Virus record (IMG/VR): IMGVR_UViG_3300007775_000015
Location: 1 to 40,903 of that record
Reading direction: 5' to 3' (one strand)
Length of the DNA stretch: 40,903 nt
Source: a virus
Shown here piece after piece: positions 1-40,903 of the stretch. The notes below the pieces were generated by a model. It was not told the origin of the DNA and searched no databases. It was given only the letters and a program-made list of their open reading frames with translations. The position numbers were made by a program, and so were the translations under genes. The number at the start of each line of letters is the position of its first letter. Within the stretch, counting starts at the first letter, position 1.

Positions 1-123
1 AAAGAACAACAAATGGATTCTCTTAACTGCAACACCAGGAGATATTTGGATGGACTACTTGCCGGTCTTCATAGCCAATGGTTTTTTCAAGAACAAAACA
101 GAGTTCACTAGAAAGCATGTTGT
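1..123. repeat. Terminal direct repeat, left copy
   Basis: These 123 bases are identical to the last 123 bases of the window (40781-40903). The overlap falls inside a helicase gene and joins its two halves in the same frame. That is what a circular or circularly permuted genome gives when it is linearised by assembly. A true short packaged terminal repeat is possible but less likely, because the repeat lies mid-gene with nothing packaging-like around it. Confidence 0.97.
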
Positions 124-820
124 GTTCAATTCTTTCACCACCTTCCCAAAGATAGAAAGATACATTGATACAGGAAAACTAGAGACATTACGACGGAGCA
201 TTCTCGTGAAAATGGATTATAAAAAACACACAGTAAATCACATGTCTATAATCACGGTTCCTTTTGATGAAAAAACCTATACAGAAGTTAAAGCGAAATT
301 GTGGAATCCATATAAAAATCGTCCACTAAAAGGTGCAGGAGAGTTGGGATATACTTTACGCCGTATCGTTAACAGTGATCCGTCACGAATTAAGGAGATT
401 AAAAAACTATTAAAAAAACACAAAAAACTAATTGTGTTTTACAATTTCGACTATGAGCTTGATATTTTGAGAACTCTTGGAGATGATTTAGATATTCCAG
501 TTTCTGAATACAATGGTCATTTACACGAACCAGTTCCAGAAGGACAAAGCTGGATATACTTAGCACAATATTTATCTGCTGGAGAAGCGTGGAATTGTAT
601 AACAACAAACGCGGTTGTGTTATATTCTAGAAACTATTCATACAAACAGACAATACAAGCAATGGGCAGAATAGATAGGAAAAATACACCATTTTATAAT
701 CTGTTTTATTTCTTTATATCATCAAAAGCTGATATAGATATTGGAATAGCAAAAGCATATTCGAAGAAAAAGAATTTCAATGAGTATAATTTTTTATCGC
801 GCGAAAAACATACTATATAA
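1..820 (+). CDS. SF2 DNA helicase, C-terminal part (continues from 40371)
   Basis: This is the 3' part of a superfamily 2 helicase whose 5' part is at the other end of the window. The reading frame is open from base 2. It begins inside motif III (LTATP, residues 145-149 of the joined protein). The second RecA-like domain follows and ends with motif VI, QAMGRIDR (residues 356-363), with the Q..GR..R pattern that binds ATP. The joined protein is 409 residues. It lies between an SSB-like gene and two nuclease genes, so a role in replication fork or recombination unwinding is inferred. The strand polarity and partner cannot be read from sequence. Confidence 0.88.
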   Translation, partial: KNNKWILLTATPGDIWMDYLPVFIANGFFKNKTEFTRKHVVFNSFTTFPKIERYIDTGKLETLRRSILVKMDYKKHTVNHMSIITVPFDEKTYTEVKAKLWNPYKNRPLKGAGELGYTLRRIVNSDPSRIKEIKKLLKKHKKLIVFYNFDYELDILRTLGDDLDIPVSEYNGHLHEPVPEGQSWIYLAQYLSAGEAWNCITTNAVVLYSRNYSYKQTIQAMGRIDRKNTPFYNLFYFFISSKADIDIGIAKAYSKKKNFNEYNFLSREKHTI

Positions 821-823
821 TAG

Positions 824-886
824 AGAGAGAGGATTTCTTTTTGGATAATTATAGATTTCGAAAGGATTTCCCTCTCTTTGTTTTTT
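824..886 (+). terminator. Possible intrinsic terminator after the helicase gene
   Basis: AGAGAGG at 826-832 can pair with CCTCTCT at 871-877 across a loop of about 38 nt, and a T-rich run (878-886) follows. The loop is long, so this is only a moderate terminator candidate. It is the one gap between the helicase and the nuclease genes. Confidence 0.4.
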
Positions 887-909
887 GCCTCTAAAAGGAG
901 AAAACCACA

Positions 910-1209
910 ATGGCAGCAGAAAGCAAATTTGAAAGACATCTTACATTACAACTGGAACGTAGATTTCCAGGTGCAATTGTTTTAAAAAACAATGCCGGAT
1001 TGATCCAGGGTTTTCCGGATAGACTTATTTTATTTGAGTCTTGGTGGGCCGCGTTTGAGGTAAAACCCTCGCCAACAGCTAGCCACAGACCAAATCAGGA
1101 TTATTATATTGATCTACTAAATCGAATGAGTTATGCGAATTTCGTATATCCACAGAATGAAGAGGAATTCTATCATGATCTTCAACAGACATTCAGAACT
1201 AGTAGGTAA
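910..1209 (+). CDS. VRR-NUC domain nuclease
   Basis: A 99-residue stand-alone VRR-NUC domain of the PD-(D/E)XK nuclease superfamily. The pattern runs KNNAG, GFPDRLIL (D37), WAAFEVK (E50, K52) and then NQ in the following helix. These give the P-D...ExK active site. VRR-NUC proteins in phages are thought to act as structure-specific or Holliday-junction-type nucleases; here that is an inference from family and from the helicase and RecB-like neighbours. AAAAGGAG stands 10 nt before the ATG. The end overlaps the next gene by 35 bp. Confidence 0.85.
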   Translation: MAAESKFERHLTLQLERRFPGAIVLKNNAGLIQGFPDRLILFESWWAAFEVKPSPTASHRPNQDYYIDLLNRMSYANFVYPQNEEEFYHDLQQTFRTSR

Positions 1210-1735
1210 TCACGCATTCCTTGGAGCATCGAAATATCACTGGACAAACTATACGGATGAAAAAGTAACGTCAGCATATTTAAGGTTCTTAGCAGTTCAA
1301 AAAGGAACAGAGTTGCATGATTTCGCCAGTAGATGCGTTGTTTTAAAACAAAAACTCCCTCGAAATAAGAAGTCATTAAATGCGTTTGTTAATGATGCAA
1401 TAGGGTATAGGATGAAATCGGAACAACCGCTTTTTTATTCTATTAATTCATTTGGAACAGCAGATGCGATTTCTTTTAGAGATGGTTTATTAAGAATACA
1501 CGATTTAAAAACCGGCGTCACACCAGCATCTTTAAGACAAACAGAAGTATATGCTGCGTTGTTTTGTTTGGAGTACGATATAAACCCAAAAGATATTTCA
1601 ATGGAACTGCGAATATATCAGTCGGATGAGGTATTAATTCATAATCCAGATCCAAACGATATTCTTCAGATAATGAATAAGATTATTGCGTTTGATCAGA
1701 AGATAGAGCAATTAAAACACGAAATGGAGGATTAA
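1175..1735 (+). CDS. RecB/Cas4-fold PD-(D/E)XK exonuclease-like protein
   Basis: A 186-residue protein with the ordered motifs of the RecB/Cas4 nuclease fold: GTELHDF (H49), GTADAIS (D97), IHDLKTG (D110, K112) and QTEVYAALF (Q122, Y126). Such phage enzymes usually process DNA ends in replication or recombination. No iron-sulphur cysteine cluster is seen. I chose the ATG at 1175 over an earlier in-frame ATG at 1133. It follows AGAGGA at 1161-1166, and the upstream extension would lie deep inside the VRR-NUC gene. The 35-bp overlap with that gene suggests coupled translation of two nucleases. Confidence 0.75.
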   Translation: MIFNRHSELVGNHAFLGASKYHWTNYTDEKVTSAYLRFLAVQKGTELHDFASRCVVLKQKLPRNKKSLNAFVNDAIGYRMKSEQPLFYSINSFGTADAISFRDGLLRIHDLKTGVTPASLRQTEVYAALFCLEYDINPKDISMELRIYQSDEVLIHNPDPNDILQIMNKIIAFDQKIEQLKHEMED

Positions 1736-1739
1736 TCTC

Positions 1740-4478
1740 ATGGCACAGCATTTTGTGATAAGTGATGATGAACTAGTTCATTATGGAATGCCTCGACGGT
1801 CTGGTAGATATCCTTGGGGATCAGGAAACAATCCAGAACAAAGAGGAAAAAGTTTTCTCGGTTATGTAGATGAATTAAAAGCAAAAGGCCTATCTGAAAA
1901 AGAAATAGCAGAGGGCCTTGGTATGTCGACTACAGAATTGAGAACAAGAAAAACAATAGCGAATGCTGAAAGAAGACTTGCCGATCAGCAAATGGCACAA
2001 AGATTAAAAGCAAAAGGCTTATCAAATGTAGCTATCGGTGAAAGAATGGGAAAAAACGAATCGTCTATTCGTGCACTTTTAGATCCACAATTGCAAGTAA
2101 ATGCCAATATTGTATCTGAAACTGCTAACATGTTAAAAAAGCAAGTTGGAGATAAGGGGATGATAGATATTGGTGGTGGAGTAGAAAGCAATTTAGGAAT
2201 AAGCAGAACAAAACTAAATGTAGCTGCATCATTGCTAGAAGACGAAGGGTATGGCGTTCACAAGGTAAAAGTAGAGCAACTGGGTACTGGAAAGTTCACA
2301 ACAATAAAGGTTTTAACTCCGCCAGGAATGACATATGCCGAAATTTACAAGAACATAGATAACATTAAAACCATAACCGAATACTCAGAAGATGGTGGAA
2401 GATCATTTTTAGGATTGGAACCCATACGAAGTGTCGATGGAAAAAGAGTTTTGATTCGTTATGGTGATGAGGGCGGAGAAGATAAAGATGGTGTCGTTGA
2501 ACTTAGACGCGGCGTAGATGATATTTCCTTAGGAGAAGCAAGATACGCACAAGTTCGTATTGGTGTGGATGGAACGCATTACCTAAAAGGAATGGCCATA
2601 TATACAGATACTTTACCAAAAGGCATAGATCTAATATATAACACAAACAAACCAAAAGGAACCCCTCCAGAAGATGTTTTCAAAAAAATGACAGATGATC
2701 CAGACAATCCATTTGGATCGGTTGTTAGACAACAACATCATATTACAGAAGAGGGAAAGACCCATCCAAAGGCAAAGCAAATGCTTGAAATGAAACAAGC
2801 CGGTGTTGACTATAAAGATATTGCTGAAAGATTGGGCGTTCCAGAATCACAGGTAAGAAAATCTATAGCAGTAAAAGCACTTAATATAGTAAACGAAGAA
2901 GGAGATTGGACTACCTGGTCAAAAAGTATATCCTCACAAGTGTTATCAAAACAATCACCAGCCTTAGCAAAGAAACAGTTAGATTTGGACAGAAACCTTA
3001 AATTAGAAGAGTTTAATGAGATTTCTGCTTTAACCAATCCTGTTGTAAAAAAAGCTTTGTTAAATGCATACGCGAATAGTCTTGATAGTGCTGTTGTTGA
3101 TTTAAAAGCCGCCGCCCTTCCAAGACAAGCAAACAAAGTTCTATTACCAATAACGTCATTAAAAGAAAACGAAATATATGCTCCATCATTTAAGAATGGA
3201 GAAACTGTTGCTTTGATTAGACACCCACATGGTGGAACGTTTGAAATACCAGAACTTAGGGTGAATAATAAGAACAGAGAAGCGAACAGTTTAATACATG
3301 ATGCACTAGACGCAGTTGGAATTCACCCAAGTGTAACAAAGAAGTTGTCTGGTGCAGACTTTGATGGTGATACTGTTTTGGTTATACCGAACAAAAGAAA
3401 AGACATTAAATCCTCTCCAGCATTAAAAGAAATCGAAAACTTCGATCCAAAGAGTTACCACGTTGACGGGTTGCCACCAATGAGCAACCGATCAAAGCAA
3501 ACTCAAATGGGTAATGTGTCAAACTTAATAACAGACATGACAATTAAAGGGGCATCTGTTGGAGAGATAGCAAGAGCAGTGAAGCACTCAATGGTGGTTA
3601 TCGATGCACAGAAACACGGTCTTGATTACAAACAATCGGCCATAGATAATGGGATAGCAGAACTGAAAGCTAAGTATCAAGGTGGAAAGAACTCTGGTGC
3701 TTCAACTCTCATCTCAAAAGCATCGTCCGAGATTCGAGTAAACGAAAGAAAAGACAACTATAAAATAGATCCGAATAGTGGAAAGAAGATTTATACTGAA
3801 ACCGGAACAACGTATCTCAATTCCAAAGGAAAGGTCATAACTAAGAAGACCAAAAGCACCAAGATAGCAGAAGTAGAAGATGCGCATAAGCTGTCCTCTG
3901 GAACAAAGATCGAGACTGTGTATGCGGAGTATGCTAACAATCTAAAGGCTCTTGCCAATAAAGCAAGAAAGCTTATGGTACACACACCAAACTTAGTGTA
4001 CTCACCAACAGCTAAGCATGTCTATAGTAAGGAAGTTAAGAGTCTTCAATTTAAACTAAAGGAAGCTAACAAGAACCGTCCCCGAGAAAGGCAGGCACAA
4101 CTCCTTGCCAATAAAATTGTTAGAGCTAAGAAGGATGCGAATCCTAATATGGATGGGGGAGATCTAAAAAAGATTAAGGGGCAGGCCTTAGAAGAAGCCC
4201 GTCGTAGAGTTGGGGCCAAGAAAAAAGACATTACAATAACGGACAAAGAATGGCAAGCCATCCAACTGGGTGCTATTAGTAACAATACCCTAGCCCAAAT
4301 AATTCAAAACACCAAGCTAGAGTCAGTAAAACAAAAAGCAACACCCAGGACAGCATATAAAATGACTGACGCCAAGACAGCTAGAGCCAAAGCAATGGCG
4401 GCATCTGGCTATACAACGTCCGAAATAGCTAGTGCACTTGGTGTATCAACAACAACTATTCAGACCACAATTAAGTAA
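1740..4478 (+). CDS. Single-chain RNA polymerase-like protein (DFDGD motif) with four HTH segments
   Basis: A 912-residue protein. Its core holds SGADFDGDTVLVIP at residues 537-550 (D540, D542, D544). This is the metal-binding motif of the beta' double-psi barrel in cellular RNA polymerases and of single-chain YonO-type phage polymerases. Just before it is VALIRHPHGGTFEIPEL (490-506), matching the barrel strand that precedes DFDGD in beta'. A second possible barrel with lysines is at about 268-306 (HYLKGMA, NTNKPKG). Four helix-turn-helix-like segments of the K..G.s..eIAe.LG.s type lie at about 46-70, 89-113, 351-377 and 885-912. The N-terminus, LVHYGMPRRSGRYPWGSG (12-29), resembles a tag on the head-cluster protein at 6572. 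I infer DNA-dependent RNA polymerase activity; a DNA-binding relative without catalysis remains possible. The ribosome binding site TGGAGG is well placed. Confidence 0.7.
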   Translation: MAQHFVISDDELVHYGMPRRSGRYPWGSGNNPEQRGKSFLGYVDELKAKGLSEKEIAEGLGMSTTELRTRKTIANAERRLADQQMAQRLKAKGLSNVAIGERMGKNESSIRALLDPQLQVNANIVSETANMLKKQVGDKGMIDIGGGVESNLGISRTKLNVAASLLEDEGYGVHKVKVEQLGTGKFTTIKVLTPPGMTYAEIYKNIDNIKTITEYSEDGGRSFLGLEPIRSVDGKRVLIRYGDEGGEDKDGVVELRRGVDDISLGEARYAQVRIGVDGTHYLKGMAIYTDTLPKGIDLIYNTNKPKGTPPEDVFKKMTDDPDNPFGSVVRQQHHITEEGKTHPKAKQMLEMKQAGVDYKDIAERLGVPESQVRKSIAVKALNIVNEEGDWTTWSKSISSQVLSKQSPALAKKQLDLDRNLKLEEFNEISALTNPVVKKALLNAYANSLDSAVVDLKAAALPRQANKVLLPITSLKENEIYAPSFKNGETVALIRHPHGGTFEIPELRVNNKNREANSLIHDALDAVGIHPSVTKKLSGADFDGDTVLVIPNKRKDIKSSPALKEIENFDPKSYHVDGLPPMSNRSKQTQMGNVSNLITDMTIKGASVGEIARAVKHSMVVIDAQKHGLDYKQSAIDNGIAELKAKYQGGKNSGASTLISKASSEIRVNERKDNYKIDPNSGKKIYTETGTTYLNSKGKVITKKTKSTKIAEVEDAHKLSSGTKIETVYAEYANNLKALANKARKLMVHTPNLVYSPTAKHVYSKEVKSLQFKLKEANKNRPRERQAQLLANKIVRAKKDANPNMDGGDLKKIKGQALEEARRRVGAKKKDITITDKEWQAIQLGAISNNTLAQIIQNTKLESVKQKATPRTAYKMTDAKTARAKAMAASGYTTSEIASALGVSTTTIQTTIK

Positions 4479-4489
4479 AGGAGGATTCT

Positions 4490-4756
4490 ATGTCGGATAC
4501 AATGATAACGACTCTTGATAACCCATACAATCCTATTACTCAGTTTAATGAATGGTATGCGTTTGATACATCAAAAGGATACAATACTTGTTCATACATA
4601 GCCAGGCTTGCTATAACATCAAACGAATTAAGCGAAGCAGACGAAGCGATTGCTATTGGTGATGCAATGAAACGTATCTTGTCTATGAATCTTACTGGAA
4701 ACTATCTAGAAGTTGATGAAGATTATGTTCCAAGAATTGAACTAGATACCAAATAG
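4490..4756 (+). CDS. Conserved-looking phage protein of unknown function
   Basis: 88 residues, acidic at the C-terminus, with no membrane segment and no motif I can assign. It begins 12 bases after the RNA polymerase-like gene with AAAGGAGG before the ATG, so it is the last gene of that operon. The segment NPYNPITQFNEWYAFD followed by a YNTCSYIARLA helix is compact and looks like a folded small domain rather than a spurious frame. The structured non-coding junction begins straight after its stop. Confidence 0.7.
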   Translation: MSDTMITTLDNPYNPITQFNEWYAFDTSKGYNTCSYIARLAITSNELSEADEAIAIGDAMKRILSMNLTGNYLEVDEDYVPRIELDTK

Positions 4757-4778
4757 ATCACATAGGTTTTATATATTG

Positions 4779-4821
4779 TGGATAGGGGGGGGTCTCTCGC
4801 GACAGGTACCCCCTCCATCCA
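4779..4821 (+). other. G-tract/C-tract hairpin
   Basis: TGGATAGGGGG (4779-4789) pairs with CCCCCT (4809-4814) and ATCCA (4817-4821), with a two-base bulge, forming an 11-bp stem. The loop is about 19 nt and includes a CGCG. It lies just past the end of the replication/transcription operon. No T-run follows, so it is not a standard terminator. It may block RNA decay or be a DNA landmark such as a packaging site. Confidence 0.5.
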
Positions 4822-4833
4822 TCGCCTGCCTCC

Positions 4834-4860
4834 TAAAAAATTCTCCGGGGGTTATATTTG
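4834..4860 (+). repeat. 27-bp dispersed repeat, copy 1 (AT block, G5 block, ATATTTG)
   Basis: TAAAAAATT, four variable bases, GGGGGT, one variable base, ATATTTG. The same element is at 24530-24556 with 23 of 27 bases identical. Each copy begins a non-coding leader at a module border: this one before the packaging/structural genes, the other before the accessory genes. Role unknown; see findings. Confidence 0.6.
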
Positions 4861-4984
4861 CAAGTACTTTCTAACGAGTTACTGAGACTTTTAATTAAAT
4901 CAGAGTTGTGGACTGATTTCTCCTTTCAAGAGCCTACCTAAAAGTGGGTTAAAGTCTCAGTAACTCCTTACAAAGTACTTGCAA
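4858..4984 (+). ncRNA. Large structured RNA element with an exposed anti-Shine-Dalgarno segment
   Basis: Arms 4858-4893 and 4949-4984 are inverted repeats matching at 33 of 36 positions. Within the 55-nt loop are a 7-bp hairpin (AAATCAG 4897-4903 with CTGATTT 4913-4919) and a 5-bp hairpin (CCTAC 4933-4937 with GTGGG 4944-4948). Between them is an unpaired linker. The segment TCTCCTTTCAAGAG (4919-4932) is the exact reverse complement of CTCTTGAAAGGAGA, the ribosome binding site in front of several accessory genes. CTCCTTTC is also identical to the anti-Shine-Dalgarno tail of Bacillota-type 16S rRNA. It could be a trans-acting RNA, a processed leader of the late operon, or an RNase III site. 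The shape is seen directly; the function is inference. Confidence 0.55.
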
Positions 4985-5011
4985 TCATATTTTAGAAAGG
5001 AGTAAACTAAC

Positions 5012-5452
5012 ATGAACACGAACAAAACTAAAGTAATAGTTTCTTTGATTCCAGATGACACGTCATGGTGTCTTCAAGATTCTCCACACATGACACTTGT
5101 TTATGTCGGTGAAATCGAGGAGGTTAAAAACTATGAACTTGGAAATTTATTTAAAGAAGTTTCCGAGCTAGCAAAAGTAACAAGACCAGTATTGGCCAAG
5201 GTAGACGGTCATGATATTTTTGGAGAAGAAGAAAAAGTGGATGTCCTAGTGATTTCGAAAGAAAAACCAATCATGGATCTTAGAAAGTCGTTATCACATT
5301 GGGACAAAAGTATATTTCCAACTTTTGAACCACACGCAACAATTGGACCTGTAGGAAGTTTTACCGGAAAAATCCCAATGTATTTACTTTTTGGAAAAAT
5401 TGAAATTATGATGGGAGATACTGTTTTACCATTTTGGTTGACGAAACAGTAG
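5012..5452 (+). CDS. 2H phosphoesterase-superfamily protein
   Basis: A 146-residue protein with the two HxT motifs that define 2H phosphoesterases (2'-5' RNA ligase-like, LigT, Acb1): SPHMTLVYVG (H26, T28) and EPHATIGPV (H108, T110). Their spacing of about 82 residues fits the bilobal fold. Members act on 2',3'- or 3',5'-cyclic phosphodiesters of RNA ends or cyclic oligonucleotides. It is the first gene after the non-coding junction and has AGAAAGGAG upstream. In phages, one 2H group (Acb1) cleaves CBASS signal nucleotides; whether this protein does so cannot be told from sequence. Head-gene-linked RNA repair is the alternative. Confidence 0.75.
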   Translation: MNTNKTKVIVSLIPDDTSWCLQDSPHMTLVYVGEIEEVKNYELGNLFKEVSELAKVTRPVLAKVDGHDIFGEEEKVDVLVISKEKPIMDLRKSLSHWDKSIFPTFEPHATIGPVGSFTGKIPMYLLFGKIEIMMGDTVLPFWLTKQ

Positions 5453-5464
5453 GAGGTAAAACAA

Positions 5465-5791
5465 ATGAAAAATTCCACAGGAACCAAAATAGAAAAAAGA
5501 AAACAGGCTCCTGGGATAACTATTCAATCAAGGGAGAATCAGATAATTCGTTTGGCATATGATTTGGTTGAAAAGAGAATTCGAGATGGAACGGCCACGT
5601 CTCAGGAGGTAACACAATTTATAAAAATGGGGTCGTCCATTGCTCAATTAGAGAAACAAAAACTATCAAACGAGAATAGATTGTTGGAAGCAAAAACAGA
5701 AGAATTAGCTTCTAGAAAGAAGATCGAAGAACTCTATGCAAACGCAATAAGACAAATGGCAATTTATCAGGGAAAAGAGGAAAGTGAATAA
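5465..5791 (+). CDS. Terminase small subunit-like protein
   Basis: 108 residues, largely helical and charged. The core helix IIRLAYDLVEKRIRDGTATSQ is followed by a coiled-coil-like stretch LEKQKLSNENRLLEAKTEE. It stands just before an HNH gene, a connector and the large terminase, the usual place of the small terminase in HNH-associated packaging clusters. The family assignment rests on that context and the helical pattern. The stop overlaps the next start (TAATG). AGGAGG lies 9 bases before the ATG. Confidence 0.65.
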   Translation: MKNSTGTKIEKRKQAPGITIQSRENQIIRLAYDLVEKRIRDGTATSQEVTQFIKMGSSIAQLEKQKLSNENRLLEAKTEELASRKKIEELYANAIRQMAIYQGKEESE

Positions 5792-6207
5792 TGCCTGATA
5801 AAGTTAGAACCTACTCAGAACTCGTAGAAAGATCGACCCTTGAATCTAGATATGAGTATTTAAAATTGTCTGGAGTTGTTGGAAAAACCACATTTGGTTG
5901 GGATAGACATTTCAATCAGAAATTTTACAAATCTCCAGAGTGGCTTAGAATTCGAGACATTGTGATTATTAGAGACGAAGGCTGTGATCTTGGGGTCATG
6001 GGTTTTGAGATTGCCGACAAGGTTTTAATTCACCACATGAATCCCATGTGGATGGGCGATCTTAGATCTGGAAATCCAGATATTTTAGATCCTGAATTTT
6101 TAATTTGCACATCTCACAGGACACATCAAGCAATACACTATGGCGATAAATCATTACTTCCACAAATCTTTATAGAAAGAAAACCAGGAGACACAAAACT
6201 TTGGTAG
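5791..6207 (+). CDS. HNH endonuclease of the packaging cluster
   Basis: 138 residues with an HNH-like core: GCDLGVMGFEIADKVLIHHM (about residues 65-84) with the paired histidines, then a NPD segment, then LICTSHRTHQAIHYG with the last histidines. The zinc-knuckle cysteines usual in many HNH proteins are only partly present. HNH proteins beside terminase genes are known to help terminase cut DNA at cos sites in several HK97-type phages. Start overlaps the small terminase stop by one base (TAATG), so translation is coupled. Confidence 0.8.
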   Translation: MPDKVRTYSELVERSTLESRYEYLKLSGVVGKTTFGWDRHFNQKFYKSPEWLRIRDIVIIRDEGCDLGVMGFEIADKVLIHHMNPMWMGDLRSGNPDILDPEFLICTSHRTHQAIHYGDKSLLPQIFIERKPGDTKLW

Positions 6208-6219
6208 AGGACAATTAAA

Positions 6220-6558
6220 ATGTTACCTAGTATTTTAGACACGATCAAGGCAATGCTCGGAATTAACGACTCTGCTTTTGACGAAGACATAACCGTTAAT
6301 ATAAATTCGGCATTTATGAATCTCAATCAACTTGGCGTCGGTCCAGAAACAGTATTCTCTATTGAAGATGATACCGAGGTCTGGACAGATTTTCTTGATG
6401 TTGATTTGGAAAAGTATCAGGCAGTTAAAACTTACATTTATATTTATGTAAAACTTGCTTTTGATCCACCATCAGCGTCATTTATTTTAAGTGCTCTGGA
6501 AAACCAAAAGAGAGAATTAGAATGGAGACTATCCGTTCAGGTTCCGATCGAAGCATAG
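6220..6558 (+). CDS. Head-tail connector (HK97 gp6-like)
   Basis: 112 residues with the pattern of phage head-tail connector proteins: an N-terminal helix ILDTIKAMLGI, INSAFMNLNQLGVGP, then VWTDFL and a helix pair ending VKLAFDPPSASFILSALE. The family forms a ring below the portal. It sits ahead of the large terminase rather than after the capsid gene, an order I associate with many Bacillota siphophages. The start follows the HNH stop by 12 bases. Confidence 0.7.
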   Translation: MLPSILDTIKAMLGINDSAFDEDITVNINSAFMNLNQLGVGPETVFSIEDDTEVWTDFLDVDLEKYQAVKTYIYIYVKLAFDPPSASFILSALENQKRELEWRLSVQVPIEA

Positions 6559-6571
6559 GAAGGACGTTATC

Positions 6572-6913
6572 ATGAAAAACAACACTCTCGTACATTTCGG
6601 AATTCCCGGTATGCATTGGGGCGTAAGAAAAAATTCATCTGGTAGTTCGAGGGGTAGTTCAGATCATAGAGCTGTTTCGTCACTTAGAAAGAAGAAAGTT
6701 AGTGATCTATCCAATGATGAACTAAAAAAACTCACTACGCGATTGAATTTGGAAACACAATATAAAAACCTAACAAAGGCAAACGTTTCCTCGGGTCAAA
6801 AATTTATAGCAGAAGTTCTTCAGGGTGCAGGAAAGTCGTTGGCGTCTAAGTATGTTGCGACCACAGCAGAAAAGTACGGCGCAGAATTATTGGCAACTTT
6901 AAAAAAGAAATGA
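6572..6913 (+). CDS. Small head-cluster protein with HFGIPGMHWGVRK tag
   Basis: 113 residues. Residues 6-19 read LVHFGIPGMHWGVR, a short motif seen at the N-termini of assorted phage proteins encoded in head clusters; its role is not known to me. A Ser/Gly-rich linker follows, then a basic helical region with LSNDELKKLTTRLNLETQYK. The RNA polymerase-like protein at 1740 starts with a similar LVHYGMP tag. Probable virion or scaffold-related protein, by context only. Confidence 0.65.
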   Translation: MKNNTLVHFGIPGMHWGVRKNSSGSSRGSSDHRAVSSLRKKKVSDLSNDELKKLTTRLNLETQYKNLTKANVSSGQKFIAEVLQGAGKSLASKYVATTAEKYGAELLATLKKK

Positions 6914-6920
6914 CGCAACG

Positions 6921-8666
6921 ATGACCCTATCAAATACCGCAACCCCAAAGTATTATGGTGAGTTTCGCGAAAAAGTCATCTCTGGAGAAATTCCAGTATG
7001 CCACGAAGTGTCGATGGAAATGAATAGAATCGATGCTTTAATTGAAAACCCAGGCATATTTTATGACGATAAAGCCATAGATGGTTTTATAGCATTTTGT
7101 GAAACTGAATGCTGTTTGACTGATGGTGAAGAACTCCACCTTCTTGATACTTTTAAACTTTGGGCGGAGCAGGTCTTTGGTTGGTACTATTATGTAGAAA
7201 GAAGCGTATACGTCCCGAATGAAGGAGATCATGGTGGTCGATATGAGAAAAGACGGATAAAAAAGAGACTAGTAAACAAGCAATACCTAATAGTAGCTCG
7301 AGGTGCTGCAAAGTCAATGTACTTATCACTTATACAGAATTATTTTCTTAATGTCGATACATCAACCACACATCAAATAGCCACAGCACCAACGATGAAA
7401 CAGGCAGAAGAGGTGATGTCACCAATAAAAACTGCCATAACAAGAGCGCGTGGCGCACTATTTAAATTCTTAACCGAAGGTTCTATAAACAACACGACAG
7501 GATCAAAAGCAAATCGGGTTAAGTTGGCCTCAACAAAACGAGGAATCGAAAACTTTTTAACTGGTTCTCTTTTAGAAGTTAGGCCGATGTCCATTAACAA
7601 GTTACAAGGACTAAGACCAAAAATTTCTGCTGTTGACGAATGGCTTTCTGGCGATGTTAGAGAGGATGTCATTGGGGCAATAGAACAAGGAGCATCAAAA
7701 CTCGACGACTATCTAATTATTGCAGTTAGTTCGGAGGGTACAGTTCGTAATAGTAGTGGCGATACAATAAAGATGGAACTTCTCGATATTTTAAAGGGCG
7801 ACTACATAAATCCGCACGTTTCTATTTGGCACTATCGCCTAGACGATATAGAAGAAGTTAATGATCCTGATACTTGGCTAAAAGCCAACCCTAATTTAGG
7901 AAAGACAGTCACATATGAGACATATCAATTAGATGTTGAACGTGCTGAAAATGCACCAGCAACTCGAAATGATATTTTAGCTAAGAGATTTGGAATTCCT
8001 ATGGAGGGTTATACCTATTTCTTCACCTACGAAGAGACAATACCCCATAGAAAGAGAGATTATTGGGGTCTTACTTGTGCACTTGGTCTTGATCTATCTC
8101 AAGGCGACGACTTTTGTGCATTCGACTTTCTCTTCCCACTTCCTCGTGGTGGTTTTGGTGTTAAAGTACGATCTTATATTTCAGAAAAAACTTTAATGAA
8201 ACTTCCTGGTGCCATGAGAGTTAAATACGAGGATTTTCTCAATGAAGGAACGCTTCAGGTTATGAATGGAACAGTTCTTGATATGATGGAGGTATATGAT
8301 GATGTAGAAGCACATATTTTAGATAAACAATATGATGTTCGAGCATTAGGTTATGATCCATATAATGCCAAAGAATTTATAGAACGTTGGGAACGCGAAA
8401 ACGGACCATATTCTATAGAGAAGGTAATACAAGGCGTTAAGTCGGAGTCTGTTCCATTAGGCGAGATAAAGAAATTATCAGAAGACGGTCTAATTGAATT
8501 TGATGAGGAACTATTATCATTTTCAATGGGAAATTGTATCACTTTAGAAGACACAAATGGAAATAGAAAACTATTAAAAAAACGATACGAACAAAAGATA
8601 GACAATGTTGCCGCAATGCTTGATGCATATATAGCATACAAAGCAAATAAGGAATCATTTGAATAG
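6921..8666 (+). CDS. terL: Terminase large subunit
   Basis: 581 residues. The ATPase half has a Walker A-type VARGAAKS (125-132), an adenine/coupling region around TAPTMKQAEE (155-164), and Walker B ISAVDE with D239 and E240. The nuclease half begins at about GLDLSQGDDFCAFDF (389-403; D391 as the first metal ligand), and later acidic residues near RALGYDPY fit the RNase H-like fold. This motor cuts and pumps DNA into the prohead with the small terminase and HNH protein. There is no good ribosome binding site before 6921. The gene starts 7 bases after the previous stop, so re-initiation is likely. Confidence 0.95.
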   Translation: MTLSNTATPKYYGEFREKVISGEIPVCHEVSMEMNRIDALIENPGIFYDDKAIDGFIAFCETECCLTDGEELHLLDTFKLWAEQVFGWYYYVERSVYVPNEGDHGGRYEKRRIKKRLVNKQYLIVARGAAKSMYLSLIQNYFLNVDTSTTHQIATAPTMKQAEEVMSPIKTAITRARGALFKFLTEGSINNTTGSKANRVKLASTKRGIENFLTGSLLEVRPMSINKLQGLRPKISAVDEWLSGDVREDVIGAIEQGASKLDDYLIIAVSSEGTVRNSSGDTIKMELLDILKGDYINPHVSIWHYRLDDIEEVNDPDTWLKANPNLGKTVTYETYQLDVERAENAPATRNDILAKRFGIPMEGYTYFFTYEETIPHRKRDYWGLTCALGLDLSQGDDFCAFDFLFPLPRGGFGVKVRSYISEKTLMKLPGAMRVKYEDFLNEGTLQVMNGTVLDMMEVYDDVEAHILDKQYDVRALGYDPYNAKEFIERWERENGPYSIEKVIQGVKSESVPLGEIKKLSEDGLIEFDEELLSFSMGNCITLEDTNGNRKLLKKRYEQKIDNVAAMLDAYIAYKANKESFE

Positions 8667-8699
8667 GTGATACATAAATCCCAAATAAGGAGGCCCCAT

Positions 8700-9998
8700 G
8701 TGAACAACAGTTTTATAACAGGTAGCGCAACACTTTTTAAACGATTAAGATCTGCCTGGAACATATTTCTAGATAGAAGTCCATATGAAGAACTTAAGAC
8801 AATTCATGGATCGGCATACAGTACTCCTCCTCACAGGAAGTATTTACAATATGGTAATGAACGATCGATTGTTGGGGCTATATATAATCGAGTAGCCATA
8901 GATATTTCAGAGTTAGACATGAGACACGTTCGATTAGATGCTGAGAAGAAGTTTTTAGAGACAATAAACTCTAATCTCAACTTATGTCTGACTAGTGAGG
9001 CAAACATAGATCAAACGAATAGAGCATTCATGCAGGACGTGGTTATGTCCATGTTTGATGAGGGCGTTGTCGCATTGGTACCAGTGGATACATCCATTAG
9101 TTTAGATAATAACAATTCGTTTGACATACTGACCATGAGAACTGGAAAAATTGTACAGTGGTATCCACACCACGTTCGTGTAAGACTGTACAACGATAAC
9201 ACCGGTTTAAAAGAAGAAGTAACACTTCATAAGACAAAAGTGGCAATAATCGAAAATCCACTTTATGCAATAATGAATGAGAAGAATTCAATTCTTCAAA
9301 GACTAATAGCCAAATTAAATCTTTTGGACGCCATTGACAATCAGAGTGGATCTGGAAAATTAGATTTAATAATTCAACTTCCATATGTTGTTAAATCAAA
9401 GCAAAGAAAAGAACAAGCGGAAGCCAGAAGACAAGATTTGGAAGATCAACTTAAAGATTCTAAGTATGGTGTAGCCTATGCTGATGGAACCGAAAAAGTA
9501 GTCCAACTAAATAGACCAGCCGAGAACAATTTAATGGCGCAAATTGAGTATTTAACGAGAATGGCATATGCCCAGTTAGGTATCAGTGAAGCAATATTGG
9601 ATGGTACGGCCGAAGAGAACGAATTGATTAACTATTATAACCGCACAGTGAAACCAATAGCTAAAGCTATTACTGGTGAAATGACAAGGAAGTTTCTTAC
9701 AAAGACAGCCCAAACACAAGGTCAGGCCGTTGTACATTTCAGAGATCTATTTGCAATTGTAACTCCTGAAAGATTAGCGGAACTTTCTGATAAACTTACA
9801 CGTAATGAAATTGCATCACCAAATGACTTGCGAGCTGTAATTGGTTGGACACCAAGTAAGGATAAAAAGGCGGATGAACTTCGCAATAGAAACATTAATC
9901 AAGCTACGGATCAACAGGCTACAGATCCAGCCGCAACACAAGAATCTATGAACGTAACCAATGAATTTAATTCGGTTACAAAGAAAAAAGGAGAATAA
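8700..9998 (+). CDS. Portal protein
   Basis: 432 residues from a GTG start. Phage portal pattern: an early YGNERSIVGAIYNRVAIDISELDMRHV segment (crown/wing region), a helical clip region with basic and acidic helices (about KSKQRKEQAEARRQDLEDQ), the AQLGISEAILDGTAEENELINYY helix typical of HK97-type portals, and a polar C-terminal tail. I chose GTG at 8700 because AAGGAGG (8687-8693) stands 6 bases upstream. An earlier in-frame GTG at 8667 lacks such a site. It is the dodecameric DNA channel at the capsid vertex. Confidence 0.92.
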   Translation: MNNSFITGSATLFKRLRSAWNIFLDRSPYEELKTIHGSAYSTPPHRKYLQYGNERSIVGAIYNRVAIDISELDMRHVRLDAEKKFLETINSNLNLCLTSEANIDQTNRAFMQDVVMSMFDEGVVALVPVDTSISLDNNNSFDILTMRTGKIVQWYPHHVRVRLYNDNTGLKEEVTLHKTKVAIIENPLYAIMNEKNSILQRLIAKLNLLDAIDNQSGSGKLDLIIQLPYVVKSKQRKEQAEARRQDLEDQLKDSKYGVAYADGTEKVVQLNRPAENNLMAQIEYLTRMAYAQLGISEAILDGTAEENELINYYNRTVKPIAKAITGEMTRKFLTKTAQTQGQAVVHFRDLFAIVTPERLAELSDKLTRNEIASPNDLRAVIGWTPSKDKKADELRNRNINQATDQQATDPAATQESMNVTNEFNSVTKKKGE

Positions 9999-10000
9999 AG

Positions 10001-11734
10001 ATGGCAAGAGAAAAAGGTACGTTTGATTTTAGTGGTTTCGCCACTAAGTACAATACTCTCTGCTCTGATGGCCGCACTATTGCTCCCGGTGCCTTTAAAC
10101 ATCATGATGGTCTAAAGGTTCCGTTGGTATGGCAGCACCTACACACAGATCCAAATAATGTTCTTGGATATGCAGTGTTAGAGCACAGGGACGAAGGCCT
10201 TTATGCTTATGGGTATCTAAACAATACTGCCGCTGGCATTCAGGCAAAAGCGCTTCTTGAACATAAAGATATTACAGCAATGTCAATATTTGCAAATCAA
10301 TTAGTGCAGAAAAACAAGTTGGTTCACTCTGGTTCAATCAAAGAGCTTAGTCTGGTATTGGCTGGTGCTAATCCTGGCGCATTGATCGAGAACGTTACCA
10401 TTCGACATGGTGATGGTACTGAAAATGAATCGGAAGATGAGGTTATTATCTTCACCGATGCAACGCTCGACGATACAGAAAAAGATTCAACCGAAAGCGT
10501 ATCCCACGCAGATTCTGCTGATGGGGAAGAAACAGTTGATGACGTTATCAAATCGATGACCGATAGACAACAGAAAGTATTGTATGCCATTGTCGCTCAG
10601 GCTATTGCCGAATCAAAGAGTGGCGATTTATCTCAATCCGATACAGATGAAGATGATGAAACAGAAGGAGAAACCGTTATGAAAAGCAATGTATTTGAGT
10701 CTAAGGATGAAAAGGTTCGTCCTACCCTGACTCACGATCAGATGGCCGAGATCTTTGCCGATGCGCAGAAACTTGGCTCTTTGAAAGAGTCGTTCCTCGC
10801 TCATGCAGGAACCTATGGAATCGATGATATTGATTACCTATTCCCCGATGCACACCTGGTAGATGGCGAACCCTCGTTTGAAACTCGCCGAATGGGCTGG
10901 GTGTCTGGTTGGATGTCAGCAACAAAACACTCACCGTTCTCACGCCTCAAGAAAGTCTGGGCAGATCTGACCCCGGATGCTGCACGTGCAAAGGGTTATA
11001 TCACCGGAGAAGAAAAGGTTGAACAAGTGTTTGCCGTTCTTAAAAGGGTCACCACACCCACAACTGTTTATAAGAAACAGAAACTTGATCGCGACGATAT
11101 TGTCGATATTACTGACTTCAATGTCGTTACTTGGATGAAACGCGAAATGCGCTTCATGCTCGATGAAGAACTTGCTCGCGCAGCGTTGGTTGGTGATCAG
11201 CGAACATTTGGTGTAGATGATGATGCCATTGATCCATCAGCAATTCGCCCGATCTATGGTGATGTCTCACAGTTTGTTCATTATCTGACTCTTGAAGCCG
11301 CAGTGACAGACTATCTTGATATTATTGAAGCGATCCAGCTTGCTCGCGTAAATTATAAAGGTACTGGGACACCCAATCTTTATACAACAAACGCAGTTTT
11401 GACCGGTATGCTTCTGTTGAAAGATACGACAAATCGCCGCATCTACAAATCAGTTGATGAATTGGCCAACGATCTTCGTGTTGCTTCAATCATTGAAGTT
11501 GAAGTTCTGGAAGGCGTTCAGCGTGACGATGCTGCTCCATTTACTGCTGATCTTCTTGGCATTATGGTAAATCCTCACGATTACACCTATGGTGCAGACC
11601 GCGGTGGCGAAGTTAATATGTTTGACGATTTCGACATTGACTATAACCAACAGAAATACCTGATCGAAACTCGTGTTTCTGGTTCCCTCTTGAATCCCAA
11701 GAGCGCTCTGGTTATCGAACGTAAGACCGCCTAG
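10001..11734 (+). CDS. Fused prohead protease and major capsid protein
   Basis: 577 residues. Residues 1-130 form an HK97-type serine protease: VWQHLHTDP carries the likely catalytic H46 and IKELSLVLAGANPG the likely S117. Residues 140-226 are a very acidic linker. Residues 227-577 are an HK97-fold capsid protein, with the E-loop/A-domain region and a C-terminal FDDFDIDYNQQKYLIETRVSGSL typical of the family. Scaffold, protease and shell are thus translated as one chain. A strong internal ribosome binding site and in-frame ATG (10679) mark the junction. Codons change there too: AGA arginines and mixed codons give way to CGC/CGT and C-ending codons, as in highly expressed genes. Start context: AAAGGAG 8 bases upstream. 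Confidence 0.92.
   Translation: MAREKGTFDFSGFATKYNTLCSDGRTIAPGAFKHHDGLKVPLVWQHLHTDPNNVLGYAVLEHRDEGLYAYGYLNNTAAGIQAKALLEHKDITAMSIFANQLVQKNKLVHSGSIKELSLVLAGANPGALIENVTIRHGDGTENESEDEVIIFTDATLDDTEKDSTESVSHADSADGEETVDDVIKSMTDRQQKVLYAIVAQAIAESKSGDLSQSDTDEDDETEGETVMKSNVFESKDEKVRPTLTHDQMAEIFADAQKLGSLKESFLAHAGTYGIDDIDYLFPDAHLVDGEPSFETRRMGWVSGWMSATKHSPFSRLKKVWADLTPDAARAKGYITGEEKVEQVFAVLKRVTTPTTVYKKQKLDRDDIVDITDFNVVTWMKREMRFMLDEELARAALVGDQRTFGVDDDAIDPSAIRPIYGDVSQFVHYLTLEAAVTDYLDIIEAIQLARVNYKGTGTPNLYTTNAVLTGMLLLKDTTNRRIYKSVDELANDLRVASIIEVEVLEGVQRDDAAPFTADLLGIMVNPHDYTYGADRGGEVNMFDDFDIDYNQQKYLIETRVSGSLLNPKSALVIERKTA
10663..10681 (+). promoter_or_regulatory. Internal ribosome binding site and start for capsid-only product
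   Basis: AGAAGGAG (10663-10670) is followed after 8 bases by an in-frame ATG (10679-10681), residue 227 of the fused gene, exactly where capsid homology and high-expression codon use begin. This would give a 351-residue capsid protein in excess over the protease fusion. Confidence 0.6.
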
Positions 11735-11747
11735 TAGGTAGTATATA

Positions 11748-12065
11748 ATGGCAAAGTTTCACGGTTTTGTTGGGTTCTCTACATCTGTAGAGACAGCTCC
11801 AGGGGTATGGAAAGAGGAGATAACAGAGCGTGAGTATACGGGCGAATTAATACGACTTGCTCAGAATCACAACGTTAGTGAACACCTAAATGACGATGTG
11901 GTCTTGAACTCTCGGGTTAAAATAGCCGCAGATCAATTTGCCTTTACAAATTTATCCTCGATAAAGTATGCAAAATTTGACGGGGTCTCTTGGAAAGTAA
12001 CAAGCATTGAACATGAGAGACCTCGTCTTGTACTTACGTTAGGAGGCGTTTATAATGGGCACTAG
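11748..12065 (+). CDS. Head-tail joining protein (neck)
   Basis: 105 residues, mostly beta-strand in character, with FHGFVGFSTSVETAPGVW, REYTGELIR and a final SIEHERPRLVLTLGGVYNG. This pattern and its place right after the capsid gene match head-closure/stopper proteins of siphophages. Exact assignment within the neck (stopper or adaptor) is by position only. Its end overlaps the next gene by 11 bases. Confidence 0.65.
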   Translation: MAKFHGFVGFSTSVETAPGVWKEEITEREYTGELIRLAQNHNVSEHLNDDVVLNSRVKIAADQFAFTNLSSIKYAKFDGVSWKVTSIEHERPRLVLTLGGVYNGH

Positions 12066-12360
12066 ATTAGAACTTCATACATTATTGACGACAGTGTTGG
12101 GAAGCTCGAATGTGTATTTTCAACCGCCTTCTGGCTTTCAATTATCCTACCCTTGCATAGTATACGAGAGAAGTCGAATATTGTCAGATAGTGCAGACAA
12201 TATACCGTATAAACACGAAAATAAGTACACAGTTACCGTCATGGACGAAGATCCAGACAGTTTGATTCCGTTACAGGTATCGAAACTACCTAGGTGCTCG
12301 CACGATAGAGCGTTTAAGTCTGATCAACTAAACCATGACGTATTTAGTTTAATATACTAA
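12055..12360 (+). CDS. Tail completion / tail-terminator-like protein
   Basis: 101 residues with RLELHTLLTTVLGSSNVYFQPPSG, LSYPCIVYERS and YTVTVMDEDPDSLIP. The YPCIVYE strand and late VTVMD strand fit the tail terminator / gp17-like fold, which caps the tail tube at the neck. It lies directly before the major tail protein, as expected. AGGAGG ends 7 bases before the ATG, inside the upstream gene. Confidence 0.65.
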   Translation: MGTRLELHTLLTTVLGSSNVYFQPPSGFQLSYPCIVYERSRILSDSADNIPYKHENKYTVTVMDEDPDSLIPLQVSKLPRCSHDRAFKSDQLNHDVFSLIY

Positions 12361-12377
12361 TAATAAGGAGCAATAAC

Positions 12378-13040
12378 ATGACTCAATTAATCACCTGGGA
12401 TGTAGCAGGCGAACGGTTTTATGAAACCGGCGTAGATCACGGGGTTCTTTATCCTCGTATTGCTGACGGATCTTATCCAGCAGGGTATGCTTGGAACGGT
12501 CTTGTTGGTGTAACAGAAAGTCCAGAAGGAGCAGAATCAACTCCACTTTATGCCGATAACATTAAGTACTTGAATTTGCTTTCGACGGAAACATTGAAAG
12601 TAACAATCGAAGCATACACATACCCGGATGAATTTGGCGTGTGTGATGGTTCTGAAGAAGCTGCTGATGGTGTAAACCTTGGACAACAGGGTCGACAAAC
12701 CTTTGGCTTGTGCTATCGAACCAACGTTGGTAATGATGTTGATGGTAACGATCTTGGTTATAAGCTTCATCTTCTATATGGTTGTACTGCTTCTCCTAGC
12801 GAGAAAGCGTTCAGTACAATCAACGATAACCCTGATGCTATCACATTTAGTTGGTCTGTGGATACAGTACCTGAATTGGTTACTGGATTTAAACCGACCG
12901 CATTGATCACCATTGATTCACGAACAGCAGATCCCACATCACTCGCCGCTTTAGAGTCTCTACTCTATGGTGATGATAGTGGCCCAACACCGGCAGCGCT
13001 GCCTCTTCCGGACGATGTCATCGCCTTGATGACTCCATAA
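12378..13040 (+). CDS. Major tail protein
   Basis: 220 residues with WDVAGERFYETGVDHGVLYP, AWNGLVGVTESPEGAESTP, a YLNLLSTETLKVTIEAYTYPDEF strand pair and a final Pro/Ala-rich tail. This is the tail-tube pattern of long-tailed siphophages. Codons are richer in C/G-ending forms than those of the neck genes, in keeping with high expression. It is followed by a hairpin before the chaperone genes, a common way to set the expression step between tube protein and chaperones. Confidence 0.88.
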   Translation: MTQLITWDVAGERFYETGVDHGVLYPRIADGSYPAGYAWNGLVGVTESPEGAESTPLYADNIKYLNLLSTETLKVTIEAYTYPDEFGVCDGSEEAADGVNLGQQGRQTFGLCYRTNVGNDVDGNDLGYKLHLLYGCTASPSEKAFSTINDNPDAITFSWSVDTVPELVTGFKPTALITIDSRTADPTSLAALESLLYGDDSGPTPAALPLPDDVIALMTP

Positions 13041-13065
13041 AAAATTCAAAATGGCAGTAAAACGT

Positions 13066-13095
13066 GAGGACCCTATGCTTATGTGTAGGGTCTTC
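13066..13095 (+). terminator. Hairpin between major tail protein and tail chaperones
   Basis: GAGGACCCTA (13066-13075) pairs with TAGGGTCTTC (13086-13095) through a 10-bp stem with one G-T pair and a 10-nt loop. The following bases are only moderately T-rich, so this looks like a partial terminator or mRNA 3'-end stabiliser that lets some transcription through. Confidence 0.55.
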
Positions 13096-13122
13096 ATTAA
13101 TTCTTGTTAAGGAGAAAGCAAC

Positions 13123-13545
13123 ATGTTAAAAAAGACTATTGCATTTACAGACTATAATGGCGTTGAACGCCAAAAAGACTTCTATTTCAATCTCACCAAG
13201 ACCGAGGTAACCGAGATGGAGTTAAGTGAACAAGGTGGGTTGGTTAAGCACATTAAAGCGGTTATAGACTCTCAAGACTCACGAGAGATCTTCACCATCT
13301 TTAAGATGATTGTGCTTAAATCATATGGTGAAAAGTCGCCAGATGGACTTCGTTTTGTTAAGAGCGAAGAGCTGTCGACAGCCTTTTCTCAAACGGATGC
13401 GTTTGATGTTCTAATCATGAGTTTCTTTGAGGATGCAAATTTGGCATCGGAATTCATGAATGGCGTCATTCCAAAGGTACCAGCCGATCAGGCGAAGGAA
13501 ATTTCAGATGCTGTTAACAAACAGAGTCTTCAAAATTTGAAATAA
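13123..13545 (+). CDS. Tail assembly chaperone (first)
   Basis: 140 residues. Beta-rich start KKTIAFTDYNGVERQKDFYFNLTKTEV, then helices ending in FEDANLASEFMNGVIPKV. The start and position (between major tail protein and tape measure) match tail assembly chaperones, which bind the tape measure until the tube forms. Such genes often overlap the next by a programmed frameshift, but I see no obvious slip site near the stop, and the next gene has its own start. Confidence 0.75.
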   Translation: MLKKTIAFTDYNGVERQKDFYFNLTKTEVTEMELSEQGGLVKHIKAVIDSQDSREIFTIFKMIVLKSYGEKSPDGLRFVKSEELSTAFSQTDAFDVLIMSFFEDANLASEFMNGVIPKVPADQAKEISDAVNKQSLQNLK

Positions 13546-13564
13546 AAGATTAAGAGGCGAGAGA

Positions 13565-14104
13565 ATGTTAAAAATTACAATTCCTGGTGAAGAACTGTGG
13601 GATGAAGAAAAGCAAATTTTTATTAATAAAGAAGATACAACATTAATGCTCGAACATTCTCTCGTCTCTGTCAGTAAATGGGAATCGGTTTGGAAAAAAC
13701 CCTTTCTAACAAAAGAAAACAAAACAGACGAAGAAACACTCGATTACATAAGACATATGACAATTACGCAGAATGTAGATCCAATGTTGTATAGTAACAT
13801 AAAACAGAACATCATAGATCAAGTTACAGAGTACATAAAAGATAGCATGACTGCGACAACATTTAGAGACGATAAGGGTGGAAATAGCAGGGAAATTGTT
13901 ACTGCTGAACTTATATATTTTTGGATGATAAATTTCCAAATACCGTTTGAATGTCAAAAATGGCATTTAAATAAACTATTAACACTTATTCGTGTATGTA
14001 CAATAAAGAGCCAAAAGACCACGAAGAGAAGTAGAAAAGATATTCTAAGACAAAACAAAGCCCTGAACGATGCAAGGAGAGCAAAGCTAAACACTAATGG
14101 TTAG
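13565..14104 (+). CDS. Second tail assembly chaperone-like protein
   Basis: 179 residues, with MLKITIPGEELWDEEKQIFI, LEHSLVSVSKWESVWKKPFL, and IPFECQKWHLNKLLTLIRVC near the C-terminus, which ends in a basic helix. It takes the place of the downstream chaperone (gpGT-like product) between the first chaperone and the tape measure, but it is translated from its own ATG rather than by frameshift. I assign it by position; the fold itself I do not recognise with certainty. Confidence 0.6.
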   Translation: MLKITIPGEELWDEEKQIFINKEDTTLMLEHSLVSVSKWESVWKKPFLTKENKTDEETLDYIRHMTITQNVDPMLYSNIKQNIIDQVTEYIKDSMTATTFRDDKGGNSREIVTAELIYFWMINFQIPFECQKWHLNKLLTLIRVCTIKSQKTTKRSRKDILRQNKALNDARRAKLNTNG

Positions 14105-14112
14105 GAGGAGTT

Positions 14113-14493
14113 ATGGCAATAGTTTTTAAACAAATAGGTAGCTTCAAACAGACCAACGCTTTTCTTAATGCTTTAAAAGGGTCTAGTTTTAAAGATATAT
14201 TAGAAAGGTATGGCGCTATTGGTGTAGAACAACTACAGTTGGTGACACCAGTCGATAGCGGTTTAACTCAAGCTTCTTGGTCATATGAAGTAAAGAGATC
14301 AAGATCTGGGTACACTCTTAGTTGGCATAACACGAATGTAGTTGGTGATATTCCAATAGTTATTCTTATTCAGTATGGTCATGGTACCAGAGGCGGTTCA
14401 TATGTACAGGGACGAGATATTGTGAATCCCGCGATACAACCTATATTTGATAAGATTCTCGATGATATTCGGAAGGAGGTTAATTCCTTATGA
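14113..14493 (+). CDS. HK97 gp10-like neck protein
   Basis: 126 residues with IGVEQLQLVTPVDSGLTQ, ASWSYEV, YTLSWHNTN and LIQYGHGTRGG, then an amphipathic C-terminal helix. The TPVDSGLTQASW and QYGHGT signatures are those of HK97 gp10-type head-tail proteins. In this genome it lies after the tail chaperones rather than with the other neck genes. Its stop overlaps the tape measure start (ATGA-type overlap). Confidence 0.75.
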   Translation: MAIVFKQIGSFKQTNAFLNALKGSSFKDILERYGAIGVEQLQLVTPVDSGLTQASWSYEVKRSRSGYTLSWHNTNVVGDIPIVILIQYGHGTRGGSYVQGRDIVNPAIQPIFDKILDDIRKEVNSL

Positions 14494-17400
14494 GTAACAC
14501 AATTGATAACAGAATTGTTCAAATGGATTTTCAGAACGAAAAATTTAGCAAAGGCGTTGATAACACTCTAAAGGACATATCTTCATTGAATAAGGGGTTA
14601 AATTTTGCCGATAGTACAAAAGGATTAGAGAACATCGATAGAGCCATAGGAAAAGTTAGTTTTGGTCCAATGGCACAGGCCCTTGAGGACATCAAAAGTA
14701 GATTTAGTATCATGGGTATTGCTGGTATTACTATTATCAGCAACATAACAACTAAATTGTTACAAATGGGCGAACAGTTGGTACGAACGTTTGCCATAGA
14801 TCCAATAGCCAGTGGTTTTTCAGAGTATGAGTTAAAACTAAACAGTGTACAAACGATTATGGCTGGTACTGGTGAATCTCTACAGACAGTAACAGGATAC
14901 CTAAATGAGTTGAACACTTACGCTGACAAAACCATTTATTCCTTCTCTGATATGACCACGAATATTGGTAAATTCACAAATGCTGGTATTTCATTAGATC
15001 AATCGGTAAAGGCAATTCAGGGTGTGGCCAATGTAGCGGCTGTATCTGGATCTAATGCTATGGAAGCATCACGAGCCATGTACAACTTTGCACAGGCATT
15101 ATCGGCCGGTTACGTCAAACTAATCGACTGGAAGTCTATCGAGTTAGCTAACATGGGTACGGTTGAGTTTAAGCAACAACTAATCGACTCTGCGGTTGCC
15201 ATAGGAACATTAACGGATGCTGGAGATGGATTATACTCGACTTTAGAAGGAAAAACATTATCAGCAACTCGAGGATTCAACGAAGCATTAACGGATCAGT
15301 GGTTATCAACAGAAGTATTGATTTCAACATTGAACAGATACTCTGACTCCGAAACGGAAATTGGTAAGAAAGCAATTGCTGCTGCTCAGGATGTAAAAAC
15401 TTTCACTCAGTTGAATGATACACTGAAAGAAGCAGCACAATCCGGTTGGGCAGAGACCTGGGAACAAATAATTGGTAACTTCGACGAGGCCAAGGTTTTC
15501 ATCACAGAGCTGAGTGATCTGTTCGGAGGACTTATTGGATCTAATGCAGATGCTAGGAATGCGATTATAAAGGTATGGAAAGACCTAGGTGGGCGAACAG
15601 CACTATTAGATGTTGTAAGAAACAGCCTGAATGGCATTCTATCTGTAATAAAACCTGTATCCGATGCAATGAAAGAGATCTTTCCTCCAATAACTGGAGA
15701 GCAGTTGGCTGCTTTATCGATCAGTTTAAAGAACATCTCAGAAAAATTCAAAATGGGAGCAGAACAGGCAGATAAGGTAAAAAGAGTGTTTAAGGGCTTT
15801 TTCGCGCTTCTTGACATAGGTAGAATGTTTGTTGTATCTATAGTCAAATCTCTCTTCGGTTTTTCTTCTGCAATAAAACCAATCACGTCCTATGTTGGTG
15901 ATCTCGCTTTAAAGCTAGCAGACTATATAGTTGGACTAAGAGACACGATAAAGCGCACCGATGCTTTTACTGGAGCGATAAGACGAGGAGTACAGTTTAT
16001 AGAGCCCTATATACAAATGATAAAGGACTTTGTTCTTGGTATTATTGAAACGACAAAGTCTATAAAGGGTTTTGATGGTTCTAAATTATCCGAATTCTTC
16101 AAACAACTTGGAGATAGGTTCAAACCACTAAAGGGCGTAATAACTATACTGGGTAAGATACTTGCTCTAACTGCACTAACAATACGAAAGATTGCGCCAA
16201 TCTTCTCTAAATTGGGAAGTATAATCGGAGATAGTTTGAATGTGATTCTAGATAAGTTGTCAGACTTTATAGGTGACTTTGATCCGGAGAAAGCATTTGC
16301 CTTCTTAAACGAGGGTCTATTTGCTGCACTGTTACTTGGTTTACGGACCTTTTTAAATAAGGGATCTAGTGCCTTGGATAGCATTGCAGACATACTAGAT
16401 GGTGTTGGTGATAGTTTAAAAGCTTGGCAGCAATCATTACAAGCAAAAACAATACTAAACATCGCTCTCGCTATTGGCGTTTTGGCGGTATCATTACTTT
16501 TGATATCATCTATAGAAACTGGAAAGTTACTATCAGCTATAGCGGCATTAACTACGTTGTTTGTAGAGTTATTCGGAGCCATGTCAGTATTCAGTAACTC
16601 ATCTGGTGGTTTTGGTTTAGCCACCGCAGCGGGAAGTTTGATAGCTATATCTGGAGCACTTTTAATATTGTCTGGGGCTATATTCGTTTTGGCAAAACTT
16701 AATCCAGATGAACTTGTTAGGTCTATAGTTGGTATAACATTTCTTATGGCCGCAATGAAGAAAATGACAAACACCATGTCAAATCCTGGTGGCTTGATTA
16801 GTGCGGCTATTAGTATGGGCATAATTGCCACAAGTCTTCTCATCATGGCTCAGGCAGTTAAGAGTATGGGCAAGATGGACACTAAGACAATGATACAGGG
16901 GCTTTTGGGTATTGCGGCTCTACTAGCTGAAATGACTATATTTATGAAAGTTGCTGGCGACTCTAAATCTATGATTCTTATCTCAGTTGGAATGTTAGTA
17001 TTAGCGAATGCGCTACTTGCACTAACTGGTGCTATATTCTTAATTGGTTCAATTCCACTCGAGAAATTAACACAAGGTTTGGTTGGAATAGCATCTGCTC
17101 TACTTATCATAGCAGGGGCAATGAATCTTATGCCACCCGATATGCTCGTTACTAGCGCAGCACTATTGGTTGTTTCTGGGGCACTTGTGATTCTAGCCAT
17201 AGCATTGAAGACCCTTGGTGGATTATCTTGGGAACAACTTGCCATTGGTTTAGCTGCTGTTGCTGGTTCACTATTAATTCTTGGTGTTGCAATGAGTGCC
17301 ATGACAGGATTAATTGGTGGTGCGGCATCATTAATTATAGCTGCGGGAGCTTTAGCGATATTAGCTGTAGCTTTGAAGACTCTAGGGGATATGTCTCTTG

Positions 17401-18701
17401 AAGAGATAGGACTAAGTTTGTTGGCAATCGTTGGCGTATTAACCGTATTAGGTGTTGCCGCAAGTTTACTTACTCCATTAATTCCTTCCTTATTGGGTCT
17501 TTCCGTGGCACTACTACTTATTGGTGTAGCATCATTGGCTGCTGGAGCAGGTGTATTAGCTTTATCTATTGGTTTAACTGCTATAGCTGCTGCTGGAGCT
17601 GCGGGTGTAACCTCGTTGGTTGCTATAATAACTGGTATTGTTAGTTTGTTGCCATTGATAGCAAAACAGCTAGGAAAAGCGCTCATATCTCTTATTGGAA
17701 CTATAGCGGAAGGTGCGCCAGTTCTACTAGATGCAGTTGTCAAGATCTTATTGATGATTGTTGATGGGTTGGTCCAAGTTATACCAAAAGCTGTAGAAGC
17801 CATATTACTGTTAGTCAGCAAACTTATTGATGGTTTGGTTGAAGCTCTTCCTGATATAATTCAGGCTGGGTATGAAATTCTGTTGGCTCTTCTACAAGGA
17901 ATAGAAGATAATATCGAGGATATTGTTATAGTTGTTATTGGTATTGTCGATACATTTCTTCGTATATGGGGACAAGAAACCCCAACTCTTGTGGATGCTG
18001 GATACGATGCTATTATTGCATTCATTGATGGGCTAGCAGATTCTGCTGAGGAAAACATTCCCAGATTATTAGAGTCGATGAGACATCTTGGTAAATCCAT
18101 AGTCTCTGGCGTAATTAAAGGTTTGACCGAGGGTTCCGGCGAGTTATTTGCGGCTATATTCCAGCTAGGAAAAGATGTTATAGCTACATTTGCAGAATCA
18201 GTAGATAGTAATTCACCATCGAAAGAATTTGTAGCTCAGAGTGGATACATAATTGCCGGTCTTGTTGGTGGTCTGCATAAATTCGGAGGTAAGGTATATT
18301 CTGCCGTTACAGAGTTGGGTGATGGAACAAAGACGGCGTTTAGAAGCACAATATCCGATCTTGCTGAGTCAATAAATTCAGAAATGGATTTGAACCCATC
18401 AATACGTCCAGTTATGGACTTAACAGATGTTGTCAGTGGTTCTAATAAAATAGAATCAATTGTTAATGGGATTTCTCCCAGCATTGAAACTGGTGTAAAA
18501 CAAGTAGGTGCCATTGCCGCATTACAAAGCAAGAATGTGGTTGGTTCCGAATTAACTAATTCGACTGGAGAGGTTATACCTGGAAGCAACATTAGCTTCA
18601 CGCAATACAACACTTCTCCAAAAGAACTGAGTCGTATCGATATTTATAGAGCGACCAAAAATCAATTACGACAACTGAAAGGATTGGCAGGTGTTAAATG
18701 A
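14490..18701 (+). CDS. Tail tape measure protein
   Basis: 1,403 residues. The N-terminal third has coiled-coil and helical repeats, including IGKFTNAGISLDQSVKAIQG of the tape-measure family. The middle (about residues 650-1120) is a long series of hydrophobic, glycine/alanine-rich helices such as LLVVSGALVILAIALKTLGG, which probably insert in the host membrane at DNA injection. The C-terminus is polar. By the known rule of about 0.15 nm per residue, the tail would be about 210 nm long. No lysozyme or peptidase motif is visible within it. AAGGAGG lies 10 bases before the ATG. Confidence 0.93.
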   Translation: MSNTIDNRIVQMDFQNEKFSKGVDNTLKDISSLNKGLNFADSTKGLENIDRAIGKVSFGPMAQALEDIKSRFSIMGIAGITIISNITTKLLQMGEQLVRTFAIDPIASGFSEYELKLNSVQTIMAGTGESLQTVTGYLNELNTYADKTIYSFSDMTTNIGKFTNAGISLDQSVKAIQGVANVAAVSGSNAMEASRAMYNFAQALSAGYVKLIDWKSIELANMGTVEFKQQLIDSAVAIGTLTDAGDGLYSTLEGKTLSATRGFNEALTDQWLSTEVLISTLNRYSDSETEIGKKAIAAAQDVKTFTQLNDTLKEAAQSGWAETWEQIIGNFDEAKVFITELSDLFGGLIGSNADARNAIIKVWKDLGGRTALLDVVRNSLNGILSVIKPVSDAMKEIFPPITGEQLAALSISLKNISEKFKMGAEQADKVKRVFKGFFALLDIGRMFVVSIVKSLFGFSSAIKPITSYVGDLALKLADYIVGLRDTIKRTDAFTGAIRRGVQFIEPYIQMIKDFVLGIIETTKSIKGFDGSKLSEFFKQLGDRFKPLKGVITILGKILALTALTIRKIAPIFSKLGSIIGDSLNVILDKLSDFIGDFDPEKAFAFLNEGLFAALLLGLRTFLNKGSSALDSIADILDGVGDSLKAWQQSLQAKTILNIALAIGVLAVSLLLISSIETGKLLSAIAALTTLFVELFGAMSVFSNSSGGFGLATAAGSLIAISGALLILSGAIFVLAKLNPDELVRSIVGITFLMAAMKKMTNTMSNPGGLISAAISMGIIATSLLIMAQAVKSMGKMDTKTMIQGLLGIAALLAEMTIFMKVAGDSKSMILISVGMLVLANALLALTGAIFLIGSIPLEKLTQGLVGIASALLIIAGAMNLMPPDMLVTSAALLVVSGALVILAIALKTLGGLSWEQLAIGLAAVAGSLLILGVAMSAMTGLIGGAASLIIAAGALAILAVALKTLGDMSLEEIGLSLLAIVGVLTVLGVAASLLTPLIPSLLGLSVALLLIGVASLAAGAGVLALSIGLTAIAAAGAAGVTSLVAIITGIVSLLPLIAKQLGKALISLIGTIAEGAPVLLDAVVKILLMIVDGLVQVIPKAVEAILLLVSKLIDGLVEALPDIIQAGYEILLALLQGIEDNIEDIVIVVIGIVDTFLRIWGQETPTLVDAGYDAIIAFIDGLADSAEENIPRLLESMRHLGKSIVSGVIKGLTEGSGELFAAIFQLGKDVIATFAESVDSNSPSKEFVAQSGYIIAGLVGGLHKFGGKVYSAVTELGDGTKTAFRSTISDLAESINSEMDLNPSIRPVMDLTDVVSGSNKIESIVNGISPSIETGVKQVGAIAALQSKNVVGSELTNSTGEVIPGSNISFTQYNTSPKELSRIDIYRATKNQLRQLKGLAGVK

Positions 18702-19603
18702 TAAAAACAATTAAGGTTACCAATTCTTACGGACAATCGTTGACATTTACGTTGAGGAGCCCAGAGAAATCTGGGTTCTTCATCAAAAGTGTAGATGGTC
18801 TTGATCCGGTCAAGGCTACGATAAACATGACGGAATCTTTATCGTTAGATGGTGGAAGATTCAATTCGGCAAGATTAAATACAAGAAACATTATTATGAG
18901 TATTGGTCTTCTTACGAATCCAACAATCGAAGACTCAAGGCACACTCTATATAAATATTTTCCTCTTAAAAACGAGGTTAAAGTGGTTGTTGAAACGGAT
19001 ACAAAAACGGTTCAAACATATGGACGAATCGAATCAAACGAAATAGATATATTTAGCAAAGAAGAATCAACGTTGATATCAATACTTTGTCCTGAATCGT
19101 TCTTCACCTCTCTAGAGGATCAGGTAATAAATTTTAGTAGCGTGGTTTCGTCATTCACTTTTCCATTCTCTAATGAGTCTCTTGTTGAAAAGCTAATCAT
19201 ATTTGGTAATTTATTAACCACTCCAACGAAGAATGTATATTACGATGGGGATGTTCCTGTAGGATTTCAAATGCATATTCTTATAAGTGGGGCTGTTGGT
19301 TCATTTACTATATATAAGCTTGAAACAGGAGATGTGATGTCTCTTGATGCTGATGTTATAGAGACACTAACTGGTTCTAGTCTTGATGCTGGTGATGAAG
19401 TTTATATTTCAACAATAAAGGGAAACAAACGAGCGTTACTATACAGAGATGGAAACGAAATAAACATACTAAACGCTCTCGGAAAAGATACAACATGGAT
19501 GGAGTTGGATCGAGGAGATAATACTTTTTACTATTCAACAGATTATGGTGATAACAACCTCCAGTTTAGAATAGAGTACGAAGAGTTGTTCGAGGGTATA
19601 TAA
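18698..19603 (+). CDS. Distal tail protein (Dit)-like
   Basis: 301 residues. It starts with KTIKVTNSYGQSLTF and FFIKSVDGLDPVKATIN, then the DGGRFNSARLNTRNIIMSIGL strand pair of the Dit N-terminal tube-binding domain, followed by a galectin-like C-terminal region. Dit forms the hexameric hub joining tail tube to tip. The start overlaps the tape-measure stop by 4 bases. Confidence 0.82.
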   Translation: MIKTIKVTNSYGQSLTFTLRSPEKSGFFIKSVDGLDPVKATINMTESLSLDGGRFNSARLNTRNIIMSIGLLTNPTIEDSRHTLYKYFPLKNEVKVVVETDTKTVQTYGRIESNEIDIFSKEESTLISILCPESFFTSLEDQVINFSSVVSSFTFPFSNESLVEKLIIFGNLLTTPTKNVYYDGDVPVGFQMHILISGAVGSFTIYKLETGDVMSLDADVIETLTGSSLDAGDEVYISTIKGNKRALLYRDGNEINILNALGKDTTWMELDRGDNTFYYSTDYGDNNLQFRIEYEELFEGI

Positions 19604-20674
19604 ATGGAGATAACTGTTTTAGACACTAATTTTAGTAAAATAGAAATAGTTGATGCTCTTGATTCATTTATATGGACGGATCGATACTATCGTAGAGGAG
19701 ATTTTGAGATAGCAAACAAGCCATCAATAAAACTCATTGAAAGCTTAAAAGAAGACTACTACCTAACGATACCGGACTCAATTCATACCATGATAATAGA
19801 ATCTATCGAATTAAAAACTAACATCGAAACTGGGGATAAAATGCTTGTGTCTGGAAGATCTCTGGAGTCAATACTGGATCGAAGAATCTTAACAAAGCAG
19901 ACAACATTAAGCGGTGGTTTTCAATCTGCAATACGCTCTTTGCTTTTAGATAACGTTATAGATCCAGAAGATCCAGATAGAAAGATTACTAATTTTATAT
20001 TTAAAGAATCTTCCGATCCAGGAGTAGAGGCGTTATCTGTTGATGAACAATTTTTTGGAGACAACTTGTATGATGTTATCGAAGCTCTATGTACGTATAA
20101 CGAGATTGGTTTTCAAGTTATATTAACAGAAGACAATGAGTTTGAGTTTTCTTTGTATAATGGAAAAGATCGTTCGTTTGATCAGGTTGATAACCCATTT
20201 GTATCATTTTCCCCAAGTCTGGACAACTTATCCAATACCACATATTACTATTCAAAGATACCAAGAAAGACAGCAACAATAGTTGGTGGTGAGGGAGAGG
20301 GAGCAGATCAAACGATACTTTCTGTTATGCTTCCTGGTGGTGGTGGAACAGGTCTCTCGAGAAGAGAAATGTATACCGACGCCAGCGATCTAGCAAGTTC
20401 AATTGATGGGGAAATACTTTCGGAAGAAGACTACCTGACACTTCTTACAAATAGAGGTATACGAGAGTTAACAGATAATCAAGCAGTATCAGCCTTTGAC
20501 GGAAAGTTAGATCCAACAACAACATACGTATATGGTGTCGATTTCTTTATTGGTGATATAGTCCAAATGAAAAACGAATACAATTTGACTGGAAAAACTC
20601 GTGTAACAGAAGTTGTATTTTCTGAAAATATAGCTGGTAGGAGTGTATATCCTACTTTTGATTCAACAAAATAA
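19604..20674 (+). CDS. Tail-tip protein (ReqiPepy6 Gp37-like)
   Basis: 356 residues starting MEITVLDTNFSKIEIVDALD, with SFIWTDRYYRRGDFEI, then LVSGRSLESILDRRIL. The C-terminal part has VYGVDFFIGDIVQMKN and TRVTEVVFSEN. This is the layout of the siphovirus Gp37-like tail protein family, the equivalent of the baseplate hub (Tal N-terminal domain). It has no added peptidoglycan hydrolase domain. It follows the Dit gene with no gap. Confidence 0.8.
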   Translation: MEITVLDTNFSKIEIVDALDSFIWTDRYYRRGDFEIANKPSIKLIESLKEDYYLTIPDSIHTMIIESIELKTNIETGDKMLVSGRSLESILDRRILTKQTTLSGGFQSAIRSLLLDNVIDPEDPDRKITNFIFKESSDPGVEALSVDEQFFGDNLYDVIEALCTYNEIGFQVILTEDNEFEFSLYNGKDRSFDQVDNPFVSFSPSLDNLSNTTYYYSKIPRKTATIVGGEGEGADQTILSVMLPGGGGTGLSRREMYTDASDLASSIDGEILSEEDYLTLLTNRGIRELTDNQAVSAFDGKLDPTTTYVYGVDFFIGDIVQMKNEYNLTGKTRVTEVVFSENIAGRSVYPTFDSTK

Positions 20675-20692
20675 ATAATGAGGAGTTGATCT

Positions 20693-21238
20693 ATGGCCAT
20701 AACTTTTGGTTTTTATAACTCTGTAGCTGGAGATAGAGTATATGATGCAATTCAGTTATCGAGTTTATTTGATGGGGTTCTAATAGATGGAGTATTCGAG
20801 GACTTTGAAGATGCATTAGAAGTTAGCGAAAATTCTGGTATGGACATTAATGTCGCAAAGGGAAAAGCATGGTTTGATCATACATGGACCCTGAACGATG
20901 CAGTTTTGGTTTTAACTGTACCAGCAGCAGATATCATATATCCTAGATTGGATTATGTGGTTCTTGAGGTTGATGCTTCTGATTCCGTTCGAGAAAACAC
21001 AATTAAAATTATATCTGGTGACCCGTATTCGGTTCCAGTTGAACCAGACTTAATTCAAACAGCGGAAGTTCATCAATATCCATTGGCTTTAATTGCAGTA
21101 GCAGCTAATGCAACAGAGATTTTAGATGCAGATATAACCAAGTTAGTTGGATCATATTTGTGTCCACACGTAACCTTTCCTAACTCTGGCGCGTCAACAG
21201 GTGGTGCTGCTGTGTTAGAAGTTCAAGTATTTTCATAA
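20693..21238 (+). CDS. Tail-tip / baseplate upper-type structural protein
   Basis: 181 residues, beta-rich, with FGFYNSVAGDRVYDAIQLSSLFDGV, VAKGKAWFDHTW and PRLDYVVLEVDASDSVREN. The pattern occurs in phage tail proteins encoded after Gp37-like genes and before fibres. It probably forms the platform that carries the receptor-binding proteins below. AGGAG with ATG 8 bases on. Confidence 0.65.
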   Translation: MAITFGFYNSVAGDRVYDAIQLSSLFDGVLIDGVFEDFEDALEVSENSGMDINVAKGKAWFDHTWTLNDAVLVLTVPAADIIYPRLDYVVLEVDASDSVRENTIKIISGDPYSVPVEPDLIQTAEVHQYPLALIAVAANATEILDADITKLVGSYLCPHVTFPNSGASTGGAAVLEVQVFS

Positions 21239-21250
21239 AGGAGACATATT

Positions 21251-21604
21251 ATGTCCGCATATTCTAAGAGAAGGCTTTCTGGTTCTGTTGATGGAAAACA
21301 GATACTAATTGAGGAAACAGCTACACCAGGAACATTAATACACACCGCTGTGAGTGGTAGTGTTGATATGGACGAAGTTTGGTTATATGTTACAAATAAT
21401 CATACGGACGCCATTTCATTAACATTGGAGTTTGGTGGGGTAACCGTTCCAAATGATCTAATTCAACTGTCCGTACCATCAAAGACTGGTTTATATTTAA
21501 TAATCCCGGGATTCATATTAAATAATAGTCAGGTCGTTCGGGCCTTTGCTGACGTAGCCGATGTGGCTTGTATTTCCGGCTGGGTCAATAGAATCACAAA
21601 CTAG
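21251..21604 (+). CDS. Small beta-sandwich virion protein
   Basis: 117 residues, all-beta in character: KRRLSGSVDGKQILIEETATPGTLIHTA, EVWLYVTNNHTDAISLTLEFGG, LYLIIPGFILNNSQVVRAF, and a final ISGWVNRIT. The regular strand pattern suggests a virion decoration or fibre-attachment protein. Exact role unknown. AAAGGAG stands 8 bases before the ATG. Confidence 0.6.
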   Translation: MSAYSKRRLSGSVDGKQILIEETATPGTLIHTAVSGSVDMDEVWLYVTNNHTDAISLTLEFGGVTVPNDLIQLSVPSKTGLYLIIPGFILNNSQVVRAFADVADVACISGWVNRITN

Positions 21605-21607
21605 ACC

Positions 21608-22504
21608 ATGACAGTTGGTGATGTTAAACGAGGCATAACACGGCTTCCCGGGCCAATAGACGATGTTGAACAATCCGTATATGTATCACCAGTATATGAC
21701 ATAGACTACCTAGTTGCTGCTGGTGGGGGAGGCGGTGCTGCTGGTTCTGGTGGCAATCCTCCATCATATGGGGCTGGTGGAGGTGGAGGTGGTGGTCTTT
21801 TAACGGGTACTATGTCCTTAACTATAGGAGAACTATATAATGCCGTAGTTGGTGATGGAGGACTAGTAGCACAAAAAGGAGAGGACAGTTCACTAGGAAC
21901 AGTTGTTGCCGAAGGTGGTGGTAGAGGTGGTGCTAGTGGAAACACAAATTCTGCTGGATACCCCGGTGGCTCTGGCGGTGGTGGGGGAGCCATATATCCT
22001 GACGATGGAACTGGAAATCCCGGAGGTGCAGGCACCGTTGGGCAAGGTAATGATGGGGGTACTGCTGGTGAGTTATATTCTGCACCTGGTTTCTGGAATG
22101 GTGGGGGTGGAGGTGGAGCTGGAGCACAGGGTGCAAATGCTGGTTACTCCATACCAAGAGGTGCTAATGGTGGAGCTGGAGCTGTATCGAACATAACCGG
22201 AGTCAACGCTTACTATTGTGGTGGCGGTGGCGGTGGTTGTGGTGCTAATGAAGGAAATGGTGTAGGTGGCTCAGGTGGTTCTGGTGGTGGTGGAACAGGT
22301 GCTACCAACCTATTATCTGGAAAGAATGGTACAGCCAACAAAGGTGGGGGTGGTGGCGGCGGTTGCTCTGGTGGATCTGGCGTTGTTATATTAAGAATGT
22401 TGACTGAGGATTATTCTGGTTTAGTTACGGGTTCTCCTACAGTAACCGTTGACGGTGACTATACAGTTGTTAAGTTTACTGCAAACGGGTCATACACAGC
22501 ATAG
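21608..22504 (+). CDS. Glycine-rich tail adhesin, copy 1
   Basis: 298 residues. After a 35-residue leader, IDYLVAAGGGGG opens a domain dominated by poly-Gly runs split by short hydrophobic strands, then GGSGVVILRML and a C-terminal strand pair ending FTANGSYTA. Such polyglycine proteins form packed polyglycine-II helices at the tips of some phage fibres and bind receptors. The next gene is a paralogue with the same plan. There is no visible ribosome binding site; the ATG is 3 bases after the previous stop, so translation is probably coupled. Confidence 0.75.
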   Translation: MTVGDVKRGITRLPGPIDDVEQSVYVSPVYDIDYLVAAGGGGGAAGSGGNPPSYGAGGGGGGGLLTGTMSLTIGELYNAVVGDGGLVAQKGEDSSLGTVVAEGGGRGGASGNTNSAGYPGGSGGGGGAIYPDDGTGNPGGAGTVGQGNDGGTAGELYSAPGFWNGGGGGGAGAQGANAGYSIPRGANGGAGAVSNITGVNAYYCGGGGGGCGANEGNGVGGSGGSGGGGTGATNLLSGKNGTANKGGGGGGGCSGGSGVVILRMLTEDYSGLVTGSPTVTVDGDYTVVKFTANGSYTA

Positions 22505-22513
22505 GAGGACTAA

Positions 22514-23416
22514 ATGCCTGATATAAATGGTAGTGTGAGAACGAGACGCCGACCTAGAAACCCTGGGCTCGTTGATTTATTTGGTGCGTGGCTACCACCA
22601 TCAGTTGATATAGAATATTTAATAGTTGCTGGTGGTGGCGGTGGGGGTGGTGGTACTAACACGGGTGGTATAAATGGACGATCTGATGGTGGTGGCGGTG
22701 GTGGGGGCCTATTGACCGACACATTCCTAGGTTATGCTCCTGGAACTGTGTTAACTATCGGAGTTGGTAGTAAAGGCCTTGGTGGTATTGGCACTGTTGG
22801 TGGAAATGGTGGTAACAGTTATATAGATTCGCTAATCGCTTATGGTGGCGGTGGTGGGGGTATGAATAGTTCCGGAGTAGGTGGTGGTTCTGGTGGTGGG
22901 GGTGGTAATGACGGAACTAATGGTAAACCTGGTGGATCGGGCGTATCCGGCCAAGGTTACGCTGGTGGATATGGTAATAGTTTAGGACCATACGGTGGTG
23001 GGGGTGGTGGTGGAGCCGGTGGTGTTGGGGAAGCTGGCAATGGTGACGACGGTGGCGATGGAGGAACTGGTATATTATTGGTGATTACAGGAACTGCATT
23101 ATATTATGGTTCTGGTGGCGGTGGTGGTATTAAAGACTCAGCTACAGGTATTCACGGAGTTGGTGGAAATGGTATAGGTGGTAACGGAGCCGATGGTGCG
23201 GGTACTGCTGGTAATGCAGTAGCAAATAGAGGCGCTGGTGGGGGTGGCGGCGTCGGCAATACTGGTGCTAAAGGTGGTAACGGAAGCGATGGAGTTGTTA
23301 TTCTCCGACTATTGACAGAAAAATACACCGGAATAGTAACTGGTTCACCAGATGTAGCTGTTGATGGAGATTATACTGTATTAACGTACACAGCCGATGG
23401 ATCATATGAAATTTAA
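22514..23416 (+). CDS. Glycine-rich tail adhesin, copy 2
   Basis: 300 residues, paralogue of the preceding gene. Shared features are IEYLIVAGGGGGGG, poly-Gly blocks, DGVVILRLLTEKYTGIVTGS and VDGDYTVLTYTADGSYEI. Only the ends are closely alike; the glycine blocks and the loops between them differ, as expected if loops are under receptor-driven selection. The N-terminus here is basic (VRTRRRPRNPG). AGGAGG stands just before the ATG. Confidence 0.75.
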   Translation: MPDINGSVRTRRRPRNPGLVDLFGAWLPPSVDIEYLIVAGGGGGGGGTNTGGINGRSDGGGGGGGLLTDTFLGYAPGTVLTIGVGSKGLGGIGTVGGNGGNSYIDSLIAYGGGGGGMNSSGVGGGSGGGGGNDGTNGKPGGSGVSGQGYAGGYGNSLGPYGGGGGGGAGGVGEAGNGDDGGDGGTGILLVITGTALYYGSGGGGGIKDSATGIHGVGGNGIGGNGADGAGTAGNAVANRGAGGGGGVGNTGAKGGNGSDGVVILRLLTEKYTGIVTGSPDVAVDGDYTVLTYTADGSYEI

Positions 23417-23444
23417 TATCCAGAAAGGAGACAAAACATAGCTT

Positions 23445-23843
23445 ATGTCAATTGTTGAGTTCCTTGAACAATATGGCTCTTGGGCTGGTTTAATCATTTA
23501 TATTTTACTGACGGACGTTATTCCTTTTATAAAAGATAAATATTGGCCAGCCGTTCAGGCCGAAAAAGAAGAAAACAGAATGCTTAGGCGAGAGTCAGAT
23601 CTTAAACTGCTTGATTTAGAAGAACGGAGGGTTATTGCAAACGAAACGGTTGCAAAGAATCTAATTCTTTTAACGCAAAAAACAACAAACGTTGAAGTTG
23701 AGATCCGACGGCATGACGACCATATGGCCACTGTTATTAGTCAAATGACAAACACCCTGTCAAGTATGCAGGCGATTAATAACATATTACTCGATCGAGT
23801 CACACGACCGCATATTACTGCGGACGATCTAATTCAGAAATAA
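23445..23843 (+). CDS. Membrane-anchored coiled-coil protein next to the holin
   Basis: 132 residues: one N-terminal transmembrane helix (about 13-29, WAGLIIYILLTDVIPFI), then a long charged coiled coil (about 38-75) and a second helical segment. The one-span plus coiled-coil form beside a holin suggests a lysis accessory or holin-like protein (compare XhlA-type proteins). The ATG is 14 bases after AAAGGAG, a rather long spacing. Confidence 0.6.
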   Translation: MSIVEFLEQYGSWAGLIIYILLTDVIPFIKDKYWPAVQAEKEENRMLRRESDLKLLDLEERRVIANETVAKNLILLTQKTTNVEVEIRRHDDHMATVISQMTNTLSSMQAINNILLDRVTRPHITADDLIQK

Positions 23844-23858
23844 CTAGGAGAACACAAA

Positions 23859-24065
23859 ATGAAATTCCAACTTACAAACAAAGTATACGACGTACTGAAG
23901 TTCCTTGCACAACTCGCTCTTCCCGCAGTTGCAGTTCTTTATGCAGCATTGGCGAAGATCTGGGGTTTCCCCTATGCAGAGGAAATTCCTGGAACAATTG
24001 CTGCGATCGTTCTATTCCTTGGTACAATACTGCAAATCAGTTCCGCATCTTATAATAAATCATAA
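23859..24065 (+). CDS. Phage holin
   Basis: 68 residues with two membrane spans (about 13-33 and 42-61) joined by a short turn containing KIWGFPYAEEIPG, and a short polar C-terminus SASYNKS. This matches small class II holins of phages of Gram-positive bacteria, with the KVYDVLKFLAQLALPAVAVLY start usual for them. It would time membrane opening at lysis. It is the last structural/lysis gene before a strong terminator; no endolysin gene adjoins it. Confidence 0.8.
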   Translation: MKFQLTNKVYDVLKFLAQLALPAVAVLYAALAKIWGFPYAEEIPGTIAAIVLFLGTILQISSASYNKS

Positions 24066-24088
24066 CTAGATCTTTGCAGTTAGTGATT

Positions 24089-24121
24089 GAGGGGCCTTGA
24101 TATTTCAGGGCTCCTCTTTTT
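24089..24121 (+). terminator. Intrinsic terminator ending the late operon
   Basis: GAGGGGCCTTGA (24089-24100) pairs with TCAGGGCTCCTC (24105-24116) in a 12-bp stem with two G-T pairs and a 4-nt loop, followed directly by a run of T (24117-24121). This closes the 19-kb packaging-structural-holin block. Confidence 0.85.
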
Positions 24122-24127
24122 ACCTAT

Positions 24128-24156
24128 TCGCACCAAATACAACTCCTATAATGAAA
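24128..24156 (+). promoter_or_regulatory. Phage promoter-like box A (TCGCA-N14-TATAAT)
   Basis: TCGCA (24128-24132), then TACAACTCC, then TATAAT (24147-24152) and GAAA. The same layout with identical spacing occurs at 24565, 24851 and 27561. From TACAACTCC onward 39 bases are identical to box D, up to and including AAGGAGA of the ribosome binding site. TATAAT is a perfect -10; no TTGACA is present at the usual distance. Confidence 0.65.
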
Positions 24157-24180
24157 CCAAATCAATCATAAGGAGAACCA

Positions 24181-24450
24181 ATGTTTACACACAATTCGTT
24201 CGACAAGGAAGTTGAGGCCGTTCTAGAAGAGTTATCAGGACTCGATAGAGATTCGGAAGAGTATCGCAAAACAGTAGAGAACCTAAAAGTACTATGTGAA
24301 GCTCGGGGAGTTAAAAACCCAAGTGCACCAAGTATCGACACAGTTCTATCTGTAGCCGCGAATATTATCGGAATCCTATTGGTGCTGAACTTCGAAAGAA
24401 GCGGAACAATTGTATCCAAGGCGTTTACGGGTCTGTTTAGACCAAGGTAA
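24181..24450 (+). CDS. Small single-span membrane protein
   Basis: 89 residues: an acidic helical N-terminus (FDKEVEAVLEELSGLDRDSEEYRK), a transmembrane helix at about 57-72 (VLSVAANIIGILLVLN) and a short basic end (FTGLFRPR). Likely N-out or N-in peripheral role unknown. It is the first gene of the accessory block, read from promoter-like box A with AAGGAG 5 bases before the ATG, and closed by its own terminator at 24478. Confidence 0.65.
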   Translation: MFTHNSFDKEVEAVLEELSGLDRDSEEYRKTVENLKVLCEARGVKNPSAPSIDTVLSVAANIIGILLVLNFERSGTIVSKAFTGLFRPR

Positions 24451-24477
24451 AACCAATGTAAGATAGGTAGAAAGATT

Positions 24478-24510
24478 AGAAGTCAAAAAACAAGGCTTCT
24501 TTTCTTTTCC
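24478..24510 (+). terminator. Intrinsic terminator
   Basis: AGAAGTC (24478-24484) pairs with GGCTTCT (24494-24500) around a 9-nt A-rich loop, followed by TTTCTTTTCC. Together with box A it makes a one-gene transcription unit. Confidence 0.65.
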
Positions 24511-24529
24511 GCAAAGCAAACATCAACTT

Positions 24530-24556
24530 TAAAAAATTGCCTGGGGGTGATATTTG
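24530..24556 (+). repeat. 27-bp dispersed repeat, copy 2
   Basis: TAAAAAATT, four variable bases, GGGGGT, G, ATATTTG; 23 of 27 bases match the copy at 4834-4860. It lies 9 bases upstream of promoter-like box B. Part of a 235-base stretch without a gene. Confidence 0.6.
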
Positions 24557-24564
24557 GTAAAAGG

Positions 24565-24593
24565 TCGCAGAAATTACACACCCTATAACGAAA
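24565..24593 (+). promoter_or_regulatory. Phage promoter-like box B
   Basis: TCGCA (24565-24569) and TATAAC (24584-24589) followed by GAAA, with the same 14-base spacing as boxes A, C and D. It is the most diverged copy in the middle section. Confidence 0.5.
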
Positions 24594-24667
24594 GATATAA
24601 AAGTATCCCATAAGGGATTGCCGGAATGGAGAGAAAAACTTGGAGGCATCTTTCTATAATTTTTTTA
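24584..24667 (+). ncRNA. Possible small structured RNA between box B and a T-run
   Basis: TATA-GAAAGAT (24584-24596, two-base bulge) is complementary to ATCTTTC-TATA (24648-24658). Inside is a perfect hairpin ATCCC-ATAA-GGGAT (24605-24618) and a GCC...GGC pair. Seven T residues follow (24660-24666). The layout (box, about 60-80 nt of nested hairpins, T-run, then a gene) repeats at box C. It could be an attenuator of the gene at 24686 or a separate small RNA. Confidence 0.4.
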
Positions 24668-24685
24668 TTTAAAAGGAGATATCAA

Positions 24686-24847
24686 ATGAACAACTCAGCA
24701 CAGAATTCAAAGGTTAGATTCGGTGGTACATATCTTGAATACGATTTCAAACCTCGTAACACTAAGGCAATAAGCCTAATCGTCCTTACAACTGGCGTAA
24801 CAATCGTTGGTGTTATGGTATGGTGGATCGTGTCTATTTATAGTTAG
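24686..24847 (+). CDS. Small single-span membrane protein
   Basis: 53 residues with one C-terminal transmembrane helix (about 29-51, ISLIVLTTGVTIVGVMVWWIV) and a polar N-terminal half. The ATG at 24686 follows AAAAGGAG by 8 bases; an earlier in-frame ATG at 24626 has no ribosome binding site and would lie in the structured leader. Function unknown. Confidence 0.65.
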   Translation: MNNSAQNSKVRFGGTYLEYDFKPRNTKAISLIVLTTGVTIVGVMVWWIVSIYS

Positions 24848-24850
24848 AGC

Positions 24851-24879
24851 TCGCAGGATTTACAACTCCTATAATGAAA
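24851..24879 (+). promoter_or_regulatory. Phage promoter-like box C
   Basis: TCGCA (24851-24855), TTTACAACTCC, TATAAT (24870-24875), GAAA. Identical in spacing to boxes A, B and D. Here the -10 region forms the left arm of an inverted repeat with 24930-24947. Confidence 0.65.
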
Positions 24880-24955
24880 GAGTTATAATGGCTTCGCCGA
24901 ATGAGTAGGCAAGCACTGAGAAATCAGGTTTATAACCTTTCATTATATTTTTATT
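24870..24955 (+). ncRNA. Possible small structured RNA at box C
   Basis: TATAATGAAAG-A-GTTATAA (24870-24888) is complementary to TTATAACCTTTCATTATA (24930-24947): 18 pairs with one bulged A. Within are GGC-TTC-GCC (24890-24898) and CTGA-GAAA-TCAG (24916-24927), the latter with a GNRA tetraloop. A T-rich run follows (24948-24955). This gives a three-way-junction fold that ends like a terminator, just ahead of the next ribosome binding site. An attenuator or a short stand-alone RNA are both possible. Confidence 0.45.
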
Positions 24956-24976
24956 CTCTTGAAAGGAGAACGCACA

Positions 24977-25204
24977 ATGGACGAGATGGATAGACTTATC
25001 AAAGCACTTGACGATGGTAAGGACGATCTAGCTGGTAGACTGGCCGGAGATCTATTTCTTGCCAACAACTCCAGTCCGGACCAAAAGAAAGCTGAAGAGT
25101 TTGAAAGTAAATTTGGATATGAGGTTCGGTTTACTCTGGTTAAATCACTAGGTACTAATGTGGGTACCATATTTTATAAAAACAAACGAGTTCTATTCTC
25201 TTGA
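24977..25204 (+). CDS. Small accessory protein, paralogue of the gene at 25913
   Basis: 75 residues: helical acidic start MDEMDRLIKALDDGKDDLAG, then FESKFGYEVRFTLVKSLGTNVGTIFYKNKRVLF. The order AL...L.G.LF...P...F..K...GT.VG.I.F...LF is shared with the 76-residue protein at 25913, so the two are local duplicates. CTCTTGAAAGGAGA, the phage's consensus ribosome binding site, stands 7 bases before the ATG. Function unknown. Confidence 0.65.
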   Translation: MDEMDRLIKALDDGKDDLAGRLAGDLFLANNSSPDQKKAEEFESKFGYEVRFTLVKSLGTNVGTIFYKNKRVLFS

Positions 25205-25219
25205 AAGGAGAAAACCACA

Positions 25220-25432
25220 ATGGCAAGTATTTTTGCAATGAAACAACCAATTACGATATATTTCAGAAACGGAAGCAAAATAATAATGGAGTTCAAGTCT
25301 TTTGCTATAGTTGATCTCCTGTCAAATATTATAGGGCCAATTGAAGTGGTGCTTCGTGGAGTTGCAGATAACGATAGCGCCTTTCCAAATTACGAGTGGA
25401 AAGATGATAAATGGGAATGGAAAAAAGCGTAA
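25220..25432 (+). CDS. Small accessory protein of unknown function
   Basis: 70 residues, beta-rich start (ITIYFRNGSKIIMEFKSF) and a C-terminus rich in Trp, Asp and Lys (YEWKDDKWEWKKA). Consensus ribosome binding site CTCTTGAAAGGAGA at 25198. The stop shares a base with the next start (TAATG), so the next gene is translationally coupled. Confidence 0.65.
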   Translation: MASIFAMKQPITIYFRNGSKIIMEFKSFAIVDLLSNIIGPIEVVLRGVADNDSAFPNYEWKDDKWEWKKA

Positions 25433-25605
25433 TGACTCCATTACTTTTCGCGGTCCTGGCTCTTATATTTATTATAATATGTATAATCGATCCTCAAATT
25501 GCTATTTGGATCATTATTGTAGCCGTTATTATTCTCATCCTATATGGGATAGTTATACTGTTATCAGCAATTAACTGTTATATAGGACTCATATTAAACT
25601 GTTAG
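25432..25605 (+). CDS. Very hydrophobic two-span membrane protein
   Basis: 57 residues, almost entirely two membrane helices: LLFAVLALIFIIICII (about 4-19) and AIWIIIVAVIILILYGIVIL (about 24-43). Charged residues are nearly absent. The start overlaps the previous stop (TAATG) and has no independent ribosome binding site. Function unknown; a holin-like or membrane-modifying peptide is conceivable. Confidence 0.6.
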   Translation: MTPLLFAVLALIFIIICIIDPQIAIWIIIVAVIILILYGIVILLSAINCYIGLILNC

Positions 25606-25629
25606 TGTTATCTTGAAAGGAGACACACA

Positions 25630-25926
25630 ATGTTAGAAGAAGATGGTGATATTGTTTATGTAACAATTGGAGTTCCATTCAGTAGTATACCAATAATGGA
25701 AAAAGTAATGATATTTGTCGATCCCAAACGAACGCCAATACAAGCAGCAAAGGAATTAAGAAAGAATGTGGCTGATTCCATAGAAGATTACGGATGGGTT
25801 CGGGGAACGAACTTTAAACCGTCTGAGTTATATTACGAGATTTTTGAGAACCGTACGGACGAGAAACCAACGTTAATGTCTTTTAAGTCACCATATAGAA
25901 AGGAACACATTGATGGACGATCATGA
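25630..25926 (+). CDS. Small accessory protein of unknown function
   Basis: 98 residues with an alternating strand/helix pattern: DIVYVTIGVPFSSIPIMEKVMIFVD, TPIQAAKELRKNVADSIEDYGW, then a polar tail. No membrane segment and no motif I recognise. TCTTGAAAGGAGA stands 6 bases before the ATG. The last 14 bases overlap the next gene. Confidence 0.65.
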   Translation: MLEEDGDIVYVTIGVPFSSIPIMEKVMIFVDPKRTPIQAAKELRKNVADSIEDYGWVRGTNFKPSELYYEIFENRTDEKPTLMSFKSPYRKEHIDGRS

Positions 25927-26143
25927 TGCTCTGTTGGATGCTCTAAGAAAAAAAGACACCAAACAGGTAAATGCTCTTGGTGGCAATCTTCTATTTAGAA
26001 AGAACGGAGAGCCGAACGTTGTCGAAATTGATGTTTTTAGGAAGTACTCAAGGGCACAGGTTAACGTTAGACCTGGGTCATCCGTCGGAAGTATCATATT
26101 TAGAGGAATTAACTTTTTATTCTTCTCAAAGAAAAAGGAGTAA
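25913..26143 (+). CDS. Small accessory protein, paralogue of the gene at 24977
   Basis: 76 residues; MDDHDALLDALRKKDTKQVN, LGGNLLFRKNGEP, and RPGSSVGSIIFRGINFLFF align with the protein at 24977. The C-terminus is basic (SKKKE) where the other is cut short. I prefer ATG 25913; GAAAGGAA is 8 bases upstream. Confidence 0.6.
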   Translation: MDDHDALLDALRKKDTKQVNALGGNLLFRKNGEPNVVEIDVFRKYSRAQVNVRPGSSVGSIIFRGINFLFFSKKKE

Positions 26144-26146
26144 CCA

Positions 26147-26506
26147 ATGAACGATCCACAACAAAACCCACCTGAAGACAAAAGTTATTTGGAAGATCCG
26201 GAAGCTTTAGGAAAGAGCTTTACAAAGCTATCGAAGTCGGTTAGCGAATTAGCCAAATCGTTTGCTGTTCTTTCTTCTATATTTCCCAATCTGAATCTTG
26301 ATGCTGTACCACATAGAGTTCATAGCTCTCAATTAGGAAAGACGAGAAAAGGTGCAACCCATGTGGTCAATCCAACCTTCCTATCACGTCAAGTTCTTCC
26401 TATCTCACCCGCACAGTATCGACGGTATCACTTTGGAAATCCAAAAAAGTGGCAAACAAAACAAGCGAAAACAAACAAGAAAGTAGAAGGTCTCTATGCA
26501 AACTAA
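26147..26506 (+). CDS. Accessory protein of unknown function
   Basis: 119 residues. A polar N-terminus (QQNPPEDKSYLEDPEALG) is followed by an amphipathic helix (FTKLSKSVSELAKSFAVLSSI) and a basic, Pro/Gln-rich C-terminal half (RRYHFGNPKKWQTKQAKTNK). The basic half suggests nucleic acid or membrane-surface contact, as an inference only. AAAAAGGAG precedes the start. Overlaps the next gene by 11 bases. Confidence 0.6.
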   Translation: MNDPQQNPPEDKSYLEDPEALGKSFTKLSKSVSELAKSFAVLSSIFPNLNLDAVPHRVHSSQLGKTRKGATHVVNPTFLSRQVLPISPAQYRRYHFGNPKKWQTKQAKTNKKVEGLYAN

Positions 26507-27278
26507 TGCTATTATATCAACCACTAGACAGCTTGGGAAGAGTATTGCAAGAAACTCACCAACCATCTTAACTAGTCTGGGTGTCGTTGGTTTAATTGGA
26601 ACGGTTGTTTTAGCAGTAAAAGCAACACCGAGAGCAATGATGATCCTAGCTCAGGAAAAGATGTATAGAGACGAAGAAGTACACGATCCAAACTACGAAC
26701 TTCCTATCGAAGTAAACGACGCGATTTCTCTAACGTGGAAATGTTATATTCCAACTACAGCGATGGGTCTAATTACGATCGGATGTATCGTGGGTGCGAA
26801 TCATATTTCATTACGACGCAATGCTGCTCTGGTTAGTCTATTTTCACTTACGGAGCAGGCGCTCAAAGAATACCAAGCAAAGGTTGTAGAGCAAGTTGGA
26901 CCTGCGAAAGAGGAAAAAATCCGCGGGGAGATCGCCCAGGAAAAGCTTAACAAAAAGCCTATGGACGAAAAGACTGTTATCTTAACTGGAAAAGGATCTT
27001 TCCTATGCTTTGATTCCTTCTCGGCAAGATATTTTAGAAGCGATGCGGAAGAACTCCGCAAAGCTGAAAACATATTTAACCAAAAATTGCTAAGAGAGGG
27101 GTGGCTTGGTATCAACGAGTTCTATGATATTATTGAGCTAGATCCAATAGAACTAGGAGATGAGATGGGTTGGATTGCTGAGAGAAACTTGATGGAACTT
27201 AAGTATACAACAAAGTTAGCCTCAGACGACGAGCCATGTCTCGTTATAGAATACTACGTTAGTCCACATCATATTTAG
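26496..27278 (+). CDS. DUF6353-type membrane protein (first paralogue)
   Basis: 260 residues. Two membrane spans: TSLGVVGLIGTVVLAVKA (about 26-43) and TAMGLITIGCIVGANHISLR (about 88-107), with a helix between them and a large soluble C-terminal domain (about 125-260) with SFLCFDSFSARYFRSDAEE, LLREGWLGINEFYDII and DEMGWIAER. The same plan appears at 31712, where SARYF is matched by SIYSRFF and GLPHSPEGQLVGW by LDPIELGDEMGW. I link both to the phage family DUF6353 from memory of its pattern. The family function is unknown. Confidence 0.7.
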   Translation: MQTNAIISTTRQLGKSIARNSPTILTSLGVVGLIGTVVLAVKATPRAMMILAQEKMYRDEEVHDPNYELPIEVNDAISLTWKCYIPTTAMGLITIGCIVGANHISLRRNAALVSLFSLTEQALKEYQAKVVEQVGPAKEEKIRGEIAQEKLNKKPMDEKTVILTGKGSFLCFDSFSARYFRSDAEELRKAENIFNQKLLREGWLGINEFYDIIELDPIELGDEMGWIAERNLMELKYTTKLASDDEPCLVIEYYVSPHHI

Positions 27279-27288
27279 GAGATAAACA

Positions 27289-27555
27289 ATGGAAGCCCCA
27301 GAAGGACCCTCACAGATGATAGGTTCGTTCTCCCTGATCGAGCGGTTGGAAAAAGCAATTAGAGTTCCAGCATCAGTTGTTCTCGGTCTAAGTGGAAATA
27401 AAAAACTCTTAGTTGCTATTGCACAGACACATTATCCGGTTTATACAGCAACATATAGTGTGTCATTAGACGAACTACTGTCAACCAGAATGAGCAGTGA
27501 AGACTATATAGCCGCCGCAGCCGTATATTTATCCAAGGAGCTTATGAAACCTTGA
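27289..27555 (+). CDS. Small accessory protein of unknown function
   Basis: 88 residues, mildly hydrophobic in the middle (VPASVVLGLSGNKKLLVAIAQ) but probably soluble, ending in a helix AAAAVYLSKELMKP. No motif recognised. It starts 10 bases after the DUF6353-type gene with AGGAG upstream and ends just before promoter-like box D, so it closes that transcription unit. Confidence 0.6.
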   Translation: MEAPEGPSQMIGSFSLIERLEKAIRVPASVVLGLSGNKKLLVAIAQTHYPVYTATYSVSLDELLSTRMSSEDYIAAAAVYLSKELMKP

Positions 27556-27560
27556 TCAGC

Positions 27561-27589
27561 TCGCAGAATTTACAACTCCTATAATGAAA
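27561..27589 (+). promoter_or_regulatory. Phage promoter-like box D
   Basis: TCGCA (27561-27565), TTTACAACTCC, TATAAT (27580-27585), GAAA. From 27571 on, 39 bases are identical to box A including the AAGGAGA ribosome binding site, so promoter and leader were duplicated together. Confidence 0.65.
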
Positions 27590-27614
27590 CCAAATCAATC
27601 ATAAGGAGATCAAA

Positions 27615-27794
27615 ATGTTAGAATCATTTAAGAACAAAGTGACCAGTCAGGCTTTCAAAGACAACGCAAGAGAGATCGCAACCCAAGTTGTAACCATGTT
27701 AGTGGTTACCACAGCGGTAAAGGTCGTAACCTTCGTTGCCATTGCAGGCACAAAGGCACTCATCGAAGAGATGACAACAAAATCTGCTGAGTAA
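27615..27794 (+). CDS. Small single-span membrane protein
   Basis: 59 residues: basic helical start ESFKNKVTSQAFKDNAREIA, one hydrophobic helix (about 25-49, VVTMLVVTTAVKVVTFVAIAG) and an acidic end. It forms a one-gene unit: promoter-like box D, AAGGAG 6 bases before the ATG, and a strong terminator 14 bases after the stop. The spacing and unit plan copy those of the gene at 24181. Function unknown. Confidence 0.7.
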   Translation: MLESFKNKVTSQAFKDNAREIATQVVTMLVVTTAVKVVTFVAIAGTKALIEEMTTKSAE

Positions 27795-27808
27795 GTTGGC
27801 TAGATAGG

Positions 27809-27845
27809 GGTTCATGGAAACATGGACCTTTATCTTTTCTTTTTT
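27809..27845 (+). terminator. Intrinsic terminator with GAAA tetraloop
   Basis: GGTTCATG (27809-27816) pairs with CATGGACC (27821-27828), one G-T pair, closed by a GAAA tetraloop and followed by TTTATCTTTTCTTTTTT. Among the best terminators in the window. Confidence 0.88.
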
Positions 27846-27915
27846 ACCCGATAGCCAAAAGAGAAGGTGGTAGCCTGCTCTGTCGGTATATTCTCTTGAA
27901 AGGAGAAAACAAATC

Positions 27916-28125
27916 ATGCCTGTATGTAATGAAACACATGGAGATCCAAAACATCCGGCAAAACATTATTATATTGCCGGTGCTTGCATTCATAACTCTA
28001 GGGTTACTATTGGGTTTCTGAGCCTTCTCCGTCAATCCTATCCTTATTTTCATGGGGATACCTATGTCAAATCAATAAAGATGCAAAAGACACCAATCAC
28101 GTCTGAGCTCCCAAGATCTAGGTAG
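27916..28125 (+). CDS. Small accessory protein of unknown function
   Basis: 69 residues. It has three histidines and two cysteines in the first half (CNETHGDPKHPAKHYYIAGACIH), a metal-knuckle-like arrangement, and a basic C-terminus (SIKMQKTPITSELPRSR). A zinc-binding role is possible but unproven. Consensus ribosome binding site CTCTTGAAAGGAGA at 27893, 9 bases before the ATG. Confidence 0.55.
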   Translation: MPVCNETHGDPKHPAKHYYIAGACIHNSRVTIGFLSLLRQSYPYFHGDTYVKSIKMQKTPITSELPRSR

Positions 28126-28133
28126 AACATGTT

Positions 28134-28304
28134 ATGAAAAATCAACTGCTATACAAAGGTCGTTTCTACTGGGAAATTCAGATAGCCTTCGTTGTTCTTA
28201 TGTGGCAGCACACAAAAAAAGAAGATCGTCCCACCAAATCACGTGGAATTCGTCTTGGTCGCTTTGTTGTGTGGATCGATAGTCAGTGGAGAAAAAAATC
28301 ATGA
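28134..28304 (+). CDS. Small basic protein of unknown function
   Basis: 56 residues: a hydrophobic aromatic N-terminal half (YKGRFYWEIQIAFVVLMWQH) and a basic C-terminal half (RPTKSRGIRLGRFVVWIDSQWRKKS). Its stop overlaps the next start (ATGA). The ribosome binding site is weak. Short, but it sits in an unbroken chain of overlapping small genes. Confidence 0.5.
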   Translation: MKNQLLYKGRFYWEIQIAFVVLMWQHTKKEDRPTKSRGIRLGRFVVWIDSQWRKKS

Positions 28305-28474
28305 CCGGTACATCCAAGAAGACCCAAGTTCCAAAGACAAAAGGCAATGGTAAAGTACATCCGATGCCTTCCGGACCATCCCCAAAAGTTCGAACAAACT
28401 TCATAAAGAAGATCCGGCAAATCAATAAGAAGAAACAGAAAAAGAAACCAGGAGAAAATAAACATGTCACGTAA
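28301..28474 (+). CDS. Small lysine-rich protein
   Basis: 57 residues, very basic (TSKKTQVPKTKGNGK; KKIRQINKKKQKKKPG). I chose ATG 28301, with GGAG 9 bases upstream and an ATGA overlap, over an upstream in-frame GTG at 28286. Probably nucleic acid-binding by charge. First of three successive very basic mini-proteins. Confidence 0.55.
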   Translation: MTGTSKKTQVPKTKGNGKVHPMPSGPSPKVRTNFIKKIRQINKKKQKKKPGENKHVT

Positions 28475-28604
28475 TACAAATGGTAACTCGGTGAAGAACC
28501 GACGGCGTAACCAGGTTATGCTAAAAGGTCGTCGCTGCCGGATTCGTAGAGGTATGCACCCTCGCCGAGGACCTGGTAGAACGGCTCATGGACGACGCGG
28601 ATAA
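28464..28604 (+). CDS. Small arginine-rich protein
   Basis: 46 residues with about a third arginine (KNRRRNQVMLKGRRCRIRRG; PRRGPGRTAHGRRG). The composition recalls ribosomal protein L34 or protamine-like peptides, but no family match is claimed. CAGGAG ends 9 bases before the ATG, and the start overlaps the previous gene by 11 bases. Confidence 0.55.
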   Translation: MSRNTNGNSVKNRRRNQVMLKGRRCRIRRGMHPRRGPGRTAHGRRG

Positions 28605-28628
28605 ATCTAATAAGAAAGGAGGTTAATC

Positions 28629-28712
28629 ATGGGAAAGAAAACACCAAAGCCCAAGGGTGGAAATAGTGGTTCTACAAAAGGCTCAACCAAAGGCCCAAAG
28701 AAACCTCGATAG
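28629..28712 (+). CDS. 27-residue Lys/Gly/Pro-rich mini-protein
   Basis: 27 residues of low complexity (GKKTPKPKGGNSGSTKGS, ending GPKKPR). AAGAAAGGAGG with good spacing is the reason to call it. Third of the run of basic mini-proteins. Confidence 0.5.
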   Translation: MGKKTPKPKGGNSGSTKGSTKGPKKPR

Positions 28713-28785
28713 ATTTAGATGATCATATGTACGAAACTTGCGCGGTCAGACGGGATAAATAACTGACTTGGCTGTCCTTAGAGAC

Positions 28786-28914
28786 ATGTGGACTATGACT
28801 ATACTTGATTGGATATTTGTTTGGTTTTCCCCCTTCGATATTTGGGTGGTAACAAATCTTCTCCTCCTCCTGACGCCAGAACGATATCTGGCAGAAACCA
28901 ATTGGGTATATTGA
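28786..28914 (+). CDS. Possible 42-residue hydrophobic peptide
   Basis: 42 codons rich in Trp, Phe and Leu (ILDWIFVWFSPFDIWVVTNL; then LLLLTPERYLAET). It would be one membrane span. There is no ribosome binding site, so it is doubtful. It contains a perfect DNA hairpin GCCAGA-ACGATA-TCTGGC. The rest of the gap 28713-28967 shows nothing I can name. Confidence 0.25.
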   Translation: MWTMTILDWIFVWFSPFDIWVVTNLLLLLTPERYLAETNWVY

Positions 28915-28967
28915 TACCGTGCCGGTGCGAAACCGACCGCAAGTTTTATTTCTTGAAAAGGAGAAAC

Positions 28968-29153
28968 ATGAAAGAACCGTTTCGTTTTACAGTTAGTTCA
29001 TTACTTGCAATTGTGAGCTGGCTTAGCATGGTGGCCGTAATATGGTTGATGGTTTTTGAGGTCATAACCAGATCCATTCAATCTTGGGCATTCATGCTTA
29101 TATTCTTGTTAATTGGAACGCTATCCGGTGCCATCTATAGGTATAACGGGTAG
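28968..29153 (+). CDS. Two-span membrane mini-protein
   Basis: 61 residues with two transmembrane helices: VSSLLAIVSWLSMVAVIWLMVF (about 8-29) and WAFMLIFLLIGTLSGAIY (about 40-57). Start chosen at ATG 28968 because TCTTGAAAAGGAGA lies 4 bases upstream; an open frame extends back to 28809 without any ribosome binding site. Function unknown. Confidence 0.65.
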   Translation: MKEPFRFTVSSLLAIVSWLSMVAVIWLMVFEVITRSIQSWAFMLIFLLIGTLSGAIYRYNG

Positions 29154-29178
29154 GCAGTTCCAAAACTAATTGAAATTG

Positions 29179-29198
29179 AGGACTACGACTGTGGTCTT
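29179..29198 (+). terminator. Hairpin, weak terminator candidate
   Basis: AGGACTAC (29179-29186) pairs with GTGGTCTT (29191-29198), loop GACT. The following bases are A/T-rich but not a T-run. Confidence 0.3.
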
Positions 29199-29234
29199 TA
29201 ATAATAAAAAAACTTAAAAGGAGAAATACAGAAC

Positions 29235-29417
29235 ATGAACGAAAAACTTGCAAGCTTATGGAATAAGGTCGTTGAACACAAGGAAGCCGTTATTCGTACC
29301 ACCGCGATCGTTGTTGGTGCAGGAATTGGTATCGCTATTGCCGCTGTTGTGATCAACAATCAGAGCGAGTCCTTTGAAGAAGAGGCTGAGCTCGAGGAAG
29401 TCGCCGACGAAGAGTAA
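29235..29417 (+). CDS. Small single-span membrane protein with acidic tail
   Basis: 60 residues: helical basic start, one glycine-rich span TAIVVGAGIGIAIAAVVI (about 23-40) and a strongly acidic C-terminus (SFEEEAELEEVADEE). C/G-ending codons are more frequent than in neighbours, as in the other well-expressed phage genes. After the stop, CCCGG and CCGGG (about 29424-29452) can pair, but without a T-run. Confidence 0.65.
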   Translation: MNEKLASLWNKVVEHKEAVIRTTAIVVGAGIGIAIAAVVINNQSESFEEEAELEEVADEE

Positions 29418-29482
29418 CATCATGTCCCGGTCTCTGTCGAAGGGGGCCGGGTCTATATTCTCTTGAAAGGAGAAAGTTCACA

Positions 29483-29737
29483 ATGAATTTATTATCTGTT
29501 ACTAAAGCAGTTCTTAGTCTCATAACCTCTACTGGTGTTGGGAATATTGTTGGAAACGTCGTAAGAGTAAGTACTCCTGCAAATCAGAGCACATTCAACA
29601 AGATCACAACAACTGTTGCGTCTTTTGTTCTGACGGGGATGATAGCTGACAAAGCGACCGAATACTTAAACGAACAGATCGACGGTATATTTGAAACGAA
29701 GTCCAAGCCTGTCGAACAGTCTACGGACGCGTCATAA
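29483..29737 (+). CDS. Small membrane-associated protein
   Basis: 84 residues. Hydrophobic N-terminal segment (LLSVTKAVLSLITSTGVGNIVGN) and a second (TTTVASFVLTGMIADKA), then EYLNEQIDGIF and a polar tail. Two weak spans or membrane-lining helices. CTCTTGAAAGGAGA at 29460 stands upstream. Function unknown; it fits the run of membrane mini-proteins around the DUF6353-type genes. Confidence 0.6.
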   Translation: MNLLSVTKAVLSLITSTGVGNIVGNVVRVSTPANQSTFNKITTTVASFVLTGMIADKATEYLNEQIDGIFETKSKPVEQSTDAS

Positions 29738-29740
29738 ACA

Positions 29741-29751
29741 TATGCTATAAT
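29741..29751 (+). promoter_or_regulatory. Extended -10 promoter candidate
   Basis: TATGCTATAAT holds TGnTATAAT, an extended -10 for a host sigma70-type holoenzyme, in the gap before the gene at 29801. No -35 is visible, and the TCGCA/TACAACTCC parts of boxes A-D are absent. A small hairpin AAGAG-CACAAA-CTCTT follows at 29754-29769. Confidence 0.4.
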
Positions 29752-29800
29752 AGAAGAGCACAAACTCTTTTATATTTTCATCTTGAAAGGATGCAAAAAC

Positions 29801-30268
29801 ATGGACATAAAGTACACAATACTCGATGAACTTGAAAATCAGATGCGTGAAAAACACGACAACGAATGGCGTATTCTTCGGTTGTTGGAGTACACCACGA
29901 ATCTTGTTATTACAGGATCTCGATATTTTGGAGTTGAAACTCCGGAATCAACATATGACTTCTTCATAGAAGCAAGAAAGATGAACGGTTTAGGCCTATA
30001 TGATAGATTCATAAGTCTTGGTTTTGAAACATTGGATTCCCCTTCAAACTATGATAAAGATCCATCAAATCTATATGTGCTTCAATATAGAGGAACCTTC
30101 ACGGTTGACATTCAAGTCATTCGCAGTGAGTGGTTTGAAAGAAAGCTTGAAGCTCGCATGTTGATTAAAGATGCATATGACACCTGCAAGGCCGCAATGT
30201 TATATTTAACATCAGAACAGATCGGTATGCTTTGGCGAGATGTCATGGCTACTGGTGCAATGGGATAA
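29801..30268 (+). CDS. Nucleotidyltransferase-fold protein, active site possibly degenerate
   Basis: 155 residues. LVITGSRYFGVETPESTYDFFIEA (residues 35-58) matches the GS(x)nD-x-D signature of the minimal nucleotidyltransferase fold, with G39-S40 and D53. The position of the first metal-binding aspartate (usually SDxDF) is threonine 51. A third acidic residue may be D103 in FTVDIQVI. So it could be an inactive or altered nucleotidyltransferase. I start at ATG 29801, 9 bases after GAAAGGA. It forms its own unit: promoter candidate upstream, strong terminator downstream. Confidence 0.6.
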   Translation: MDIKYTILDELENQMREKHDNEWRILRLLEYTTNLVITGSRYFGVETPESTYDFFIEARKMNGLGLYDRFISLGFETLDSPSNYDKDPSNLYVLQYRGTFTVDIQVIRSEWFERKLEARMLIKDAYDTCKAAMLYLTSEQIGMLWRDVMATGAMG

Positions 30269-30274
30269 CCACAT

Positions 30275-30306
30275 AAAAAGGAAGTGTATACAAGCACTTC
30301 TTTTTT
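30275..30306 (+). terminator. Intrinsic terminator
   Basis: AAAAAGGAAGTG (30275-30286) pairs with CACTTCTTTTTT (30295-30306) with one mismatch, 8-nt loop, ending in six T. The A-tract/T-tract also makes it usable in both directions. Confidence 0.88.
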
Positions 30307-30338
30307 GCGAATCATATTCTTAAAAGGAGAAAACCACA

Positions 30339-30869
30339 ATGTTAAACATAACATCTATCACGCCAGTTTATAAAAAGACTGGTGATAACGAAGAAATAGG
30401 AACAATGTTTGAAATATTTGTTCCTGATAATGATATACGCGCAATGTCTGACAAATTAAATACGGAAACACTACGGAGAGCCGCCCAAGGAGATGAAGAT
30501 CCTATATTTCTTCTTCGTACATTGCTTCATATTGCTTACACAATGAAATTTAGAGACTCCGATCCATTTGCAATTAACTGGGAGATTCTAGATAATGAAC
30601 TAAAAACTCGTAAGGCATACGTTGGAGATGGCAGTGGTGCCGGTACTATAAATGGTAGTTCCGTAGTTGGAGAACTAAAGGAACACGCAAAAGATAAACA
30701 CGAACCAATATTAGATTTAAGTAATCTATATGTAAATCATTTAGTAATGAATCTTGAAAATCGATCCATCGCCAACATATTAGAATTCTTAGGACGGTAC
30801 TGTGGATTTGGATCTATTGGCTTATATATTTTAGAAAAGATAAAAGGCGGTGAAGATGACCAAAATTAA
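30339..30869 (+). CDS. Accessory protein of unknown function
   Basis: 176 residues, soluble. The early part has EIGTMFEIFVPDNDIRAMSDKL, followed by a helical region DEDPIFLLRTLLHIAYTMKF, and a Gly-rich loop (VGDGSGAGTINGSS) before two C-terminal helices (LVMNLENRSIANILEFLGRY). No motif assigned. AAAAGGAGA stands 7 bases before the ATG. It overlaps the next gene by 14 bases. Confidence 0.65.
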   Translation: MLNITSITPVYKKTGDNEEIGTMFEIFVPDNDIRAMSDKLNTETLRRAAQGDEDPIFLLRTLLHIAYTMKFRDSDPFAINWEILDNELKTRKAYVGDGSGAGTINGSSVVGELKEHAKDKHEPILDLSNLYVNHLVMNLENRSIANILEFLGRYCGFGSIGLYILEKIKGGEDDQN

Positions 30870-31551
30870 TGCGGATCTTCCTGGAAATTCGAAGGCAAGT
30901 AGGCGAGCTGCTCCCGTTAGAGGAAAAACAGCAAGACCTCGTAAATCTCCAGAAAAGACAATTATATCCGAAACAGTACGAACTCGACCAGTTAGTCGGG
31001 CGTCCGGAATTGTACGAAAACCAACCTTTATCCAATCAATAGCAAAGAGCTTTGTTGGGGAAGGGGTCCAAAGCGTTGGTGCCTATATTTTGTATGATGT
31101 ACTGATCCCAGCAGCTAAGACCACAATCCAGGACATGATTATATCTGGTATTGATATGCTACTGTATGGTGAGGTACGATCTGGTAGTAAGTCAAGAAGT
31201 CGAGGCGATTCGCATGGACAAGTGAGTTATGGGAACTTCTACAAAAGAGGTGGTGGAAGGCCCGAACCAAAGTACGCACACCCAAAAACAATAGCCATGG
31301 GAAATAGGTTTGAACTCGATGAGATATATTTTCGATATGGCAATGAGGCGTCAGATGTTCTTGAAAGCATGATGGAGTTACTCGAACAATACGATGAGGT
31401 TACAGTTACAGATTACTACGACCTCGCCGGTGTTGATGGCGCTACGTGGGCACATAACAAATACGGTTGGAAAGATCTAACTAAATCGTTTTGCACTCAC
31501 ACACGAAATGGTTATGCCATCGTTCTTCCTGAACCAATGGAACTTGACTAA
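30856..31551 (+). CDS. Conserved phage protein with basic disordered N-terminus
   Basis: 231 residues. The first 55 are basic and disordered (SKASRRAAPVRGKTARPRKS). A hydrophobic helix VGAYILYDVLIPAAKTTIQDM (about 73-93) and a C-terminal domain (DEIYFRYGNEASDVLESMME, VTVTDYYDLAGVDGATWAHN, KYGWKDL) follow. I recall similar proteins in other phage accessory blocks but know no function. The C-terminal part looks like a folded winged or RRM-sized domain. Start ATG 30856 is preferred to GTG 30850. Confidence 0.65.
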   Translation: MTKINADLPGNSKASRRAAPVRGKTARPRKSPEKTIISETVRTRPVSRASGIVRKPTFIQSIAKSFVGEGVQSVGAYILYDVLIPAAKTTIQDMIISGIDMLLYGEVRSGSKSRSRGDSHGQVSYGNFYKRGGGRPEPKYAHPKTIAMGNRFELDEIYFRYGNEASDVLESMMELLEQYDEVTVTDYYDLAGVDGATWAHNKYGWKDLTKSFCTHTRNGYAIVLPEPMELD

Positions 31552-31553
31552 TC

Positions 31554-31715
31554 ATGGACGTAAAGAAAAGAAAGCAAAAGCTCAATGATTTGCGAAAAAA
31601 GAGAGCAAGACTAAAGCACCTAACAGCATATTCCAAGCTGATTAAAGAGCAAATCACAAATTTGAAAAAAGAAATAAAACAACTCGTTAATGAACAAAAG
31701 GAGAGTTCACAATGA
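31554..31715 (+). CDS. Small basic coiled-coil protein
   Basis: 53 residues, nearly all helix, Lys/Arg-rich (KKRKQKLNDLRKKRARLKHL; IKEQITNLKKEIKQLVNEQK). It would form a coiled coil. Its stop overlaps the next start (ATGA), and AAAGGAG for the next gene lies inside its end. No membrane segment. Confidence 0.55.
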   Translation: MDVKKRKQKLNDLRKKRARLKHLTAYSKLIKEQITNLKKEIKQLVNEQKESSQ

Positions 31716-32677
31716 AATTTAATTTGGCAACAGTAAAGACAGATGCAGTTCGAATGGCGTGGAAAGGGAATCTATTTCTCAAAAAGAATTCACCCCAGAT
31801 CCTATTGGGTGCGGGTTTAGTTGGAGGAGTAGTGGCTGCTGTATTGGCAGCGAAGGCTACACTCAAAGCACAACCGATCGTCGATGACATGAACTTTGAT
31901 CTTATGGCGCTCGATGAGGCAACACGATCTTTGACTGAACAGGCACAAAAGGAAGGCATTGACTACGAATTCACCGAAGACAATACAAAAGAACGTGTTA
32001 TGATCTACGCTGAGGCTGGTCTTCAGTTTACAAAGTTATACGCACCTTCTGTTGGTCTTGGCGTGCTGTCGATCGCTTGTATTCTTGGTGCTCACAATAT
32101 TATGAGCAGTCGTCAGGTATCACTCATTGCTGCATATAACATATTGCAGGAAGGGTTTGCTACCTATCGCGAACGTATTGTTGATGCATATGGCGAAGAG
32201 GAAGAGCAGAATCATTTTCTTGGTCTAAAAGATGAAAAGTTCACGGTAAAAGGTTTGGACGAAAACGGTAACAAGACCAAAGAAAAGAAAACACGGAAGG
32301 TCCAGATCGAAAATCCGGGATCGATATATTCCCGCTTCTTTGACAAGTCATCAACTCAATTTCGAAATTCTCGAGCGTTGGATCGGGCGTTCCTTCTGGG
32401 ACAACAGCGTTATGCCAACGATCTTCTTACCATTCGTGGATATGTATTCCTCAATGAGGTGTACGAATCTCTCGGTCTTCCCCACTCACCAGAAGGTCAG
32501 TTGGTTGGTTGGGTTCTGAAGAGCGCAAAAGAAATGGAAGAAGAAGGCCGCGATGGTTATATTAGTTTCGGTCTTGATGATGAGGACAACGAAGCAACGG
32601 TTGAGTTTATGAACGGTACGAACGAATCTGTTCTCCTCAACTTTAATGTGGATGGTATTGTCTTCGACCAGATTTGA
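31712..32677 (+). CDS. DUF6353-type membrane protein (second paralogue)
   Basis: 321 residues. Two spans: ILLGAGLVGGVVAAVLAAKATL (about 30-51) and YAPSVGLGVLSIACILGAHNIM (about 109-130), with a charged helix between and a soluble C-terminal domain of about 190 residues (FFDKSSTQFRNSRALDRAF, RGYVFLNEVYESLGL, GQLVGWVLKSA). It shares this plan and several motifs with the 260-residue protein at 26496. Codons are enriched in CGT/CGC and C-ending forms, suggesting strong expression. Neighbouring small membrane and acidic proteins may be its partners. Function unknown. Confidence 0.75.
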   Translation: MKFNLATVKTDAVRMAWKGNLFLKKNSPQILLGAGLVGGVVAAVLAAKATLKAQPIVDDMNFDLMALDEATRSLTEQAQKEGIDYEFTEDNTKERVMIYAEAGLQFTKLYAPSVGLGVLSIACILGAHNIMSSRQVSLIAAYNILQEGFATYRERIVDAYGEEEEQNHFLGLKDEKFTVKGLDENGNKTKEKKTRKVQIENPGSIYSRFFDKSSTQFRNSRALDRAFLLGQQRYANDLLTIRGYVFLNEVYESLGLPHSPEGQLVGWVLKSAKEMEEEGRDGYISFGLDDEDNEATVEFMNGTNESVLLNFNVDGIVFDQI

Positions 32678-32779
32678 AGGCGACAGGTTTCGGAGGCAAT
32701 AGCGTCCGGAAACATATTTGACTCAATAGACTTAAATCCGGATGATTATGTCTACAAACCATAAAGGAGAAAACACAAA

Positions 32780-33472
32780 ATGAACAACCAAGTTAAACTC
32801 GTACTTGGCGCCCTAGTTGGTGCTGGTGTTGGATATTTCGTTGGAGAGGTAACGATCGAGGTCATTGCCCTACGTGAGGCCACAACTGGAATGTTGCCAA
32901 TCATATTCGACGAACCCGAAACAGATCGTAAACTCCCACAAGCAGAGGAAAAACAATTAATGTCTAACGGTAATAAGAAAGATTATTCCAAATACTTCGG
33001 ACGGGAACGTCCTGATCTCGCAGCGCTAGCTGCTAAGTATAACGGCGATTCCGTTCAGGAAGAAAACAATGAGCCTGAAGAAGTTACAAGCTGGTCGGAA
33101 GAAGAGTTCGATGAAATAATTGAGGATCGCGTGGAGGAAGACAATGATATCGTTATTATTCCTGATTTCGAGTTTGAAGATGCTGATGGCATTGAAAAGA
33201 TCGAACTTCTATATTACGATGACGATGTTGTTACGGATACCGCGGGATCTCCGATCGACCGCCCAGAGCAACTATTGGGTGATGATGCTCTTGTTTCGTT
33301 TGGCGAATTTTCTGATGATGCGGACGTTGTTTATGTTCGTAACGATAATAAACGCGCCCTCTACAAAGTGGTTCGTCTTAACAAGGAGTATGCTTCACCG
33401 GTTCTCCGACGTGGGCGTGCTAAAAAAGCACAACTAATAAAGGAGGAAGGCGATGGGGAAGAAACCAGTTAA
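32780..33472 (+). CDS. Membrane-anchored acidic protein
   Basis: 230 residues. One N-terminal span (about 7-30, LVLGALVGAGVGYFVGEVTI), a linker with KDYSKYFGRERPDLAALAAKY, a long acidic stretch (EEVTSWSEEEFDEIIEDRVE) and a final domain with LVSFGEFSDDADVVYVRND and a basic end VLRRGRAKKAQ. It follows the second DUF6353-type gene and probably works with it at the membrane. AAAGGAG stands 9 bases before the ATG. Confidence 0.7.
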   Translation: MNNQVKLVLGALVGAGVGYFVGEVTIEVIALREATTGMLPIIFDEPETDRKLPQAEEKQLMSNGNKKDYSKYFGRERPDLAALAAKYNGDSVQEENNEPEEVTSWSEEEFDEIIEDRVEEDNDIVIIPDFEFEDADGIEKIELLYYDDDVVTDTAGSPIDRPEQLLGDDALVSFGEFSDDADVVYVRNDNKRALYKVVRLNKEYASPVLRRGRAKKAQLIKEEGDGEETS

Positions 33473-34031
33473 AGATGACTTCTTTCTCTGGCTATACAAT
33501 ATAATTCGTGACAAGAAGCGACGACAAAGTTATATTCAGTTATGTCGTTTGCTATATGAAAAACCGTTTCGTTGGTCAGTTCACAACGACGACAATAGAC
33601 TCGAGGATGGTCTGACTCTACGTGAAACTTTCATACAGGAAGAAGATCTGGATGAGGGCCACCTCGAAGTTCTATATTTTCTCAATAAACCATGCAGCGT
33701 GTTCGAAGTATTAATCGGTGTAGCTCAAAGATTAAATGACACAATGTATGACCTAAGAGATCATGGAGATCATACCCCCAGGTGGTTCAACGAACTGCTT
33801 GTTAATTTACGACTTAACGAATTTATAGATAAGCCGGATAATAAAGAAGAGCCACTAAGTCCTACGGACGAATGCGCAATTGAAGAAATAGTAGAAACCT
33901 TTCTAGACCGTACGTACGATTTTCATGGTAATGGTGGACTCTTTCCACTAAAGAAGAGACCGCTAAAAGATCAGCAATCTGTCGAAATCTGGTATCAGAT
34001 GATGGCATATTTGGCTGAGAATTATACTTAA
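33453..34031 (+). CDS. Conserved phage protein of unknown function
   Basis: 192 residues, soluble, mostly helical: DDFFLWLYNIIRDKKRRQSY, FRWSVHNDDNRLEDGLTLRE, LNKPCSVFEVLIGVAQRLND and TPRWFNELLVNLRLNEFID. The Trp-Phe-x-x-Leu-x-x-Asn-Leu pattern recurs in phage proteins of this kind, but no function is known to me. It overlaps the previous gene by 20 bases with AAAGGAGG upstream. Confidence 0.65.
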   Translation: MGKKPVKDDFFLWLYNIIRDKKRRQSYIQLCRLLYEKPFRWSVHNDDNRLEDGLTLRETFIQEEDLDEGHLEVLYFLNKPCSVFEVLIGVAQRLNDTMYDLRDHGDHTPRWFNELLVNLRLNEFIDKPDNKEEPLSPTDECAIEEIVETFLDRTYDFHGNGGLFPLKKRPLKDQQSVEIWYQMMAYLAENYT

Positions 34032-34043
34032 GGAGAACACACA

Positions 34044-34124
34044 ATGATCTATAAAGCATCATTAACAACCGAACCGGCAGACGCTGGATTGACTCGGGTG
34101 GAAGCAGTTACCGATGGACATTAA
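34044..34124 (+). CDS. 26-residue peptide, possibly a leader
   Basis: MIYKASLTTEPADAGLTR then a short acidic end. A good AAGGAG 8 bases before the ATG supports translation. Its last 11 bases overlap the next start, so it may serve to couple ribosomes into the membrane protein that follows. Confidence 0.45.
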   Translation: MIYKASLTTEPADAGLTRVEAVTDGH

Positions 34125-34293
34125 CACGTTTCTGCTGTTGGTGGGAATATTGTTGTTCAGCGCACATAACGCAAAGCTTGTCGAAGATGTCTCGGAGGGG
34201 CCGCGCAATGTTTTTATTTACTATACTATCATAAGCGACATGGCGGCATCATATCTACTCGCCGTATGGCTGGTCGACTTGCTTTCGAGGTAG
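34114..34293 (+). CDS. Small two-span membrane protein
   Basis: 59 residues: INTFLLLVGILLFSAHNAKLV (span 1) and IISDMAASYLLAVWLVDLL (span 2), with an acidic loop between. It overlaps the 26-residue peptide by 11 bases and has only a weak ribosome binding site (GGTGGAAG). Last gene before the iteron region. Confidence 0.55.
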   Translation: MDINTFLLLVGILLFSAHNAKLVEDVSEGPRNVFIYYTIISDMAASYLLAVWLVDLLSR

Positions 34294-34638
34294 GTAAAAA
34301 GGTCTATGGACGATGTGTCAAAAAAGTGGCACAGTTTCTAAACTTTTTATTATTTTTGCGGTAATGTGTCAAAAATACCCCCTGTGCCATTTCTGAGAAA
34401 AAAAGTGGCACGGGAAAAGGCGCGATTTTAAGAAGGAAAACAGGTATTTTGTGTGCTCTGTGTCAAATGTGCCATATCTTGCAAAAACTCTTTCCCCGTA
34501 CTACTTTTAGTAAAAATATATATATATAGAAAGTTTTTGGATGGTGCAAAATTAATGACACCGGCACAAACCGAGTCATATTAAAAAGTTTACAGAATGT
34601 GCCACTTTTTCGGCACGGCTCTTTTGAAAGGAGACCCA
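34294..34638 (+). other. Putative replication origin with TGTGYCA iterons
   Basis: A 345-base gap with no gene. It holds seven exact TGTGTCA/TGTGCCA sites: 34314, 34327 (minus strand), 34365, 34383, 34459, 34468 and 34598. Four one- or two-mismatch sites lie at 34406, 34556, 34562 and 34611 (all minus strand). Some are paired head to head (TGTGTCA then TGGCACA at 34314-34333), some tandem (34459 and 34468). An AT-only run (34511-34528) could be the unwinding element. The helicase-primase-polymerase gene follows at once. The last pair, GTGCC/GGCAC, overlaps that gene's leader, so the initiator may also control its own synthesis. Operator sites for a repressor are the alternative. Confidence 0.6.
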
Positions 34639-37600
34639 GTGGATTTCTACAAGATTAAAACACGAAACCCCAAAAAGGGAATCACAGAGGTATATCCTGC
34701 GTTTGTTGTTCAGAGATCTAATGATCTCATGGTGCGTGGCAAAAGCTTTTATGCAATATGGGACGAAGAGCAGCAATTATGGTCAACTAACGAAGACGAT
34801 GTTCCGCGACTTATCGACAAAGAATTAATGGAGTACAGAGATGAGAACGAGGGCTATCATACAGGACACATGTCTGTAAAGACCTTACGGGATTTTGATT
34901 CAAATAGTTGGAAGCACTATAGAGACTTCCTTAATAACATGTATGACAACTATCACGTTCTTGATAACAATTTGGTGTTCCGAGATACAGTAGTAAAGAA
35001 GAACGACTACGTAAGTAAGCGCCTTCCATATCCATTGGAAGAAGGATCACATGTTGTGTGGGATGAGCTTATCGGAACGCTTTATGATGATGAAGAACGA
35101 CAAAAGATAGAATGGGCTATTGGAGCAATAGTATCCGGAGACGCAAAAGAAATTCAAAAGTTTCTAGTAATATACGGGGAAGCCGGAGCTGGTAAATCAA
35201 CCATATTGTCCATAATTCAAAAGCTGTTTGAGGGTTACTACACAACCTTTGAGGCAAAGGAACTCACTTCAAGCAGCAATTCATTTTCTACAGAATCTTT
35301 CAAAGGAAATCCGTTGGTGGCTATACAGCATGACGGAGACCTTTCAAGGATTGAAGACAACTCCAAACTAAACGCCATCGTCTCTCACGAAGAGATGCGA
35401 ATGAATGAGAAGTATAAACCAAGCTATTCTGCAAAAGTAAACTGCTTCTTATTTATGGGAACAAACAAACCAGTTAAGATAACCGACGGTAAGTCAGGAC
35501 TTATTCGAAGACTAATCGACGTAAAAACATCTGGAAGAAAAATTCCCGTACAGAGGTATCAAACCCTGGTATCGCAAATAGACTTTGAGCTTGGCGCAAT
35601 AGCACATCATTGTTTGGATGTATATAAGAGTTTAGGTAAACACTATTATTCTGGGTATGTTCCGTTGGATATGATGTTTAAAACAGACATCTTTTTCAAT
35701 TTCGTCGAATCATATTACTATGAATTCCTAAAGGAAGACATGGTTACTTTATCTCGTGCATATGAGTTATATAAAACGTTTTGTGACGAGAGTTCGATCG
35801 ATAGAAAAATGCCACGGTATAAATTTAGAGATGAGCTTAAGAATTACTTTAGTGAGTTTCTAGATAGAACCAGAATAGAAGGAGATCCAAATCCCGTACG
35901 TAGTGTTTATAGAGGTTTCCAGAAAGAGCGATTCCTATCCACAAGAGAAAGAGTAGCCGATGATGAAACACCGTTGTCCTTGGTTTTAGATTCTAATACA
36001 TCTATATTTGATGTGGTTGCTAAAGATTATCCAGCACAATTGGCGTCAAAGGAAACCGAGTTACCAACCACAAAGTGGTCGAATGTTATTACTAAATTAA
36101 GCGATATTGATACACAAGAACTTCACTATGTGCAAGTTCCAAAAAATCATATTGTGATAGACTTCGACATTAAAGATGATACCGGAGAAAAATCCCTGGA
36201 GTTAAATTTGGTAGAAGCAAGCAAGTTTGTTCCAACATATGCCGAATATAGCAAAAGTGGAAAGGGTATACACCTACATTATATTTATGATGGAGATGTC
36301 AGCAAGTTAAGTCCGATCTGGTCAGATGGTGTTGAGATAAAGGTGTTTAATGGTGATGCTTCTCTTAGAAGAAAATTCTCTAAATGCAACACCAATCAAA
36401 TAGCACACATAAATAGTGGACTTCCCTTGAAAGGAGAAAAGATGTATGACGCGAAAGCTATTGCTAGTGAAAAGGGGTTACGCGAATTAATATTACGAAA
36501 CCTACATAAAGAGATTCATCCCGGAACAAAGCCCAGTATTGATTTTATAAACACCATACTGGATGAAGCATATGAATCTGGAATGAAGTACGACATTACA
36601 CAAATGAGACCTCAGATTTTATCCTTTGCTAGTAAAAGCACAAATCAATCGGATTACTGTGTTAAACTAGTATCAAAGATGAAGTTTAAATCTGAAGATG
36701 TCGAACCATTAGGCGATCCAGCCCAAGATCTATCGGACGAGGGCCTTGTGTTTTATGATGTTGAAGTCCTTCCAAATTTATTCGTTATTTCCTGGAAGTA
36801 CAAAGGTCCCAATCAAAAAGTGGTCCGAATGATAAATCCCGAACCAAGTGAAATAGAAGATCTATTGCAGAAGAAATTAGTTGGCTTTAACTGTCGACGA
36901 TACGACAATCATATTTTATATGCAAGGTTTATTGGGTACACAATCCCTCAATTATTCGAATTGAGTTCAAAGATTGTATCTAATAATGGTCAGAATGCAT
37001 ATTTTCGTGAAGCATACAACTTGTCTTTTGCCGATATTTATGACTTCTCATCAATAAAGCAAAGTCTAAAAGCTTTCCAAATACAACTGGGAATACATCA
37101 TAAGGAGTTGGGTCTTCCTTGGGACCAACCAGTTCCGAAAGAACGATGGTTAGAGGTCGCGAGTTATTGTGACAACGATGTTATATCTTCCGAAGTAGTG
37201 TTCGATGATAGAAAACAAGACTTTGTCGCTAGACAGATATTAGCTGAATTAAGCGGATTGTCCATAAACGACACAACACAGCAGCATACCGCCAAGATCA
37301 TATTTGGAAACGACAAAAGACCACAAGATAAGTTTGTTTATACAGATCTTTCAGAAACATTTCCGGGATACAAATTTGATTTTGGAAAGAGTTCTTATAG
37401 AGGTGAAGATCCTAAAGAAGGAGGTTATGTATATTCTGAGCCTGGTATATATGAGGACGTTGCTCTTTTAGACATTGCATCTATGCACCCATCGTCTATA
37501 ATAAACATGAATATGTTTGGTCCATACACGCAAAGATACAAAGAGTTGCACGATGCTCGTATAGCAATAAAACACAAGAACTATGACGAAGCGAGACAGA

Positions 37601-38538
37601 TGCTGGGCGGTATATTATCAAAGTACTTAGATGATCCAAAAGACGCAGACGATCTTGCGTATGCTCTTAAAATCCATGCATTGAATATTGTATATGGTCT
37701 CACCTCAGCCAAGTTTGATAATAAATTTAAAGACCCAAGAAACATAGACAACATTGTTGCTAAACGCGGCGCGTTATTCATGATCGATTTAAAACATGCC
37801 GTTCAAGAAAAGGGCTTTACAGTAGCGCACATCAAGACAGACTCTATTAAAATCCCACATGCAACAGAAGAAATCATTTCTTTTGTTCATGAGTTTGGGA
37901 AAAAGTATGGATACACGTTTGAACACGAAGCTACATATTCAAAATTCTGCCTAGTCAACGACGCTGTATATATTGCAAAATATAAAGATGGAGCGCACGC
38001 AGGAGAATGGACAGCAACCGGAGCACAGTTCGCTCACCCCGTTGTGTTTAAAACGCTGTTCTCAAAAGAGGAACTATCATTTAAAGATTTATGTGAGAGC
38101 AAAGCCGTCACAGGAGCATCAGCATTATATTTAGACATGAACGAAGATCTAGAAGATGTTAGTGCATATGAGAAGGAACTGGCAAAAAGAAACAGAACGA
38201 CAACATCGAAACCACGCCTGGACAAATCCCTTTCACATTTATCAGACGATGAATTAAAAGAACGCATTCAGAAAGGACACAATTATCAGTTTGTAGGAAA
38301 GGTTGGATTGTTCTGTCCAGTAAAATCTGGAGTTGGTGGTGGACTATTGGTAAGAGAGAAGGAGGGTAAATATTATGCCGCCACAGGAACAAAAGGATAT
38401 AGATGGCTAGAAGCGGAAGACGTTGACGATCTAAAGATTGAAGAACTAATAGATCCAACATATAGAAATTCCCTTATTGAGGCAGCTATTGAGCAAGTCT
38501 CAAACTTTGGAAATTTTAAAGAATTTGTTTCCGCATAA
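34639..38538 (+). CDS. Fused SF3 helicase, PrimPol primase and family-B DNA polymerase
   Basis: 1,299 residues from a GTG start with AAAGGAG (34627-34633) 5 bases upstream; an earlier in-frame ATG at 34597 has no such site. Helicase part: Walker A GEAGAGKST (180-188), Walker B-like PLVAIQHDGD (225-234), sensor FLFMGTN (270-276), arginines at 290-291, as in D5/P4-type SF3 helicases. Primase part: IDFDIKD (D508, D510), SGKGIHLHY (540-548) and VEIKVF (565-570), the three AEP motifs. Polymerase part: exonuclease motifs FYDVEV (D707, E709), NCRRYD (751-756), YCDND (843-847); then motif A LDIASMHPS (D945), motif B KIHALNIVYG (1011-1020) and motif C KTDS (D1068). In motif C lysine replaces the first Asp of DTDS, but the catalytic second Asp is kept. 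One chain could thus unwind, prime, copy and proofread. It lies next to the putative origin. Confidence 0.88.
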   Translation: MDFYKIKTRNPKKGITEVYPAFVVQRSNDLMVRGKSFYAIWDEEQQLWSTNEDDVPRLIDKELMEYRDENEGYHTGHMSVKTLRDFDSNSWKHYRDFLNNMYDNYHVLDNNLVFRDTVVKKNDYVSKRLPYPLEEGSHVVWDELIGTLYDDEERQKIEWAIGAIVSGDAKEIQKFLVIYGEAGAGKSTILSIIQKLFEGYYTTFEAKELTSSSNSFSTESFKGNPLVAIQHDGDLSRIEDNSKLNAIVSHEEMRMNEKYKPSYSAKVNCFLFMGTNKPVKITDGKSGLIRRLIDVKTSGRKIPVQRYQTLVSQIDFELGAIAHHCLDVYKSLGKHYYSGYVPLDMMFKTDIFFNFVESYYYEFLKEDMVTLSRAYELYKTFCDESSIDRKMPRYKFRDELKNYFSEFLDRTRIEGDPNPVRSVYRGFQKERFLSTRERVADDETPLSLVLDSNTSIFDVVAKDYPAQLASKETELPTTKWSNVITKLSDIDTQELHYVQVPKNHIVIDFDIKDDTGEKSLELNLVEASKFVPTYAEYSKSGKGIHLHYIYDGDVSKLSPIWSDGVEIKVFNGDASLRRKFSKCNTNQIAHINSGLPLKGEKMYDAKAIASEKGLRELILRNLHKEIHPGTKPSIDFINTILDEAYESGMKYDITQMRPQILSFASKSTNQSDYCVKLVSKMKFKSEDVEPLGDPAQDLSDEGLVFYDVEVLPNLFVISWKYKGPNQKVVRMINPEPSEIEDLLQKKLVGFNCRRYDNHILYARFIGYTIPQLFELSSKIVSNNGQNAYFREAYNLSFADIYDFSSIKQSLKAFQIQLGIHHKELGLPWDQPVPKERWLEVASYCDNDVISSEVVFDDRKQDFVARQILAELSGLSINDTTQQHTAKIIFGNDKRPQDKFVYTDLSETFPGYKFDFGKSSYRGEDPKEGGYVYSEPGIYEDVALLDIASMHPSSIINMNMFGPYTQRYKELHDARIAIKHKNYDEARQMLGGILSKYLDDPKDADDLAYALKIHALNIVYGLTSAKFDNKFKDPRNIDNIVAKRGALFMIDLKHAVQEKGFTVAHIKTDSIKIPHATEEIISFVHEFGKKYGYTFEHEATYSKFCLVNDAVYIAKYKDGAHAGEWTATGAQFAHPVVFKTLFSKEELSFKDLCESKAVTGASALYLDMNEDLEDVSAYEKELAKRNRTTTSKPRLDKSLSHLSDDELKERIQKGHNYQFVGKVGLFCPVKSGVGGGLLVREKEGKYYAATGTKGYRWLEAEDVDDLKIEELIDPTYRNSLIEAAIEQVSNFGNFKEFVSA
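36429..36444 (+). promoter_or_regulatory. Internal ribosome binding site and start for a polymerase-only product
   Basis: GAAAGGAG (36429-36436), 5 bases, then in-frame ATG (36442-36444). The 14 bases TTGAAAGGAGAAAA equal the leaders of free-standing genes. A start here gives 698 residues holding the whole exonuclease and polymerase but no helicase or primase. It may be chance, since the codons for LKGEK give this sequence. Confidence 0.45.
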
Positions 38539-38562
38539 CAGACAAGGAGTTCACAGGACAAT

Positions 38563-39438
38563 ATGTATAAATACGAGATAGAACAAATTGGGGCAGTAAC
38601 ATCAATAAGTTCTAAAAAAGGTTTTACTATCTTTGCTACATCAGATACGCACTTTGATAGTCCTAGCTGTAATCGCAAGCAGTTTTTCGCTGATTTGGAC
38701 TATGCTATAGAGAAGGGAGCTCAAGTACTAATCTTTGGTGATTTCTTTGATGCCATGAATGGTCGATTTGATCCAAGACGAGACATGAGTCATCTTCGTC
38801 CAGAATACAGGACAAAAGATTATTATGATGTTATTTTGAAAGATGCAGTAAAGCTTATGAAACCATACGCAAAAAATATTCTTATGATAACGGATGGAAA
38901 TCATGAGGCGTCGGTGCTAAAGAATGCAAATACTGACTTGGTTGGTAGATTAACGGAAGGATTATCAACACCAAAACACACTGTATATCGTGGCGGATAT
39001 GGCGGAATAATTCGGTTCATTCAGGGGGATATAGTTGTTCCAGCCAAATACTTTCATGGATCTGGTGGAGAGGCTCCTGTTACGAGAGGAGCAATACAAA
39101 CTAGTCGACAGGCAGTATTCTTACCAGATTTTCAGATTGTGTTTAACGGTCATAGTCATCATATGTATTGGATACCAATTGTTAGGGAACGACTAACTGA
39201 CGCAGGTACACACTATTTTGATATTCAACACCATGTAAGAACGCCCGGATATAACATGGATTATGGTGACGGATCTACAGGATGGACGGTGTCAAGAGGG
39301 GGTATACCTAAACCAATTGGATCTTCTCTATTAGATATAAAAGATGGAAAGGTTATGGTTACGGCGATAATTAATGCACCAATACCAATTAGTCCAATTT
39401 ATGATATATTTGAAGGAACTGTGTTTCCTCAAGAATAA
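38563..39438 (+). CDS. Calcineurin-like metallophosphoesterase
   Basis: 291 residues with the full metal-binding set: TSDTH (D28, H30), GDFFD (D60, D63), DGNHE (N113, H114), FHG (H165) and NGHSHH (H197, H199). The family covers protein and nucleotide phosphatases and Mre11/SbcD nucleases. The replication setting favours a nucleic acid or nucleotide substrate, but no SbcC-type partner is nearby. AAGGAG stands about 15 bases before the ATG, a long spacing. Confidence 0.85.
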   Translation: MYKYEIEQIGAVTSISSKKGFTIFATSDTHFDSPSCNRKQFFADLDYAIEKGAQVLIFGDFFDAMNGRFDPRRDMSHLRPEYRTKDYYDVILKDAVKLMKPYAKNILMITDGNHEASVLKNANTDLVGRLTEGLSTPKHTVYRGGYGGIIRFIQGDIVVPAKYFHGSGGEAPVTRGAIQTSRQAVFLPDFQIVFNGHSHHMYWIPIVRERLTDAGTHYFDIQHHVRTPGYNMDYGDGSTGWTVSRGGIPKPIGSSLLDIKDGKVMVTAIINAPIPISPIYDIFEGTVFPQE

Positions 39439-39461
39439 TACAAAGATATAAGGAGAACAAA

Positions 39462-39818
39462 ATGTCTGATTTTATAGTAGGAAATTACAAGGTTGTAGCC
39501 GCGACAGTTAATATACGGCGAGAACCCAGGATTGTTAATTCAACACCAACAAATGTTGTTGGTAAATTATATCGCGGAGACAAGCGGGCGGTCCTTGATT
39601 TTAGTACAGATAGCGCTGGCTTTACTTGGGGTCGTGTTAGTGACTACGATGCATATGGAAAGGCTAACTGGATCTGTATACAGGAACCGAATAAAGTCTT
39701 TGCTGAATTCGAATCCCATCTACCAGAGCCAACCACGAAAAGTGAAACGAGCAGTCCCACAAAAGAACAAAAAGTTCGTTTGTACATTGATGATGAGCTC
39801 GTATATTCAAAAAACTAA
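39462..39818 (+). CDS. Bacterial SH3-like domain protein
   Basis: 118 residues. YKVVAATVNIRREPRI, NVVGKLYRGDKRAVLDF, FTWGRVSDYDAYGKANWICI form the usual strand series of a bacterial SH3 (SH3b) domain (about 8-85), then a Ser/Pro/Thr linker and a short last strand VRLYIDDELVYSK. SH3b domains commonly bind cell wall, yet this one lies between replication genes and carries no catalytic domain or signal peptide. AAGGAG before the ATG. Confidence 0.7.
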   Translation: MSDFIVGNYKVVAATVNIRREPRIVNSTPTNVVGKLYRGDKRAVLDFSTDSAGFTWGRVSDYDAYGKANWICIQEPNKVFAEFESHLPEPTTKSETSSPTKEQKVRLYIDDELVYSKN

Positions 39819-39841
39819 GCAGTTGATCTAAAAGGAGAAAT

Positions 39842-40384
39842 ATGATGGCCACTAAAAAGAAAAAAGCATTTACGAATAAGGTTCCACCAGTAACAATAAA
39901 GAATGCCACAATTATTTGGCGCAACTTCACAGGGCAAGAAAAACAGTTTAATCCAAAAGGAGCTAGGAATTTTCATCTAGTCCTTGATGACGAAACAGCA
40001 AATCTTTTGATTGCTGATGGGTGGAATGTTAGATGGCATGATCCAAGAGAAGAGAATGATCCAGAATGGGCAACAATAAAAGTAGCTCTTCGTTTTGATA
40101 ATTATCCTCCGCGGATTGTGCTCTTTGCTCCTGGAAGTAAAAAGACCGTCCTTGACGAAGAATCTGTTGATGTGTTGGACTGGGCCGAATTCGACCGAGT
40201 AGATGTTATTCTGTCTCCGTCTTCTTGGGAAGTAAATGGAAAGTCAGGAATCAAAGCGTATTTAAGAAAGATGGTTGTCTCGTTAAGTGCTGACGACCTG
40301 GAATCTGGATTTGCTCTCGATCTTGATCCCAACGACCAAGACAAAGAACTTCCCGATGTAAACTCGGAAGATGAAGAAGATTAA
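39842..40384 (+). CDS. Single-stranded DNA-binding protein-like
   Basis: 180 residues: basic start (ATKKKKAFTNKVPPV), then IIWRNFTGQEKQFNPKGARN, a helix DDETANLLIADGWNVRW, beta strands through PPRIVLFAP, LDEESVDVLDWAEFDRVDVI, and WEVNGKSGIKAYLRKMVVSL. The acidic tail (LPDVNSEDEED) is typical of SSBs, which use it to recruit partners. The pattern matches a phage SSB group I know from other siphophages. Two ATGs in a row: AAAGGAG is 4 bases from the first (39842) and 7 from the second (39845), so the second may be used. It overlaps the helicase start by 14 bases. Confidence 0.75.
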   Translation: MMATKKKKAFTNKVPPVTIKNATIIWRNFTGQEKQFNPKGARNFHLVLDDETANLLIADGWNVRWHDPREENDPEWATIKVALRFDNYPPRIVLFAPGSKKTVLDEESVDVLDWAEFDRVDVILSPSSWEVNGKSGIKAYLRKMVVSLSADDLESGFALDLDPNDQDKELPDVNSEDEED

Positions 40385-40903
40385 ATTATTTGATTACCAG
40401 AAAAAAGCAATAAAAGAACTAACGCCTGGCTCCATTCTTTGGGGTGGAGTCGGGTCTGGTAAATCATTAACGTCTCTTGGTTATTACTATGAGAATATTT
40501 GTGGTGGTAGGTTCGAACCAGAACGAAAAAGAATGAAAACACCAAAAGACTTATATATAATAACAACAGCAAGAAAGAGAGATGAGCATGACTGGGAGTC
40601 GGAAGCTTTACACTTTGGATTACATACAGATAATACCAAAAATCAAAGTGAGTTACATTTTATAGTAGACTCTTGGAATAGAATTGAAAAGTATAAAGAT
40701 GTAAAAGATTCTTTCTTTATATTTGACGAACAAAAACTTGTTGGCTATGGGGCCTGGGTAAAAGCGTTTCTAAAGATCGCAAAGAACAACAAATGGATTC
40801 TCTTAACTGCAACACCAGGAGATATTTGGATGGACTACTTGCCGGTCTTCATAGCCAATGGTTTTTTCAAGAACAAAACAGAGTTCACTAGAAAGCATGT
40901 TGT
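40371..40903 (+). CDS. SF2 DNA helicase, N-terminal part (continues at base 1)
   Basis: First part of the 409-residue helicase; the last 123 bases repeat the start of the window. Residues 1-20 include a Q-motif-like FDYQKKAI. Walker A is GGVGSGKS (25-32), motif Ia ITTARKRDEHDW is near 64-75, motif II IFDEQK has D119 and E120, and motif III begins LTATPGD (145-151). The start overlaps the SSB-like gene by 14 bases with no well-spaced ribosome binding site, so the two are probably translated in step. Partner genes are the SSB and the two nucleases after the junction. Confidence 0.88.
   Translation, partial: MKKIKLFDYQKKAIKELTPGSILWGGVGSGKSLTSLGYYYENICGGRFEPERKRMKTPKDLYIITTARKRDEHDWESEALHFGLHTDNTKNQSELHFIVDSWNRIEKYKDVKDSFFIFDEQKLVGYGAWVKAFLKIAKNNKWILLTATPGDIWMDYLPVFIANGFFKNKTEFTRKHV
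40781..40903. repeat. Terminal direct repeat, right copy
   Basis: Exact copy of bases 1-123. Dropping one copy gives a 40,780-bp circle and restores an uninterrupted helicase reading frame. Confidence 0.97.

Follow-up and report, generated by a model that had tools for sequence, protein, structure and literature searches.

What does the large open reading frame (ORF) at 1740–4478 of this viral DNA encode, and does its product travel in the phage head and transcribe phage genes after injection, as an earlier note proposed? The window, meaning the whole stretch analysed, is a virus record 40,903 bases long. Parts of one helicase gene lie at either contig end (PHROG 62 profile positions 692–879 at the end and 839–1131 at the start), which makes a circularly permuted, near-complete genome probable. 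No tRNA and no match to an Rfam family were found in it.

Family, predicted fold and gene neighbourhood of the polymerase

The gene, its neighbours and the segments discussed below are as follows.

910–1735, + strand: endonuclease (910–1209) and Cas4/RecB-like exonuclease (1133–1735), directly upstream of the polymerase in most relatives
1740–4478, + strand: predicted single-chain two-barrel RNA polymerase, 912 aa, PHROG 4291 family
1857–2078, + strand: two N-terminal helix-turn-helix (HTH) segments (about residues 40–66 and 82–113), kept in the family; candidate promoter readers
2550–2651, + strand: first-barrel motif Q271...K283...K304, in the order of QDE-1 Q736/K743/K767
2766–2867, + strand: extra HTH insertion (residues 343–376)
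3219–3269, + strand: RHPHGGTFEIPELRVNN, second-barrel strand region, from residue 494
3351–3371, + strand: putative catalytic loop GADFDGD (D540, D542, D544), residues 538–544
4386–4475, + strand: C-terminal HTH (residues 883–912)
4490–4756, + strand: 88-aa ORF (PHROG 4303)

The ORF starts with ATG and is intact over 912 codons. Its product matches the PHROG 4291 profile over the full length (residues 7–911 against positions 7–905 of 909; 1247.5 bits), and by this match it is a full-length member of an already known phage family, annotated in PHROG as 'RNA-dependent RNA polymerase'. Searches with tblastn returned homologues from about 250 phage records (Arthrobacter 95, Gordonia 55, Streptomyces 54, Lactococcus 13, and others). 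Almost all of them cover the full length, identities reach 54%, and they are labelled HTH DNA-binding protein, RNA-dependent RNA polymerase or hypothetical. No assay of a family member was found. Bacterial genome assemblies contained homologues as well, in 137 stretches, many of which come from Lachnospiraceae and other Clostridia. The candidate single-chain polymerase of the earlier note thus stands, but as a family already annotated; what is new is not the protein as such, but the signs of virion carriage behind a shared short tag and a candidate three-box promoter. Where aligned, the proteins of the Lactococcus phage 1706 gp75 and Arthrobacter Mudcat gp94 type are homologous to the window polymerase over the full length (41–57% identity), with the same neighbours, tag and catalytic loop; the window protein has an extra internal HTH.

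Gene order around the polymerase is conserved among relatives. In most complete annotated relatives the genes directly upstream encode a nuclease of VRR-Nuc or RuvC-like type and a Cas4/RecB-like exonuclease, while the Lactococcus relatives have other genes in between. In the complete annotated relatives the polymerase is followed by an ORF of about 80–105 aa, and no further large gene stands between it and the right end. 1706, P078 and Correa have the polymerase gene at their extreme right; in the window the nuclease–polymerase block precedes the packaging genes. Between the 88-aa ORF and the structural operon, a gap of 255 bp holds a 39-nt inverted repeat (4853–4989; arms 90% complementary, 59-nt loop, adjoining G-run), possibly a cos or late-control region, whose 15-nt core was not found in the other loci. 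Elsewhere in the window, PHROG 2152 occurs twice in the non-structural region (26496–27278 and 31712–32677), and two adjacent tail-end proteins (21608–22504 and 22514–23416) have a common glycine-run N-terminus (DIDYLVAAGGGGG / DIEYLIVAGGGGG).

An AlphaFold model built with 61 homologues had a pLDDT of 82 for the whole protein and 90 for the core (residues 226–662). Foldseek comparison of this predicted core with the PDB ranked QDE-1 first (E about 4e-12), followed by maize RDR2 (2e-10), the phage nvRNAPs P32 gp64 and P74 gp62 (about 1e-8), the P23-45 vRNAP gp96 (7e-6) and then beta' subunits; the matches with E < 1e-3, for the core as for the whole model, were two-barrel RNA polymerases. TM-scores reached a moderate 0.49 of the query and rmsd was high, which is what a superposition of the barrels alone should give. 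Sequence searches of the PDB, with the protein or with a 21-row profile, gave chance matches to HTH and designed-repeat proteins alone, AR9 beta' appearing with E about 1.8 at the DFDGD loop.

The GADFDGD loop is preceded by an RHPHGG-type strand, as the earlier note had it. Residues D540, F541, D542, G543 and D544 are invariant both in a 21-row alignment (the window protein and 20 others) and in a set of 61 diverse sequences, and in the latter Q271 and K283 are invariant and K304 is at least 90% conserved. QDE-1 has invariant Q736, K743 and K767 and a catalytic aspartate loop at 1007–1011 (PMC1750930); matched by eye, the order of Q/K/K and then the aspartate triad is the same in the two proteins. 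In its modelled fold with two double-psi barrels, which the earlier note had expected, its DxDGD triad and its first-barrel glutamine and two lysines, the protein belongs to the two-double-psi-barrel RNA polymerase superfamily. We infer an active enzyme because the catalytic residues are conserved and the aspartate triad of YonO is required for catalysis (PMC5467207).

Kinship with YonO and the crAss-like polymerase had also been suggested. Likeness to YonO holds at superfamily level (single chain of about 100 kDa, two barrels, aspartate triad), and the YonO sequence was not among the hits. Among the Foldseek matches, the nearest solved structures are those of QDE-1 and of the P23-45 group of phage polymerases. 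QDE-1 and RDR2 are eukaryotic RNA-silencing enzymes in which neither HTH nor tag was noted, whereas the window polymerase has both. Thermus phage P23-45 resembles the present case in its two-barrel gp96 vRNAP and gp64 nvRNAP and in phage-specific promoter motifs common to its relatives, which the candidate element described below would parallel; its gp96, however, is fused to the tape measure, whereas the window polymerase is free-standing with a short N-terminal tag.

Pfam searches recovered all four HTH-like segments counted earlier (about residues 40–66, 82–113, 343–376 and 883–912). The third is specific to the window protein: it is absent from all 20 other aligned homologues and is therefore not part of the conserved machine. 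A short ORF of Psst1 annotated 'RNA-dependent RNA polymerase' (L012:9317-9643) and a 95-aa ORF of phage Qui (A0A5B8WIH5), a small HTH protein matching part of the polymerase model, are perhaps stand-alone copies of the polymerase HTH parts.

A shared N-terminal tag and signs of virion carriage

Two short tags, A and B, are found at the positions below.

1773–1826, + strand: tag A, LVHYGMPRRSGRYPWGSG (residues 12–29), on the polymerase; residues 1–35 are of low confidence in the model
6572–6913, + strand: 113-aa head-cluster protein with DUF7211 tag B (LVHFGIPGMHWG, about 6587–6622)

Residues 1–35 of the polymerase are predicted to be disordered, yet they contain one of the most conserved stretches of the protein, HxG...SGRYPWGSG, with H14, G16, S21, G22, R23, G27, S28 and G29 conserved in the 21-row alignment. 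Because of the low model confidence here, tag A is probably an exposed peptide. A regular expression for it matched 185 of 190 full-length polymerase ORFs (some redundant); two of the remaining five are cut by contig ends and three are variants.

The protein at 6572 matches DUF7211 (PF23847; E 1.7e-8; pattern HxG[IV]xG[MQ]xWG). Its resemblance to the polymerase N-terminus, which the earlier note had pointed out, is weak in the window genome alone, where the pair DDELVHYGMP / NNTLVHFGIP ranked 10th among 1,326 gene pairs, after clear paralogues; across families, however, it is not due to chance, since HHalign aligned the tag A and tag B profiles with a probability of 91% and a score of 23.9, against at most 11.4 for 60 column-shuffled controls. 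DUF7211 was not among the 25 best Pfam families listed for the polymerase, and it matches 40 of 46 other tagged proteins, the remainder carrying tag A. By HHalign, tag A is thus a relative of DUF7211 rather than a member.

The tags are exchanged between proteins. Two viral contigs encode homologous C-terminal domains (39% identity, E 7e-23), one behind tag A (L127) and the other behind tag B (L134), and GNAT acetyltransferase domains carry either tag. Tag-B proteins include a fusion to a LigT/2'-5' RNA ligase domain with weak likeness to Acb1, and another domain on tagged proteins has a weak papain-fold toxin match. Judged by these domain matches, this is the profile of proteins that act inside the host cell. 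The tagged proteins of L127, L134, L183 and L061, which have GNAT, a Rossmann-like domain ('VFISG..GDAPGxDTAVQ') and a LigT/Acb1-like domain, are candidate injected effectors.

By genus, the phages with a tag-B protein are largely those with the polymerase (159 phage records). Of the 11 viral contigs of 50 kb or more that have a tag-B protein, 10 clearly encode the polymerase. We found no paper on the tag in the published text and read its probable function from the accompanying proteins. An analogous short N-terminal signal on packaged, injected proteins is the capsid targeting sequence of the T4 internal proteins, which differs from the tag in sequence; tag B, by comparison, can also be internal or repeated. 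It occurs twice in 1706 orf7 (L218:2501-3889) and in an IMG/VR relative (L038:7597-8463), and it is internal, as called, in L061, L070 and L183; such copies may indicate where polyproteins are joined or cleaved.

In Lactococcus phage 1706 each tag occurs on one protein: tag A on the polymerase, orf75, and tag B on orf7, whose two tags are of the same type as that of the 6572 protein. Both are labelled 'structural protein' in EU081845, where predicted functions bear the word 'putative'. The chance of finding both tagged proteins among the 11 so labelled of 76 is 0.02. The paper on this phage is said to have used mass spectrometry. Two small proteins whose genes stand in the non-structural part, orf62 and orf71, were given this label too, and the lysate may therefore have been contaminated. 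The ReqiPepy6 record repeats the annotation ('similar to Lactococcus phage 1706_gp75, structural protein'). Taken with the tag, its exchange and the promoter-like elements described below, the label gives indirect support to the earlier proposal of a packaged and injected polymerase, and virion carriage of the window polymerase is probable.

A three-box promoter-like element

A conserved element, TCGC-N5-TTACA-N5-TATAATGA, was found upstream of non-structural genes in the window and in Lactococcus and Arthrobacter relatives. The window has four copies.

24128–24156, + strand: candidate promoter copy 1, TCGC/TACA/TATAATGAAA
24565–24593, + strand: candidate promoter copy 2, diverged (TTACACACCCTATAACGAAA)
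24851–24879, + strand: candidate promoter copy 3
27561–27589, + strand: candidate promoter copy 4

A de novo search of the intergenic gaps of four genomes with different hosts returned the same kind of element in each (TCGCAGAATTTACAACTCCTATAATGAAA in the window, TCCACATGTTTTACATACACTATAGT in 1706, TTTTACATACCCTATAATGA in P078 and TCGCGTAAATTACATGGGCTATAAT in Correa). The form TTACA-N4-CTATA[AG]T matched 35 times in the 1.83 Mb of DNA examined, compared with 0–2 times for six scrambled forms. Exact copies in these four genomes all lie on the coding strand and to the right of the structural module, and no candidate promoter was found before the structural operon. Sigma-70-type promoters in window positions 1–12000 were at chance level. 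No paper on the three-box motif was found in the published text.

The long form TCGC-N4-WTTACA-N4-CTATARTRRA was present in at least 119 stretches of the viral collection, while a control with the second spacer lengthened by 2 nt had no match there. A ribosome binding site and start codon followed within 260 nt at 182 of 211 sites (median 35 nt), compared with 31 of 211 in the reverse orientation; these sites come from motif-selected contigs, which biases the conservation of TCGC among them but not the orientation result.

Among the matches listed, 44 of 76 motif contigs encode the polymerase (18/18 of those of at least 50 kb, 10/12 of 40–50 kb and 16/46 of the shorter ones). We rejected the contigs without it as evidence against a link: 8 of 32 carry a close TerL (68–78% identity), and most are short fragments. 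Six further polymerase contigs were inspected. G088 (TTGCA) and G072 (several TTACA copies) have variants with the same box spacing and G085 perhaps a looser one; no three-box motif was found in G080, G083 and G077, and the view that every member of the polymerase family has the motif was rejected. The motif may mark a lineage rather than the polymerase, and co-inheritance within a lineage is inseparable from function by this association. Successive boxes are separated by about one helical turn, a spacing that would suit recognition by a single protein whose HTH domains all sit on the same face of the DNA.

Proposed role of the polymerase and competing explanations

Our preferred reading, to which we give a probability of roughly 55%, is that the protein is a single-chain DNA-dependent two-barrel RNA polymerase that would be made late in infection, loaded into the phage head by its N-terminal HxG...SGRYPWGSG tag and injected together with the genome. 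It would then start transcription of the non-structural genes, which gene order suggests are early, at TCGC-N5-WTTACA-N5-TATAATGA, the conserved HTH segments reading the boxes on one face of the DNA. Delivery in the virion is favoured because the element stands on probably early genes and the polymerase is encoded at the far end, among recombination genes. We infer packaging and promoter reading from the tag, the 1706 label and the placement of the element.

The chief rival, which we consider doubtful, is that host polymerase reads the TATAAT box while a phage activator binds the TCGC and TTACA boxes, after the logic of T4 middle promoters, and that the phage polymerase does something else. 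This explanation is compatible with packaging, so its probability overlaps that of other readings. TATAAT is the host sigma-A –10 consensus, and the motif-bearing phages encode several HTH proteins. However, there is no –35 box at the usual distance, phages of Firmicutes and of Actinobacteria share the three boxes and their spacings, and the motif drifts with the phage (TATAGT in 11 of 11 copies in 1706, TTGCA in G088).

It is also possible, if unlikely, that the polymerase acts outside the virion, being made after infection for middle or late genes, and that the tag has another role. YonO, of similar size (~100 kDa) and likewise single-chain and two-barrelled, transcribes late genes, with no virion role reported and the promoter sequence that it reads left undetermined (PMC5467207), and the window gene lies among recombination and replication genes. 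The candidate promoters, however, stand on non-structural genes, and none was located ahead of the structural operon; the homologue in 1706 was deposited as a structural protein, and the tag is shared with head-cluster proteins.

A catalytically dead structural or DNA-binding head protein with a polymerase fold is very improbable: the SEA-PHAGES records name the homologues merely HTH DNA-binding protein and the 1706 label is structural, but the full set of catalytic residues is invariant in 61 diverse homologues. We give scarcely any credence to the function that the PHROG and RefSeq names imply, an RNA-dependent RNA polymerase, even with QDE-1 as the best fold match, given that QDE-1 structures also contain DNA templates (PDB titles), the nearest phage enzymes are DNA-dependent, the HTH segments and the DNA promoter-like element fit DNA templates, and no RNA replicon is evident.

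Extended beyond the window, our preferred reading leads to a broader one, which we put forward tentatively: in a large lineage of phages of Gram-positive bacteria, one short N-terminal address, A or B, may load both the polymerase and variable effectors, among them acetyltransferases and LigT/Acb1-like enzymes, into the head, and the phage's own polymerase may then read the three-box promoters at the start of infection. If head loading by the tag is general, it would provide a sequence-based way to find injected phage effectors. Single-chain two-barrel polymerases serve as models for the forerunner from which all cellular RNA polymerases descend. Members of the present family are found in phages of Lactococcus, Arthrobacter, Gordonia and Streptomyces that can be cultured, and in these the candidate promoter and the question of virion carriage can be tested together.
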